Shown here: positions 1 through 64,000 of the stretch, piece by piece
Layout: each line of letters begins with the position of its first letter
Numbering within the stretch: the first letter of the stretch is position 1
Origin: Solea solea
Lineage: Eukaryota > Chordata > Actinopteri > Pleuronectiformes > Soleidae
Assembly (NCBI RefSeq): GCF_958295425.1
Contig: NC_081144.1
Span: forward strand, 6,797,186 to 6,861,185
DNA length: 64,000 nucleotides
Direction: 5' to 3'
The notes under the pieces: model-generated
Databases searched by the model: none
Told to the model about the DNA's origin: nothing
Seen by the model: only the letters and a program-made list of their open reading frames with translations
Translations under genes and position numbers: made by a program

Positions 1-130
1 AGATCAAGTGAGAAGCAAAGGCTCGTTGTCCAGTAAACAAGAAGATTGTTTGTTTTTATATACAGTCTAGGAGTAGCACATACAGATTAATACTCGTACG
101 ACACATACAGTATATCCAACATTATTTCAG

Positions 131-443
131 TGCCACTCGTCGGAGACCCATCAAGGGTGCAGCGGGGAGACCCATCCAATACATGTACCCAGACACTCCC
201 GTCAGTCCCATGACGCTGCAGAGACGAGACGTGGAGCGCCGCCTTGTGCCCGTCCACATACAGATTGTGGTCTTTGTCATCGTTACATGCATGCTTTACC
301 TCATTTATGTTAGTGTTGAGGACAACAGATTTAGTCCAAGTGTTTCCTTGCTAGACAATCTAAACCCGGGGTCCAATAGTGAGGAAGCGCTGTTGCATAA
401 GACTGAGGCGCAGGACACACCCGCACTTTCTGAATGGGAGTAA
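131..443 (+). CDS. lemd1: last coding exon of a lemd1 copy (partial, upstream exons outside the window)
   Basis: The exon begins after a cag acceptor at 128-130 and ends at a TAA at 441-443. It encodes an Arg-rich stretch, then a hydrophobic segment (VPVHIQIVVFVIVTCMLYLI) and an acidic tail ending SEWE. The 86-residue stretch from the internal Met at 183 is identical to the one at 19295-19555. A C-terminal membrane segment is usual in LEM-domain proteins of the inner nuclear membrane. Only this exon is in the window, so either the rest of a second lemd1 lies to the left or this is an orphan duplicated exon. A poly(A) signal AATAAA follows at 618-623. Confidence 0.75.
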
Positions 444-1280
444 CTGTGTATTATTTGACTGTTTTCGCCTATTCTATTGACACGTTAGGTTTTACATTCA
501 TGTTTCGATGGCTTTAAAATCTGATTTTTGCCTGATTGTGAATTGTCAGTGTCTTAGTGTCATAGTTTGTCCTTGATGGGTGTCATTATAATTTTTTTAA
601 TGTTTAAATCATATTTCAATAAAGTTTATCTCATACTTTGTTGTGTATCTGGTGTTTCTTAATTAAAAAAGAAGAAAATTAATTATTTTTCCACGTTTGT
701 TGTTACTATGAAATCTGTTTAGTTTAAAGCAAATTCACATCTACTTGAATGTCTCTTATATTTAGTTGGAAATTCACCTTTTCATATTATTAAGTAATTG
801 TTTATCTTACCTGGTTGATAGCTACTATTTTATAAATTGCTTTAAAAGATGTGTTATTTGTAATTAATAGCTGTTCAAAACAATTACTGTATTATAGTAG
901 CCGATGTACACTTGCACACACTTGACATATTTTTTTAATCTAAACAGTGCAGTGCCATCAGTGTCTTATCTTATTTTATTTTTTAAACAGCAAAACACTG
1001 TTGCACCTTTTATCTCGAGAATAATTTAGAAATAAACGTAACAATAAAAACAAAAAATCTGTCCACAAAAGAATCGATTCACTCTAATATACATAAAGCT
1101 ATGTGCATATAAAGATAATTACCAGTTTAAAGTGGATTGCTATAAAATATTATAGACCTCAGTCTGTGCATTCTGCTGTCAGACCACTAGGTGGAACTTG
1201 CAGAGGGTGTGACAGTCGGTCTGCAGATGTGAGGTGATCGAGTTCCGCTGTCACATGTAGGTCATAGTCGTAGCTCCACA
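444..1280. other. gap between lemd1 exon and pm20d1 copy A
   Basis: The first part matches 19556-20119 almost base for base (lemd1 3' UTR and flank). From about 1009 to 1262 the sequence has no counterpart in the right arm. This is presumably the pm20d1 promoter and 5' UTR of copy A. No clear TATA box or gene is visible. Confidence 0.6.
618..623 (+). terminator. poly(A) signal after the left lemd1 exon
   Basis: AATAAA lies about 175 bases after the stop codon and is conserved at 19730-19735 in the other copy. Confidence 0.6.
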
Positions 1281-2033
1281 ATGGTTGACTCAGGGACCAA
1301 GTTAAAGATACGCAAGCTGCTGAAGACGATTCTTTGCCTATTCTCCCTTACATTCGTCGTATTATTCACTGTTGCATTTGTCAGGACGTTGACGCTGGAC
1401 GTAGACGTCGGACTTCAACATGCACAGTGGGAGAAAACTAAGAACATATCGCTTGATCACATCCCTCTGCCCAAACAGTGTTGGAGGTATTTCCGTCGGT
1501 AACAGTTGCTCCAGGTAGAGTTCGGATACATGTCATTGCATAAAAATGTGATCTTTTATTTTTTTGTATTTAAGTGCTTCTATTTTTTTAAATTTTTTTT
1601 ACGATATAATCTTTCAATATGCAGGTATTTGTGTTGCGAACACTGACAGTCGACACTTTAAGGACTTCACCAAGGATATTTTTCGCTTCATACCTGCCTG
1701 GTTAAAGTCAGGTGATTATCTGAGGTAAACTGATCAAGTAACATTATAGTATAACATTGTAAATAGACAGTCTGAAGAGAGGTCTCAGTAAAAACTGCTA
1801 TCGTTTAACAAGGCACTCTTTGTGTGATACCAAAGTTTCATCTACGTTTTCTTAGAAATCACAGAAAAAGGGATTTTACAAACATTTTCTCTGTGTTTCT
1901 TAGATTCCATGGCCTAAATGAAAGGATTTCTAAAAAGAACTACGAGGAATTTGTCGTTTTTTACTCAAGTCTGATTCAAAACTGTGATACTCAGAAACTC
2001 CCTGAGCCTCATGGTTCTGTCCACGAACTCTAA
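1281..2033 (+). pseudogene. pm20d1: pm20d1 copy A, internally deleted
   Basis: The first 58 codons of exon 1 (signal-anchor region) are present from ATG 1281. At about 1456 the sequence jumps into pieces of exon 11 and hits a stop at 1500-1502 after only 73 codons. Exons 2-10 and most of exon 11 are missing compared with 21133-25127. They carried every metal-binding motif of the M20 peptidase fold. The end of exon 11, exon 12 (1625-1724) and exon 13 (1904-2033) remain with good splice sites. In exon 12 the conserved GNTDSR has become ANTDSR. The gene cannot make an enzyme; a short membrane-anchored peptide is possible but unsupported. A poly(A) signal remains at 2352-2357. Confidence 0.9.
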
Positions 2034-3010
2034 GGAAGTTACACATTCTGTAACAATTGGAATGAATTGCAAACCCAGAAGCCAACGCTTTTGAATAAGT
2101 CAAGGTGACATGTTTAATCTGGTATGGTTAGATCCTAGGGCTGCACATTTAATTGCAAATGAATCAAAATCACAATACATTTGTTGTTTTCAAATATTTA
2201 TGATGTTGATATGTTCCAGTTAAGATGCAAAAATGAGAAGTTGTACCAATTCGTTCACTGTCACAGTCTGTCAAAAATGATCACAATTAAATTTTATATT
2301 GTGTAATATTTTGCACCCTTTATTAGATACAGAACAACTTGATCTTGTTGCAATAAAATAACCAAGAGTCAACTTCATGTGGTCACTTTTTTTTTGGATT
2401 ATGTGATTGTTTGCTATGATGGGTTTGTAAATGATGGAACTGCACTAGTTTCTTTGGAGAAAGCTGTTGTGACATGAGGAAACTCCTTAAACTTATATCG
2501 ACATGGGATCGGAACCCACACACAAGCTCGACATGGACAACGTTTGCCAATAAAACCCACTTTTCATTTGCATGCTTGTTTAGTGAAATAACCAGTAAGG
2601 AACTTTCCAATTCGCCCAAATAGTCCCGACGAGCCAAATCTAAATCTTTAGAGACATTGTTATAAAATAGGAATTGAGAAAATAAAAGGAAAGTCAGGAA
2701 CAATGAACAAAGTTCTAAAAAACCCGAAGACCATGAAAAGAGACAACAAAGTAAAACAAACCCTCTCAATAATAAATTTGAACTTAACATCATCCAGGAC
2801 CTGGGGTCCTGGAGGCAGAGGTCATGACAGAAATGTATGCTCTATTAAAAAGAGAAAAGTAAATATTCGTCTATCTGTACTTCATCTCATAACAAGAAAA
2901 AGAACAGAATGCAATTTCCCCTTAATAATTTGGAAGTGCAGATGTGAGGCACATCTTTGTATCATTCACCCTTTGTGTATATATGGGTAGTTATGATGGT
3001 GCACACCTGC
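2034..3010. other. convergent intergenic gap, pm20d1-A / chia1-A
   Basis: AT-rich DNA homologous to 25128-25998. It contains the pm20d1 poly(A) signal at 2352-2357 and presumably the 3' UTRs of both converging genes. No additional gene is supported. Confidence 0.6.
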
Positions 3011-3339
3011 TTATGGCCAGGTACAGCAGTGGCAGGACTCTGAGAAGATTAAGTTGGTAAAACAATGTTGGATGTGAGTGATCTCATCCCCACAGTTGTA
3101 GTAAGAACCTGGAGAACCGGGAATGGCATATTGTCCATTGTCCTTTCCAACACAGAAATTGCTTTCCTCATCAGCAGAAGTTGTGGTGGTGGAGGTGGGG
3201 GTGGGGGTGGGAGTGGTGGTGGTGGTGGGGGTGGAGGTGGGGGGGGTGCTGGTGTGGGTGGTGGTGGTGGAGATGGTGGTGGTGGCGGTGGTGGTGGTGC
3301 AGGTGGTGGTGCAGGTGGTCGTGGTAGTTGACAAAGGCT
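3011..3339 (-). other. chia1-A last exon: Thr/Pro linker plus CBM14
   Basis: Begins after a ttctag acceptor. About 70 residues of Thr/Pro/Ser (likely O-glycosylated) precede a CBM14 domain. The linker is about 16 residues shorter than in copy B (3011-3339 versus 25999-26375), from in-frame repeat length change. Confidence 0.85.
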
Positions 3340-6300
3340 CTAGAATGGGGGAAAAAAAAATCACATTATGATGCAGTATTATTATATCATGTGAATGTGA
3401 CTGAGCTTAAGTTTTTACTCAAAGTCTTAATTGTACTACTGTTTATCATCACGACACTACTGTAGGATACAGCGTGTGACGTGACACTCATTCTACCCAC
3501 TTCACTCTTCACTGTCTACTGCTGTATCCTCTACATGAGGAAGCTGGTCACAGGTCACCAGTCCATCGCAAGGTCAACATACACAGAAAATGTCAAACCC
3601 GGATTCGAACTAGTGACCTTGTAAGAACACAGCATTTCAGCTGCTTTTTCCATTACTATGTTAAAACGTACAGTATATACAGAGGGTTAGAGACAATATA
3701 GAGTGTCTTATATCCTTTTTTTCCAGCACAACCTATAGGCAAAATGATGGAAAAAAAAAATAGAAAATCACCAACGATATAACCCAAGTACACCTGAGTA
3801 AAAAGTACAAAAATGTTTAAAATCTGAATGAATTTGTGAAATTTGGAAATACGTGACCTGTGCCGCACCTGTGCAGCTTATATTATTAACTACATGATAT
3901 TACTGCAGTGGTTTCAGTGTTTTTTCAAATGTGCGCATCAAGAATATAAAATCACTACCATGAAACCCAGAGGACAGAATAGATAGTTGTTGTTTACCTA
4001 TTAGAAGATTATGCAGATGTTGGACAAGGGGATATTTGCCCAAATCACAGAAGGCCCCGTTGAAATCATCCAAGTCCAGAGACCAAACAAAGCCTCCGCC
4101 AAAGTTCTTTTCTTTTATGAAGTCCACCTGAATATTACAAAAAAAATCATGAGCAACTGTTTATCTGGTTTTGTGTTACCTTCCAAAGATCAGTGCTTTA
4201 CCTTATAGTCAATGCTCATCTTATCATCGTATCCAACCCACTGATTTTCTTTTATGCCATATGGAACTTTCTGTTCTTCAGACCACATTACAGTCCCTGT
4301 TTTAAGATGGTCACACACCTGAAAAGGGGATGGGTGAGATTTGAAATTGTATTTGAATTGCATGTTCAGAATGTATATGAATGATCAGAGGGTTCAGTTG
4401 TACCTCATAGTAGGCCCAGAAGCCTGGTGCCTTGGTGTAAGGGCCTGCCTGACCTGCTCCACTGATTGGTGCTCCGAAGTCACTGTTGAAAGTGGACAGT
4501 GTGAAGGTTCGTCCATATGCACCAAATCCCATAATGAGCTTTTCAGAGGGTGCGCCGCTGTCCCTCCAGTATGTCATTGCATATTCCTGAAATGTGAGGA
4601 AAAAAAAGATATTTGTAGCCCTTATACATTAACAATAGAATATTGCAGTCAAATTTAAAACAATTATATTGTGTAAAAGACAACTGAGTTTGTACACATT
4701 AATAAGGCTTTGAGTCTTCTTTCACTCATTCTCTGTTGTGTTGTAAAAGCCCAACAAAGGATGTTTAAAAAAGGGAACAATCTTGTGTTATATTACATAT
4801 TTTCATTCTCTTGCAGTTTTTCGGCACGTGCCACTGTTGCTTTTACACCTTTGCTGCGTTGACATTCATCATGTGTTGCTGATACACATAAGCAAAAGAA
4901 ATACATGCTATCTACATTTTTTTTTTTTTTTTAGGTTTTCCATCAGAAGGTAACCCATAAAAAAGGGGGTTCATAATGCTGCGCCAAGCAAAATCAAAAA
5001 ATATTTTTATATCCACATTATTGACCAAACCCTCTGTTTGCAGAAATGCACAAAAAAGGCATTTCATTCTTATTTTTGCTTTATTATTCGAATCAACCTA
5101 TATATAAATGTAGTTCATTCACTCCCTAAGCAGTAAGTGAATAAACAATTCCTCAAAGTGATTAAGTATTTTAGCCCAACAGGAGGTGATGATAGTTTGA
5201 TGATATTAAGGATCACTGTACACATCTGTTGTCACACATTTTCATTCTGTCCAGACAAATTGTGAAAACATGAAGTGTTCCCTGAAAGGAACCTACTTAT
5301 TATAGTCTCTGTGAAAGAAATGAATTACTCACAGCATTTTTGAATGCAGAAGTTCCCTTGTCCTTACTTCTCTTGTACAAAGGACTATGATGTCCTGTGA
5401 CTCCGTCCCATACACCATGCATATCAAATGTCATTACATTTATGAAATCCAGGTAACTGGGGGAAAACAAACAAGCAAAGAATAAAGAAAATGTGATCAA
5501 GTTAACTATGACCCCAACTATTTAAAATAAGGGTGGAGAATAAAAAAAAGTCTTGATTACCTGGAAATGAATGGAACATCATAACCGTTATCAATGTATG
5601 GTTTGTAAGCAGTCACGGCAGCTGTGACCAGCAGTCTGGGAAGGCCATTTAGCGTTGCCTCTGCAACAAAGGCTTTGTACAAATCCTACAAAACATACAG
5701 ACATGTGCCACAGTTTTGTTTATGTTTGTTAAATGTCAAAACAAAATCATCACATTCACCCTGTGCAATGTTTGTTTCGGAGAATAAATGACATATCAGA
5801 CCTGGCACAGTATTGAAAACATGTCTTTGTGTGCGCTTTGAGGATATTCCCAGTCCAGGTTGATCCCATTAAAGTCTCTTTCTCTCAGGAATTGAATTGT
5901 AGACTCAATGAAAGTTTTTCTACTTTCTGTGTGTGATGCCATGTTGATGAATCTGGAAGTGACATAAAAGGAGATGATTATGATTTGTCATGGTGTTATA
6001 GTACTCATATGGTATGTTGTTATTTGCGTATTGCATACTTATTATTGTCAAATACAGCGCCTCCAATTGCCACAAGGACTGGTAGGTGAGGATTTCTATA
6101 TGAGAAAATCATTATTGTTATTATCATTCATTGTCTACCACTATATAAGGAACATACACACACACTTCATACAGAAAGGCCCTTGGTTGGACACGGGTCC
6201 ACTGCAATGTTACTGTTGTTTTTTTAAGTGAAAAAATATTTAAAAGGTTACAACTCACTCTTCTCTTAACAGACTTAAATCATTTAAGTATATCTCGTCA

Positions 6301-6692
6301 TCGGAGTTTCTGGCAACCAGCTGATTGTTACTCATGTCGGCGAAGGCAAAGATCAGATGGGTGCACAGGTTTGGATCGATGTTCGAAGTGGTGAATTTTC
6401 CCAGCGTCTGTCGGTAGACGGACCAGCTGGTGACATAACACACCAGTTTTGAGGAACAAGCTGAAAGACATCAATATGAAAAGTTACTTTGTGTTTAGGC
6501 TCATTATGAATCAACACAATTTTCGTTCGAAGGGATTCAGTTAAAATATAAACTCACCCAAGCTGGTGATGGTCAAGCACAGACCTTCAAAGTGACAAAC
6601 TCAGTCAGTATTCACTTGAAACAAAGCTTTTGCAAACATTCATTTGGTCATTATAAATGTGCCTTACCCGCAATCAGAATGAACTTGTTCAT
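3011..6692 (-). CDS. chia: acidic mammalian chitinase-like protein, copy A (chia1-A)
   Basis: Secreted GH18 chitinase-family protein, 489 aa, rebuilt from 11 exons: 6668-6692, 6558-6584, 6259-6460, 6039-6095, 5802-5952, 5561-5685, 5333-5456, 4404-4586, 4202-4318, 3998-4127 and 3011-3339. All junctions are GT-AG and the frame stays open. The order is signal peptide (about residues 1-18), GH18 barrel to about 380, short Thr/Pro linker with some Cys, and a six-Cys CBM14 chitin-binding domain ending CHCCTWP. The usual catalytic motif DGxDxDxE reads NGINLDWE (Glu139 kept, two Asp changed to Asn). The subsite Trp of GGWNFG is Ala (GGAVF), and the MTYD motif reads MTFD. Chitin binding is likely; catalysis may be weak or altered. 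It converges on pm20d1. Confidence 0.93.
3480..3640. repeat. interspersed repeat fragment
   Basis: The stretch holding 'accagtccatcgcaaggtca' and 'ggattcgaactagtgacctt' resembles a common teleost interspersed repeat. Copy B carries the same piece near 26520-26660, so it predates the duplication. A fragment that looks like the other end of this family lies near 52500-52670. Confidence 0.5.
3628..3745 (+). repeat. dispersed repeat, inverted copy at about 9955-10075
   Basis: The stretch from the GCTTTTTCCATTAC region to the CAGCACAACC region is the reverse complement of about 9955-10075 with few changes, and is also present at about 26672-26765. It is probably a small DNA transposon that moved within copy A. 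Confidence 0.6.
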
Positions 6693-7432
6693 GTTTGCAC
6701 TGCACGGATAAATAATTGAAAAAAATGATATTATATACAATTAGTAATTCATATATTTCATCCATCCATCATCTAACGCTTTATCCTCTAATTCATATAT
6801 TATATAATATAATTCATTATTAGTTTGTTCTGTCAATGAAAGCTTTGGTTCGACTCACCAACCAAAAATGTCTGTCATGTCATTGCATAGGAAATAAACA
6901 TTGTTTACGTAACCTGAGCATAAAAATTAAAGCTTGTCACACACTCGGTATGCAAGGCACCTGCTTATTATTATTTTTCTTCAGTATGGTTACATGCAAA
7001 TTATTAAAGGTTAGAAGGCCTCTTGATTCAAGAGAACTTAAAGTTTTAGACGAAACAGTCTGTAATAATGTAATATTATGCACCGTATACATATTGTATA
7101 GCAACAGCTGTCCTAGTGACGCCTTTGTCTTTTCGAGGTGCACAGATACAAACATATAAACAGACAATTGGGTGCAACTGGTCCTTCATTCTGGTTCAAA
7201 CAAATACAAGAAAAATATGGGACTCACTGTGGCACATTTTAATTAGAGAAGGTCAATGATCTCGTGTTTTCACGTGTATACTTTTACACAACTTTATTTG
7301 ACTAAAAACATGTGCAACAGATGTTAACAAATGACTCTCGAAAGTAATTAGTAATTAGTGATTACATTTTTTCTTTCTTAAAACAACCTTGAAATAGACA
7401 AGTTAAAGAAGGAAACAATGCAATATACTTAC

Positions 7433-7500
7433 ATGTTTGTTGAAGGTTGGTGAAGATTTGACTTCTGACTGAGGATTTTGTGGCAACGGTTCCTTAAGAA
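7433..7500 (-). other. probable 5' noncoding exon of chia1-A
   Basis: On the minus strand, AACAT|GTAAGTAT is a strong donor at 7433/7432, about 740 bases before the ATG exon. The ATG exon itself has an acceptor, ccgtgcag, seven bases before ATG. The same pair exists in copy B (donor at 30178). The 5' end is not determined. Confidence 0.5.
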
Positions 7501-7799
7501 GAGACACATGGAGGGGGTGTGGTTTATTAAGATTTTAAGATCAGTAATATGATATTGCATGCAACTCTTTTGTTAGCAGAAACCAACTGAGAACAAAAAT
7601 GTGGATTGAATAATTGAAACGTCATGCATTGTTGTGTGACTGTAATTAGGGAGGCTGCAGAACATTCCATTCCACGTATATTTTGCTTTTATATTCCAGT
7701 GAGCTTTGAGATTAAATTGTGCATATCGTTTATGGGACCTTGGATTGAGTTCCAATTAGGAGGTGCATGCTATTTTTAGGCTCACATGCCTAGCAGAAA

Positions 7800-7826
7800 C
7801 AATCAGACAGACAGACAGACAGACAC
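7800..7826. repeat. (CAGA)n microsatellite
   Basis: Short tetranucleotide run, also present in copy B at about 30570-30590. Confidence 0.8.
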
Positions 7827-8039
7827 ATACCACAAGCCTATATGTCTCTTAATCCTCACCATGGCGGTTTGTGTCTGGGTGTGTTTGTCACACTCCTTTG
7901 TCTCTGTGACTGTGAGCGTAAATAAAGACTGATTGAAATGAATTTCCCACGATTATTTTCATGCAGCATGTGATGACAAATTAAAAAACATACATCAAAA
8001 GGTGCATTAAAAAAAGAATAAAAGAAGTAAGTAATGAAA

Positions 8040-8400
8040 TGATTTTGGTGACCTGGGGGCCACTGAGTGTCGAGTTTTCTTTGAGTGGGGGTGGGGGTGT
8101 GTGTGTGTGGGGGGGGGGGGGGGATGGGGGCAGTCAAGGGAAAAGTGCAACTTTTCTTTGAGAAAAAGTCATTGAAATAATCATATTTATGATGCTATTT
8201 CACATCATTTCAAAATAAAAGTGTTTGTTTTGATACAAAACGATAACTAGTTCACATGATAAATGTATTTATGATGCAAAATGAATCTATTGATGAAACA
8301 AAAACACAGAAATAACTAATTCTAACCCGATGCAGAGGTGGAAAGTAATGAATTACATTTACTCGTGTTATGTAAATGTAAATAACACCTCACACCTTAC
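8040..8400. mobile_element. remnant of hAT-type element pair, truncated in copy A
   Basis: The stretch with GGGGGCCACTGAGTGTCGAG and later CAGAGGTGGAAAGTAATG matches parts of the nested elements at 31847-32687. The left end and most of the inner element are missing here. A G-rich run (8108-8123) lies inside. Confidence 0.6.
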
Positions 8401-8623
8401 ACCTGACACCTCACATAACCCTCACAGCTGTCACCGGGGGCCCGCCCCACTATTTGAGAAGTACTGTCATAATGTAAGGCATGTACAGTATGTCTAGTAT
8501 GTCCTAGTGCACAGAGTGGGCGGAGAAGCTCAGGTGAGGGGACTGGGGTGATTGCAGGTGCAGACAGGGGTGGCAAACACACTTGATAAACAAAAAACAG
8601 TCCCTAAGCAGGTGACCCCGTGG

Positions 8624-8741
8624 AAGGGTTGCGGGACGAGAGGCATCGCAGACCCGCCTCCATCTCTTGATTCATCCTCTCAGTTTGGCCGTTGGACTGT
8701 GGGTGGAAGCCCGACGGTAGGCTGACAGAAGCACCAAGGCT
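8624..8741 (-). mobile_element. Ty3/gypsy retrotransposon integrase fragment
   Basis: Minus-strand translation contains [18 protein letters not shown], the well-known C-terminal core motif of Ty3/gypsy integrases. Only about 35-40 codons are recognisable, and the flanks run into unrelated sequence. It lies in a segment (about 8630-8920) absent from the right arm, so it inserted into copy A or was deleted from copy B. It is not a functional gene. Confidence 0.8.
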
Positions 8742-9954
8742 GTTATAATTGTACGATTTATTTGGATCCTAGGAATATATGGGGATTTTAATAAAACAAA
8801 CAGACATACCTAAATTGATTTTGTAGTTGATAGATCTACAATGAATTGACACTTAAAATATTTTATTGGTTAGAAAACAACAAAACACCCTCCTTGGTTT
8901 AATTTTTTTGTCACAGGTTTGTGTTGGTAATGGAGTGCAATTGTGGAAAGGCATTTTCAACTAATTAGAAAAAAATCACTAATAGGTTGTGCTGCTGTTC
9001 TAGTAGATCTAAAAGCCTATAAATACCAAAAATATACAGTAGTAAATATTACATCGTAAAATAAACAGCAGTAATTTGACAATAACTGTAGCATGGATGT
9101 TGTAGATCATTGTAGATAAACTGTTTGTTTTTCGAAAGTGAACACCTCTTATTCAGAGATCAAGGTGATGAATAAAAGTGTCGTAATATTTCATCAACCA
9201 CAAATACCAGGACTCAAATAGATCTACAAAGTTCTGTGGTTTATTTCAAGGTATACGTGTATTTTCAACAGGTAAAAACAGCAGCTTTCTTTTTGTATCG
9301 TCCTTAAATTTCATAAATGCAACAAACTATAGTTCTCTTATATAGTTTGTCTATATATATAAAACTTAATACATGATGTTATCTTTATTTTATGGGTCGA
9401 AACATCAACAAACAAAAACCAAAAAGGTGTGTCCTGAAGGTCCCCTGTGGGAGTGCGCACATCGTCACGTTTGAGAAGATTAAGTGCACGTGCATGTTTG
9501 ACAGTGATGTCGAATATGACAACAGCGTTGTATCAAAGCCAACGTGCTGTGGAAAGATGAGATGATTTATTTTTTGTTTTGCTTTATTTTTCCTTTAGTG
9601 CTCAGTACTGCAGGTGCACCCATGGTAAATTGCCGTGGGAATAATACACAACTCCTTATATGGACATTCCTGGGTGTGTGTGTGTTTATAGGTCACATAT
9701 TCAAGCTCTAAAATAATGTTTTTGTCTTCTTATGTGCTGTTGAGTCAAAGTTATGATTTGTTATATATTGATATAAAGTAGCGATAAGTGTGCAGAAGTT
9801 ACTGTTCCTAAAAACGAGACAAATGAACTTTGAGCTGTGACGTATTTGCAAATTTCACACATTTCAATACGATTTCAAACATTTTGAGTACTTTTTTGCT
9901 CCGGTCTGTTTATATAGTTGGTGAAAATATATATATATATTTTTTTTATCAGAT

Positions 9955-10075
9955 TGCCTAGGTTGTGCTGAAAAAAAGGATATAAGACACTCTATATTGC
10001 ACATTCTTATACCCTCTGTATATACTGTACATTTTAACATAGTAATGGAAAAAAGCAGCTGAAATACTCTGTGTT
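9955..10075 (-). repeat. inverted copy of the repeat at 3628-3745
   Basis: Reverse complement of 3628-3745. It lies in a 9926-10370 segment that has no counterpart in copy B, so it is a copy-A-specific insertion. Confidence 0.6.
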
Positions 10076-11049
10076 CTGAGGGTTAAAGCAAAATCATTGA
10101 CACTGCATAAATATACAAGAAGAGTTAGCGCAGAATAACTGTCTCCCGTAAGAGAGCAGATGTCAAACAACCATTTTTCCCATCCACACGTGTAAAAGGA
10201 CATAGATCTGACAGTCCTAGAGTTTCAGATGAGAGAAAGCTTGTTCAGCATCAGGTGTACATCTGATTTTATCATGAGGCTGTACATTGTTTTCCCCTAG
10301 ATATGAGTGCACTACATAGTACGTATGAGTAGGGGCTGCAATGATTAATTGATTATTAGTCCATTACTAAATTAATCAGACTATTTGGGTCATTGAATAA
10401 TCGGTTTGAGCATTCGTGCAATAATTAAAACAAGTTCCCAGATTTTCCGGCTTCTTAAATGAGAATATTTTCTAAGAAATCTGCTTCACTGAAATGAACA
10501 TGTGTGTGTTGTGTTGGATTTCACGCGTCTTCGGTCCCTTCACTGTCGAAATGTACAGCATATGTGGATCTGCATTGTCTTCTGGGTGTCTTCATTGCAG
10601 CTGTGTGTGTGAGTGAGACGTCTGTGGCTGTGGGGGTTTATTTCGTTTATTAGTTTATGTAACAACGTGTGTTACCTTCCTCCTTTGTGTCACAGTCAGG
10701 CATGTTCACTGAGTCGCCTCGTCCTCCACTGTGTCCGTGTTCAGCACCAGTCACTGTCTGATACATGGTTATGACTGTTATGTACATTTCTTTTGCATTT
10801 TTCTATCTTTGGCTTTCTTTTTCCTGGGTGAAGTTGACCGTGGGCGTGGTTAGCGTGTCTGCGTAGTTTGTGCAGAAATTCGGAGAAATTCGGAGACAGG
10901 GTTGATTAATAAAGGCATGAACATTTTATGAGGTTGTTTCTTTTCATTAGGTTTCGCAGGTGAAAGAAGGCTGACCTACAGTCTTGTTGTGTGTATGTGT
11001 GAGTTGAATCAGAAATCTGGGCCATCCAGGGTGACTGCATGTTCAGATA

Positions 11050-11480
11050 GTGCTTTGTTTGTCAGGAACGAGGTCGTGGAAACCATAGATAGGACACAAC
11101 TGCAGAGACTCAAGGTTCAGGCAAAATCCAAAGCCGTTTATTCAGTCCAAGTCAGTTCACGGCAGATCAGTCCAAACAGGCAGAGGTATCAGAATCACAA
11201 GGCAAGAGACGAGGTCGAGGAAAATCAGGCAGGCAAGGGTCGAAGCATGGGATGTGGGAAAAGAGTGGTGGCACGCGAGACAAAGCTACAAACGAACTGG
11301 CGACGGGACAAGACACAGAGAGGGTTTAAGAGCAGTGCTGATTGGGGAGTAAGTGCATGCAGGTGCGCAGGAACAATCAGGGAGCAGGTGGACGCAGACG
11401 AGAAGGGGGCAGGGCAAACAGGAACCTGGAACAGAGACAGGGGTGAGTGATCACAAAATAAAACATGACAGACAAACCAA
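11050..11480. mobile_element. copy-A-specific insertion, probable transposable-element fragment
   Basis: The right arm passes directly from TAGTGCTTCGTTAAGTG to TTCCTGGATGTGTACAAC, while copy A has about 420 extra bases. An open frame at 10989-11450 crosses it but is not family-like. I cannot name the element family. Confidence 0.5.
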
Positions 11481-13984
11481 ACCATGACATTGGATGTGTA
11501 CAACTGCTTGTCATCTGTATAAAAATTAACATTTAGGTTGTGTTATTTTTAATAATACTTCATAGAGGGAGCATGAACAAGGTGAAACAAATTGGTCAGA
11601 GAACGTGTCCAACTCCAGTGGGTTATGACAAATCATCATTTACATGAACACACTTTGACCTCTCTTTTATCCCAATAATATGCTCAAGACTTTGTAATAA
11701 AATGTCCGATAGAATGCAGCACTAACAACGACACACTGGTGTATCTGGCTGCACAGCTAGGTGAGCCTGAATCTCCACGACTCGCAACCTACCTGTTTCA
11801 CCTGTGCTATTTAGCACACTTGGGGTCCCTACAACAGCATATACAACAGTGTCCTGGTATACTTCCGTGCACATGCCATGTCGCGTCAGGGTCCTGTAGT
11901 ATCCCACTTCACCATCAGGTGGCGGTACAAGTCTGAACGTAGGAAGGACGCATTCCTAACCAAGAAGAAGAGAACAATGCTACAGCTCCCTCAGACACAT
12001 CCGGTCCATAAATTCAGATTTTTAAGTGGAAGAGACTTAAAAAAAAAAAGAAAAGGAAAATCTATCTAATCTAACACATAAAGTGATGAGTGAGAAAATT
12101 CATGAAATTCATTCACATCTGGGGGGGTTGAGTTGAGTTTGCACATGTTTTGCATTGGGTTTGTGTACATTGTGCACGGAAGTATATCAGGGCCCTTAAG
12201 TATAAAAAACTAGCTTAAAATTAAAATTCCTTAAGAGTAAGTGCACATTGTGTGTAACAGCCCTATTGTAACACTGTGTTATTAATATTATTAGTGAGAT
12301 TGCTGCAAACAATCCCCCTTTATGTTGTTCTATGGTGGCCATTTTTTTACTACTTATTAATCTGCCATTAAATAGTTCCACATTTAATAAACTTTATTTA
12401 AACTTCAAAACTTTCAGATTCAGTCACAGTGAGAGTTGTAACTGGTATACTGTTAGAGATAACTTTATTTATCCCCTTAGGGCAATTCAGTTGTCGAGAA
12501 AAATTGTGGTTGATATAGCCAGTTTATTTAATTAATGATGGAATAAATAAACTGAATAGAAAGAGAGATTTGATTGTTATAGCTTAATGGAGTATTGTTT
12601 CCACTGGGCCTATTATCTAATTGCACCATAGAAACAAAGCACAACCAACACAGAAACATGAATTATGAAAAACATCAAAACTAAAGAAAATATGGTAAAC
12701 TTGAGGGACCTTTTTTATATATATATAGCTTTTATTATTATTATTGAATTACACATTTAGCAGTATTTATTAGAATCGATCAAAGTTAGGCTTATATTAA
12801 ACTGTATAAATATATGCAATGTGCAAAACTGTGTCATCATGTTTAACAAAATCAGTAGGTTACAGTATTATATGTGCATAGTCCATACAAATAAGTCAGG
12901 CATCAGGTTATATTATGTCAGAAACAAATGAGATATATTTTCCATGAATACAGTTAGAACAGAGAAGGAAAACATTGGCAAATACACAGTATAAGTTGCT
13001 TATATTTCATATTAATAAATAAAATAAATAGTATTTTATATTTACAGACACATAGGATACAAGGACACTTTATTGGTGTTGGAGAACCTAAGGAAAGCTC
13101 AGAATGTTGATGTTGGTGATTTAATATTTAAATGCACATTAGTGAGTACGCTAGCAGCTATGATTAAGAACAAGAAGCAACAACCACTGACATATTAATT
13201 AACAGTAATCAAAAAATGTATAGATTCATTTTCTTTTTTAAATAGACCCATTTTGTTGATTAGAATAATTCATTTTCAAGCATAAGTAACAACTCTTTAG
13301 GACTCTTAAATTCATTAACGTTGTAAATAAAAAGGATGGGGCAGTTTCTACAAATGGAATAATAATAAACTGCATTTGACAGATTTAAAAAGTTTGTGTT
13401 TGTGAGCATTGTCCGCCAGTTCAAAGACAATTGTTCTCTTACAAAATTGCAAATAATTTAACATTTTACTGTCAACAGTTCAGAATATTGTGAAAAGATT
13501 CAGGCAATCAGGGGAAATCTTAAAGGTCAAGGGTGTTAACCACTGCAGAATGTGCAGGAACATCTAGCCTCAGGCGGTAAAATATGAGGGGGTGGGGATG
13601 CATAGGAAAAAAGATATAAAATAAACATCATACAGATTGTTTTTAACATAAATTGCAATTATGATTGTGTGTTGGTCTGTTAGATAAAGGTTCACATGAA
13701 TTAAAAAATTACAGCTTTTAGTTTTGAATTGTATTTTATAAAACTGTTGTATTGTTCTACTGTTCAATTGTTCTTGTTTTGTTCTAGTAGTATTGTAGTT
13801 GTAATTTGAACAGGATGGTGGGAATGGTATGCAAAAGTGGGGAAATCGAGAAGGAAGATTAATAGAAGAAAAATTGTTGAGGAACAAGAGATGTAAATCA
13901 TCCATGTAATGTCAACCAGTTGTTCAGTAAACAGTTAAAAGAATTAAACATAATGTTCCTGTCTTTTTTAACTGTAAAGTACGA

Positions 13985-14515
13985 CTAAGCCCAGGACCAG
14001 TTGCAGCATTTGCAATTTGCTCTGTAGACCAAACCAGTTTGGCATTGATGAATATGTGCTACAGAATTAGTACATTGCAAAAAAGAATAGTTGTTCTTGG
14101 GATTAGGGTAAATACCATCACGTTTTCCTTTACAATCTACTTCACTGGATACGAAAACTGTGGTTGTTGTGGTTGTAGTAGTGGTGGTTGTGGTTGTTGG
14201 AGTGGTGGTTGTGGTAGTTGGGGTTGTGGTTGTAGTAGTGGGAGTGGTGGTTGGAGTGGTGGTTGTGGTAGTTGGAGTTGTGGTTGTAGTAGTGGGAGTT
14301 GTGGTAGTTGGAGTGGTTTTTGTGGTAGTTGGAGTTGTGGTTGTAGTTGAGGTTGTGGTTGTAGTAGTGGGTGTTGTTGTAGTGGGAGTTGTGGTAGTTG
14401 GGGTTGTGGTTGTAGTAGTGGGAGTTGTAGTTGTAGTAGTGGGAGTTGTAGTTGTGGTAGTTGGGGTTGTGGTTGTAGTAGTGGGAGTTGTGGTTGTGGT
14501 AGTTGGGGTTGTGTT
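13985..14515 (-). pseudogene. chia2-A: 5'-truncated last exon of the mucin-like chitinase
   Basis: On the minus strand, the Thr/Pro array (about 14160-14515) leads into an intact CBM14 domain ([13 protein letters not shown], ending CKCCNWSWA) and a stop at 13985-13987. This matches the last exon of chia2 at 38399. The array here is only about 355 bases, and the whole GH18 part with its nine exons is missing, because the duplication ends at about 14515. The open frame runs on to 14713 through unrelated sequence, with no signal peptide or clear acceptor. It is best read as a truncated pseudogene with a coding-quality CBM14 domain. Confidence 0.85.
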
Positions 14516-14865
14516 GATGGATGACATGGAAGGTGAAGATGTGAGTTGATGTTTTTGTTTTGATCTGTAAGATCTGATAAAAAAAAGTCGTTGTTTTTGA
14601 TGCACAAGTCTGTTTTTTTTTTTTTGAATCGAGCTTAAAACAAAATGAAACTTTGTGATCATTTTAGCGCACAAATGCCCCTGTGGCGGTTGCAAACATC
14701 TCTTGCAACACATTCGAATGGTTTGAAAGGGCCAATTTAATATTTATGTCCAATATTCTAATCGTAAAAGTAAAGCAAATACAAAATCACAACATTCGAA
14801 TAGGCTGAAATACTTGCAACTCATAATAATACTCTGTTATTGTGGATCTTTACTTGTAGAATAGA

Positions 14866-15020
14866 ATAGATAGAATAGAATAGAAATACTTTATTCATCC
14901 CCAAGGGGAAATTGAAGTTGTGTTGTTTAAAAGTATAATAATGACTTTATGTAATATTAAGATAAGTTAAGATAAGATAATCTTTTACTTGTGCCCCATG
15001 GGGAGATTTGCAGTGTTACA
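14866..15020. repeat. LINE/SINE-type 3' tails
   Basis: Two motifs resemble the 3' tails of fish non-LTR elements: 'aatactttattcatccccaa' near 14884 and a GATAAGATAATC stretch leading to 'tgtgccccatggggagattt' near 14965-15011. They lie in the unique sequence upstream of lemd1. Confidence 0.5.
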
Positions 15021-15439
15021 GCAGCCAACAATCACAACTAGTTTGAAATGATGTTAGTCTGTGCTGTGGATTGTAGAAGTGAGAAATCTGGGTCAGTACA
15101 CTCCGGTCGCTTGAGCACACTTGAGGTCCTTGACCTCAAAAACCACCAGCTGTATAGTTGGTATAGATTTACACGAGACATTAGAGAAGCTGGTGGCTGC
15201 TGTTACATTTATGTGCATATGGTTGCAGCACCTGTTGCACTCATTAATGTGTGCACTGTGCAATGACTGAGTGCTGTCCTTAATGTTCAGGCAAAACAAG
15301 CAGTTTACTTTAGAGCGTTTTTGACTTTTATAGACAAAGCAAAACAGATCATTGTTAGATAATTAATTATTACTTGCATCTGTACTGATGTGTTTTCACT
15401 CTTATTTTGGTGTATGGATATATCTATATGTATATACAG

Positions 15440-15790
15440 TCTTTATATAAAGTACCTAAAATAGATACTTGAGTAAAAGTACAAGTATCTTATACCAGAA
15501 AATGGCTTTGGTAGAAGTTGAAGTCACTTTTTATAATATTACTTAAGTAAAAGTCTTAAAGTATATGACATTTACTGTACTTAAGTATCAAAGTAAAAGT
15601 ATTAAAAAAGTGAGCTGTTAAGATTGTGCCATGGCAGCACAGTGGTAGGGCAAGTTGTCTTTCAACTGGAAGGTTCAATTCCTGGCTCTGCTAGTCTATA
15701 TGTGTCCTTGAGCAAGACACTTAACTCCATGTTGCAGTGTGTGAATGGGTACGAAAGATGTGTAAATGGTCTATATCCCATATCTGGTGT
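15440..15790. repeat. composite repeat with tRNA-like box, inverted copy in pm20d1 intron 2
   Basis: Contains a B-box-like GGTTCAATTCC and the conserved CTTGAGCAAGACACTTAA, next to a run rich in AAGTAAAAGT. The same parts appear inverted at 21605-22150. It looks like a tRNA-derived SINE piece beside or inside a non-autonomous DNA element. Confidence 0.5.
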
Positions 15791-15863
15791 ATTGAGCAGC
15801 ATTCATCAAATTTTAACATTTTATGTTTTTGGGGACAAGGGCGAGAATCCAGGAGATGCGGAG

Positions 15864-16532
15864 ATGCCCGACCCAAGTGCTTTGACTGATGATGACCTGA
15901 AGGCTGCTCTTCTAAAACACGGGGTTAAAGCTGGGCCCATAGTTGGTGAGGTTACACTTTGTCCACTGTAAATCGGCTTGACCGTGTCCTTAAACAACAC
16001 CAACAACAATAAACAAAGTAAGCCTTAATATTCTTTGCTTATGCCAGCCTCCACCAGGTTCTTGTATGAGAAGAAGCTTAGAAAACTGCTTCATGGCCAA
16101 CTTAATGGAGCAAAGAAGGGTATGATGTACTCTGACAGTGAAGAAGAAGAAAATGGGGAAGACAATGATGCAGAGTCAAGTATGAACTAAGACATCTGGT
16201 CTGCAATTTCTGCATTTGTGGTTGACCACACAATCATTTACTTACTGTATTATTTTTGTCCCTTTTTTAAATTCACAGGTGCTGAAGAAGAAAATAAAGA
16301 ACCGGGTGAAGAGTCGGACCAGGCCGAGGAGGAGAGCAGCCAGGTGAGAAACCAGTCCATCAAGTCTGACATGTATCTGTCAGTAAAAAGTGTGAGTCCA
16401 GAGTTTCTACATTTCTGTCCCTGGAGAAAAGACGGGACATTGATAGGTTCATAGTGCATATATATTGATAATTTTCTAACTCTTTATTGGTTTTTGTTGT
16501 TCTTAGAAGTCACACACTGTACCTTCTAACAA

Positions 16533-16565
<33 letters not shown>

Positions 16566-19555
16566 CACAGGTAAAGTTGTATACTCAGAATGGTGTTTTT
16601 ACTTACCCACAGTGCTTTTTACCCCAAATGAGACGGGTAAATACCACATGTATATTCAAGTTCTGTGAACAATGAGTTTTTCTTATTTTTTGAATGGGCA
16701 TTTTTGTTCTATTCTAGCATATTCCCACTTCTAAACCCAGTCCCGTGCGGAATTCAGGGAATGTGTTAAAATCATCAGAGCGGAGTCGGCCTCCCTGCTC
16801 ACAGAATCTTGTAGGAATTAGCAGAGGGGTATGCTGTACAACTTGTATGGGTTTTTACATTCCATGGGATTGTGCTTCCTTCTCAAGTCACTTCTTTTTT
16901 TTTTTACCTCACAGTGCTTTTATGTACAGTCTATTGCTCACATAGCTTGGGTGACAGATACAAGTTTGTTTTTCTGTCGCCATGAAAATAATGCTAATCC
17001 CTGCAGGTTCAAGCTGGATCACAATCCGTTGCAGTCAATGGTTACTCATCATCATCATCGTCGTCATCATCATCTCAGACATTCAGCATAACTGAAATGC
17101 TCAAAGAGGTCGGAAAGTTTTTTCTTAAACAGTTCACCCTTTAATTTTATAATTTTGGGGCGTGAGTAATCCGTGATGTGCGTTCTCTCCCTGAACCACA
17201 GATGGAGGGTCAGAGGTCACTCTCTACGAGTGCAAACAGTGAAAGAGCATTCAATGGGGGCAATGTACAGGATCATTGGTCACAGTCCAACAGGGTTAGT
17301 GGTGCCCATGTTTTTTAGTCGCACTTAAGGGGCTATAAGTGAAGGAGAGGTTCACTGGAGGTGTGAGCAGATGCAGACTACAGTAATCCAGTGTATTGCA
17401 ATCTGTTGCATCTGTTTCCTTAGCTGGACATGCCATCTGTGGTCAACCGCACCATGAAGAACCAGAGCCTGTACTACACTCCCAAAGCTTTCCCTCAGGA
17501 ATGGGGAATGCAGGCACAGACATTTTTCTTACAGACTTTTATTCTTCTGTTTTATTCTTCTATATGTACCTTTTTGTTTTTGCCTCCAAGAACACTGTCT
17601 TTGCTGTAACTCCTCTCATGTATCTGTTTAACCATATAAGCACCTAAACTAAAAACAATCCACATAATAACCAGAGGCCAAAAACATTATCTTGAGGAAA
17701 AAATAGTTTTGCTGCTGAGTGAAAGTTAATTGTAGTTTATGGACAATATCTGTATTTATGGATAGTGTTTTTAGAGTCTTTTTTGTATGCATTAAGGGTC
17801 TAGGAAAATATTGATTCCCTACATTATCACATTATTTTGTGATGTGATACTGTATTGACTCTTTGAGGCAAAGGGGCTGCTAGTTAGACAAATAAAAGCT
17901 TATATTGTTTATTCATATCACAGCGTTAGTTGACAAAAAATCTTTAAAATATACTTTTTGGGGCAAAGGGAATTTCAATATTTTGCCTTGCTGATAGTAT
18001 CCCAGTATATTGCAAAAAACATATATCATCAGAATATGTATCACATCACCAGAGTCTTGCCATTTAAGATTCAAAGATTTATTTGTCACATGCAGCATAC
18101 AGCAGCAGTGACTACTCTGACTTTATTGTGCAACTTAATGAAAATAGTATAAATATAAAAAGGGCTAAGAAAAATATAGCAAGTAAAAAAGTGTATTTAC
18201 TGTACGTTATACCCATAAACTACCTGTCACCCTGCGTCTTCATTTCTACCTGACTGGCTGGGCCTGTGAGTCACTTCTTTCGGGGATAATTTTCTGTTTC
18301 CGTTGGCGGACTTCTAATTGAGTAATCATGTGATAAGGCTAACTTTGTCTATCTTCCTCAGGAGCCTGTGAAAGACGATTTCAAGCACTTGTTCCCTGCT
18401 GAGATCACACCTACTGGAATCTAGTAAGTGCTCTGCTCATCTTTGTAGGTTTTCTGAGTAGTTGTTGTTGATGAATGAGACATAAATTGTAGTGTAAATA
18501 AATGTACAGGGATTTTTGGGGCTGGGTGAGGAAAACCTGAGCAGTACCACCATAGACTGTATATAAAAATGAACATTTACTTCCACTTACTAAACACAAA
18601 TATGAAGTGTGAAGCCTCATGATTGGTGTCAATCACACTGGTGTCCACTCATGTGTCATGCTTTAAAGGAATACTTCACAGATTTGCATTCAGCGTTGTA
18701 TTACCAGAATAGGGGTAGTATTTTTGAAAAATTGTGCTTCCCAACCTCTGTTTCCCCTGAGTTGAGAAATATCTTCATTATTTTCTTTGTTATGTGCCCA
18801 CCAGTGACACTTGGTCCTGTTAGCAAAGATGGCGGACACTGTTTACATTCTGGGAATCACGCCCCTTCCCCTACGAGTGGGTCTAAAAAGTGCAGAATTA
18901 GTGTTGCAGTTTCAAGCCTCGTACCTAGACTGGACTTAACAAAAAACAGAATGAAGATATTTCTCGACTCAAGGGAAACTGAGGTTGGGAAGCACAATTT
19001 TTTAAAAATACTACCCCTATTCCATACAAAGCTAAATGTAAATCTGTGAAGTATTCCTTTAAGTGGGAGCATAATTTACAAAATTGAAATCATGGTCTAT
19101 CGAATGAATTATAGATCAAGTGAGAAGCAAAGGCTCGTTGTCCAGTAAACAAGAAGATTGTTTGTTTTTATATACAGTCTAGGAGTAGCACATACAGATT
19201 AATACTCGTACGACACATACAGTATATCCAACATTATTTCAGTGCCACTCGTCGGAGACCCATCAAGGGTGCAGCGGGGAGACCCATCCAATACATGTAC
19301 CCAGACACTCCCGTCAGTCCCATGACGCTGCAGAGACGAGACGTGGAGCGCCGCCTTGTGCCCGTCCACATACAGATTGTGGTCTTTGTCATCGTTACAT
19401 GCATGCTTTACCTCATTTATGTTAGTGTTGAGGACAACAGATTTAGTCCAAGTGTTTCCTTGCTAGACAATCTAAACCCGGGGTCCAATAGTGAGGAAGC
19501 GCTGTTGCATAAGACTGAGGCGCAGGACACACCCGCACTTTCTGAATGGGAGTAA
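15864..19555 (+). CDS. lemd1: LEM domain-containing protein 1-like
   Basis: Probable inner-nuclear-membrane protein, 365 aa, from ten exons: 15864-15945, 16048-16179, 16279-16343, 16571-16636, 16718-16810, 17007-17108, 17202-17294, 17424-17513, 18362-18423 and 19243-19555. The LEM domain fills residues 6-45 (LTDDDLKAALLKHGVKAGPI, then STRFLYEKKLRKLL). Such domains bind BAF and tether chromatin to the envelope. An acidic Glu-rich stretch, a Ser run and a single C-terminal membrane segment follow. Exons 4-9 are all phase 0 at their starts. The exon 8 donor is unclear (CAG|GC rather than GT). LAP2/TMPO is the alternative family; the short length and genomic setting favour LEMD1. Confidence 0.82.
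18663..19062. mobile_element. fold-back MITE with TTAA ends in the last lemd1 intron
   Basis: The first 130 or so bases and the last 130 or so are reverse complements of each other. The element starts TTAAAGGAATACTTCACAG and ends AAGTATTCCTTTAA. The TTAA at both edges fits a piggyBac-like target duplication, though it may simply be part of the inverted repeat. Confidence 0.75.
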
Positions 19556-19729
19556 CTGTGTATTATTTTAACTGTTTTCGCCTATTCTATTGACACGTTA
19601 GGTTTTACATTCATGTTTCGATGCTTTAAAATCTGATTTTTGCCTGATTGTGAATTGCCAGTGTCTTAGTGTCACAGTTTGTCCTTGATGGGTGTCATTA
19701 TAATTTTTTTAATGTTTAAATCATATTTC

Positions 19730-19735
19730 AATAAA
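19730..19735 (+). terminator. lemd1 poly(A) signal
   Basis: AATAAA about 175 bases after the lemd1 stop, identical in context to 618-623. Confidence 0.65.
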
Positions 19736-20119
19736 GTTTATCTCATACTTTGTTGTGTATCTGGTGTTTCTTAATTGAAAAAGAAGAAAATTAATTATTT
19801 TTCCACGTTTGTTGTTACTATGAAATCTGTTTAGTTTAAAGCAAATTCACATCTACTTGAATGTCTCTTATTTTTAGTTGGAAATTCACCTTTTCATATT
19901 ATTAAGTAATTGTTTATCTTACCTGGCTGATAGCTACTATTTTATAAATTGCTTTAAAAGATGTGTTATTTGTAATTAATAGCTGTTCAAAACAATTACT
20001 GTATTATAGTAGCCGATGTACACTTGCACACACTTGACATATTTTTTAATCTAAACAGTGCAGTGCCATCAGTGTCTTATTTTATTTTATTTTTTAAATT
20101 GCAAAACACTGTTGCACCT

Positions 20120-21115
20120 TACTTGTGCGTACTTGAGCGTACTTGCGTACTCCCGTACTTGTGAAAACGTCATCAGCCTCAGTCCAAGTTCTGTTCCAAT
20201 TCTCAAGTAAGCGAACAGCGAGGACGGTTCTCAAACCCGGAAATGTTCTCGCTCCGCCCATTTTTACCAAGTATGCATCGGAGGTGACTTAAGCGTACTT
20301 GCGATGGCCATGTATCCCAGAATACATTTCGGCGGAGCATAGCAGCAGATAATAGAAATATAAATCTGAAATAAATATTTTTCTGTGTCCCGGAACACAG
20401 TTTTAACATCATTTGAGGCGAGAAATGAGTCATATAGAATTCAAACATGTGGTTTGTGTATGAAGATATGACGTATTTATAGTTTGGCAGCGACGTTTGT
20501 CGGAGGTGATCAGCTCAGCCTCTGCGGACGTTCGGCGCTCACTGTGCCCGGCACAGAGCAGCGTTACCTCGGCCTGTCCTGATGAAATGATCCGCTGGCT
20601 CAGACGTCGCTGTCATTAGATGCTCGGTGTGATCCATAGATTTGTTGTTGACGTGTTATTTTGTTTTTAATGGAAACGTTTTGACCTGAAAGTTTGAAGG
20701 TTTGTATATTGTTAATGTTTTATTTATTTTAACTTTGAATTTTAGATTTATATTAAAGTCGAGATTTCTATTTAAATATAATATGTAAATATTAGATATG
20801 TATAGTATAGTATGTAGAGTAGTATATATTTGTACACGTACATATATGTCATACATACATATATATATATACTACTCTACAATGCTGTAATATATCTATT
20901 TTCCACATTGTATTATTTGTATTGTATATTTTAATAGAAATAAATTAATTAATGAAGTTAAATATTTAAAATGTAAAAATAATAACAACATATATATGCA
21001 TTTATTAAAAGTATTTCATATGTTCATTCATCAACACTGTAGGTGGCGGTAATGAGGCTGCAGCACTTGGCGCCAGCCACCATTCAAACAGCAGAACAAT
21101 ACATGAGAAACGGCC
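20120..21115. mobile_element. copy-B-specific insertion in the pm20d1 upstream region
   Basis: Homology to copy A stops after GTTGCACCTT at about 20119 and resumes at CATAGTCGTAGCTCCACAATG. In between are about 1 kb here and about 250 unrelated bases in copy A. The left part (a CTTGAGCGTACTTGCGTACT stretch, repeated GTACTT) and a GGTGGCGGTAATG piece near 21043 look like degraded DNA-transposon and non-LTR sequence. Family not certain. Confidence 0.55.
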
Positions 21116-21132
21116 ATAGTCGTAGCTCCACA

Positions 21133-21440
21133 ATGGTTGACTCAGGGACCAAGTTAAAGATACGCAAGCTGCTGAAGACGATTCTTTGCCTATTCTCCCT
21201 TACATTCGTCGTATTATTCACTGTTGCATTTGTCAGGACGTTGACGCTGGACGTAGACGTCGGACTTCAACATGCACAGTGGGAGAAAACTAAGAACATA
21301 TCGCTTGACATAGGGCGCGAGCAGAGAGAAGAGCTTCTGGACAATTTTAAAGGTGATGTTTGACGTTATTACTCGGCTGCTTCACGTGTGTCAACATTGG
21401 TGTCAGTGAGGAGAAGCCACCGCCTAACTCTCTCTCTCTC

Positions 21441-21477
<37 letters not shown>

Positions 21478-24400
21478 CCCTTGAATCCACTCAGAGAGTA
21501 TCCGGATCCCCACCGTGTCTTTCGCCGAGAGTAACTACAACACCACCGCGCTACTGGAGTTCAACAGGTTCCTCCGTAAAGGTTAAGCTGTTACTCACAC
21601 GCAATGTTGTAATGGAACAAAGTACAAATATTTCGTTAATGTACTGAAGTAAAAAAACAAAACAATCACGTGTCTGTACTTGTACTTTGTTATTTATATT
21701 TCTAGCGAGTTTTACTTTTACTCCACTACATTTTCTCTAACTGTCAGAAGAGTTGGTAATGGCCTGTATTTATATAGAGCTTTTCTAGTCTTGATGAGCT
21801 GCTTTTGCCATTCACCCATTCACACGCTGCAACATGGGGTTAAGTGTCTTGCTCAAGGTCACATATAGACTAGCAGAGCCAGGAAATTCAACCCACAACC
21901 TTCCAGTTGAGTCACTGAGCACTGGCTCAATTCTTACTCCTCACTTTTTTAATTACTTTTACTTCTAAAACTGAAGTACAATTTATATCAGAAAACGACT
22001 TTTGATACAGTACATGTCATATACTTTAAGACTTTTACTGAAGTAATCTTATAAAAAAAAGTGTCTTCAGCTTCTACCAAAGTCATCTGGGAAGATATTT
22101 GGACTTCTACTCAAGTTAGGTACTTTATACAAGACTGTCATTCACACAAAACCACAACCCTATTTAGCCGAGCATAGATAACTGAAACGAAAACAATTGA
22201 ATTTCATCTTCAAGCTTGTGTCCTCCTTCCTGCATCAGCCTTCCCTACAGTTTACTCTTCAAGCTTGGTTCATCATGAGGTCGTTGCCAACTACAGCCAC
22301 CTGTTCTGGGTGGAAGGATCCCAGCCTGACCTGTTGCCATACCTGCTGCTGGCTCACGTCGATGTGGTACCTGCCTCTGAATCAGACGCCTGGGACTTGC
22401 CACCGTTTTCTGCCAAGGAGATGGATGGCTTCATCTATGGAAGAGGAACCTTGGATGACAAAAGCTCTCTAATGGTGAGAATTGTATTTTGTGTAATCTT
22501 GCACGCAGAAGAGTTGGCTGCTGACTCGCCTTTCACGAGCCAAAAAGAATAAATCGTTTGTTTTTTGTTTGTTTAAATGTCTTTTAGGGAATACTTCAGG
22601 CGCTCGAATACTTGCTAAGAAAAGGCTATGCTCCACGCAGAGGATTTTACATCGGTCTTGGTCATGATGAAGAAGTATTTTTACAACAAATATAAACTTA
22701 AATAGCATTTGAAAATATTATATTGTAAAGTCTGAGTCCTTTTTTTTTTACATATTTGTTTTCCCAGGTCAGCGGCAAAAATGGAGCATTGAATATAGTG
22801 AATGTGATGAAACAGCGCGGCGTGCAGTTGTCATTTGTCCTAGACGAGGGCATGCTTATCACAGAGAACCTGTCAAGTTTTCTTGGAGGATCTACGGCAT
22901 TGTAAGAAACCTGCCGTGCTCTGATGTTTGTGGCAACTGGGCACAATATCAAATTTCGAGCCTAACATTTAATGTGTGTATACTGTATGTCTTTTCTAGT
23001 ATTGGAATAAGCGAAAAGGGCTCTGCCACTATAAAGCTTAGTGTGTCTACGCCTCCTGGTCACTCCTCAATGCCTCCCAAGGAGACCTGTATTGGGATCT
23101 TGGCTGCAGCAGTCAAAAGGTGAGGAATGTACAATATACACATATCACATATCCACAAATATCCAAAGTGATCAATATATAAACAATGGCCATTTGTTTG
23201 GGTCAGAGTTAGTCAGGTATTTACTGGCTTTTTGTCACTTTGGCCGTTTTTCCACTACATAGTACTGCCTCGGCACGATTTGGTTGGTTTTCCCATTACT
23301 ATCGTACCTCCTCAACGTGGACGGGGTCATCACAGCGCGGCTGCATGAAACTGCTGTGACTTTGTTTTGACTTGTAAAGCAGTTGTTTTCGACCTATTGA
23401 ATCCTTAGAATCGGTTAATTAAAAAGATTAGTTCAGTACTTCCTCCATGACCGGAGCACAGACTCCGTCTGACACAGTCACGGAGTACAGTGGCAGGGTT
23501 TGTGATGCCACTCACAGCCTTTCAGCAGTGCTGTCGCTAAATACACCAGACTCCTCTGTTAAATGATGAGATTTCATCGCACGTTTTCAGGGTTGTTAAG
23601 TCTTTTGAACTGATCTACAGTTCGGCATTGTTTGCTTTGATTCTTGTGCAGCTCGGCTCAGCTCGCTTGGAACCTCGCCTGAGCAGGTACTAAAAAAAAG
23701 TACCAGGTACAATCGCTAATGGAAAAGCAAAATAACTGCCGCGGCGAGTCGAGTAGCGCATCTGTGTCCAAAAAGCCAAAGTCTAAAAGTTTGTCATGTG
23801 GTTTCTATCAGAATAGAGGACAACCCGATGCCCAGGTTATTCGGTTATGGACCTGAACGTTTGTCCTTTGAGCACATGGCCCACAAGGTAAGGAGATTAA
23901 ACTACTTGTCCAATTCACAACATTTAGCAATTTCTATATTTCTCTGTTGTCACTCACTCTATGACTTCAGTTCAGTTTTCCGCTGAAGTTCATGATGTCG
24001 AATTTGTGGCTGTTCTCTCCACTGATTGGCAGGTAAATACTGTACATCATGAAATTGATTGGGCTTGTTGCCACCCGACTGATTCAGTTTTGCGTTTCAG
24101 AGTACTAGAAAGGCAGCCGATTACTAACAGTCTTGTAAGGACAACAACAGCAGTCACCATGTTTAATTCGGGAGTTAAGGTAATTATAAATTGGAACGCT
24201 GTATGCAGGAAACTATATGGCAAGCGATTCAGTTGGCCCTAGAGATAACTTTTTCCATCTCATCCCTTTCCCACTTTTTGCAGTTTAACATCATCCCTTC
24301 CCTCGCTGAAGCTTTTGTGAATTTGCGAATCCACTCGGCACAGTCGTTAGAAGAGGTAGAGTCAGAACAGTTTTTTTGTGAATTCACGATGATGTCTCCA

Positions 24401-25127
24401 TGAACAGTCAAGAGTTTGATGAAACGTGTGCTGCCGTCTCATCCAGGCACTTGATCACATACGTTCCAGAGTGGCAGATGAGCGAGTGAAGATGGAGCTC
24501 ATTGATGGGTTTGATCCTCTGCCAGTCAGCTCTACTGATGAAAAGTCCTTTGGCTTCCAGATCATTAAGAAAACAGTGTTGGAGGTATTTCCGTCGGTAA
24601 CGGTTGCTCCAGGTAGAGTTCGGATACATGTCATTGCATAAAAATATGATCATTTATTTTTTTGTATTTAAGTGCTTCTATTTTTTTCATTTTTTTACGA
24701 TATAATCTTTCAATATGCAGGTATTTGTGTTGGGAACACTGACAGTCGACACTTTAAGGACTTCACCAAGGATATTTTTCGCTTCATACCTGCCTGGTTA
24801 AAGTCAGGTGATTATCTGAGGTAAACTGATCAAGTAACATTATAGTATAACATTGTAAATAGACAGTCTGAGAGAGGTCTCAGTAAAAACTGCTATCATT
24901 TAACAAGGCACTCTTTGTGTGATACCAAAGTTTCATCTATGTTTTCTTAGAAATCCCGGAAAAGGGATTTTACAAACATTTTCTCTTTGTTTCTTAGATT
25001 CCATGGCCTAAATGAAAGGATTTCTAAAAAGAACTACGAGGAATTTGTTGTTTTTTACTCAAGTCTGATTCAGAACTGTGATATTCAGAAACTCCCTGAG
25101 CCTCATGGTTCTGTCCACGAACTCTAA
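21133..25127 (+). CDS. pm20d1: N-fatty-acyl-amino acid synthase/hydrolase PM20D1
   Basis: M20-family metallopeptidase-fold enzyme, 522 aa. In mammals it is secreted and makes or splits N-fatty-acyl amino acids, which uncouple mitochondria. There are 13 exons: 21133-21352, 21495-21581, 22239-22474, 22588-22674, 22768-22901, 23000-23119, 23812-23887, 23971-24032, 24101-24179, 24284-24355, 24447-24612, 24721-24820 and 24998-25127. Every junction is GT-AG and in frame. Visible motifs are an N-terminal hydrophobic anchor (about residues 14-35), [11 protein letters not shown] (zinc His and catalytic Asp), [10 protein letters not shown] (bridging Asp), GHDEEVSGKNGA (catalytic Glu pair), [23 protein letters not shown] and [11 protein letters not shown] chose the ATG at 21133 because it is shared with copy A; an in-frame ATG at 21043 lies in repeat sequence. 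It is the only intact pm20d1 in the window. Confidence 0.94.
21427..21472. repeat. (CT)n(GT)n microsatellite in pm20d1 intron 1
   Basis: A run of CT followed by a run of GT just before the exon 2 acceptor. Confidence 0.85.
21605..22150. mobile_element. composite repeat in pm20d1 intron 2
   Basis: Inverted relative of 15440-15790, carrying TTAAGTGTCTTGCTCAAGG and a Thr-Tyr-type 'tacttttact' repeat at both sides. It probably belongs to a non-autonomous DNA element with a tRNA-like core. Confidence 0.5.
23241..23778. mobile_element. hAT-type MITE in pm20d1 intron 6
   Basis: Begins TGGCCGTTTTTCCACTAC and ends in a degenerate inverted copy (GTCCAAAAAGCCA). It contains AGGTACTAAAAAAAAGTACC and the CTAATGGAAAAGC motif typical of this fish family. 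A partial relative lies at about 55520-55690. Confidence 0.65.
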
Positions 25128-25998
25128 GGAAGTTACACATTCTGTAACAATTGTAATGAATTGCAAACCCAGAAGCCAACGCTTTTGAATAAGTCAGCAT
25201 CATTTCAGTATCACTCAGTGGGACCGCGAACGGACTCTTGTGGCCTCTAATTTTAAAGGTGACTTGTTTAATCTGGTATGGTTAGATCCTAGGGCCGCAT
25301 ATTTAATTGCAAATGAATCAAAATCACAATACATTTGTTGTCTTCAAATATTTATGATTTTGATATGTTCCAGTATCCAGTTAAGATGCAAAAATGAGAG
25401 TTGTACCAATTCACAGTCCAATGATCACAATTTAATTTTATATTGTATAATATTTTGCACCTTTTATTAGATACAGAACAACTTGATCTTGTTGCAATAA
25501 AATAACCAAGAGTCAACTTCATGTGGTCCCTTTTTTCCCACTTTTTATTTTGCATGCTTGTTTAGTGAAATAACCAGTAAGGAACTTTCCAATTTGCCCA
25601 CATAGTCCCGACGACCCAAATCTAAATCTTTAGAGACACTGTTATAAAATAGGAATTGAGAAAATACAAGGAAAGTCAGGAACAATGAACAAAGAACTAA
25701 AAACCCCGAATACCATGAAAAGAGACAACAAAGTAAACAAACTCTCTCAATAATAAATTTGAACTTAATATCATCCAGGACCTGGGGTCCTGGAGGCAGA
25801 GGTCATGACAGAAATGTATGCTCTATTAAAAAAAGAAAAGTAAGCATTAAAGTAAATTTGTAAATATTCGTCTACCTGTACTTCATCCCATAACAAGAAA
25901 ACGATAATAATTTGGCAGTACAGATGTGAGGTGTATACACATCTTTGTATCATTCACCCTTTGTGTATATATGGGTAGTTATGATGGTGCACACCTGC
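25128..25998. other. convergent intergenic gap, pm20d1 / chia1-B
   Basis: Homologous to 2034-3010. It holds the pm20d1 3' UTR and presumably the chia1-B 3' UTR. No further gene is seen. Confidence 0.6.
25496..25501 (+). terminator. pm20d1 poly(A) signal
   Basis: AATAAA about 370 bases after the stop codon, conserved at 2352-2357 in copy A. Confidence 0.55.
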
Positions 25999-28900
25999 TT
26001 ATGGCCAGGTACAGCAGTGGCAGGACTCTGAGAAGATTAAGTTGGTAAAGCAATGTTGAATGTGAGTGATCTCATCCCCACAGTTGTAGTAAGAACCTGG
26101 AGAACCGGGAATGGCATATTGTCCATTTTTCTTTCCATCGCAGAAATTGCTGTCATCAGAAGTTGTCGTGGTGGTGGTGGGAGTGGGAGTGGTGGTGGGA
26201 GTGGGAGTGGGAGTGGGAGTGGTGGTGGTGGTGGGAGTGGGAGTGGGAGTGGTGGTGGTGGTGATGGAGGAGGTGGGAGTGGTGGAGGTGTGGGTGGTGG
26301 TGGTGGAGGTGGTGGTGGTGGGGGTGATGGTGGTGCAGGTGGTGGTGCAGGTGGTCATGGTAGTTGACAAAGGCTCTAGAATGGGGAAAAAAAAATCACA
26401 TTATGATGCAGTATTATTATATCATGTGAATGTGACTGAGCTTAAGTTTTTACTCAAAGTCTTAATTGTACTACTGTTTATCATCACGACACTACTGTAG
26501 GATACAGCGTGTGACGTGACACTCATTCTACCCACTTCACTCTTCACTGTCTACTGCTGTATCCTCTACATGAGGAAGCTGGTCACAGGTCACCAGTCCA
26601 TCGCAAGGTCAACATACACAGAAGATGTCAAACCTGGATTCGAACTAGTGACCTTGTAAGAACACAGCATTTCAGCTGCTTTTTTCCATTACTATGTTAA
26701 AACGTACAGTATATACAGTGGGTATAAGTGTCTTATATCCTTTTTTTCCAGCACAACCAATAGGCAAAAAAAAAATCACCAACGATATAACCCAAGTACA
26801 CCTGAGTAAAAAGTACAAAAATGTTTAAAATCTGAATGAATTTGTGAAATTTGGAAATACGTGACCTGTGCGGCACCTGTGCAGCTTGTATTATTAACTA
26901 CATGATATTACTGCAGTGGTTTCAGTGTTTTTTCAAATGTGTGCATCAAGAATATAAAATCACTACCATGAAACCCAGAGGACAGAATAGATAGTTGTTG
27001 TTTACCTATTAGAAGATTATGCAGATGTTGGACAAGGGGATATTTGCCCAAATCACAGAAGGCCCCGTTGAAATCATCCAAGTCCAGAGACCAAACAAAG
27101 CCTCCGCCAAAGTTCTTTTCTTTTATGAAGTCCACCTGAATATTACAACAAAAATCATGAGCAACTTTTTATCTGGTTTTGTGTTACCTTCCAAAGATCA
27201 GTGCTTTACCTTATAATCAATGCTCATCTTATCATCGTATCCAACCCACTGAGTTTCTTTTATGCCATATGGAACTTTCTGTTCTTCAGACCACATTACA
27301 GTCCCTGTTTTAAGATGGTCACACACCTGAAAAGGGGATGGGTGAGATTAGAAATTGAATTTGAATTGCATGTTCAGAATGTATATGTATGATCAGCAGA
27401 ATCATTCAGACTGATCAGAGGGTTCAGTTGTACCTCATAGTAGGCCCAGAAGCCTGGCGCCTTGGTGTAAGGGCCTGCCTGACCTGCTCCACTGATTGGC
27501 GCTCCGAAGTCATTGTTGGAAGTGGACAGTGTGAATGTTCGTCCATATGCAGCAAATCCCATAATGAGCTTTGCAGCAGGTGCACCGCTGTCCCTCCAGT
27601 ATGTCATTGCATATTCCTGAAATGTGAGGAAAAAAAAGATATTTGCAGCCCTTATACATTAACAATAGAATATTGCAGTCAAATTTAAAACAAAATGTTT
27701 AATGCTTATATTGTGTAAAAGACAACTGAGTTTGTTCATATAAATAAGGCTTTGAGTCTTCTTTCACTCATTCTCTGTTGCATGTTCATATAATGCTTAT
27801 TGACCAAACACTCTGTTTGCAGAAATGCACAAAAAAGGCATTTCACTCTTATTTTTGCTTTATAGAACCTACTCATTATATCATTATAGTCTCTGTGAAA
27901 GAAATGAATTACTCACAGCATTTTTGAATGCAGAATTTCCATTGTACTCAGGTCTCTTGTACAAAGGACTATGATGTCCTGTGACTCCGTCCCATACACC
28001 GTGCATATCAAATGTCATTACATTTATGAAATCCAGGTAACTGGGGGAAAACAAACAAACAAGCAAAGAATAAAGGAAATGTGATCAAGTTAACTATCTA
28101 TGACGCCAAGTATTTAAAATAATAGTGGAGAATAAAAAAAGTCTTGATTACATGGAAATGAATGGAACATCATAACCGTTATCAATGTATGGTTTGTAAG
28201 CAGTCACGGCAGCTGTGACCAGCAGTCTGGGAAGGCCATTTAGCGTTGCCTCTGCAACAAAGGCTTTGTACAAATCCTACAAAACATACAGACATGTGCC
28301 ACAGTTTTGTTTATGTTTGTTAAATGTCAAAACAAAATCATCACATTCACCCTGTGCAATGTTTGTTTCGGAGAATAAATGACATATCAGACCTGGCACA
28401 GTATTGAAAACATGTCTTTGTGTGCGCTTTGAGGAAATTCCCAGTCCAGGTTGATCCCATTAAAGTCTCTATCTCTCAGGAATTTAATTGTAGACTCAAT
28501 GAAAGTTTTTCTACTTTCTGGGTGTGATGCCATGTTGATGAATCTGGAAGTGACACAAAAGGAGATGAGCTACATTATGATTTGTCATGGTGTTATAGTA
28601 CTCATATGGTATGTTGTTATTTGCGTATTGCATACTTATTATTGTCAAACACAGCGCCTCCAATTGCCACAAGGACTGGTAGGTGAGGATTTCTATATGA
28701 GAAAATCATTATTGTTATTATCATTCATTGTCTACCACTATATAAGGAACATACACACACACTTCATACAGAAAGGCCCTTGGTTGGACACAGGTCCACC
28801 ACAATGTGACCCTATTGTTACTGTTTTTTTTTAAGTGAAAAAATATTTAAAAGGTTACAACTCACTTTTCTCTTAACAGACTTAAATCATTTAAGTATAT

Positions 28901-29318
28901 CTCGTCATCGGAGTTTCTGGCCACCAGCTGATTGTTACTCATGTCGGCGAAGGCAAAGATCAGATGGGTGCACAGGTTTGGATCGATGTTCGAAGTGGTG
29001 AATCTTCCCAGCGTCTGTCGGTAGACGGACCAGCTGGTGACGTAACACACCAGTTTTGAGGAACAAGCTGAAAGACATCAATATGAAAAGTTACTTTGTG
29101 TTTAGGCTCATTATCAATCAACACAACTTTCGTTTGAAGGGATTCAGTTCAATTTTTTGAATGAATGCAAAATATAAACTCACCCAAGCTGCTGATGGTC
29201 AAGCACAGACCTTCAAAGTGACAAACTCAGTCAATATTCACTCGAAACAAAGCTTTTGCAAACATTCATTTGGTCATTATAAATGTGCCTTACCCGCAAT
29301 CAGAATGAACTTGTTCAT
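25999..29318 (-). CDS. chia: acidic mammalian chitinase-like protein, copy B (chia1-B)
   Basis: 505 aa, with the same 11-exon plan as copy A: 29294-29318, 29184-29210, 28866-29067, 28636-28692, 28393-28543, 28152-28276, 27917-28040, 27434-27616, 27210-27326, 27006-27135 and 25999-26375. The order is signal peptide, GH18 barrel, Thr/Pro linker, CBM14 (ending CHCCTWP). The catalytic motif is [10 protein letters not shown]: Glu kept, two Asp to Asn, and Tyr to Phe after the Glu compared with copy A. The last base of exon 6 is T instead of G, which weakens the donor (CAT|GTAATC) and turns Ser into Ile. The linker is longer than in copy A. Intron 7 is about 450 bases shorter than in copy A. A 5' noncoding exon probably ends at 30178. 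Confidence 0.93.
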
Positions 29319-30177
29319 GTTTGCACTGCAGGGATAAATAATTAAAAGAAATTATATTATATACAATTAGTAATTAATATATTCCATCCATCCATCATCT
29401 ACTGCTTTATCCTCTAATTCATATATTATATAATATAATTCATTATTAGTTTGTTCTGTCAATGAAAGCTTTGGTTTGACTCACCAACCATAAATGTCTG
29501 TCATGTCAATGCATAGGAAATAAACATTGTTTATGTAACCTGAGCATAAAAATGAAAGCTTGTCACACACTCGGTATGCAAGGCACCTGCTTATTATTAT
29601 TTTTCTTCAGTATGGTTACATGCAAATTATTAAAGGTTAGAAGGCCTCTTGATTCAAGAGAACTTAAAGTTTTAGACGAAACAGTCTGTAATAATGTAAT
29701 ATTATGCACCGTATACATATTGTATAGCAACAGCTGTCCTAGTGACGCCTTTGTCTTTTCGAGGTGCACAGATACAAACATATAAACAGACAATTGGGTG
29801 CAACTGGTCCTTCATTCTGGTTCAAACAAATACAAGAAAAATATGGGACTCACTGTGGCACATTTTAATTAGAGAAGGTAACCGGTCAATAATCTCGTGT
29901 TTTCACGTGTATACTTTTACACAACTTTATTTGACTAAAAACATGTGCAACAGATGTTAACAAATGACTCTCGACTCAGTAGCATGCCACAGACATGTAA
30001 ATAGCCCATTTGTGGAAGCGGCGCCAACAACCCAATTTTCATATTAGTAATTACTTATTATAATTAGGTAATTAGCAATACGTTACTAGCAGTTAGTAAT
30101 TAGTGATTGCATTTTCTCTTTCTTAAAACAACCTTGAAATAGACAAGTTAAAGAAGGAAATAATGCAATATACTTAC

Positions 30178-30245
30178 ATGTTTGTTGAAGGTTGGAGAAG
30201 ATTTGACTTCTGACTGAGGATTTTGTGGCAACGGTGCCTTAAGTA
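30178..30245 (-). other. probable 5' noncoding exon of chia1-B
   Basis: Minus-strand donor AACAT|GTAAGTAT at 30178/30177, matching copy A at 7433. The ATG exon has an acceptor (ccctgcag) seven bases before ATG. The 5' limit is unknown. Confidence 0.5.
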
Positions 30246-31846
30246 GAGACATATGGAGGGGGTGTGCTTTATCAAGATTTTAAGATCAGTAATATGATAT
30301 TGCATGCAACTCTTTTGTGAGCAGAAACCATCTGAGAACAAAAATGTGGATTGAATAGTTTGGTTATGAAACGTCAAGCAGTGATGATGCATTGTTGTGT
30401 GACTGTAATTAGGGAGGCTGCAGAACATTCCATTCCACGTATATTTTGCTTTTGTGATCCACCGAGCCTTGAGATTAAATTGTGCATCTCTTTCATGGTA
30501 ACGTTGATTGGGGAGTTCCAATTAAGAGGTGCATGCTATTTGAGGCTCACATGCCAAGCAGAAACAATCAGACAGACAGACAGACAGACACATACCACAA
30601 GCCTATATGTCTCTTAATCCCCACCATGGTGGCTCATGTCTGGGTGTGTTTGTCACACTCCTTAGTCTCTGTGACTGTGAGCGTAAATAAAGACTAATTG
30701 AAATGAATTTCCCACAATTCCCACGATTATTTTCTGCAGCATGTGATGACAAATTAAAAAACATACATCAAAAGGTGCATTAAAAAAAGAATAAAAGAAG
30801 TAAGTAATGAAATGATTTTGGTCATATACCTGTCCTTCGCGCACCTCAAAGGGCATACAAAAAGAAGTGCACAGTATAAGCATTTGTTTCTCTTTGAAAT
30901 GAGATTGACATAATGTCATGTACGACCCACAAACATCACAAGTGCCTTTGACAGAATGTAAAAGAACTAACAGTGCTATCATACCTATCAGACTGCTTGT
31001 AGGATTCTTTGAGGGACAGTCAAAAGTGTTTCTCTAGCTATGTCAGATGGAAGAACAGGTTGGGCCACTAAGAAGTTGGTTATGGGCCATTCAAATAGAC
31101 GGTTTATATCTATTTGAATAGACTGGCTGTAAACCAACTGTTCAGTAGTGGGTGGGCAATATGAAAAATGTTATCAAAAATGTAATGATAAAATTATTAC
31201 ACAATATTCCATCATGATATCACAATAAGGATTTTCATGAACGATGTGTACCTCACAAGAACAACATATTTATAATGCAAAATAAATCTGAAGTAAAGCA
31301 AATAATAACTGGGACATCTGTAAATTAATACACCAAAAAAAGCTTAAATATGTTTTATTCTGTCTATATTCTATCACCTCAGCCACGGGCCATGTTTTCA
31401 TAGAAACATGATATTAAGTGACGGGCCACATATGGCCACATGTGGCTTGAGGGCCGCCAGTTTGACACCGCTGACTTAGATGAACCAACTCAACCCAGTC
31501 AACTACATGTTAATGAATGTTATGTTTAACTTGCATGGCCTCATGTCGCACATTGTAAACAAAAACAAATTGAAAACCTTTTATTATGAATGGATGAATG
31601 AAAAGGACGTCTCAAATAAAACTTTTCAAAATTGCCGGCAGAGAAAAATTAAATACATGAACCCAAAAGGAATATGTATGAAATCAAATTACAAAGACGA
31701 AAACTCCACACAATTCACAGTTTCAGTTCATTTTCTTTTTGAAGCTGTAGTTTTTATATTTATTTCAGTGTAACTGGTCAGGTGAAGACGATGCAATATT
31801 AAGCTCAGAAAGTGTTTCAAAATAATGTTATCAGTTTTGTCTGCAG

Positions 31847-32687
31847 CAGGGGTCTCAAACTCAAATGACATGGGGGCCACTGAGTGTCGAGTTTGCTCTG
31901 TGGAGGGGGCCAGTCAAGGGAAAAGTGCAACTTTTTTTAGAGAAAAAGTCAGTGAAATAATCATATTTATGATGCTATTGCTCATCATTTCAAAATAAAA
32001 GTGTTTGTTTTGATACAAAACAATAACTAGTTCACATGATAAATGTATTTGTGACGCAAAATGAATCTATTGATGAAACAAAAACACAGAAATAACTCAT
32101 TCTAATCTGATGCAGAGGTGGAAAGTAATGAATTACATTTACTCGTGTTACTGTAATTGAGTAGCTTTTTTTGTGAACTTTTTAAAGCAATTTTTAAAAT
32201 TTGTATTTTACTTTTACCGAAGTATGTACTATACTTTGCTACGTTTTAAAACACATCTGTTACTGAGTTAAAAAAAAAGACATTTTCATGCACCAGAAAC
32301 TTTGACAGTGAATGATAAGGACAGACAGGTGTATAACAGGTGTTTAGATATTTTATTTTGTCAGCACTTTAATTTGTAAAGGTTTGACTTTAATTAAAAA
32401 CAATTAATGTGATATTTGTGTCCTTGTCCTTTTTGTATGACACAAGAAAGAACCTTGTTAAAAAAGTAACTTTTATTCTGAGTACATTTTAAACAAGCTA
32501 CTTTTTTACTTTTACTTTAGGCCAGTACTTGCACTTAAGTAACATTTTTTCTATCAAAATAGTGGTACTTTTACTTAAGTAGAATATTTCAGTACTCTTT
32601 CTACCTCTGGCGTTAAGTTGCGAGCCACATGAAATTTATTTAGGGGGGACGTGATGTGGCCGGCAGGCCGTGAGTTGGAGACCTCTA
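31847..32687. mobile_element. hAT-type non-autonomous element with 8-bp target duplication
   Basis: Starts CAGGGGTCTCAAACTC and ends GAGTTGGAGACCTCTA, a degenerate inverted pair. The flanks GTCTGCAG (31839-31846) and GTCTACAG (32688-32695) fit an 8-bp hAT target duplication with one mismatch. Most of the element is deleted in copy A. Confidence 0.75.
32113..32609. mobile_element. second hAT-type MITE nested in 31847-32687
   Basis: Starts CAGAGGTGGAAAGTA and ends TACTCTTTCTACCTCTG, a 17-base imperfect terminal inverted repeat. The interior has the TTTTACTTAAGTA motifs of a common fish family. It sits inside the older element. Confidence 0.75.
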
Positions 32688-34040
32688 GTCTACAGTGACA
32701 AACATTACTGACTACACCATGGAAGTTATTTACAGATTCTGAAAGTGTGATTTTTTGATGTGATCGAAGCTTTCCATCAATGTCTAACACATGGAAATCT
32801 GAAAATATTTTAGCCTCAAAGATTTACACCTTCTGGGGGCCACATTTACATAGCCCAACCCTCTCCTGGTCTAGCTGTCAGTAAAACCACACCCCTCTGT
32901 ATTGCTAAAACATAGATTTATAAAGCCGCATTAGTAAGGTAATCACCAGTTTTAAGAAAGAATGAAATAAATACAACACAATCCACTGTGTTTACATTTA
33001 CTTCATTGATAGTCATGAGATGACGGCACTTTACTTTTAACCCTTTAACTATGTACGGGCGTTTTTTCAACTCTCTGGTGACAAAGACGCAGATTTGCCG
33101 GCGTCCTGCTAAAACGAGAGTGACATTACTGTAACAACCACAATGTTGGCGTTCATGGGCAACTGCTCAGCTTTCAGAAACCGTTGGATTTTTTCCGACT
33201 GCGTTATTACGGGAATGCAAAGCGAGCTTGTGCTAAAGCCTTTTTTTATGTTATCTTTTGTTCCTCGTATATGCATATAAGTACATATATTATCTATATT
33301 ATTTTCTGTCATGCCCCCCCCAGAGGACAGAAATATTTTCACACACACCCCCAAATTGAAATACTATGGAGAACCTGATCATTTTTATTTATTTATCTGT
33401 ATAAATCACTCTATGAGTTGTCCTGAGCTGCCCCCCCCCCGACACCTCACGTCACCCTCACGGCGCCCCCCCCAGGGGGGCCCGCCCCACTGTTTGAGAA
33501 GTACTGTCATAATGTAAGGCATGTATGTTATGTCTAGTATGTCCTAGTGCACAGAGTGGGCGGAGAAGCTCAGGTGAGGGGAATGAGGTGATTGCAGGGC
33601 AGACAGGGGTGGCAAACATACTTGATAAACAAAAAACAGTCCCTAAACAGGTGACCCCGTGGAAGGGTTCAGATAAGTCTACCACTAGAAATGTAGAACT
33701 AACACAGGTCTGTGTTGGTAATGGAGTGCAATTGTGGAAAGGCATTTTCAACTAATTAGAAAAAAATCACCAATAGGTTGAGGTGCTGTTCTAGTAGATC
33801 TAAAAGCCTATAAATACCAAAAATATACAGTAGTAAATATTACATCATAAAATAAACATCAGTAATTTATTACAATAACTGTAGCATGGATGTTGTAGAT
33901 CATTGTAGATAAACTGTTTGTTTTTCAAAGTGAACACTTCTTATTTAGAGATCAAGGTGATGAATAAAAGTGTCGTAATATTTCATCAACAACAAAAAAA
34001 ATGTGCATCACATCCCATGTCTGTGTCAAAAGCGATTTTT

Positions 34041-34090
34041 TTAAAACCTCCCCAAACCTGACAAACGTGTCAGGTTTGGGGAGGTTTTAA
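34041..34090. repeat. perfect 23-bp inverted repeat with 4-base loop
   Basis: Bases 34041-34063 are the exact reverse complement of 34068-34090, with AACG between. The hairpin lies in a segment of about 235 bases (33990-34225) present in copy B but not in copy A. The arms start and end in TTAA. Confidence 0.9.
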
Positions 34091-37000
34091 TCCAGAGTCA
34101 TGTGTACATGAGGGAAGTACACATTTGGAGTCCTGTCCATCTTTCCTTCCACACACGCATGAATTACATAAAATCTTAACACTGTTTGGTTTATTTCTTT
34201 TTATTTTATAATTTTTCCACAACTACCAGGACTCAAATAGATCTACAAAGCTCTGTGGTTTATTTCAAGGTATACGTGTATTTTCAACAGGTAAAAACAG
34301 CAGTTTTCTTTTTGTATCGTCCTTAAATTTCATAAATGCATCAAACTATAGTTCTCTTATATAGTTTGTCTATATATATAAAACTTAATACATGATGTTA
34401 TCTTTATTTTATGGGTCGAAATGAGATTGTCACAGTTTTGCTGGCTGCTAATTTAAAGGCTTCAGCGTCTAGAACTGCGTAGTTGACAGGGAGGAGGACC
34501 TGAGGACGGAACAGCATGATCAGAGCAAATGGCGTTATGCGGCCTTTGTTAGGACCATGTGAAGCAGAAACATCAACAAACAAAAACTAAAAAGGTGTTT
34601 CCTAAATGGTCCCATGTGGGAGTGCGCACATCATCATGTTTGAGAAGATTAGCAGGATTAAGTGCATGTGCATGTTTGACAGTGATGTCGAATATGACAA
34701 CAGCGTTGTATCAAAGCCAACGTGCTGTGGAAAGATGAGACGATTTATTTTTTGTTTTGCTGTATTTTTCCTTAAGTGCTCAGTACTGCAGGTGCACCCA
34801 TGGTAAATTGCAGTGGGAATAATGCACAACTCCTTATATGGACTTCCTGGGTGTGTGTGTTTATAGGTCACATATTCAAGCTCTAAAATAATGTTTTTAA
34901 TCTTCTTATGTGTTGTTGATATCATTATATATCGTCTTTTTAGTATTGATATAAAGTAGCGATAAGTGTGCAGAAGTTACCGTTCATAAAAACGAGCCAA
35001 ATGAATTTTGAGCTGTGACGTATTTGCAAATTTCACACATTTCAATACGATTTCAAACATTTTGAGTACTTTTTGCTCTGGTCTGTTTATATAGTTGGTG
35101 AACTAAATGACTAAACTAACAACTAAATTACTAAATGAATCAGACTATTTGGGTCATTGAATAATCGGTTTGAGCATTCGTGCAATAATTAAAACAAGTT
35201 CCCAGATTTTCCGGCTTCTTACATGAGAATATTTTCTAAGAAATCAGCTTCACTGAAATGAACGTGTGTGTTGTGTTGGATTTCACGTGTCTTCTGTCCC
35301 TTCAATGTTGACAAGTAATCTGAAAAATGTACAGCATGTGTGGATCTGCATTGTTTTCTGGGTGTCTTCATTGCAGCTGTGTGTGTGAGTGAGACGTCTG
35401 TGGCTGTGGGGGTTTATTTAGTTTATTAGTTTATGTAACAACTTCCTCCTTTGTGTCACAGTCAGGCATGTTCACTGAGTCGCCTCGTCCTCCACTGTGT
35501 CCATGTTCAGCACGAGTCACTGTCTGATACATGGTTTTGACTGTTATGTACATTTCTTTTGCATTTTTCTATCTTTGGCTTTCTTTTTCCTGGTGAAGTT
35601 GACCGTGGGCGTGGTTAGTGTGTCTGCGTAGTTTGTGCAGAAATTCGGAGCCACGCTCGACAGGGTTGATTAATAAAGGCATGAACATTTTATCAGGTTG
35701 TTTCTTTTCATTAGGTTTCGCAGGTGAAAGAAGGCTGACCTACAGTCTTGTTGTATGTGTGAGTTGAATCAGAAACCTGGGCCATCCAGGGGGACTGCAT
35801 GTTCAGATAGTGCTTCGTTAAGTGTTCAGGAACGTAACAAGAAGCATAACTAGATAATTAGGTGACACATTCCTGGATGTGTACAACTGCTTGTCATCTG
35901 TATAACAATTAACATTTTGGTTGTGTTATTTTTAATAATACTTCATAGAGGGAGCATCAAGGTGAAACAACATTGGTCAAAGAACGTGTCCAACTCCGGT
36001 GGGTTATGACAAATCATCATTTACATGAACAAACTTCGACCTCTCTTTTATCCCAATAATATGCTCTAGACTTTGTAATAAAATGTTCAATAGAATGCAG
36101 CACTAACATCGACACACTGGTGTATCTGGCTGCACAGCTAGGTGAACCTGAATCTCCACGACTCGCAACCTGTTTCACCTTTGCTATTTAGCACACTTGG
36201 GGTCCCTACAACAGCATATACAACAGTGTCCTGGTATACTTCCGTGCACATGCCATGTCGCGTCAGGGTCCTGTAGTATCCCACTTCACCATCAGGTGGC
36301 GGTACAAGTCTGAACGTAGGAAGGACGCATTCCTAACCAAGAAGAAGAGAACAATGCTACAGCTCCCTCAGACACATCCGGTCCATAAATTCAGATTTTT
36401 AAGTGGAAGAGACTTAAAAAAAAAAAGAAAAGGAAAATCTATCTAATCTAACACATAAAGTGTCACGTCTGGGGGGTTGAGTTGAGTTTGCACATGTGTT
36501 GCATTGGGTTTGTGTACGTTGTGCACGGAAGTATATCAGGGCCCTTAAGCAAAAAAACTAGCTTAAAATTAAAATTCCTTAAGAGTAAGTGCACATTGTG
36601 TGTAACAGCCCTATTGTAACACTGTGTTATTAATATTATTAGTGAGATTGCTGCAAACAATCCCCCTTTATGTTGTTCTATGGTGGCCATTTTTGTACTA
36701 CTTATTAATCTGCCATTAAATAGTTCCACATTTAATAAACTTTATTTAAACTTCAAAACTTTCAGATTCAGTCACAGTGAGAGTTGTAACTGGTATACTG
36801 TTAGAGATAACTTTATTTATCCCCTTAGGGCAATTCAGTTTCCACAGTTTCACTACTCCACACACAACCACTCTTCAAAACACAAATCCAGAGTGCCTGA
36901 GGAAACACTGCATGGCATTTGAGGGAGAAAGTCGTAAGCAGTGATGGTTGTTGTCGTGAAAAATTGTGGTTGATATCGCCAGTTTATTTAATTAATGATG

Positions 37001-38398
37001 GAATAAATAAACTGAATAGAAAGAGAGATTTGATTGTTGTAGCTTAATGGAGTATTGTTTCCACTGTATACTGGGCCTATTATCTAATTGCACCTTAGAA
37101 ACAAAGAACAACCAACACAGAAACATCAAACATGAATTATGAAATATATCAAAACTAAAGAAAATATGGCAAACTTGAGGGACTTTTTTATATATATACC
37201 TTTTATTATTATTATTGAATTACACATTTAGCAGTATTTATTAGAATTGATCAAAGTTAGGCTTATATTAAACTGTATAAATATATGCGATGTGCAAAAC
37301 TGTGCCATCATGTTTAACAAAATCAGCAGGTAACAGTATTACATGTGCATAGTCCATACAAATAAGTCAGGCATCAGGTTATATTATGTCAGAAACAAAT
37401 GAGATATATTTTCCATGAATAAAGTTAGAACAGAGAAGGAAAACATTGGCAAATACACAGTATAAGTTGCTTATATTTCATATTAATAAATAAAATAAAT
37501 AGTATTTTATATTTACAGACACATAGGATACAAGGACACTTTATTGGTGTTGGAGAGCCTAAGGAAAGCTCAGAATGTTGATGTTGGTGATTTAATATTT
37601 AAATGCATATTAGTGAGTATGATTAAGAACCAGAAGCAACAACCACTAACTAATATTAATTAACAGTAATCAAAAAATGTATAGATTCATTTTTTTTGAC
37701 ATAGACCCATTTTGTTGATTAGAATAATTAATTTGCAAGCATAACTAACAACTCTTTAGGACTCATATACGTTGTAAATAAAAAGCATGGGGCTGTTTCT
37801 AAAAATGTAAAGAAAAAATGGGAATAAAAATAAACTGCATTTGACAGATTTAAAAAGTTTGTGTTTGTGAGCATTGTCCGCCAGTTCAAAGACAATTTTT
37901 CTCAGCACAAAATTGCAAAGAATTTAACATTTTACTGTCAACAGTTCTGAATATCGTGAAAAGATTCAGGTATTCAGGGGAAATCTCAAAGGTCAAGGGT
38001 ATAAACCAATGCAGAATGTGAAGGAACATCAAGCCATCCGGCAAAGATATAAAATAAACATTATACAGATTGTTTTTAACATAAATTGCAATTCTGATTG
38101 TGTGTTGGTCTGTTAGATAAAGGTTCACATGAATTAAAAAATTACAGCATTTAGTTTTTAAATTGTATTTTATAAAACTGTTGTATTGTTCTACTATTCA
38201 ATTGTTCATGTTTTGTTCTAGTAGTATTGTATGGTGGGAATGGTATGCAAAAGTGGGGAAATGGAGAAGGAAGATTAATAAAAGAAAAATTGTTGAGGAG
38301 CAAGAGAAGTAAATCATCCATGTAATGTCAACCAGTTGTTCAGTAAACAGTTAAAAGAAGAAAAATGATGTTCCTGTCTTTTTTACTGTAAAGTACGA

Positions 38399-41300
38399 CT
38401 AAGCCCAGGACCAGTTGCAGCATTTGCAATTTGCTCTGTAGACCAAACCAGTTTGGCATTCATGAATATGTGCTACAGAATTAGTACATTGCAAAAAAGA
38501 ATAGTTGTTCTCGGGATTAGGGTAAATACCATCACGTTTTCCTTTACAATCGCCTGTACTGGATACGAAAACTGTGGTTGTTGTTGTGGTTGTAGTAGTG
38601 GGAGTGGTGGATGTGGTTGTGGTGGTTGGAGTGGTGGTTGTGGTAGTTGGAGTTGTGGTTGTAGTAGTGGGAGTTGTGGTTGTGGTAGTTGGGGTTGTGG
38701 TTGTAGTAGTGGGAGTTGTAGTTGTAGTAGTGGGAGTTGTGGTTGTAGTAGTGGGAATTGTGGTTGTAGTGGTGGGAGTTGTAGTAGTGGGAGTTGTGGT
38801 TGTAGTAGTTGGGGTTGTGGTTGTAGTAGTGGGAGTTGTGGTTGTAGTAGTGGGAGTTGTGGTTGTAGTGGTGGGAGTTGTAGTAGTGGGAGTTGTGGTT
38901 GTAGTAGTTGGGGTTGTGGTTGTAGTGGTGGGAGTTGTGGTTGTAGTAGTGGGAGTTGTGGTTGTGGTAGTTGGGGTTGTGGTTGTAGTAGTGGGAGTTG
39001 TAGTTGTAGTAGTGGGAGTTGTAGTTGTGGTAGTTGGGGTTGTGGTTGTAGTAGTGGGAGTTGTGGTTGTAGTAGTGGGAGTTGTGGTTGTAGTAGTTGG
39101 GGTTGTGATTGTAGTGGTGGGAGTTGTGGTTGTGGTAGTTGGGGTTGTGGTTGTAGTAGTGGGAGTTGTGGTTGTGGTAGTTGGGGTTGTGGTTGTAGTA
39201 GTGGGAGTTGTGGTTGTAGTAGTGGGAGTTGTGGTTGTGGTAGTTGGGGTTGTGGTTGTAGTAGTGGGAGTTGTGGTTGTGGTAGTTGGGGTTGTGGTTG
39301 TAGTAGTGGGAGTTGTGGTTGTAGTAGTGGGAGTTGTGGTTGTGGTAGTTGGGGTTGTGGTTGTAGTAGTGGGAGTTGTGGTTGTAGTAGTTGGGGTTGT
39401 GGTTGTAGTGCTGGGAGTTGTGGTTGTAGTAGTGGGAGTTGTGGTTGTGGTAGTTGGGGTTGTGGTTGTAGTAGTGGGAGTTGTAGTTGTAGTAGTGGGA
39501 GTTGTGGTTGTAGTGGTGGGAGTTGTGGTTGTAGTAGTGGGAGCTGTGGTTGTGGTAGTTGGGGTTGTGGTTGTAGTAGTGGGAGTTGTAGTTGTAGTAG
39601 TGGGAGTTGTGGTTGTAGTAGTTGGAGTTGTGGTAGTAGTAGTGGGAGTTGTGGTTGTAGTGGTGGGAGTTGTAGTTGTAGTAGTGGGAGTTGTGGTTGT
39701 AGTAGTGGGAGTTGTGGTTGTAGTGGTGGGAGTTGTAGTTGTAGTAGTGGGAGTTGTGGTTGTAGTAGTTGGGGTTGTGGTTGTAGTAGTGGGAGTTGGA
39801 GTTGTAGTAGTGGGAGTTGTGGTTGTGGTAGTTGGGGTTGTGGTTGTAGTAGTGGGAGTTGTAGTTGTAGTAGTGGGAGTTGTGGTTGTAGTAGTGGGAA
39901 TTGTGGTTGTAGTGGTGGGTGTTGTAGTTGTAGTTATGGGAGTTGTGGTTGTAGTAGTTGGGGTTGTGGTTGTAGTAGTGGGAGTTGTGGTTGTAGTAGT
40001 GGGAGTTGTTGTTGTAGTAGTGGGAGTTGTAGTTGTAGTAGTGGGAGTTGTGGTTGTAGTAGTTGGGGTTGTGGTTGTAGTGGTGGGAGTTGTGGTTGTA
40101 GTAGTGGGAGTTGTGGTTGTGGTAGTGGGAGTTGTGGTTGTAGTAGTGGGAGTTGTAGTTGTGGTAGTTGGGGTTGTGGTTGTAGTGGTGGGAGTTGTGG
40201 TTGTTGTAGTGGGAGTTGTGGTTGTAGTAGTGGGAGTTGTGGTTGTAGTGGTGGGAGTTGTAGTTGTAGTAGTGGGAGTTGTAGTTGTGGTAGTTGGGGT
40301 TGTGGTTGTAGTGGTGGGAGTTGTGGTTGTAGTAGTGGGAGTTGTGGTTGTAGTAGTTGGAGTTGTGGTAGTAGTAGTGGGAGTTGTGGTTGTAGTGGTG
40401 GGAGTTGTAGTTGTAGTAGTGGGAGTTGTGGTTGTAGTAGTGGGAGTTGTGGTTGTAGTGGTGGGAGTTGTAGTTGTAGTAGTGGGAGTTGTGGTTGTAG
40501 TAGTTGGGGTTGTGGTTGTAGTGGTGGGAGTTGTGGTTGTAGTAGTGGGAGTTGTGGTTGTGGTAGTTGGGGTTGTGGTTGTAGTAGTGGGAGTTGTAGT
40601 TGTAGTAGTGGGAGTTGTGGTTGTAGTAGTGGGAATTGTGGTTGTAGTGGTGGGTGTTGTAGTTGTAGTTATGGGAGTTGTGGTTGTAGTAGTTGGGGTT
40701 GTGGTTGTAGTAGTGGGAGTTGTGGTTGTAGTAGTGGGAGTTGTTGTTGTAGTAGTGGGAGTTGTAGTTGTAGTAGTGGGAGTTGTGGTTGTAGTAGTTG
40801 GGGTTGTGGTTGTAGTGGTGGGAGTTGTGGTTGTAGTAGTGGGAGTTGTGGTTGTGGTAGTGGGAGTTGTGGTTGTAGTAGTGGGAGTTGTAGTTGTGGT
40901 AGTTGGGGTTGTGGTTGTAGTGGTGGGAGTTGTGGTTGTTGTAGTGGGAGTTGTGGTTGTAGTAGTGGGAGTTGTGGTTGTAGTGGTGGGAGTTGTAGTT
41001 GTAGTAGTGGGAGTTGTAGTTGTGGTAGTTGGGGTTGTGGTTGTAGTGGTGGGAGTTGTGGTTGTAGTGGTGGGAGTTGTGGTTGTAGTAGTGGGAGTTG
41101 TGGTTGTGGTAGTTGGAGTTGTGGTCGTAGTAGTGGGAGTTGTGGTTGTGGTAGTTGGGGTTGTGGTTGTAGTAGTGGGAGTTGTAGTTGTAGTAGTGGG
41201 AGTTGTGGTTGTAGTAGTGGGAGTTGTAGTTGTAGTAGTGGGAGTTGTGGTTGTAGTAGTGGGAGTTGTAGTTGTAGTAGTGGGAGTTGTGGTTGTAGTA

Positions 41301-44300
41301 GTGGGAGTTGTGGTTGTAGTGGTGGGAGTTGTAGTTGTAGTAGTGGGAGTTGTGGTTGTAGTAGTGGGAGTTGTGGTTGTAGTGGTGGGAGTTGTAGTTG
41401 TAGTAGTGGGAGTTGTGGTTGTAGTAGTTGGGGTTGTGGTTGTAGTGGTGGGAGTTGTGGTTGTAGTAGTGGGAGTTGTGGTTGTGGTAGTTGGGGTTGT
41501 GGTTGTAGTAGTGGGAGTTGTAGTTGTAGTAGTGGGAGTTGTGGCTGTAGTAGTGGGAGTTGTGGTTGTAGTGGTGGGAGTTGTAGTTGTAGTAGTGGGA
41601 GTTGTGGTTGTAGTAGTTAGGGTTGTGGTTGTAGTAGTGGGAGTTGTGGTTGTAGTGGTGGGAGTTGTGGTAGTGGGAGTTGTGGTTGTAGTAGTGGGAG
41701 TTGTGGTTGTGGTGGTTGTAGTAGTGGGAGTTGTGGTTGTGGTAGTTGGGGTTGTGGTTGTAGTAGTGGGAGTTGTAGTTGTAGGAGTTGTGGTTGTAGT
41801 AGTGGGAGTTGTGGTTGTAGTGGTGGGAGTTGTAGCTGTAGTAGTTGGGGTTGTGGTTGTAGTGGTGGGAGTTGTGGTTGTAGTAGTGGGAGTTGTAGTT
41901 GTAGTAGTGGGAGTTGTGGTTGTAGTAGTGGGAGTTGTGGTTGTAGTGGTGGGAGTTGTAGTTGTAGTAGTGGGAGTTGTGGTTGTAGTGGTGGGAGTTG
42001 TAGTTGTAGTAGTGGGAGTTGTGGTTGTAGTAGTTGGGGTTGTGGTTGTAGTGGTGGGAGTTGTGGTTGTAGTAGTGGGAGTTGTGGTTGTGGTAGTTGG
42101 GGTTGTGGTTGTAGTAGTGGGAGTTGTAGTTGTAGTAGTGGGAGTTGTGGTTGTAGTAGTGGGAGTTGTGGTTGTAGTGGTGGGAGTTGTAGTTGTAGTA
42201 GTGGGAGTTGTGGTTGTAGTAGTTGGGGTTGTGGTTGTAGTAGTGGGAGTTGTGGTTGTAGTAGTGGGAGTTGTGGTTGTAGTGGTGGGAGTTGTGGTTG
42301 TAGTGGTGGGAGTTGTAGTTGTAGTAGTGGGAGTTGTGGTTGTAGTGGTGGGAGTTGTAGTTGTAGTAGTGGGAGTTGTGGTTGTAGTTGTTGGGGTTGT
42401 GGTTGTAGTGGTGGGAGTTGTGGTTGTAGTAGTGGGAGTTGTGGTAGTTGGGGTTGTGGTTGTAGTAGTGGGAGTTGTAGTTGTAGTAGTGGGAGTTGCG
42501 GTTGTAGTAGTGGGAGTTGTGGTTGTAGTGGTGGGAGTTGTAGTTGTAGTAGTGGGAGTTGTGGTTGTAGTAGTTGGGGTTGTGGTTGTAGTAGTGGGAG
42601 TTGTGGTTGTAGTAGTGGGAGTTGTGGTTGTAGTGGTGGGAGTTGTAGTTGTAGTAGTGGGAGTTGTGGTTGTAGTAGTTGGGGTTGTGGTTGTAGTGGT
42701 GGTAGTTGTGATTGTAGTAGTGGGAGTTGTGGTTGTCGTAGTGGGAGTTGTGGTTGTAGTGGTGGGAGTTGTAGTAGTGGGAGTTGTGGTTGTAGTAGTT
42801 GGGGTTGTGGTTGTGGTAGTTGGGGTTGTGGTTGTTGGAGTGGTTGTTGTGGTAGTTGGAGTAGTGGTTGTAGTAGTGGGAGTTGTGGTTGTGGTAGTTG
42901 GGGTTGTGGTTGTAGTGGTGGGAGTTGTGGTTGTAGTAGTGGGAGTTGTGGTTGTGGTAGTTGGGGTTGTGGTTGTAGTAGTGGGAACTGTGGTTGTAGT
43001 GGTGGGAGTTGTGGTTGTAGTAGTGGGAGTTGTGGTCGTGGTAGTTGGAGTGGTGGTTGTGGTAGTTGGAGTTGTGATTGTAGTAGTGGGAGTTGTGGTT
43101 GTGGTAGTTGGGGTTGTGGTTGTAGTAGTGGGAGTTGTGGTTGTGGTAGTTGGGGTTGTGGTTGTCGTAGTGGGAGTTGTAGTTGTGGTAGTTGGGGTTG
43201 TGGTTGTGGTTGTAGTAGTGGGAGTTGTGGTTGTAGTTGTGGGAGTTGTTGTTGGAGTGGTTGTTGTGGTAGTTGGGGTTGTGGTTGTAGTAGTGGGAGT
43301 TGTGGTTGTAGTAGCTGGAGTTGTGGTTGTGGTAGTTGGGGTTGTGGTTGTTGGAGTGGTTGTTGTGGTAGTAGGAGTAGTGGTTGTAATAGTGGGAGTT
43401 GTGGTTGTGGTAGTTGGGGTTGTGGTTGTACTAGTGGGAGTGGTGGTTGTTGTAGTGGGAGTTGTAGTTGTGGTAGTTGGAGTCGTGGTTGTCGTAGTGG
43501 GAGTTGTGGTTGTGGTAGTTGGGGTTGTGGTTGTAGTTGTGGTAGTTGGGGTTGTGGTTGTAGTAGTGGGAGTTGTGGTTGTAGTTGTGGGAGTTGTTGT
43601 TGTTGGAGTGGTTGTTGTGGTAGTTGGGGTTGTGGTTGTAGTAGTGGGAGTTGTGGTAGTAGCTGGAGTTGTGGTTGTGGTAGTTGGGGTTGTGGTTGTT
43701 GGAGTGGTTGTTGTGGTAGTTGGAGTAGTGGTTGTAGTAGTGGGAGTTGTGGTTGTGGTGGTTGGGGTTGTGGTTGTACTAGTGGGAGTGGTGGTTGTTA
43801 TAGTGGGAGTTGTAGTTGTGGTAGTTGGAGTCGTGGTTGTCGTAGTGGGAGTTGTGGTAGTTGGGGTTGTGGTTGTAGTTGTGGTAGTTGGGGTTGTGGT
43901 TGTGGTAGTTGTGGTTGTAGTTGCGGTTGTTGTGGTAGTTGGGGTTGTGGTTGTAGTAGTGGGAGTTGTGGTTATGGTTGTAGTAGTGGGAGTTGTAGTT
44001 GTTGTTGTAGTAGTTGGAGTAGTGGTTGTAGTAGTAGTGGGAGTGGTAGTAGTTGGGGTTGTGGTTGTAGTAGTGGGAGTTGTGGTTGTGGTAGTTGGGG
44101 TTGTGGTTGTAGTAGTGGGAGTTGTGGTAGTTGGGGTTGTGGTTGTAGTAGTGGGAGTTGTAGTTGTAGTAGTGGGAGTTGTAGTTGTGGTAGTTGGGGT
44201 TGTGGTTGTTGGAGTGGTTGTTGTGGTAGTTGGGGTTGTGGTTGTAGTAGTGGGAGTTGTGATTGTGGTAGTTGGGGTTGTGGTTGTAGTAGTGGGAGTT

Positions 44301-47300
44301 GTGGTTGTGGTAGTTGGGGTTGTGGTTGTAGTAGTGGGAGTTGTAGTTGCAGTAGTGGGAGTTGTAGTTGTGGTAGTTGGGGTTGTGGTTGTTGGAGTGG
44401 TTGTTGTGGTAGTTGGAGTAGTGGTTGTAGTTGTGGTAGTTGGGGTTGTGGTTGTTGGAGTCGTTGTTGTGGTAGTTGGAGTAGTGGGAGTTGTGGTTGT
44501 AGTTGTGGTTGTTGGAGTGGTTGTTGTGGTAGTTCGAGTAGTGGTTGTAGTTGGGGGAGTTGTGATTGTGGTTGTAGTAGTCTGGGTTGTGGTTGTAGTA
44601 GTTGGGGTTGTGGTCGTGATAGTTGGAGTTGTGGTCGTGGTAGTTGGGGTTGTGGTTGTGGTTGTAGTCGGGGCAGTTGTGGTGATACTAGCTGGGGTTG
44701 TGGTTGTGATAGTTGGGGTTGTGGTTGTAGTAGTGGGAGTTGTGGTCGTGGTAGTTGGGGTTGTGGTTGTGGTTGTAGTTGGGGCAGTTGTGGTGATACT
44801 AGCTGGGGTTGTGGTTGTGATAGTTGGGGTTGTGGTTGTAGTAGTGGGAGTTGTGGTCGTGGTAGTTGGGGTTGTGGTTGTGGTTGTAGTCGGGGCAGTT
44901 GTGGTGGTACTAGCTGGGGTTGTGGTTATGGTAGTTGGGGTTGTGGTTGTAGTAATGGGATTTGTGGCCATGGTAGTTGGAGTGGGAGTTGTGGTGGTGG
45001 TAGTAAGAGTTGTGGCCATGGTAGTTGGAGTTGTGGTCGTGGGAGTTGTGGTTGTGGTAGTCGGATTTGTGGTTGTAGTAGTGGGAGTTAAGGTCGTGGA
45101 TGTTGGGGTTGTAATAGTGTGAGTAGGGGTTTTGGTAGTTGGGGTTGTGGTTATTGGAGTTTGCATGAGTGTTTTCAATTGGCTGAAGAAGGGACTGCTG
45201 CTCTGGTTACAAAATCTTCCATTAAAGTCATCCAGGTCCAGTGACCATACAACAGCTCCTCCAAAATTGTTTGCTCGGAGGTAACTGACCTGAGAAGTGG
45301 AGGAGGACAACATGTTGACTAAATATCAAAATTTGTGATTGGCAAAGTTTTCACTTCAATTTTTAAATATTTTTTACCTTTGCATTGAGACTTTCTTCAT
45401 TATCAAATCCAACCCACTGGTTTTCTGTGATGGCATATGGAACTCTCTGATCATTTATCAGCTTGATGGTAGCGCCATCAGTATAAAGACAGGTCTGAAA
45501 GAAATGTGTAACAATATAGATTTAAGCATGTGCTGTAATAGTTATTCAGTCCAAACATTAAGCAAAACTGTGTCTCACTTCACTCATGATCAAGTATGGC
45601 CACATACACACAAGTATTGTTGCTAACTTGATTCATAGTTATAGTCCAAATTACAACTCATAGCTGCATAACAAATGAACATTTCTTTTGCGGATTTTGA
45701 CTCTTGATCGATCATTACAATTACTATCTCAATGTTGTGATGGAACTTTGTGGAAATTCTTGCATCAACGGAAACAAATTTCCTCTATTTTGCTCTGACC
45801 CACAAAACATTTTGGCCAATCAAGACGTAGATGTATGTTAAGTAATATGTTACTGTTCACTAAGGCTATGGATATTGTACTTATAACTTCTTGCAGTCAC
45901 AACTCATTGTTAGAGATAACCCCTCTGGCATTTTACCAATGCATTCCTAAACCGGTATCCAGATCACCACCAAAATATAATGTTCTTTTCATTGGACCAT
46001 GACCTACATCTCCTTGAAATTTCATCCAAATCCACCCTTTATATTTTAAGTTATGCTGCTAAAAATCAAACTCCCGAAAACATGACAGCATTAATGTAAG
46101 TAAGAATATCATGACAGGTTACCTCATAATAAGCCCAGAATCCATCTTCACCAGTGTAGCAGCCTTCTTCACCAGGACCGTTGGCAGGTGCTCCAACATC
46201 AGTAGATGCAGAGGAGAGGTTGAAAGCTCGCCCATATGCTGCTATTCCCAAATTCAACTGTTCAGCAGATGCTCCTTGTTCCAACCAATATTGCATGGCA
46301 GAGTCCTAACATGTGGGACAAAACAATAAGGATTAAAAGGCATCTCTTGACAGATTGGTGTTCAAGTAGTTTATGTGTGAATTCTGGTATTTACAGTGTT
46401 AGAGTAAATGTGGTCTCCAGTGTCTTTGGATCCCTTGTATAAAGGGCTGTGATGTCCTGTGACACTCTCCCAGGGGCCATGAAAATCAAATGTCAGCACA
46501 TTAATGAAGTCCAGGTGCCTGATAAAATGTAGAGGAGAACATGTTAACCAAACATTCAGATTGCCAATCCTAGGTATAAAGTGAAGAACTGCAACATCAA
46601 ATTCAGTTTTACTTTGCAATTTGCCCGACTTCATAACTGGCATCGATGATGTCTTTCTCAGCGGAGACACTAGCCGTTAGGATCAATTTGCTGAAAGTTC
46701 CTAACTCTGGATCAGTTGCAAACATTTCTTTGAGTTCCTACAAAGCAAAGAAGCATGGCTCAGTTTGTCGAGTTCAAAATCTTATACGAACATGGAGCAC
46801 ATTGTATATTTCCAAGAGAGGCAGAGGAGAGGGTCTGACCTTGCACAACAGTGTGAATTTCTGCTTGTACCCTGTTTGGCTTCCAGGGAACCGCCAGTCC
46901 AGGTTAAGCCCATCAAAACCATATTCTCTCAGTTTTGTCACAGCAGATAGGGCAAATGCTAATCTGCTCAGTTGTGATGACACCATTGTTCTGAATCTGG
47001 AAAACATTTAAACAGTGCTCTCAACATCCACATAATAACAGTAATATTAACAAGCAATCACTTGCTGCATTAGTCTGCTACAATACAAGAAAATCCAGCA
47101 GTAGACACAAGTAGAAAAGTACAGTTGAGGCAAACATGCATTGCAGACAACTAGTGAGTGTTTGAGCTTAATTACGTTTCTTTTGCAGCAAACCAATTTG
47201 GATATATATTTTATTATTTTTGAACTATGAACAACAATCGTAATATTAGCAAGTTTGGCATAAATAAAGTATGTCCATCTATCTTTCTAACCATGTACTG

Positions 47301-48297
47301 TACAATGGAAAACTAAAATTTGTTGGTTTTATTTAACAGATAAGGTGCAAAGAAAGGGCTAAGGGTTTAGGTTAGGTGTGTTGTAGCAGGGAAACATGCG
47401 TGGCAGTGGGTCCCAAGGACCAGAATTGAGAGACCCTGTCATATGTTTGTCGTCAGTGACACCTAAAATATTTTCTTTGTCGCTTTTTCTGTGAAGTAAA
47501 TGTTCAAGTGAATTATCAAATTACAGATTTACATTTTATTGTATTTTTTAGAAAGTGCCCTTACCACTGGGGATAGGGTAGATACATTCTAACAAAAACA
47601 CCTTAATATTCTAGTATGTAACTTACTTTTCCGTGTTGAAGTTTATGCCACCAACTGCGAGAAGTGTTTTGAGCTCGGGATTTCTGTGGGAAATACAGTA
47701 ATAAAGTGACATATACAAAACATACATACACAACTGAACACTATTCTAAGAATATTGAGAAGCGAAAGGTCTGACCTGCTTTTGAGTTCATTAAATTCCT
47801 CATAACGTTGAATGTCAGAGGCTTTCATCGGGGCCAACTCATTTGACTCACTAATACCAGCAAAGGCGAAGATCAGATGAGTGCATTTGTCAGGATCGAT
47901 GTCTGAAATTGTGAACTTTCCGTCTGCAGCTCGGTTTTCAGCCAAGCTGTTGTAGTAACAAATCAGTTTGGTGGAAGAGGCTGTAACATGAGAAATAAAA
48001 ACAACTTTTTTTAAAAATTGACTGAAATGGTTTCAGCAATAGTTAATGCAAAGGAGGATTTAACCCTAACCCAAATAATGTTTCCAACATTTCCAAACTT
48101 TTTAACATTTCAATCTTTATTGAAGAATGTAAACTGTAATTAATGTTATAAACTCACCAAAGCTGGCAATGATCAGGAGGAAACCTTCAAAGTTAAAGAG
48201 TTTGTCAGTATGAGATTGAAAATAGTGTGTGTTTTGGTTCACCTGAATAATATATATATTGTGAGACCTTACCTGCGGTCAGTATTGGGTTAAACAT
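38399..48297 (-). CDS. chia: giant mucin-like, catalytically dead chitinase (chia2)
   Basis: Chitinase-derived secreted protein of 2636 aa, ten coding exons: 48273-48297, 48158-48184, 47776-47980, 47627-47683, 46840-46996, 46613-46737, 46395-46518, 46123-46305, 45378-45494 and 38399-45289. All sites are GT-AG and the frame closes. Order: signal peptide (about 1-18), GH18 fold (about 22-383), Thr/Pro mucin tract (about 384-2579), CBM14 (about 2586-2636, ending CKCCNWSWA). The catalytic motif reads [10 protein letters not shown]: Glu140 is Arg and Asp136 is Asn. MTYD is LTFD and GGWNF is GGINF. It should not hydrolyse chitin but may bind it. The last exon fuses what are exons 10 and 11 in chia1 and chia3. 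The tract stays in frame over 6.6 kb, suggesting selection. The peritrophin-like role is inferred. Confidence 0.92.
39604..41073 (-). repeat. 735-bp higher-order repeat inside the array (two copies)
   Basis: Three separate sequence markers recur exactly 735 bases apart: TAGTTATGGGAG (39932 and 40667), TGGTAGTAGTAGTGGG (39631 and 40366), and TTGTTGTAGTGGGAG (40201 and 40936). 735 equals 35 units of 21. The outer boundaries are approximate. Confidence 0.85.
44600..44935 (-). repeat. 111-bp triplicated sub-block (37 codons)
   Basis: GGGGCAGTTGTGGTG-type markers occur at 44670, 44781 and 44892, each 111 bases apart. The block encodes an Ala/Ser/Ile-containing variant of the Thr/Pro unit at the GH18-proximal end of the array. 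Confidence 0.85.
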
Positions 48298-50110
48298 GTT
48301 TTTACTCTATGGATAGAAAAAGAAGAAATAAAAAAAAAATATTATTGTGGTATGACAAAATACAAACATGATTTCAAGTCATCTCGGCATTCTCTATTCT
48401 ATTTCAATATCCACACTATTTTATATCTTTGAAATATTTTCACAAGTTGTTGCCGTAAATATTTTTCTTGTAAAACAAATACATGTTTTTATATTGTCTT
48501 TGGTTTTATTATTGATTTTTATCTAATAAAATACACATTTTATGTTATATTTCCTTGTATTAGTTATCCTCATCAGACAAATACATGTGTTTATGTTACC
48601 TTCCATTTTTAGTAGTTATTTGTATCAAGTTTTTATGTAACCTTTGGCTCTAACGTTTGCCAATAAAATAGCTTACAGTCAACATTCTTGTAAAATAAAA
48701 TACACATATTTCACGACAAGGCTTTTAAGAGACCTTTCGTTTTAGTTGTCATTTCACGGCTGTAATACATTCAAGGCAACTGGAAGTAGTCACACGACAG
48801 ATTGGGTAGGACAGGTGACGCTGCAGGACAGGTGGCACTGTCCTACCTGAGCTCAACTCGTTTTCTAAACATGCTGAGGACACAACAAGTGTGACTGGGA
48901 GAGTCTTACATGCACTGGCATGAACTCGACTGACAACTAAATGGAAAAGGAAACAAAATAAGCTCGGATCACAGCACACGTAAGGCGCGTGACCTCATTC
49001 TTTGCTTACGATGTCATTACTTTACTATACACTGTAATCTGTACTTATATACACACTTGATAAAATACGGGTTAAAATACCTGTGACCTGTACCCATAGG
49101 AAATGTGAGTTTGAGCCCAGGTCTCAGATCAGGCCTCAGGCCCATCTCACACTGGATTTGGACTTTTTGGAGTTTTATCTACTGTAGCTCAGAATATGAT
49201 CGACAGACAAACACAGGTTTGGAGTGCAGCTGTCTTCATACAACAGGGTTAGCCAGATAACTTATGATGTGTAAGAAATGCTGCACAGCAGGATGGTTCG
49301 CATTGCTCGCCGTTGTGGCAATATTTAATTGATGTCAGCTTTGTCACTTCGTCGTAAGTAGAGAAATAATATATATAAATAGTTTTCTATTTATTTATTT
49401 TCAATTTTTAAAAGGTTAAAATTAAGAGATGTACATGCCATTTTACAATGGCACAAAATCAAACCCTTGCGACACATTTCTGTAATTAGATTAAATATAA
49501 ACAGATTACAAGAAACCTATAATAATGAAGCTTTCAAATAGTGAAAAGGACACAGAGACACAGATAAAGTATCACTTTAACCATAGTTGTATACATGTAC
49601 TGTATGAATTGGATTAGAGGAAACACAAAAACTAACAGTCACTATGGATAATAATTACAATAAATTCCTGATATTAAAAGATTTAATGTTGCTCTTGAGT
49701 TAAAGCTGAAGAAACAATTTTGTGTTGCTTTTGAGTCCCATGTTTTCAATTAAAATCTGTAGTTTTTACAGTTCTGGATTGAACAAAAAAAAGCTCTTGC
49801 TTGGGTATCAGGTTCTTTTATTTTTTCTTCTTTTAAATGGTGTGTTAGCCGCACAGGATCACGTCACACCTCTGAGAACTAAACAAGTTGTTACACCATG
49901 CTTTTAGTAAGGTTAGATCAAATAATTACCTATGACATGCAGCAACACCGATTAAACTTGACTATCTAGTTAGGTTAGTGAACTAAAGAGTAGTAGCAGG
50001 TACCAGCAACGGCTAAATCTGTGCAAATGTGATACATTTTAAAAGCAAAATGGGTACTTACAGAGATGAAGATGGAAGGAAGCATATACCGTCTCTACTG
50101 TATCTGATGA
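48273..50110 (-). other. probable 5' noncoding exon and first intron of chia2
   Basis: The ATG exon is preceded by a minus-strand acceptor (ctatccatag) nine bases before ATG. About 1.8 kb upstream, CATCTCT|GTAAGTACCC at 50062/50061 is a strong donor, so a noncoding exon probably ends at 50062. No clear TATA box is visible. Confidence 0.45.
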
Positions 50111-51284
50111 ATGCTTGAGCGTTTTCTTGTTAATTGAATAAGTAGCTTTTAGGGTGTGGTAGTTAAATGGGGCGTGAGTAATAGTGTTGTAATATCCAAA
50201 ATAATTATACACTTACAAAAAAGGCAGAGACAAAAGGAGAAATTTACCCCATATACAACATTTGCATATATATATATATATGAGGATGAATGGAAGCTGA
50301 TGTTAAACTGAATACATTGTGATGAAATGACCAGTGTCTGAAATCCTGTTCCCAGTTAATTTGAAGTGTAAGTCCAAGTCAACTTGAAGGGTCAAACCTT
50401 TTACATGGATGAAAGTCATTCCAATGCATTTGGTGTTTCTTTGATTTTCAAAAGTTATATCTTTTGTGAACTCACTCCACTTTCAAGTCCTTATTTTTGG
50501 GAATCTCTCCAAATATTCTTTCCTCGGGCAATAATAACTGGCAATTCCAGTCACTCATCCAGTCAAGTTTACATTACAGTCCTTTCATAATCTTTGCAGG
50601 GGAAAATCTGTGACATGACAAGCCAAAAAAATCACTTGTTGCTTATAGACTTGTTGACACCAACACGTGTTTTCTTTCTACTTTCTACAATGACAATAAC
50701 AATTTTCTGATTCTGATTCTGACCATTATGTCACCATGTCATAATCTACTGTAACATACAGCATTGTGTACGTACAAAACGTGATACAAATAGCAATAAA
50801 TGGGCGCACAACAAAGCAATTGGGACCAATGACCAACAGTGTCATCCTCACGTAATACTCATCTAATTATACAGTGTAAACAAAACCAGTAAGAACACAC
50901 CCACAACTGTTAACCCGGAAAACAAAGAAAGTTTTTTTTTGTCATGTGATGACACAAAACATGTAGGACACACACACCCCCCATCGACAGTAAGTAAGAA
51001 ACACCTACCTACCTGTCATTATTTCTTTACACCAAATCTGTGCTAAACAAAATGTGCAGCCTTTTTTTGTTGTCACTACATTTGGGCAGACCACTGACCA
51101 GTTAAATGGGTGTTTTTGTCCTCTACAGTAATTTCTGTCATACATTGACTTGTGTTTTAGGGTTAGATTTTCATGTTTTATGATTGACTTCAAGTGTCAC
51201 AACTGGAAAAGTTTACAAACGATACAACAAGAACAAAACTGAAAACAAGAGCACACTGCTTGTGGCTTATTTTGCTTTCCAAGT

Positions 51285-52010
51285 TACTCACATGTTCCAT
51301 TGTAATAACTATAGAAGGAGCTGGTGACGCTCATTAGATATTTCTTATCGGGGATATGGATGACAAAGTATGTAGGTTTAACAAAACAGTTAATATGTCC
51401 AGAATTATTAGATCAGGATCCATAAAAGCATCATATTGATTCTCAATCTTGAGTCTGGGGACTCACTGCCCGGCATGTTTTAGATGTTTCCCCTGCTCCA
51501 ACACACCTGATTCAAATCAATGAGCTGTTATCAGGCGCCTGCAGTGACTTGTTGATGAGCTGACCATTTGAATCAGGTGTGTTGGAGCAGGGGAACATCT
51601 TAAACATACAGGATTTACATCAGCTGTAAAAGCTCTGGATTGTCAAAGTCATCCCACGTCTCGCCTACAGACCTCCAAATGGACACATGCCAAGAGTTTC
51701 AGCCAATATGAACCGATGTCTTTTTCCATCAGTTTTATGTTGAAGTTATACGTTTGTCTGCAAAAGCAGCATCAGGCGAACATTGTTCCAGACAGAGTAA
51801 GTAAATAAACTCTCCACAGAATTCTGCTCCTCCAGAAACGCTTTGTTACGATTGATAGGAGTCATACATCTCATCTGCTCCTCTATTACTGAAACTGAAT
51901 CTTTACTATTCATGACACATCTAGAAGATACATTCAAGTGAAGGGAATATTCCTGAGCAGTTCAAGACAAATTCACAGGTCCACACCACGACAGTCTTCT
52001 TCTAATTAGC
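51285..52010. repeat. local duplicate block 1
   Basis: Matches 54415-55135 along most of its length, including unique-looking flanks (CACATGTTCCATTGT, GTTAATATGTCCAGAATTATT) and a palindromic core (CTGCTCCAACACACCTGATT and its complement). This is more than a shared transposon, so a small segmental duplication is likely. Confidence 0.7.
51455..51615. mobile_element. palindromic MITE (Cys-loop type fish repeat)
   Basis: CCCTGCTCCAACACACCTGA and its reverse complement TCAGGTGTGTTGGAGCAGGG bracket a short core. A second copy lies at about 54590-54750. Confidence 0.7.
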
Positions 52011-52158
52011 ACTACACTGTTTTAGCGTTAAACTCTGTGTCGTCTGCTTGATGGTAACGCCTCATAATGACATAATGAGTGCAAAACATGGGAGGGAACG
52101 CAGAGGAATCTCTCTGCATTTAAGTTTTGTTTCAGCCTACACCCTTTTCAGTTTACAA

Positions 52159-52386
52159 CTAACATGTCATACCTAGAATCTTCTGGAGCCACTGTCCCAG
52201 TTTGTGGGTCACAGCCTCCAGGGCTCCAATTACCACAGGCACCATTGTTGCCTTCACTCCACACTTCTTTTCTAGCTCCTCTCTCAGATCTTGGTATTTC
52301 TTTCTTATTGATGTTACTTTTTGTTTACTTATGGCCTCCTCCTGTTGTTTGTCAACCAAAACAATTTCCATTTTGTTAGCCATCAC
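52159..52386 (-). pseudogene. non-LTR retrotransposon ORF fragment
   Basis: Minus-strand translation contains KKYQDLREELEKKCGVKA and VPVVIGALEAVTHKLGQWLQ, which closely resembles the C-terminal end of a fish LINE polyprotein. Only about 75 codons remain, with a stop before the usual continuation. It is an isolated relic and not a host gene. Confidence 0.75.
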
Positions 52387-52499
52387 TAGTTAGTCAGTCT
52401 TGATCTTGAAGTCCCATAGGATCTTTGCTCATTATCAACCATGCTAGGAGTTGTTGTCCAGCTTGGTCTTTCTGTACACTATTCCATCCAGGGGCATAG

Positions 52500-52670
52500 A
52501 GACAAACAATTATCCACTCTCACACTTTTGAGTGTCCAATTTGCCTAATCCCCAAATCGGCATGTTTTTGGACCCTGGAGAACCCGGAGAAAACCCCCCT
52601 ACACACACACAGGGAGAACATGCAAACTCCATGCAGAAAGGCCTGAAGATTTGATCTACTTTTGCAAGGG
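52500..52670. repeat. interspersed repeat fragment
   Basis: Contains GAGTGTCCAATTTGCCTAAT, GCATGTTTTTGGACC and CAGGGAGAACATGCAAACTC, a very common fish repeat. It probably belongs with the fragments near 3480-3640 and 26520-26660. Confidence 0.6.
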
Positions 52671-54414
52671 TAAACCTGAATGGAGAAGAAGAAGACAAAC
52701 ACCGGCTGGTTTGATTAAAACAGGTCTTGTAATGCAGGTTACACCAGGCGTTTTCTGATCAGCACAAATTATACATTGCCCTGATTTGGGTGTACTCAGT
52801 AGAACAAGTCACCCTGTTCTGTGACACTGCTTTTGTACGCCTCATATTCGTATTCATCGCAATAGGAGTGGCACAGTTTTTAGCCCATCTGCTTCAAGGT
52901 TTGATGTGTTGTACTTTCAGAGATGGTCTCCTTTACATCTTGGTTATAACAAGTGCTTATCTGAGTTATTGCCTTGCCTTTCTGTCAACTCAAACAAAAC
53001 GATGACAGAAACAAAAACAAGGCATTTTGTCCCAGAGAATCTGCCACTCAGTGGATATTTTATTTTTACTTCAGACCGTTCTCTGTGAACTCTAGGTTGT
53101 TCTTAAAATCCTGTGCAATCAGCCTTTTCTGAAATATTTGTCTGACACCAAGAACCATGACATATTGAAAGTCACTTAAATCATCCATGACATTTGAAGT
53201 GGTAATGCAAATGTTGAGCGTGTGATCATGCTTAACCAAAATGTGTGAGCACTGGTGTGGTCTGGTGTGCTTAAGATAAGAACTTGGCCACTTACATGGG
53301 TGTACATTCGAAGGGGGTACTTAGATTTGTAGCTTTCATTGTCTTTTTCATTGATTTTCACGGCCAATAGTATTTCCAAAAAGAATAGAATAGAATTTTA
53401 TTTAAATAGGGACAATACAAATTATGCAACTGATGTGCATAAGGTAGAGTTTATTTTTTTACAACTCTTGTCCCTCGCTGGACTTTTACATGAACAGTAT
53501 GATCAAATGTTAAAACTACACAACACATTAAAATGTAAATGCATACAACTACAAGCTAAACTACATGACACAATAACAATGGTCAAATGATGAATATAAA
53601 ACATAATTAGTACATAAAATGTGATAACATTTACTGAAACTACACTTGACACAAAAGCAGTACACCAAAACACAACTTGCAAGTCAAATAAACCTAATAT
53701 ATCTAAAACAATCACAATCACAAGTTCTCAGTTTCATCAACACTGTGTGGTTTCTTCAGATTGGATCCAGAGTGGCCCCAAAACACAAGCACGTGATCAC
53801 ATTTTCATTCACATGTTTCCTAATCTTAACTACAGAGACTCCGTCATCACCCTGGTTCACGAGGGTAAATGTTCCTTAGAGCAGCAGGTGCAACGGGTGT
53901 GTTAAAAGGAAAAACACATACCATTCTTTTGATGAGTAATTGGGGACATCTTGCTCACTGGGTGTGATTTAGGACATACTTTTGCGGAGGTATAATTAAG
54001 GACATTCTTTTTTTTTAATTACCATGCCATTTCATCTAATTGTACACTATGCCCTGTTATTAAATCATAAAGACACAGAGAACGTCAGAGAGACTTACAT
54101 GGCATAATCTATTGACTTTGTCTTGTATTCAATCATGCAAACTCTCACATGTCAAACCTTTTGACAGCACCTTTTAGTTGCCCTATAACAGGAGAAAACA
54201 GGAGGGCAGCATAGGGGATTGATAGTTGAAGTTAACCTACTTAATGGACTTCAGAACCTGTAATGCTTCGTGAGAGCATTTGACCCAGTATTTAGATGGC
54301 AAGCTATGAGGTCATCCATGGTGCCACAAGCTCAAGTGGTACCAAAGATTTACTTCTTGTAATTCATTTCAGACACCAAGTTTATCGCTTATTTATCTTG
54401 TGGTTTATAATTGT

Positions 54415-55135
54415 TGCTTCTCACATGTTCCATTGTTATAACTATACAATGTGACACTCACCGTGACATTTCTTACCAGGGGTATGGATGACAAAGTATA
54501 TGTAGGTTTAACAGAACAGTTAATATGTCCAGAATTATTCAAGATCAGGATCAATACAAGCTTTATATTGATTAGTACAGGGTTTCTCGATCCTCAGTGT
54601 GGGGACTCACTGCCCTGCGTGTTTTAGATGTTTCCCCTGCTCTAACACACCGGATTCAAATCAGTGGCTCGTTATCAGGCTTCTGCAGTGGCTTGTTGAT
54701 GAGGTGAGCATTTGAATCAGGTGTGTTGGAGCAGGGAAACATCTTAAACATGCACAATTACATCAGTTTACAGCCTGTAATCACCTCAGACCTCAACTTG
54801 GACACATGTGCCAATAGTTTCAGGTTGGAGGACAGGTTGGCTAGTTTTTATGTGAAAGTTATAGTTTTTTCTTTGCTCAAAAGCAGCATCAGGCCAAGTA
54901 AATTCACTCTCCGCAGAATTCTGCTCCCCAGAAATGTTTTGTTACGGTTGATAGGAGTCATATATCTCATCTGCGCCTCTATTTCTGAAACTTAAGATCC
55001 TCACTATTTATGACATAGACATTGATCAGATATGTGTTTTTATATGGAAGATACATTCAAATGAAGGGAATATTCCTGAGCAGTTCATGACGTATTTTAA
55101 GACTAATTCACAGGTCCACTCTTACACAACAGTCT
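54415..55135. repeat. local duplicate block 2
   Basis: Partner of 51285-52010, in the same orientation, about 3.1 kb away and clearly more diverged than the main duplication. Confidence 0.7.
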
Positions 55136-55519
55136 TCATATTTTCATCTTACAGAAGTTGACAAAGCGAAATAAATTGAACTTCACACAAGTTCCTACTC
55201 TTTAACTGTCTATTTTGGAACAAGGAAAACATTCAGGGTGTAACGTGTAAGAGGGTAGAAATGTAATGTGCTAACCATCTGAATGTTTTCGTAATTATTT
55301 TAATGTAAAAATTGTTTACGGGAGCTGACATGCGGCATCGTGTTTTTACAGCAGCCTGATTGGACAAACCAGCCAGAAGTGGAAGCTTAGTTTACAAAAT
55401 AAGAAGAGCAATATCTTTTATGATATATGATAGTAATATAGTTCCCTGATGTTGAGTCTAGTGATTTTTACAATGCGATGTCTCACACTACATTGTTGTT
55501 TTTTTTCTTTTTCATTAGG

Positions 55520-55690
55520 GATAGTACCTGGTAGCTGGTACTTCTTTTAGTACCTGTTCTGGCGAAGTTCCAAGCGACTCAAATGTGACGTTGACAGACT
55601 GCCGGCCAATTACCGGTCAGAGAGAGACGTCACTGGAAGAGTCATGAGTGTGACGTCTGACACAAGAATCAAACTGAACAATGCCGAACT
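55520..55690. mobile_element. partial hAT-type MITE
   Basis: AGTACCTGGTAGCTGGTACT, AGTTCCAAGCG and ACAAGAATCAAACTGAACAATGCCGAACTG match, inverted, the element in pm20d1 intron 6 (23241-23778). Confidence 0.6.
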
Positions 55691-56926
55691 GGAGATCAGG
55701 TAAAAAAACTTCAAACAGTCATAAGCCGCATCACAACCTGTATCACAAACGTATTTTAGGTCAGTCTGTGCAATGACGACCTTGTAATGGAAAGCGATAC
55801 TAGCAGATTAGAGCCGTGCTGTGTCGTGCTAGAATTGTATCGTGAAAAAAGGCACCATAAATTAAAATCAAAATAATATTGTAATAAGGAGAATTGTTCC
55901 TCTTCCATCCCCATGTTGCACCCGGAACCTCTGTCCTTGCAGTATGTGTGACCTTGCAAAGTGAATGGGAACATTCTAAGAAGTGTGTTATAATGTGTAA
56001 TTAGTAGTGACTCAAACAGCCAGAATCAGGCACAGCAGGTTTAAAAGTGATACCACACTGAGGTTCAGTTCAAAAATATATAATCACTGAAAGCAATCAT
56101 CTCAAAGCAATAAACACTGAATAATCTTGGCAAAGAATTAATAATATGAGTAAAATTAGGATTTTAACCAACCTAACACTGAGCCCAGGAATGACCATGA
56201 AATGCCAGAATGCAGATAGTGATGAAATAATTCTTTCTGACCTGCATTTTGAGGTAGAAAACCCGAACACTGGAGACACAGGACACATTAACTGTAGAGC
56301 TGAGTATTTGGCTGGAATCCCAGATTGTTAAACTTTGTTCAGTAGAGATGCCAGTGCTCTACCTGCTGACTCATCATGCACATTACATCTTTATTTCTAC
56401 TCATCAGTAGCAGTAAAACCATAATTAAAACTCCCAAACTCTAGTGTTTTTGTTTAAAACAAAAGATCTGTGTTTTGTTGTGCCAGCAGCACATTTGCAA
56501 TGTCGATACACAACCATAATAAAAAATACTTATGTTATTGATGCAATAGATTGGCTCCAGCCTCCCCACGGCACTTATGTGGAGGATAAGGTAGTATAAT
56601 AAGGAGTAACATTTTTAGCTCTTAACCATGTCTAAGATGTTAAAGCCTAAATGTGTACTGTTGACTGTACAATAGTGCAAAAAAAAAGGTCAAATGTATA
56701 TTTTAATTAATATTGAACTGAATCATTTATTAAATTCTTGTTAAATGCCTGTCAAATGGGATGTTTAGGAAGTGGGATAACAGTAGCTTAAATACATTTT
56801 GCAGTGTATTCAATTATAATGATACATTTATAGACTTGTATCGTTATAATATACTGTCTATGCATTAGCTTTTTCCATCACTGCTATTAATTACAGTATG
56901 TTGAATTGATAAAAATGTGCAAACGT

Positions 56927-59322
56927 CTAGGGCCAATCACAGCATTTGCAGCTTTCACGAAAAACTAAATTAGCTGGACAATGCTGGACCCAGGTGATGC
57001 CGTTGGCACAGCTGTAAAAAGAGCCAGGGGCATCACTTTTTGCATAAATGCCACCAGCCCTTGTAGCACAGAAGTTGTCAGCTGCAGGTTGTGGCTGTGG
57101 CTGTGGTTGTGGTTGTGGCTGTGGTTGTGGTTGTGGCTGTGGCTGTGGTTGTGGCTGTGGCTGTGGTCGAGGTGTAGATGGAGTCACTGCAGATGGTAAA
57201 CTTCCTCCCGTGGGAAGGGGAGGAAGGTCTGGAGATATAGAAGAAACTCTTTAGTCGTCGGTAGATTCAAAGTAGAATCAATTGTTGCAACAAATTACTT
57301 TAAGCTTGCAAACTTGTTGTCTTCTTACCAGAAGCCAAAAGAGTGCGAAGATGGCCAATCAGGGGGTAATTTCCTTGTCGACAGAACTGTCCATTAAAGT
57401 CATCCAGATCCAGAGCCCAAACAAAGGCTCCTCCAAATCCATTGGTTTTCATGTAACTTACCTAAAAAAAAATGAATAACCAGTCATGGTACATTACTAT
57501 ATCTACTATATATTATATCTTTAACTTGACTTTTGTATATACACACACACACACACACGACAGACTACCTTAGTGTTAAAACTTTCCCTGTTGTCATATC
57601 CAGCCCACTCCTTTTGTTTGGTGGCATAGGGAACTTTCTGGTCCTCAATCATGTGGACACTGGCCCCTTGAAGGAAGGAGCAAATCTGAAAATAAATAAA
57701 TAAAATAAAATAAAATATAGACTGAGGGTTAAATGCAACAAATAGCTGCCAGTTTTACCTCATAATAGGACCAGAACCCAGCCTCCCTGGTAAAAGCAGC
57801 GGCAGCTCCAGGGCCAGATGCTGGCGCTCCAACACCACTGGATTCAGTGGACAGTTTAAATGTCCTTCCATATGTAGCAAATCCCATATTTAGCTTTTCT
57901 GCAGGTGTTCCCTTGTCCCGCCAATACCTCATGGCAAAGTCCTGAAATTAAGATGCAAAAACTTTGACATGAAATCAAGTTTTAGTCTAAATTTAGTGCA
58001 AATTGTAACCATATTCCTGAAGAACTGAATGAAAAATCACACGTACAATGTTTAGGTAAACATTGTCACCGGTGTCATGGGACCCTTTGAATAACGCGCT
58101 GTGATGTCCTGTCACAGTTTCCCAGGATCCGTGTAAATCGTATGTCATCACATTAATAAAATCCAAGTACCTGATGAGAAAAGGAGCTCAAGTTCCCAAA
58201 GACATGTCAACAGTTCATCACTGGAATAATGTGAATTATGACTAACTCCTCGGTTTACTTTGCAATCTCAGCGATTTCATAACCAGCGTCGATGGTTCCT
58301 TTCCCGGCTGACACGGCTGCAGAGACGATCAATCTTGGTTTGCCAGTTGTCGTGCTTTCAGCCTCATAGGCCTCAAGGAGTTCCTGTACAAAAGTGACCA
58401 AAAGTCATCAAAGTGACCTCATGAATGTGAAACAAAGGCTGAATGTGAGAAAAGTCGTTCTAATTCCAGTACTGACCTTGCATAACACAGTGAATCTCTG
58501 CTTGTCCTCCAGAGGACTTCCTCTTGCAGCCGGGTATTCCCAGTCCAGGTCCAGTCCATCGAAACTAAATTTTCTCAGTAGTTTGATAGACGACTGGATA
58601 AATGTATTCCTGTTCGCTTGCGTTGACACCATCCTAGTAAATCTGGATTGTGTTTGGAGGGTAAAAATAAAATGCTCTGAGGGAGACATGATACTAGAAC
58701 TTCAACAGTTGTTTAACGTGCAAATATCTCACTTTTGCGTTCCAAAGTTCCAGCCGCCAACTGCCAACAGTGTTTTAAGATTTGGATTCCTGTGGGATAC
58801 ATGGAGCTTAGATAATATAGAACTTAAATAGGCTGCAGTTTCTTATCTTTCCATTGCAATTTACAACAAATGGCAAAGAATGTTGTACCAACCTCTGTTT
58901 GAGGCCATTAAATGATTTATAGAGTTCCTCATCGTTCCATTCTATGGTGGCCAACTCATTTGCCTCGTTAATACCAGCGAAGGCGTAGATCAGGTGGGTA
59001 CACAGCAGTGGATCAACATTTGATGGCATATATTTCCCATTGCCAGGTCTGTACTGGGACCAGTTAGTGAAATAACACACCAGTCTGGTGGTTGACACTA
59101 AATGTAGAAGAAAGTTTTTAGTTGTTTTTTTTTGTCATTTGTAAAATAAGTTAGTTAATAAGACTGTAATCTATGAACTTACCCAAACTACCAAGGCAAA
59201 GACAGAGACCTATTCATGTTACAGATATAGTAATTAATATTATGTGACATGAGATGAACACCATAAAACAACAGGACAGTCTTTTATTATGCCTTACCTG
59301 CTATTAGAATGTGTTTGTTCAT
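56927..59322 (-). CDS. chia: acidic chitinase, catalytic motif intact (chia3)
   Basis: Secreted GH18 endochitinase, 487 aa, 11 exons: 59298-59322, 59183-59209, 58893-59097, 58733-58789, 58477-58642, 58259-58383, 58047-58170, 57759-57941, 57569-57685, 57329-57461 and 56927-57228. All junctions are GT-AG and in frame. Order: signal peptide (about 1-18), GH18 barrel, Pro-Gln repeat linker, CBM14 ([10 protein letters not shown] to CKCCDWP). The motif [10 protein letters not shown] is complete (Asp133, Asp136, Asp138, Glu140). [17 protein letters not shown] and VWALDLDDF are also present, so it should hydrolyse chitin. It is the closest of the four to human AMCase, with the same exon 5 length (166). 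A minus-strand poly(A) signal may lie at 56726-56731. Confidence 0.95.
57080..57175 (-). repeat. Pro-Gln coding hexanucleotide repeat in chia3
   Basis: The plus strand is a run of GGTTGT/GGCTGT units that encodes about 14 Pro-Gln dipeptides on the minus strand, between the GH18 and CBM14 domains. The sister genes use Thr/Pro here instead. Confidence 0.9.
57541..57558. repeat. (AC)n microsatellite in chia3 intron 9
   Basis: Short AC run close to the exon 9 donor. Confidence 0.8.
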
Positions 59323-61490
59323 GGTGAATGTGCTTGGCTGAGCCCCGGCAATCTCAGTCACACTGTTGAAATTTATACACATCATGTTAACCATTAACCG
59401 GACACAAACGCATCGTCAAAATTTAGGCCACAAAGCTGTTGCTTCATCCAAGAAAGTCAATACTAGGAGATTAACAAAAGACCCTTGAACTCACAGACAA
59501 AAACTACAGCAACCCAACACTGTTTGACAGCACAAAGGTGTGTTTTTGCCTGATCTCAGCGAATAATCCATAATGCTGTATGACAGACAAACAGTGGAAA
59601 AGCAGAGGGGTCGTGTCTTTTCAATTTCAGAAGCTGTAGCCGTAGCTGTCATGTGATCGACCCTGACTCTCAGTCCTTGCAGTAAAAGAGTGGTGTGATG
59701 TTTAAAGAAGTCCTAAAAGTGTATTTTCTTACATTTTGGTTGTGCTTGTGTAGTGTTTACTTTACAGTATATGTGTATTAGTCTAGTGACGACATCAAGA
59801 GTTTGTTTGAAATTCATTGAGCAAGGAAATCTGTGTCATTGACCTGAAAGTCTGAGTACATCTGTTTTCATGTTATACGATATTTCATCACAACACAAAG
59901 GTCCAGCAGTTGGTTTCCCACCACAGTAATAAAGGATTTATTAACAAAAAAAACAAATATCACATTTAACAAATGCAAAAATATATCACTGTTTGAATCA
60001 AAAAGATAAATCAGTCAAGCCATACATATATCTTGCAAATAAGTTAAGTATATATTCATATTAGTTAATAAAACATTAAGAACATACATTTCAAGAATCA
60101 GTGAATGGGGGGGGTAATATAGAAAGAGCTGACCTTTTTATCTGTAAAATGTCTTGCTTTGAATGATTCATGGTCATAATTCTTTTAAAAATCCCAAATG
60201 GATATGGGATCTTTATATAACATACTGTTTATTTATGTTAGAGAAACAATATATTGGTTATTTTAGACTCTTTTAGACTTTCTTCAGAAATGTACTATTG
60301 TTTGTCCTGTACCCGAATTTTGACATTTGTAAATCCATGACATTACAGCAGGTGTGTTTTAAAAAGTGGCTGGATGTCCCTCTGTCTCACCTTGGACTTC
60401 TGTTTGCCTCTTCACTGGTAGATGGTCTGAAAAGCACTGGTGTAAAGGCCTGCTCTAATCCTCTTCTGGAAAACTACACACATCTCTTTGCACACTGTGT
60501 CACTGACCATGCGAAAACAAACCTTGTGTGAGGCAGACATCATTTAGGTTTTATTATTGCATTTTGTATTTAAGTGACCTAGTTACCTACAGAGTGGTTC
60601 TGTGTATGATTGACAGATTGGTCGTCATCCTCATCCTCGAAACCAGGTTAAGTTTTCTCCGCCACGTTACTTTTTATTTAGGTAAATGACCGGGATGAAG
60701 GATGTATGCAGATGTTATAGTTTCATAGTAAAGAGCAAAATACAGCAGGTGTTCAATTTATGTGTGCTTTCACATTATTTACACAAATCTTATTAATCTC
60801 ATTATTTAAAATCTCCCAGTTTTTGCGCTTAACAACTGTTTCTAAGTTTGATTTTTACAAGAACAGCGAGCCAATTCTGTTAGATAAGTCCACTATAAAG
60901 AATCACATCAAATAAGGTAGAAATAAATATTTATTTACACTAGGGCATAACTCTGGTAACACATACTTGATATGAATGATCAAATAAACAAAAATTGTTA
61001 TGTAAAGATTAATAATTCTCCAATAAATCTCCATCTGTCAGATTCTATAGCTGGTTTAAGGCTGCTGGGCATTATGACCTCCATTTGAAAAATAGATAGT
61101 CAACAAAACTTTGACTTTAGGCTGACACTAGATATCAGCTGACCTCATGGTGAAGGCGTGACCCTTTTTTTTTCATTACAAAACACAGTCTCAGTACATA
61201 AATTAGTAGACACAAAGGAAGCTGCAATAACGAGGTTCAGTGGCTCCTTGCAACGTCTTTTATCAACATGATAAACTGGTCCATTTCTGTCGCTTTCAAT
61301 TTTGCAGCCAGTGTTGCTCCATAGTTCAACAATACGGTATGTGTAGGTGTGTGTGTGTGCGCATCGACAACGTATTTGTATGTATTTACAAGACAAAACG
61401 GCAAAACTTCCTTTTCAAGTTTCCCCTTTTTTTCTGAAAATGCACAAAAGCTGTGTCGTGCTGTTCCGTTTTTTTTGTTTGTTTTCAGCT
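59323..61490. other. chia3 upstream / nfasc 3' flank
   Basis: AT-rich DNA between the chia3 start and the nfasc stop, both minus strand. It should hold the nfasc 3' UTR and the chia3 promoter. No additional gene or clear core-promoter element is visible. Confidence 0.55.
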
Positions 61491-63863
61491 TCATGCCATG
61501 GAGTAGATAGCATTCATCGGAGAGTGAAGTTCTAGACTTCCGCCAAAGTCCAGATCTCTGACATCCCTCCTGGTTCCTGTGTACTGGCCAATAAATGAGC
61601 CGTCCTCATTGAATGGTATCTCACCTCCTTCACCGTAATCCACCAGACTGTCGTCGCTGTCTGACGGCTTCATCATTGCCTCCATGGACGGCTGGCCTCG
61701 CTGAAGCCCTCTCTCTTCCTCCCTATGGAACAATGCACAATTTTTGAGTTATATATATACAGATATATATTTGTCAACACAAGAAGACACGTGCCAAATC
61801 ATATCCTGCAAACTTTGAAGAGATGTACCCAGGTGTTACTTGGCAGTGATACATTTACCATATACGTGTACATACCTCCGAGGGTAGGGCAAAGTGGACA
61901 CGCGTGCTATCCTAAAACACATCAGATCATTGCATTAGAGGATGGCTCATTTTCCATTTGATTATGTGTTATTTCATGATTTAATGGTGTAGGATTGTAC
62001 AGTAGTTGTTCAGTGGTGTCAAAGGTGTCAGCATTTTAGTCTTTTCATACCTTTCAAGAGACCTTGAGTGGTTCGGTGCATAAGGAACGTGGGTTTTGGT
62101 TCAAGGGTTTGGGTAAAAAAGGTCAATACAGACACACACACACACAAAGGGGAAAAAAATAGAATAATGTAGCATGAGTATGATCAGATTTGTAAGGTCA
62201 TGTCATTGGTTCATTTAACCCCATGCACACTGGTAGAACATACACATTCTACATGATTCAACTTTCTAATAATGTCTTATTAAGTGCTATTATTGCAATA
62301 CTGTTGTGATCATTTAGCAGAAACTTCTAAAAAAAACATAGATTGGTTGCATGAACCAAAATGTACAGTGTCAGTGTTTTTTTTTTTAATCCTTTGTTCA
62401 TTTTCCATCAGCTGTTTGCTCGTATTCTTACCGATAATCAAAGGATCCCTCGTGGTCTTTGTCATCCACTAGCTCCAATGAAATGTCCTTTTTTTCCCGC
62501 ACTGAAATTTAAGCAAATTCCTCATTAGAACAAAAGTTGATTATTTTTATCTCTGAATAATCTGCCTCTTATTTCCATAATTAATGGTTCACTACAGAGT
62601 CCAACACTGGGGGGGTCATCAAACCTCCTTTTATTTTATTTTAGCCCGGCTCACAGACAAAGACCGTGTTATCACAAATATTAAGCGTATGAAATTTTGA
62701 TCACAATGTACCTGGATATTTCCCTCCTCGGCTCCTCTTGATGAAGCAGACTATTAGAAGTATGAGCACAATGAGAGCCACAGCGCACATGATCCCGATG
62801 AACCATCCCTGTGTGGTAATGTCCACCTGGTCCTGAGCATATACTGAAAACAAACATCATCCAAGTCATCATGTTTATTTGATAGAACACACACACACAC
62901 ACACACGCCACAAAGATGTTGACAAATGTAGTAAGGAGTGAATTACTTTCCGTGGTGTAGTGGGGAGACTCCTCTGTATGCCAATCCCCTATTCCGACCT
63001 GTGTCCGTGCCGCCACTGAGAATCTGTATCGAGTGTAGCGGTCATACCGGCGGACTGAGAAGCTTGTTACATTTGGAGGGAACTCCTCGACTTGCAGCTC
63101 CTCCCCCCTGGTGGTATTCACTGTGGCGAGATTTAAGAAATATCAGTGGCCCAAGAGAACTCTTGATGCTGCTTAAGTGCACACAAGTGCGCAATTAAGT
63201 ACCTCACTGGCTCAGTGCAGAGCCTTCACAAGTATGCATTACCCTCTGGAGAATAGCAGCGCTCTGGTATATATTTAAGTGCTGTATTATGTGCTGATGT
63301 CGGCCAGTATTACTTTAAGCTCCGAGTGATAAAACGCAGCAACCATTTCCAGCTTTGCTGCATCTTCAAGGACATCTTCTCTAGAGATATTGTGGTGGGT
63401 GGGTCAGTCGGTGTACCTGTCTGGTACTTGAGGGAATATCCAGTGAGGATACCGTTGGGTTCTGCCGGCAGGTCCCAGTCGACATAAATAATGTCCAGAT
63501 GTCTCTGTTGGATCCTGAAGGAACTGGGAGCAGATGGGACTACAGACAAAAACACAGCAGGAGATGATTAACGTACGCTGTGGGAAAAGACGTTATTAAT
63601 GATTTGCTTTTTCCTCCAAAGTTCCACTTCGTAACATTAGAAGATTCCTGACCTCCTTCAGGCGTCGAGAAGTGTATGTTATTGCTGGGCGGCCCTTCGT
63701 AGCGATTGTTTGCCACCACGATGTACATCTTGTAGTTGCTGTAGGGGAAGAGCTCAGTAACGACTCCAGATGGCTCTGGACCAGTATCTGCAAATACTTT
63801 GGACTTCATTGCTCTGTTCACTCTGTGCCACCTCAGCTGGCTGCTGTCCCGCCAGTAGTAAAC
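61491..63863 (-). CDS. nfasc: neurofascin, C-terminal part (continues past the window)
   Basis: L1-family cell adhesion molecule that clusters channels at nodes and axon initial segments. Exons seen: 63653-63863, 63417-63539, 62947-63120, 62712-62843, 62432-62501, a 12-base microexon 62051-62062, and the last exon 61491-61722. The first three encode the end of one fibronectin III domain and most of the next (VPSAPSSF to RTQVGIGDW). 62712-62843 encodes [14 protein letters not shown], the membrane segment and [12 protein letters not shown]. The tail follows ([20 protein letters not shown]) with the ankyrin-binding SFIGQY and the C-terminus NAIYSMA. The VREKKD motif and the YS-A ending point to neurofascin rather than NrCAM or L1. 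The phases agree throughout. The gene continues to the right. Confidence 0.94.
61876..61911 (-). other. possible 36-nt cassette microexon of nfasc
   Basis: Thirty-six bases flanked by gttttag and GAG|gtatgt on the minus strand, between the RSLE exon and the last exon. The length is a multiple of three, the phase fits, and it has no stop. The insert would read [16 protein letters not shown]. I know of no such exon in other neurofascins. Confidence 0.35.
62051..62062 (-). other. RSLE microexon of nfasc
   Basis: GTCTCTTGAAAG flanked by cactcaag and gtatgaaa on the minus strand. With the preceding CG it gives Arg-Ser-Leu-Glu after DY, the neuron-specific endocytosis-signal microexon of the L1 family. 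Skipping it keeps the frame. Confidence 0.85.
62887..62905. repeat. (AC)n microsatellite in nfasc intron
   Basis: AC run between the membrane-segment exon and the preceding fibronectin exon. Confidence 0.8.
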
Positions 63864-64000
63864 CTAAGAGATGAGAAGCATCACGCTCAGTATTTTATTC
63901 TGCTGCAGCCCAGTAAAACTGTGCACTGGTAAATTTCAGCAGTTCACACTACTATTAAGGAAAAGAGAAGGTTTTAAGGAGTGAAAACAACTGTTTGAAA

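Follow-up and report, generated by a model that had tools for sequence, protein, structure and literature searches.

A predicted chitinase-like protein of Solea solea with a substituted catalytic residue, a 2,196-residue threonine/proline tract and a chitin-binding domain

We describe a predicted gene of Solea solea encoding a chitinase-like protein of 2,636 aa, in which a GH18 domain with a substituted catalytic residue is followed by a giant Thr/Pro tract and a CBM14 chitin-binding domain. The gene lies on the minus strand (48297-38399) of the window, i.e., the whole stretch of 64,000 nucleotides analysed (NC_081144.1, 6,797,186-6,861,185), from whose first letter all positions are counted. 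With about even confidence, we regard its product as a chitin-tethered mucin with a non-cutting GH18 head, as the combination of a dead GH18, a long Thr/Pro tract and a CBM14 would make the formation of a mucin-like brush on chitin, instead of chitin cutting, the likely role.

Gene model and domain composition

A previous sequence-only reading proposed ten in-frame exons with 7,911 coding bases, and this model was confirmed by AG/GT borders at all introns and by a translation with no internal stop. Exon 1 (48273..48297, with a donor GT) contains the start codon and the N-terminal part of the predicted signal peptide, and exon 2 (48158..48184, supported by borders and frame) its remainder; the proposed signal peptide agrees, by eye only, with a hydrophobic stretch of 14 residues. 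The N-terminal part of the GH18 domain lies in exon 3 (47776..47980), which holds the sites of the lost Trp31 (Leu) and Trp71 (Ala), and the domain continues through exon 4 (47627..47683), with the lost Trp99 site (Ile), and exon 5 (46840..46996), where Glu140 is replaced by Arg (codon CGG) within the ten-residue catalytic strand. Exons 6 (46613..46737), 7 (46395..46518) and 9 (45378..45494), all supported by borders and frame, and exon 8 (46123..46305), which encodes an extra clade-typical Cys289 (own numbering), also belong to GH18. Exon 10 alone (38399..45289, supported by acceptor and frame) holds the GH18 end, the entire Thr/Pro tract, the CBM14 domain and the stop codon; in this exon, a tandem array chiefly made of 21-base units encoding PTTTTTT spans 38573..45089, and the last 56 aa (38402..38569; translation, Pfam and PDB match) correspond to CBM14 and its lead-in. 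All of these features are on the minus strand.

The GH18 region (residues 1-383) matched the Pfam profile Glyco_hydro_18 over residues 22-360 and along its full length (1-317 of 317; E=1.9e-88), and CHIT1 in a PDB sequence search (E=1e-114). The earlier claim of a complete GH18 with its catalytic Glu exchanged was upheld, as Arg140 occupies this position in the DxxDxDxE motif; Asn is found at 136 too. Judged by residue, a catalytically dead GH18 is supported. In the groove, Trp31, Trp71 and Trp99 (CHIT1 numbering) are replaced by L, A and I, and Trp358, Asp213, Tyr267 and Arg269 are still present; since the three tryptophans and Glu140 are all lost, the GH18 groove is a doubtful second chitin site. 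The CBM14 after the tract is intact, as had been claimed, and is present in a single copy with six cysteines (CBM_14, E=3e-10); it matched CHIT1 among PDB sequences (E=1.6e-12), with Leu in place of CHIT1's Tyr. The Pfam scan, which covered the first 416 and the last 63 residues, gave GH18 and CBM14 only, with no VWD or cystine-knot domains.

Four additional loci on the minus strand of the window are related to this gene. Paralogue A (3017..6461) has a GH18 with DWEYP, a short Thr tract and CBM14, and paralogue C (26005..29068) is a segmental duplicate of A, with DWEFP; paralogue E (56933..59122) has a catalytic-type GH18 (DWEYP; Trp31, Trp71 and Trp99 present), a Gln/Pro linker and CBM14. Fragment B (13985..14743) is a truncated duplicate of the 3' end, with a Thr/Pro stretch of ~119 aa and CBM14, 93% identical and devoid of GH18. 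A segmental duplication relates 1-14155 to 19113-38569, in pieces, and tblastn found no GH18 exons between 6461 and 26005; fragment B was rejected as an independent gene, being part of the segmental duplicate and having no GH18 exon in that interval.

A clade of chitinase-like proteins without the catalytic Glu

For the comparison with relatives, the best 120 of 1,167 matches from a first protein search and the best 120 of 147 from a second one were taken; as the best-scoring matches were taken first, the clade counts over-represent close kin. The alignment comprised 143 domains and the tree 125 rows, without those of P0001, P0015, P0028, P0070, P0088, P0099 and P0100 and without pieces shorter than 280 aa. 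Groove tryptophans and Cys289 were counted in 98 clade rows, with P0001_4 left out. Rows with the catalytic Glu were used in sets of 36 (paralogues A and C left out), 23 (invertebrate and unnamed rows also out) and 38 (Cys289 count). Tract counts included proteins of the first search only, without P0126, P0212, P0220 and P0226, and an extended tree included ten domains from seven proteins chosen among the best 120 of 147 matches of the second search.

The focal gene fell in one fish chitinase-like clade comprising 98 of the 125 tree rows among the matches listed (SH-aLRT 99, and 93 after the ten domains were added). In these 98 rows from the matches listed, the catalytic position is occupied by R (84), M (11), W (2) or T (1), and never by Glu. 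As the loss is common to the whole clade in these sequences, the probable inactivation is clade-wide and not an event of the focal gene, and a dead active site peculiar to it was ruled out. The three groove tryptophans are all absent in 96/98 clade rows among the matches listed, gaps counted as none; in 10/98 rows at least one of these sites falls in a gap, and 86 of the 88 gap-free rows have no tryptophan at any of them. Among the matches listed, all three are present in 13/23 vertebrate Glu rows and at least two in 19/23, Trp71 being variable in these relatives too (kept in 17/23). Trp358, in turn, is present in 94/98 clade rows among the matches listed, and the extra Cys289 in 85/98, vs 0/38 Glu rows.

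The fold itself is kept: across the 98 clade rows among the matches listed, 122 of the 383 columns reach an identity of 95% or more. The focal gene breaks five of these and keeps 117 (rank 86 of 98 among the matches listed), and thus it is divergent yet inside the clade range. The turbot relative P0012, whose GH18 is 48% identical to human CHIT1, is predicted to adopt the fold of chitotriosidase: its model (mean pLDDT 76) fits 1hkk at 2.1 A across 365 columns. Many fish relatives among the matches listed are named chitinase-3-like in databases.

A kept fold with a stripped chitin groove and an extra cysteine suggests a new job for the GH18 head. One rather unlikely explanation is a soluble decoy or immune lectin, in which the dead head would bind a new ligand, either a glycan of microbes or a receptor of the host, in the manner of mammalian chitinase-like proteins, with the tract serving only as a long spacer of drifted length. 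These GH18 traits are consistent with it, as are the near-neutral rare variants of the array (see below) and the 54/96 relatives among the matches listed without a T/P tract of 20 aa; however, CBM14 is kept in the focal gene and multiplied in several relatives, and a soluble decoy would need none.

The tails of the relatives are diverse. Among the matches listed, CBM14 was matched in 42/96 clade proteins and not in the other 54, possibly because the latter models break in repeats. T/P tracts of at least 20 aa were found in 42/96 clade proteins vs 8/23 Glu-type proteins among the matches listed, and tracts of at least 100 aa in 8/96 vs 0/23. The longest tract among the 96 clade proteins listed has 274 aa, and the longest among the 230 proteins retrieved (matches listed) has 481 aa and belongs to P0126 from Siganus, a protein with two catalytic-Glu GH18 domains; long tracts are therefore not confined to dead members. 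The sequence-only reading was right that the focal tract is unmatched in length, within the retrieved proteins, and the focal gene is, on these sequences, the extreme mucin case of its clade.

Other clade members carry repeated chitin-binding domains, namely P0220 (Siganus model; Arg-type GH18, 16 CBM14 stretches), P0212 (Plectropomus model; Met type, 11 stretches), P0040 (5) and P0089 (4). P0226 from Sebastes (Arg type, 11 stretches) was rejected as a clade member, since the extended tree placed it outside the clade on a long branch, and was excluded from the counts; given this placement, Arg at the catalytic position may have had two separate origins, unless the row is misplaced. The relatives with many CBM14 domains, together with the four groove residues remaining in the focal gene, would fit a true peritrophin-like crosslinker, in which the GH18 head still grips chitin, CBM14 holds a second chain and fibrils are bridged across the tract. 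Nevertheless, we consider it quite improbable, with Trp31, Trp71 and Trp99 lost in the focal gene and jointly absent across nearly the whole clade (see above), and a bulky Arg at the catalytic position. Chitin crosslinking, as formerly proposed for the focal protein, needs at least two chitin sites and is not supported, because only one CBM14 and a doubtful groove are available; with a single CBM14 and a stripped groove, tethering of a mucin brush to chitin appears more likely than crosslinking. The peritrophin likeness included in that proposal is strengthened by the relatives with 4 to 16 CBM14 stretches.

The threonine/proline tract

The tract spans residues 384-2579, and its 2,196 aa (T 1826, P 312, I 22, A 16, S 8) agree with the roughly 2195 in-frame residues reported previously; with 83% Thr and 14% Pro, it corresponds to a long PTS repeat as used to define mucins in the broad sense. 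The second codon position is C in 2,156/2,196 codons, with at least 14 such codons in every 20-codon window. In simulations, a random substitution produced a stop in 0.026% of trials, and the other frames contain few stops (8 and 5 on the sense strand; 2, 1 and 537 on the opposite strand). Since stops rarely arise by substitution and other frames are nearly open, the openness of the array is weak evidence, and its use as proof of coding was set aside. A simulated one-base deletion, in turn, led to the loss of CBM14 in 2,000/2,000 trials. The 21-base unit holds the frame unaided; what is informative is that, of the 311 spacings from Pro to Pro, the 48 irregular ones hold it as well, and frame-keeping in the tract is not chance. 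A neighbour frame had no PDB match, and a search with a 60-residue region of the last exon, which was too narrow, gave 26 candidates and one beetle match.

In total, array variants comprise 351 synonymous vs 36 non-synonymous changes. This excess is inflated, since common variants are copied across the array, and it was dropped as proof of purifying selection once variants were split by frequency: those seen 1-5 times correspond to 22 synonymous vs 36 non-synonymous events (neutral, ~1:2), and single-copy variants to 1 vs 9. Selection at the level of single residues is therefore weak in the tract, or absent altogether, and rare variants look near neutral.

Near-neutral variants are also consistent with a decaying gene, i.e., a recent relic whose array is running away without opposing selection, as are the truncated duplicate B nearby, the end branch of 0.26 in the tree and the low expression of the salmon CHIT1 group, according to the available text of PMC10234404. 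Against this very improbable explanation, all ten exons are open with AG/GT borders, the frame is held for 6.6 kb, CBM14 is intact beyond the array, and 117/122 clade-invariant residues are retained. The length of the array, for its part, depends on the assembly. The array contains an exact 533-base repeat whose copies lie 735 bases apart, a typical assembly trouble spot, and the related copy B has only ~119 aa, as would be seen if the giant tract were mis-assembled and the true array were much shorter or otherwise sized; yet the frame is kept throughout, and the scattered variants by which the units differ from each other make a wholesale false duplication unlikely. An assembly artefact is, on the whole, the least probable explanation.

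Comparison with known systems and proposed function

Chitinase-like proteins with a mucin tail are a known kind, and we judge the focal gene to be a variant of it. As in the focal protein, a dead GH18 followed by a mucin-like tail constitutes OVGP1 (oviductin, MUC9). OVGP1 is not known to have a CBM14, and its tail is far shorter than the focal tract; moreover, it is mammalian, whereas the focal protein is from fish, with Arg140, a kept CBM14 and 2,196 residues of tract. In the available text of PMC11719014, OVGP1 is described as close to AMCase. CHI3L1 (YKL-40), CHI3L2 (YKL-39) and Ym1 share the dead GH18 barrel and fold of the focal clade; lectins of this type keep groove tryptophans such as Trp31, as described in part of PMC11190707, and consist of the GH18 domain only (PMC2717817, available part). 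The focal clade, unlike YKL-40-type chilectins, has no Trp31/71/99 aromatic groove, and many of its members have tracts and CBM14. The GH18-linker-CBM14 order is shared with human CHIT1 and with active chitinases of the CHIA/CHIT1 type in fish, but Glu is lost in the focal protein and the linker of ~36 aa (human 5hbf, 382 to 419) is replaced by one of 2,196 aa. Salmon Chia.5, a CHIT1 member, is also a fish chitinase with a loss-of-function catalytic motif; according to the accessible portion of PMC10234404, its CBM14 is truncated, with no mucin tract mentioned there, and the CHIT1-group protein of salmon whose catalytic motif is broken shows low expression and may be a pseudogene.

CBM14 domains and mucin tracts are also features of arthropod peritrophins and of the intestinal mucins of invertebrates. 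Among the relatives, P0220 and P0212 have 16 and 11 CBM14 stretches, and the focal CBM14 (peritrophin-A) has the six cysteines; the focal clade differs in being from vertebrates and in its dead GH18 head, and the focal gene in having one CBM14 instead of several. A gel-forming mucin of the MUC2 type was ruled out, as Pfam gave no VWD or cystine-knot match in the 416 N-terminal and 63 C-terminal residues. Antifreeze glycoproteins consist of an Ala-Ala-Thr repeat, and this possibility was ruled out by the 16 Ala in 2,196 residues.

As a chitin-tethered mucin, the focal protein would be expressed and secreted and would act in the chitin-containing membrane of the gut, or in gill or skin, and its tract, given its composition, would be heavily O-glycosylated. 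CBM14 would hold the protein on chitin, and the role of the GH18 barrel would be that of a stable, non-cutting head whose groove presumably does not bind. In relatives with several CBM14 domains, a like design would link chitin chains together in the way of arthropod peritrophins, with the tail of the focal gene providing mucin bulk instead of more CBM14. The giant tract also shows to what extent a coding repeat can grow when its 21-base unit preserves the frame.

Chitin membranes have been reported in the gut of ray-finned fish, and in the available text of PMC6109156 none of the proteins by which fishes might bind and organise this chitin is named. Among the open-licence PMC articles listed, where absence is a weak indication, none described a GH18 protein from fish that has a mucin tract or numerous CBM14 domains. 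The dead-chitinase clade, whose members have mucin tracts and as many as 16 CBM14 stretches, offers concrete candidates for organising the gut chitin of fishes. More tentatively, spiny-rayed fishes may have evolved their own peritrophins, a single ancestral Glu loss having turned a chitinase into a scaffold of the gut chitin membrane, with tails from a 2,196-residue brush to 16 CBM14 (Siganus), converging on the proteins of the arthropod peritrophic matrix. If true, vertebrates would have rebuilt a peritrophin-like module out of an enzyme.

Structure of the giant gene and of its Thr/Pro tract

The gene outlined in the sequence-only reading was confirmed: on the minus strand (48297-38399), the giant gene D comprises 10 exons with AG/GT borders, whose 7,911 coding bases translate in frame into 2,636 residues with 0 internal stops. 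The domain order it had claimed was likewise borne out, namely a complete GH18 domain (residues 1-383), a long in-frame Thr/Pro tract (residues 384-2579; 1826 Thr and 312 Pro among 2,196) and an intact six-cysteine CBM14 domain within the final 56 residues. In the giant gene, a single exon carries the last part of GH18, the tract and CBM14; in the paralogues A, C and E, a stop separates the last GH18 exon from the linker and CBM14 frame, which must therefore be placed on separate exons.

The array consists mostly of 21-base units encoding PTTTTTT, with a Pro-to-Pro spacing of 7 residues in 263 of 311 cases, and is read in the same frame that connects GH18 with CBM14. Since C occupies codon position 2 in 2,156 of the 2,196 tract codons, with no fewer than 14 in any 20 consecutive ones, no stretch of the tract is frame-shifted, despite the 48 spacings other than 7. 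The openness of the tract says little by itself; simulated one-base deletions led to the loss of CBM14 in 2,000 of 2,000 trials. The array has grown through copying, and exact repeats within it are as long as 533 bases, in copies 735 bases apart, which is a multiple of 21. Variants within it are synonymous in 351 cases and non-synonymous in 36, with common synonymous ones predominating; rare variants approach the neutral ratio, and these counts do not establish selection on the exact tract residues.

Loss of the catalytic Glu and of groove tryptophans

Across 143 GH18 domains aligned from the matches listed, the catalytic position is occupied by Arg (84), Glu (38), Met (12), or another letter or gap (9). 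In a 125-row tree, built after dropping one beetle Met row, the Arg, Met, Trp and Thr rows constitute one 98-row set without any Glu (SH-aLRT 99), for which a single loss of Glu suffices; judged by residue, the catalytic site is dead throughout the clade. When the tree was extended by ten domains, the set increased to 103 rows (support 93), and P0226 from Sebastes fasciatus, an Arg row that has 11 CBM14 stretches, fell outside it on a branch of 0.6; this row may reflect a second loss of Glu or be misplaced. The giant gene falls into an 18-row group (support 96) that also contains turbot, tongue sole and right-eyed flounders; tongue sole is its nearest neighbour (support 85), and its highest identity among the matches listed is 72%, to turbot. 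A flatfish or close kin is therefore the likely source of the window. The species of the clade are presumably all spiny-rayed fishes; Glu is present in other listed fish (Serrasalmus, Albula, Labeo and Merluccius).

With groove positions numbered after human CHIT1, the clade also lacks Trp31, Trp71 and Trp99, one of the three being retained in 2 of 98 rows (P0055 and P0089), with gaps in ten; Trp358 is kept in 94. Vertebrate Glu rows (n=23) carry all three tryptophans in 13 cases and at least two in 19. Furthermore, Asn replaces Asp136 in 79 of 84 Arg rows. Identity is at least 95% at 122 of 383 columns across the clade, and an AlphaFold model of the turbot relative P0012 displays the chitotriosidase fold (mean pLDDT 76, weak stretches between 212 and 240). 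Together, the kept columns and fold and the lost groove residues indicate that the head is preserved as a fold and stripped as a chitin groove. The giant gene deviates at 5 of the 122 near-invariant columns, ranking 86 of 98. An extra cysteine (Cys289 in the gene's own numbering, exon 8) is present in 85 of the 98 rows of the clade and in none of the 38 Glu rows; together with Cys156, it could form a pair within the barrel or join two molecules.

Chitinase cluster and its genomic setting

The window carries a cluster of chitinase genes, all on the minus strand. Paralogues A (3017-6461) and C (26005-29068), with GH18 parts 96% identical, keep the catalytic Glu, yet both read NGINLDWE, in which Asn stands for the first and second Asp of DxxDxDxE, and have Ser in place of Trp71 and Ala in place of both Trp99 and Glu297; despite their Glu they may be weak or dead enzymes. 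Both group with the dead clade (101 rows, support 99). This pair, as well as fragment B with gene D, derives from a segmental duplication (1-14155 versus 19113-38569, pieces 88-99% identical). B is a copy of the 3' end of D in which the GH18 part is absent, which places the duplication boundary in or near the repeat array. Linkers are Thr-rich in A, C and D, whereas that of E is a Gln/Pro repeat (PQPQ, 18-base unit; 57090-57167). A pair of direct repeats (51287-51999 and 54420-55137) lies between the giant gene and E, with 73% identity over 779 alignment columns.

Upstream of E, minus-strand frames at 61491-63863 include one with a clear Bravo_FIGEY tail (67.9 bits against a cut-off of 23.8), and FN3 matches in two others are weak and stay below the Pfam cut-off; the frames are likely the 3' end of a gene adjoining the cluster that encodes an L1-family cell adhesion protein. 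Two database models from other fish, among the best 120 of 147 matches, join immunoglobulin-type and chitinase domains, one being named contactin-2. As NFASC, CNTN2, CHIT1 and CHI3L1 presumably adjoin one another on human 1q32, the window would correspond to the CHIT1/CHI3L1 locus.

Tails of the clade and proposed function

Variation within the clade is concentrated in the tail. Among the matches listed, 42 of 96 clade proteins have a CBM_14 match, and T/P tracts of at least 20 residues occur in 42 and of at least 100 in 8 (longest 274); Glu-type proteins (n=23) have tracts of at least 20 in 8 and of at least 100 in 0 (longest 96). P0040 and P0089 have five and four CBM14 stretches, respectively. 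A longer query (best 120 of 147 matches) retrieved P0220 from Siganus canaliculatus (1,791 aa; a single Arg-type GH18, 16 CBM14 stretches and Thr-rich spacers) and P0212 from Plectropomus leopardus (Met type, 11 stretches), both inside the clade and the most peritrophin-like vertebrate layouts among the proteins examined. These relatives are database gene models, possibly imperfect, and P0125, with one Glu and one Arg domain, may be a fusion of neighbouring genes. In P0126 from Siganus, two Glu-type domains precede a 481-aa tract, which counts against a simple tie between catalytic death and tract length.

Function is inferred from sequence throughout. The product, predicted to be secreted, would bear dense O-glycosylation on a tract with 1,826 Thr and be stretched to about half a micrometre, taking 0.25 nm per residue. 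CBM14 would tie one end of this brush to chitin, and the GH18 head would not cut chitin and would probably hold it poorly, given the three missing groove tryptophans; in YKL-40, Trp31 and Trp352 are reported to make strong contacts with the substrate (PMC11190707). With a non-cutting head and a stripped groove, the product would be a tether and not a crosslinker. Hence, of the earlier proposal that the protein may crosslink chitin instead of cutting it, the absence of cutting is retained as probable, and crosslinking is judged unlikely for the giant gene; relatives with many CBM14 domains would act as crosslinkers.

Chitin is available in the fish gut: chitinous membranes have been described in tilapia, and chitin probes gave signals in zebrafish and trout, although chemical purification from fish faeces was unsuccessful (PMC6109156). 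In salmon, chitin synthase and CHIO chitinases are reported to be co-expressed in pyloric caeca and gut, but the CHIT1 group showed low expression and was left out (PMC10234404). In overall plan, OVGP1 is the nearest known system. The initial interpretation holds in part and is widened: instead of standing alone as an odd gene, the giant gene is the extreme member of an entire clade of dead chitinases from fish, with tails ranging between mucin brush and peritrophin.
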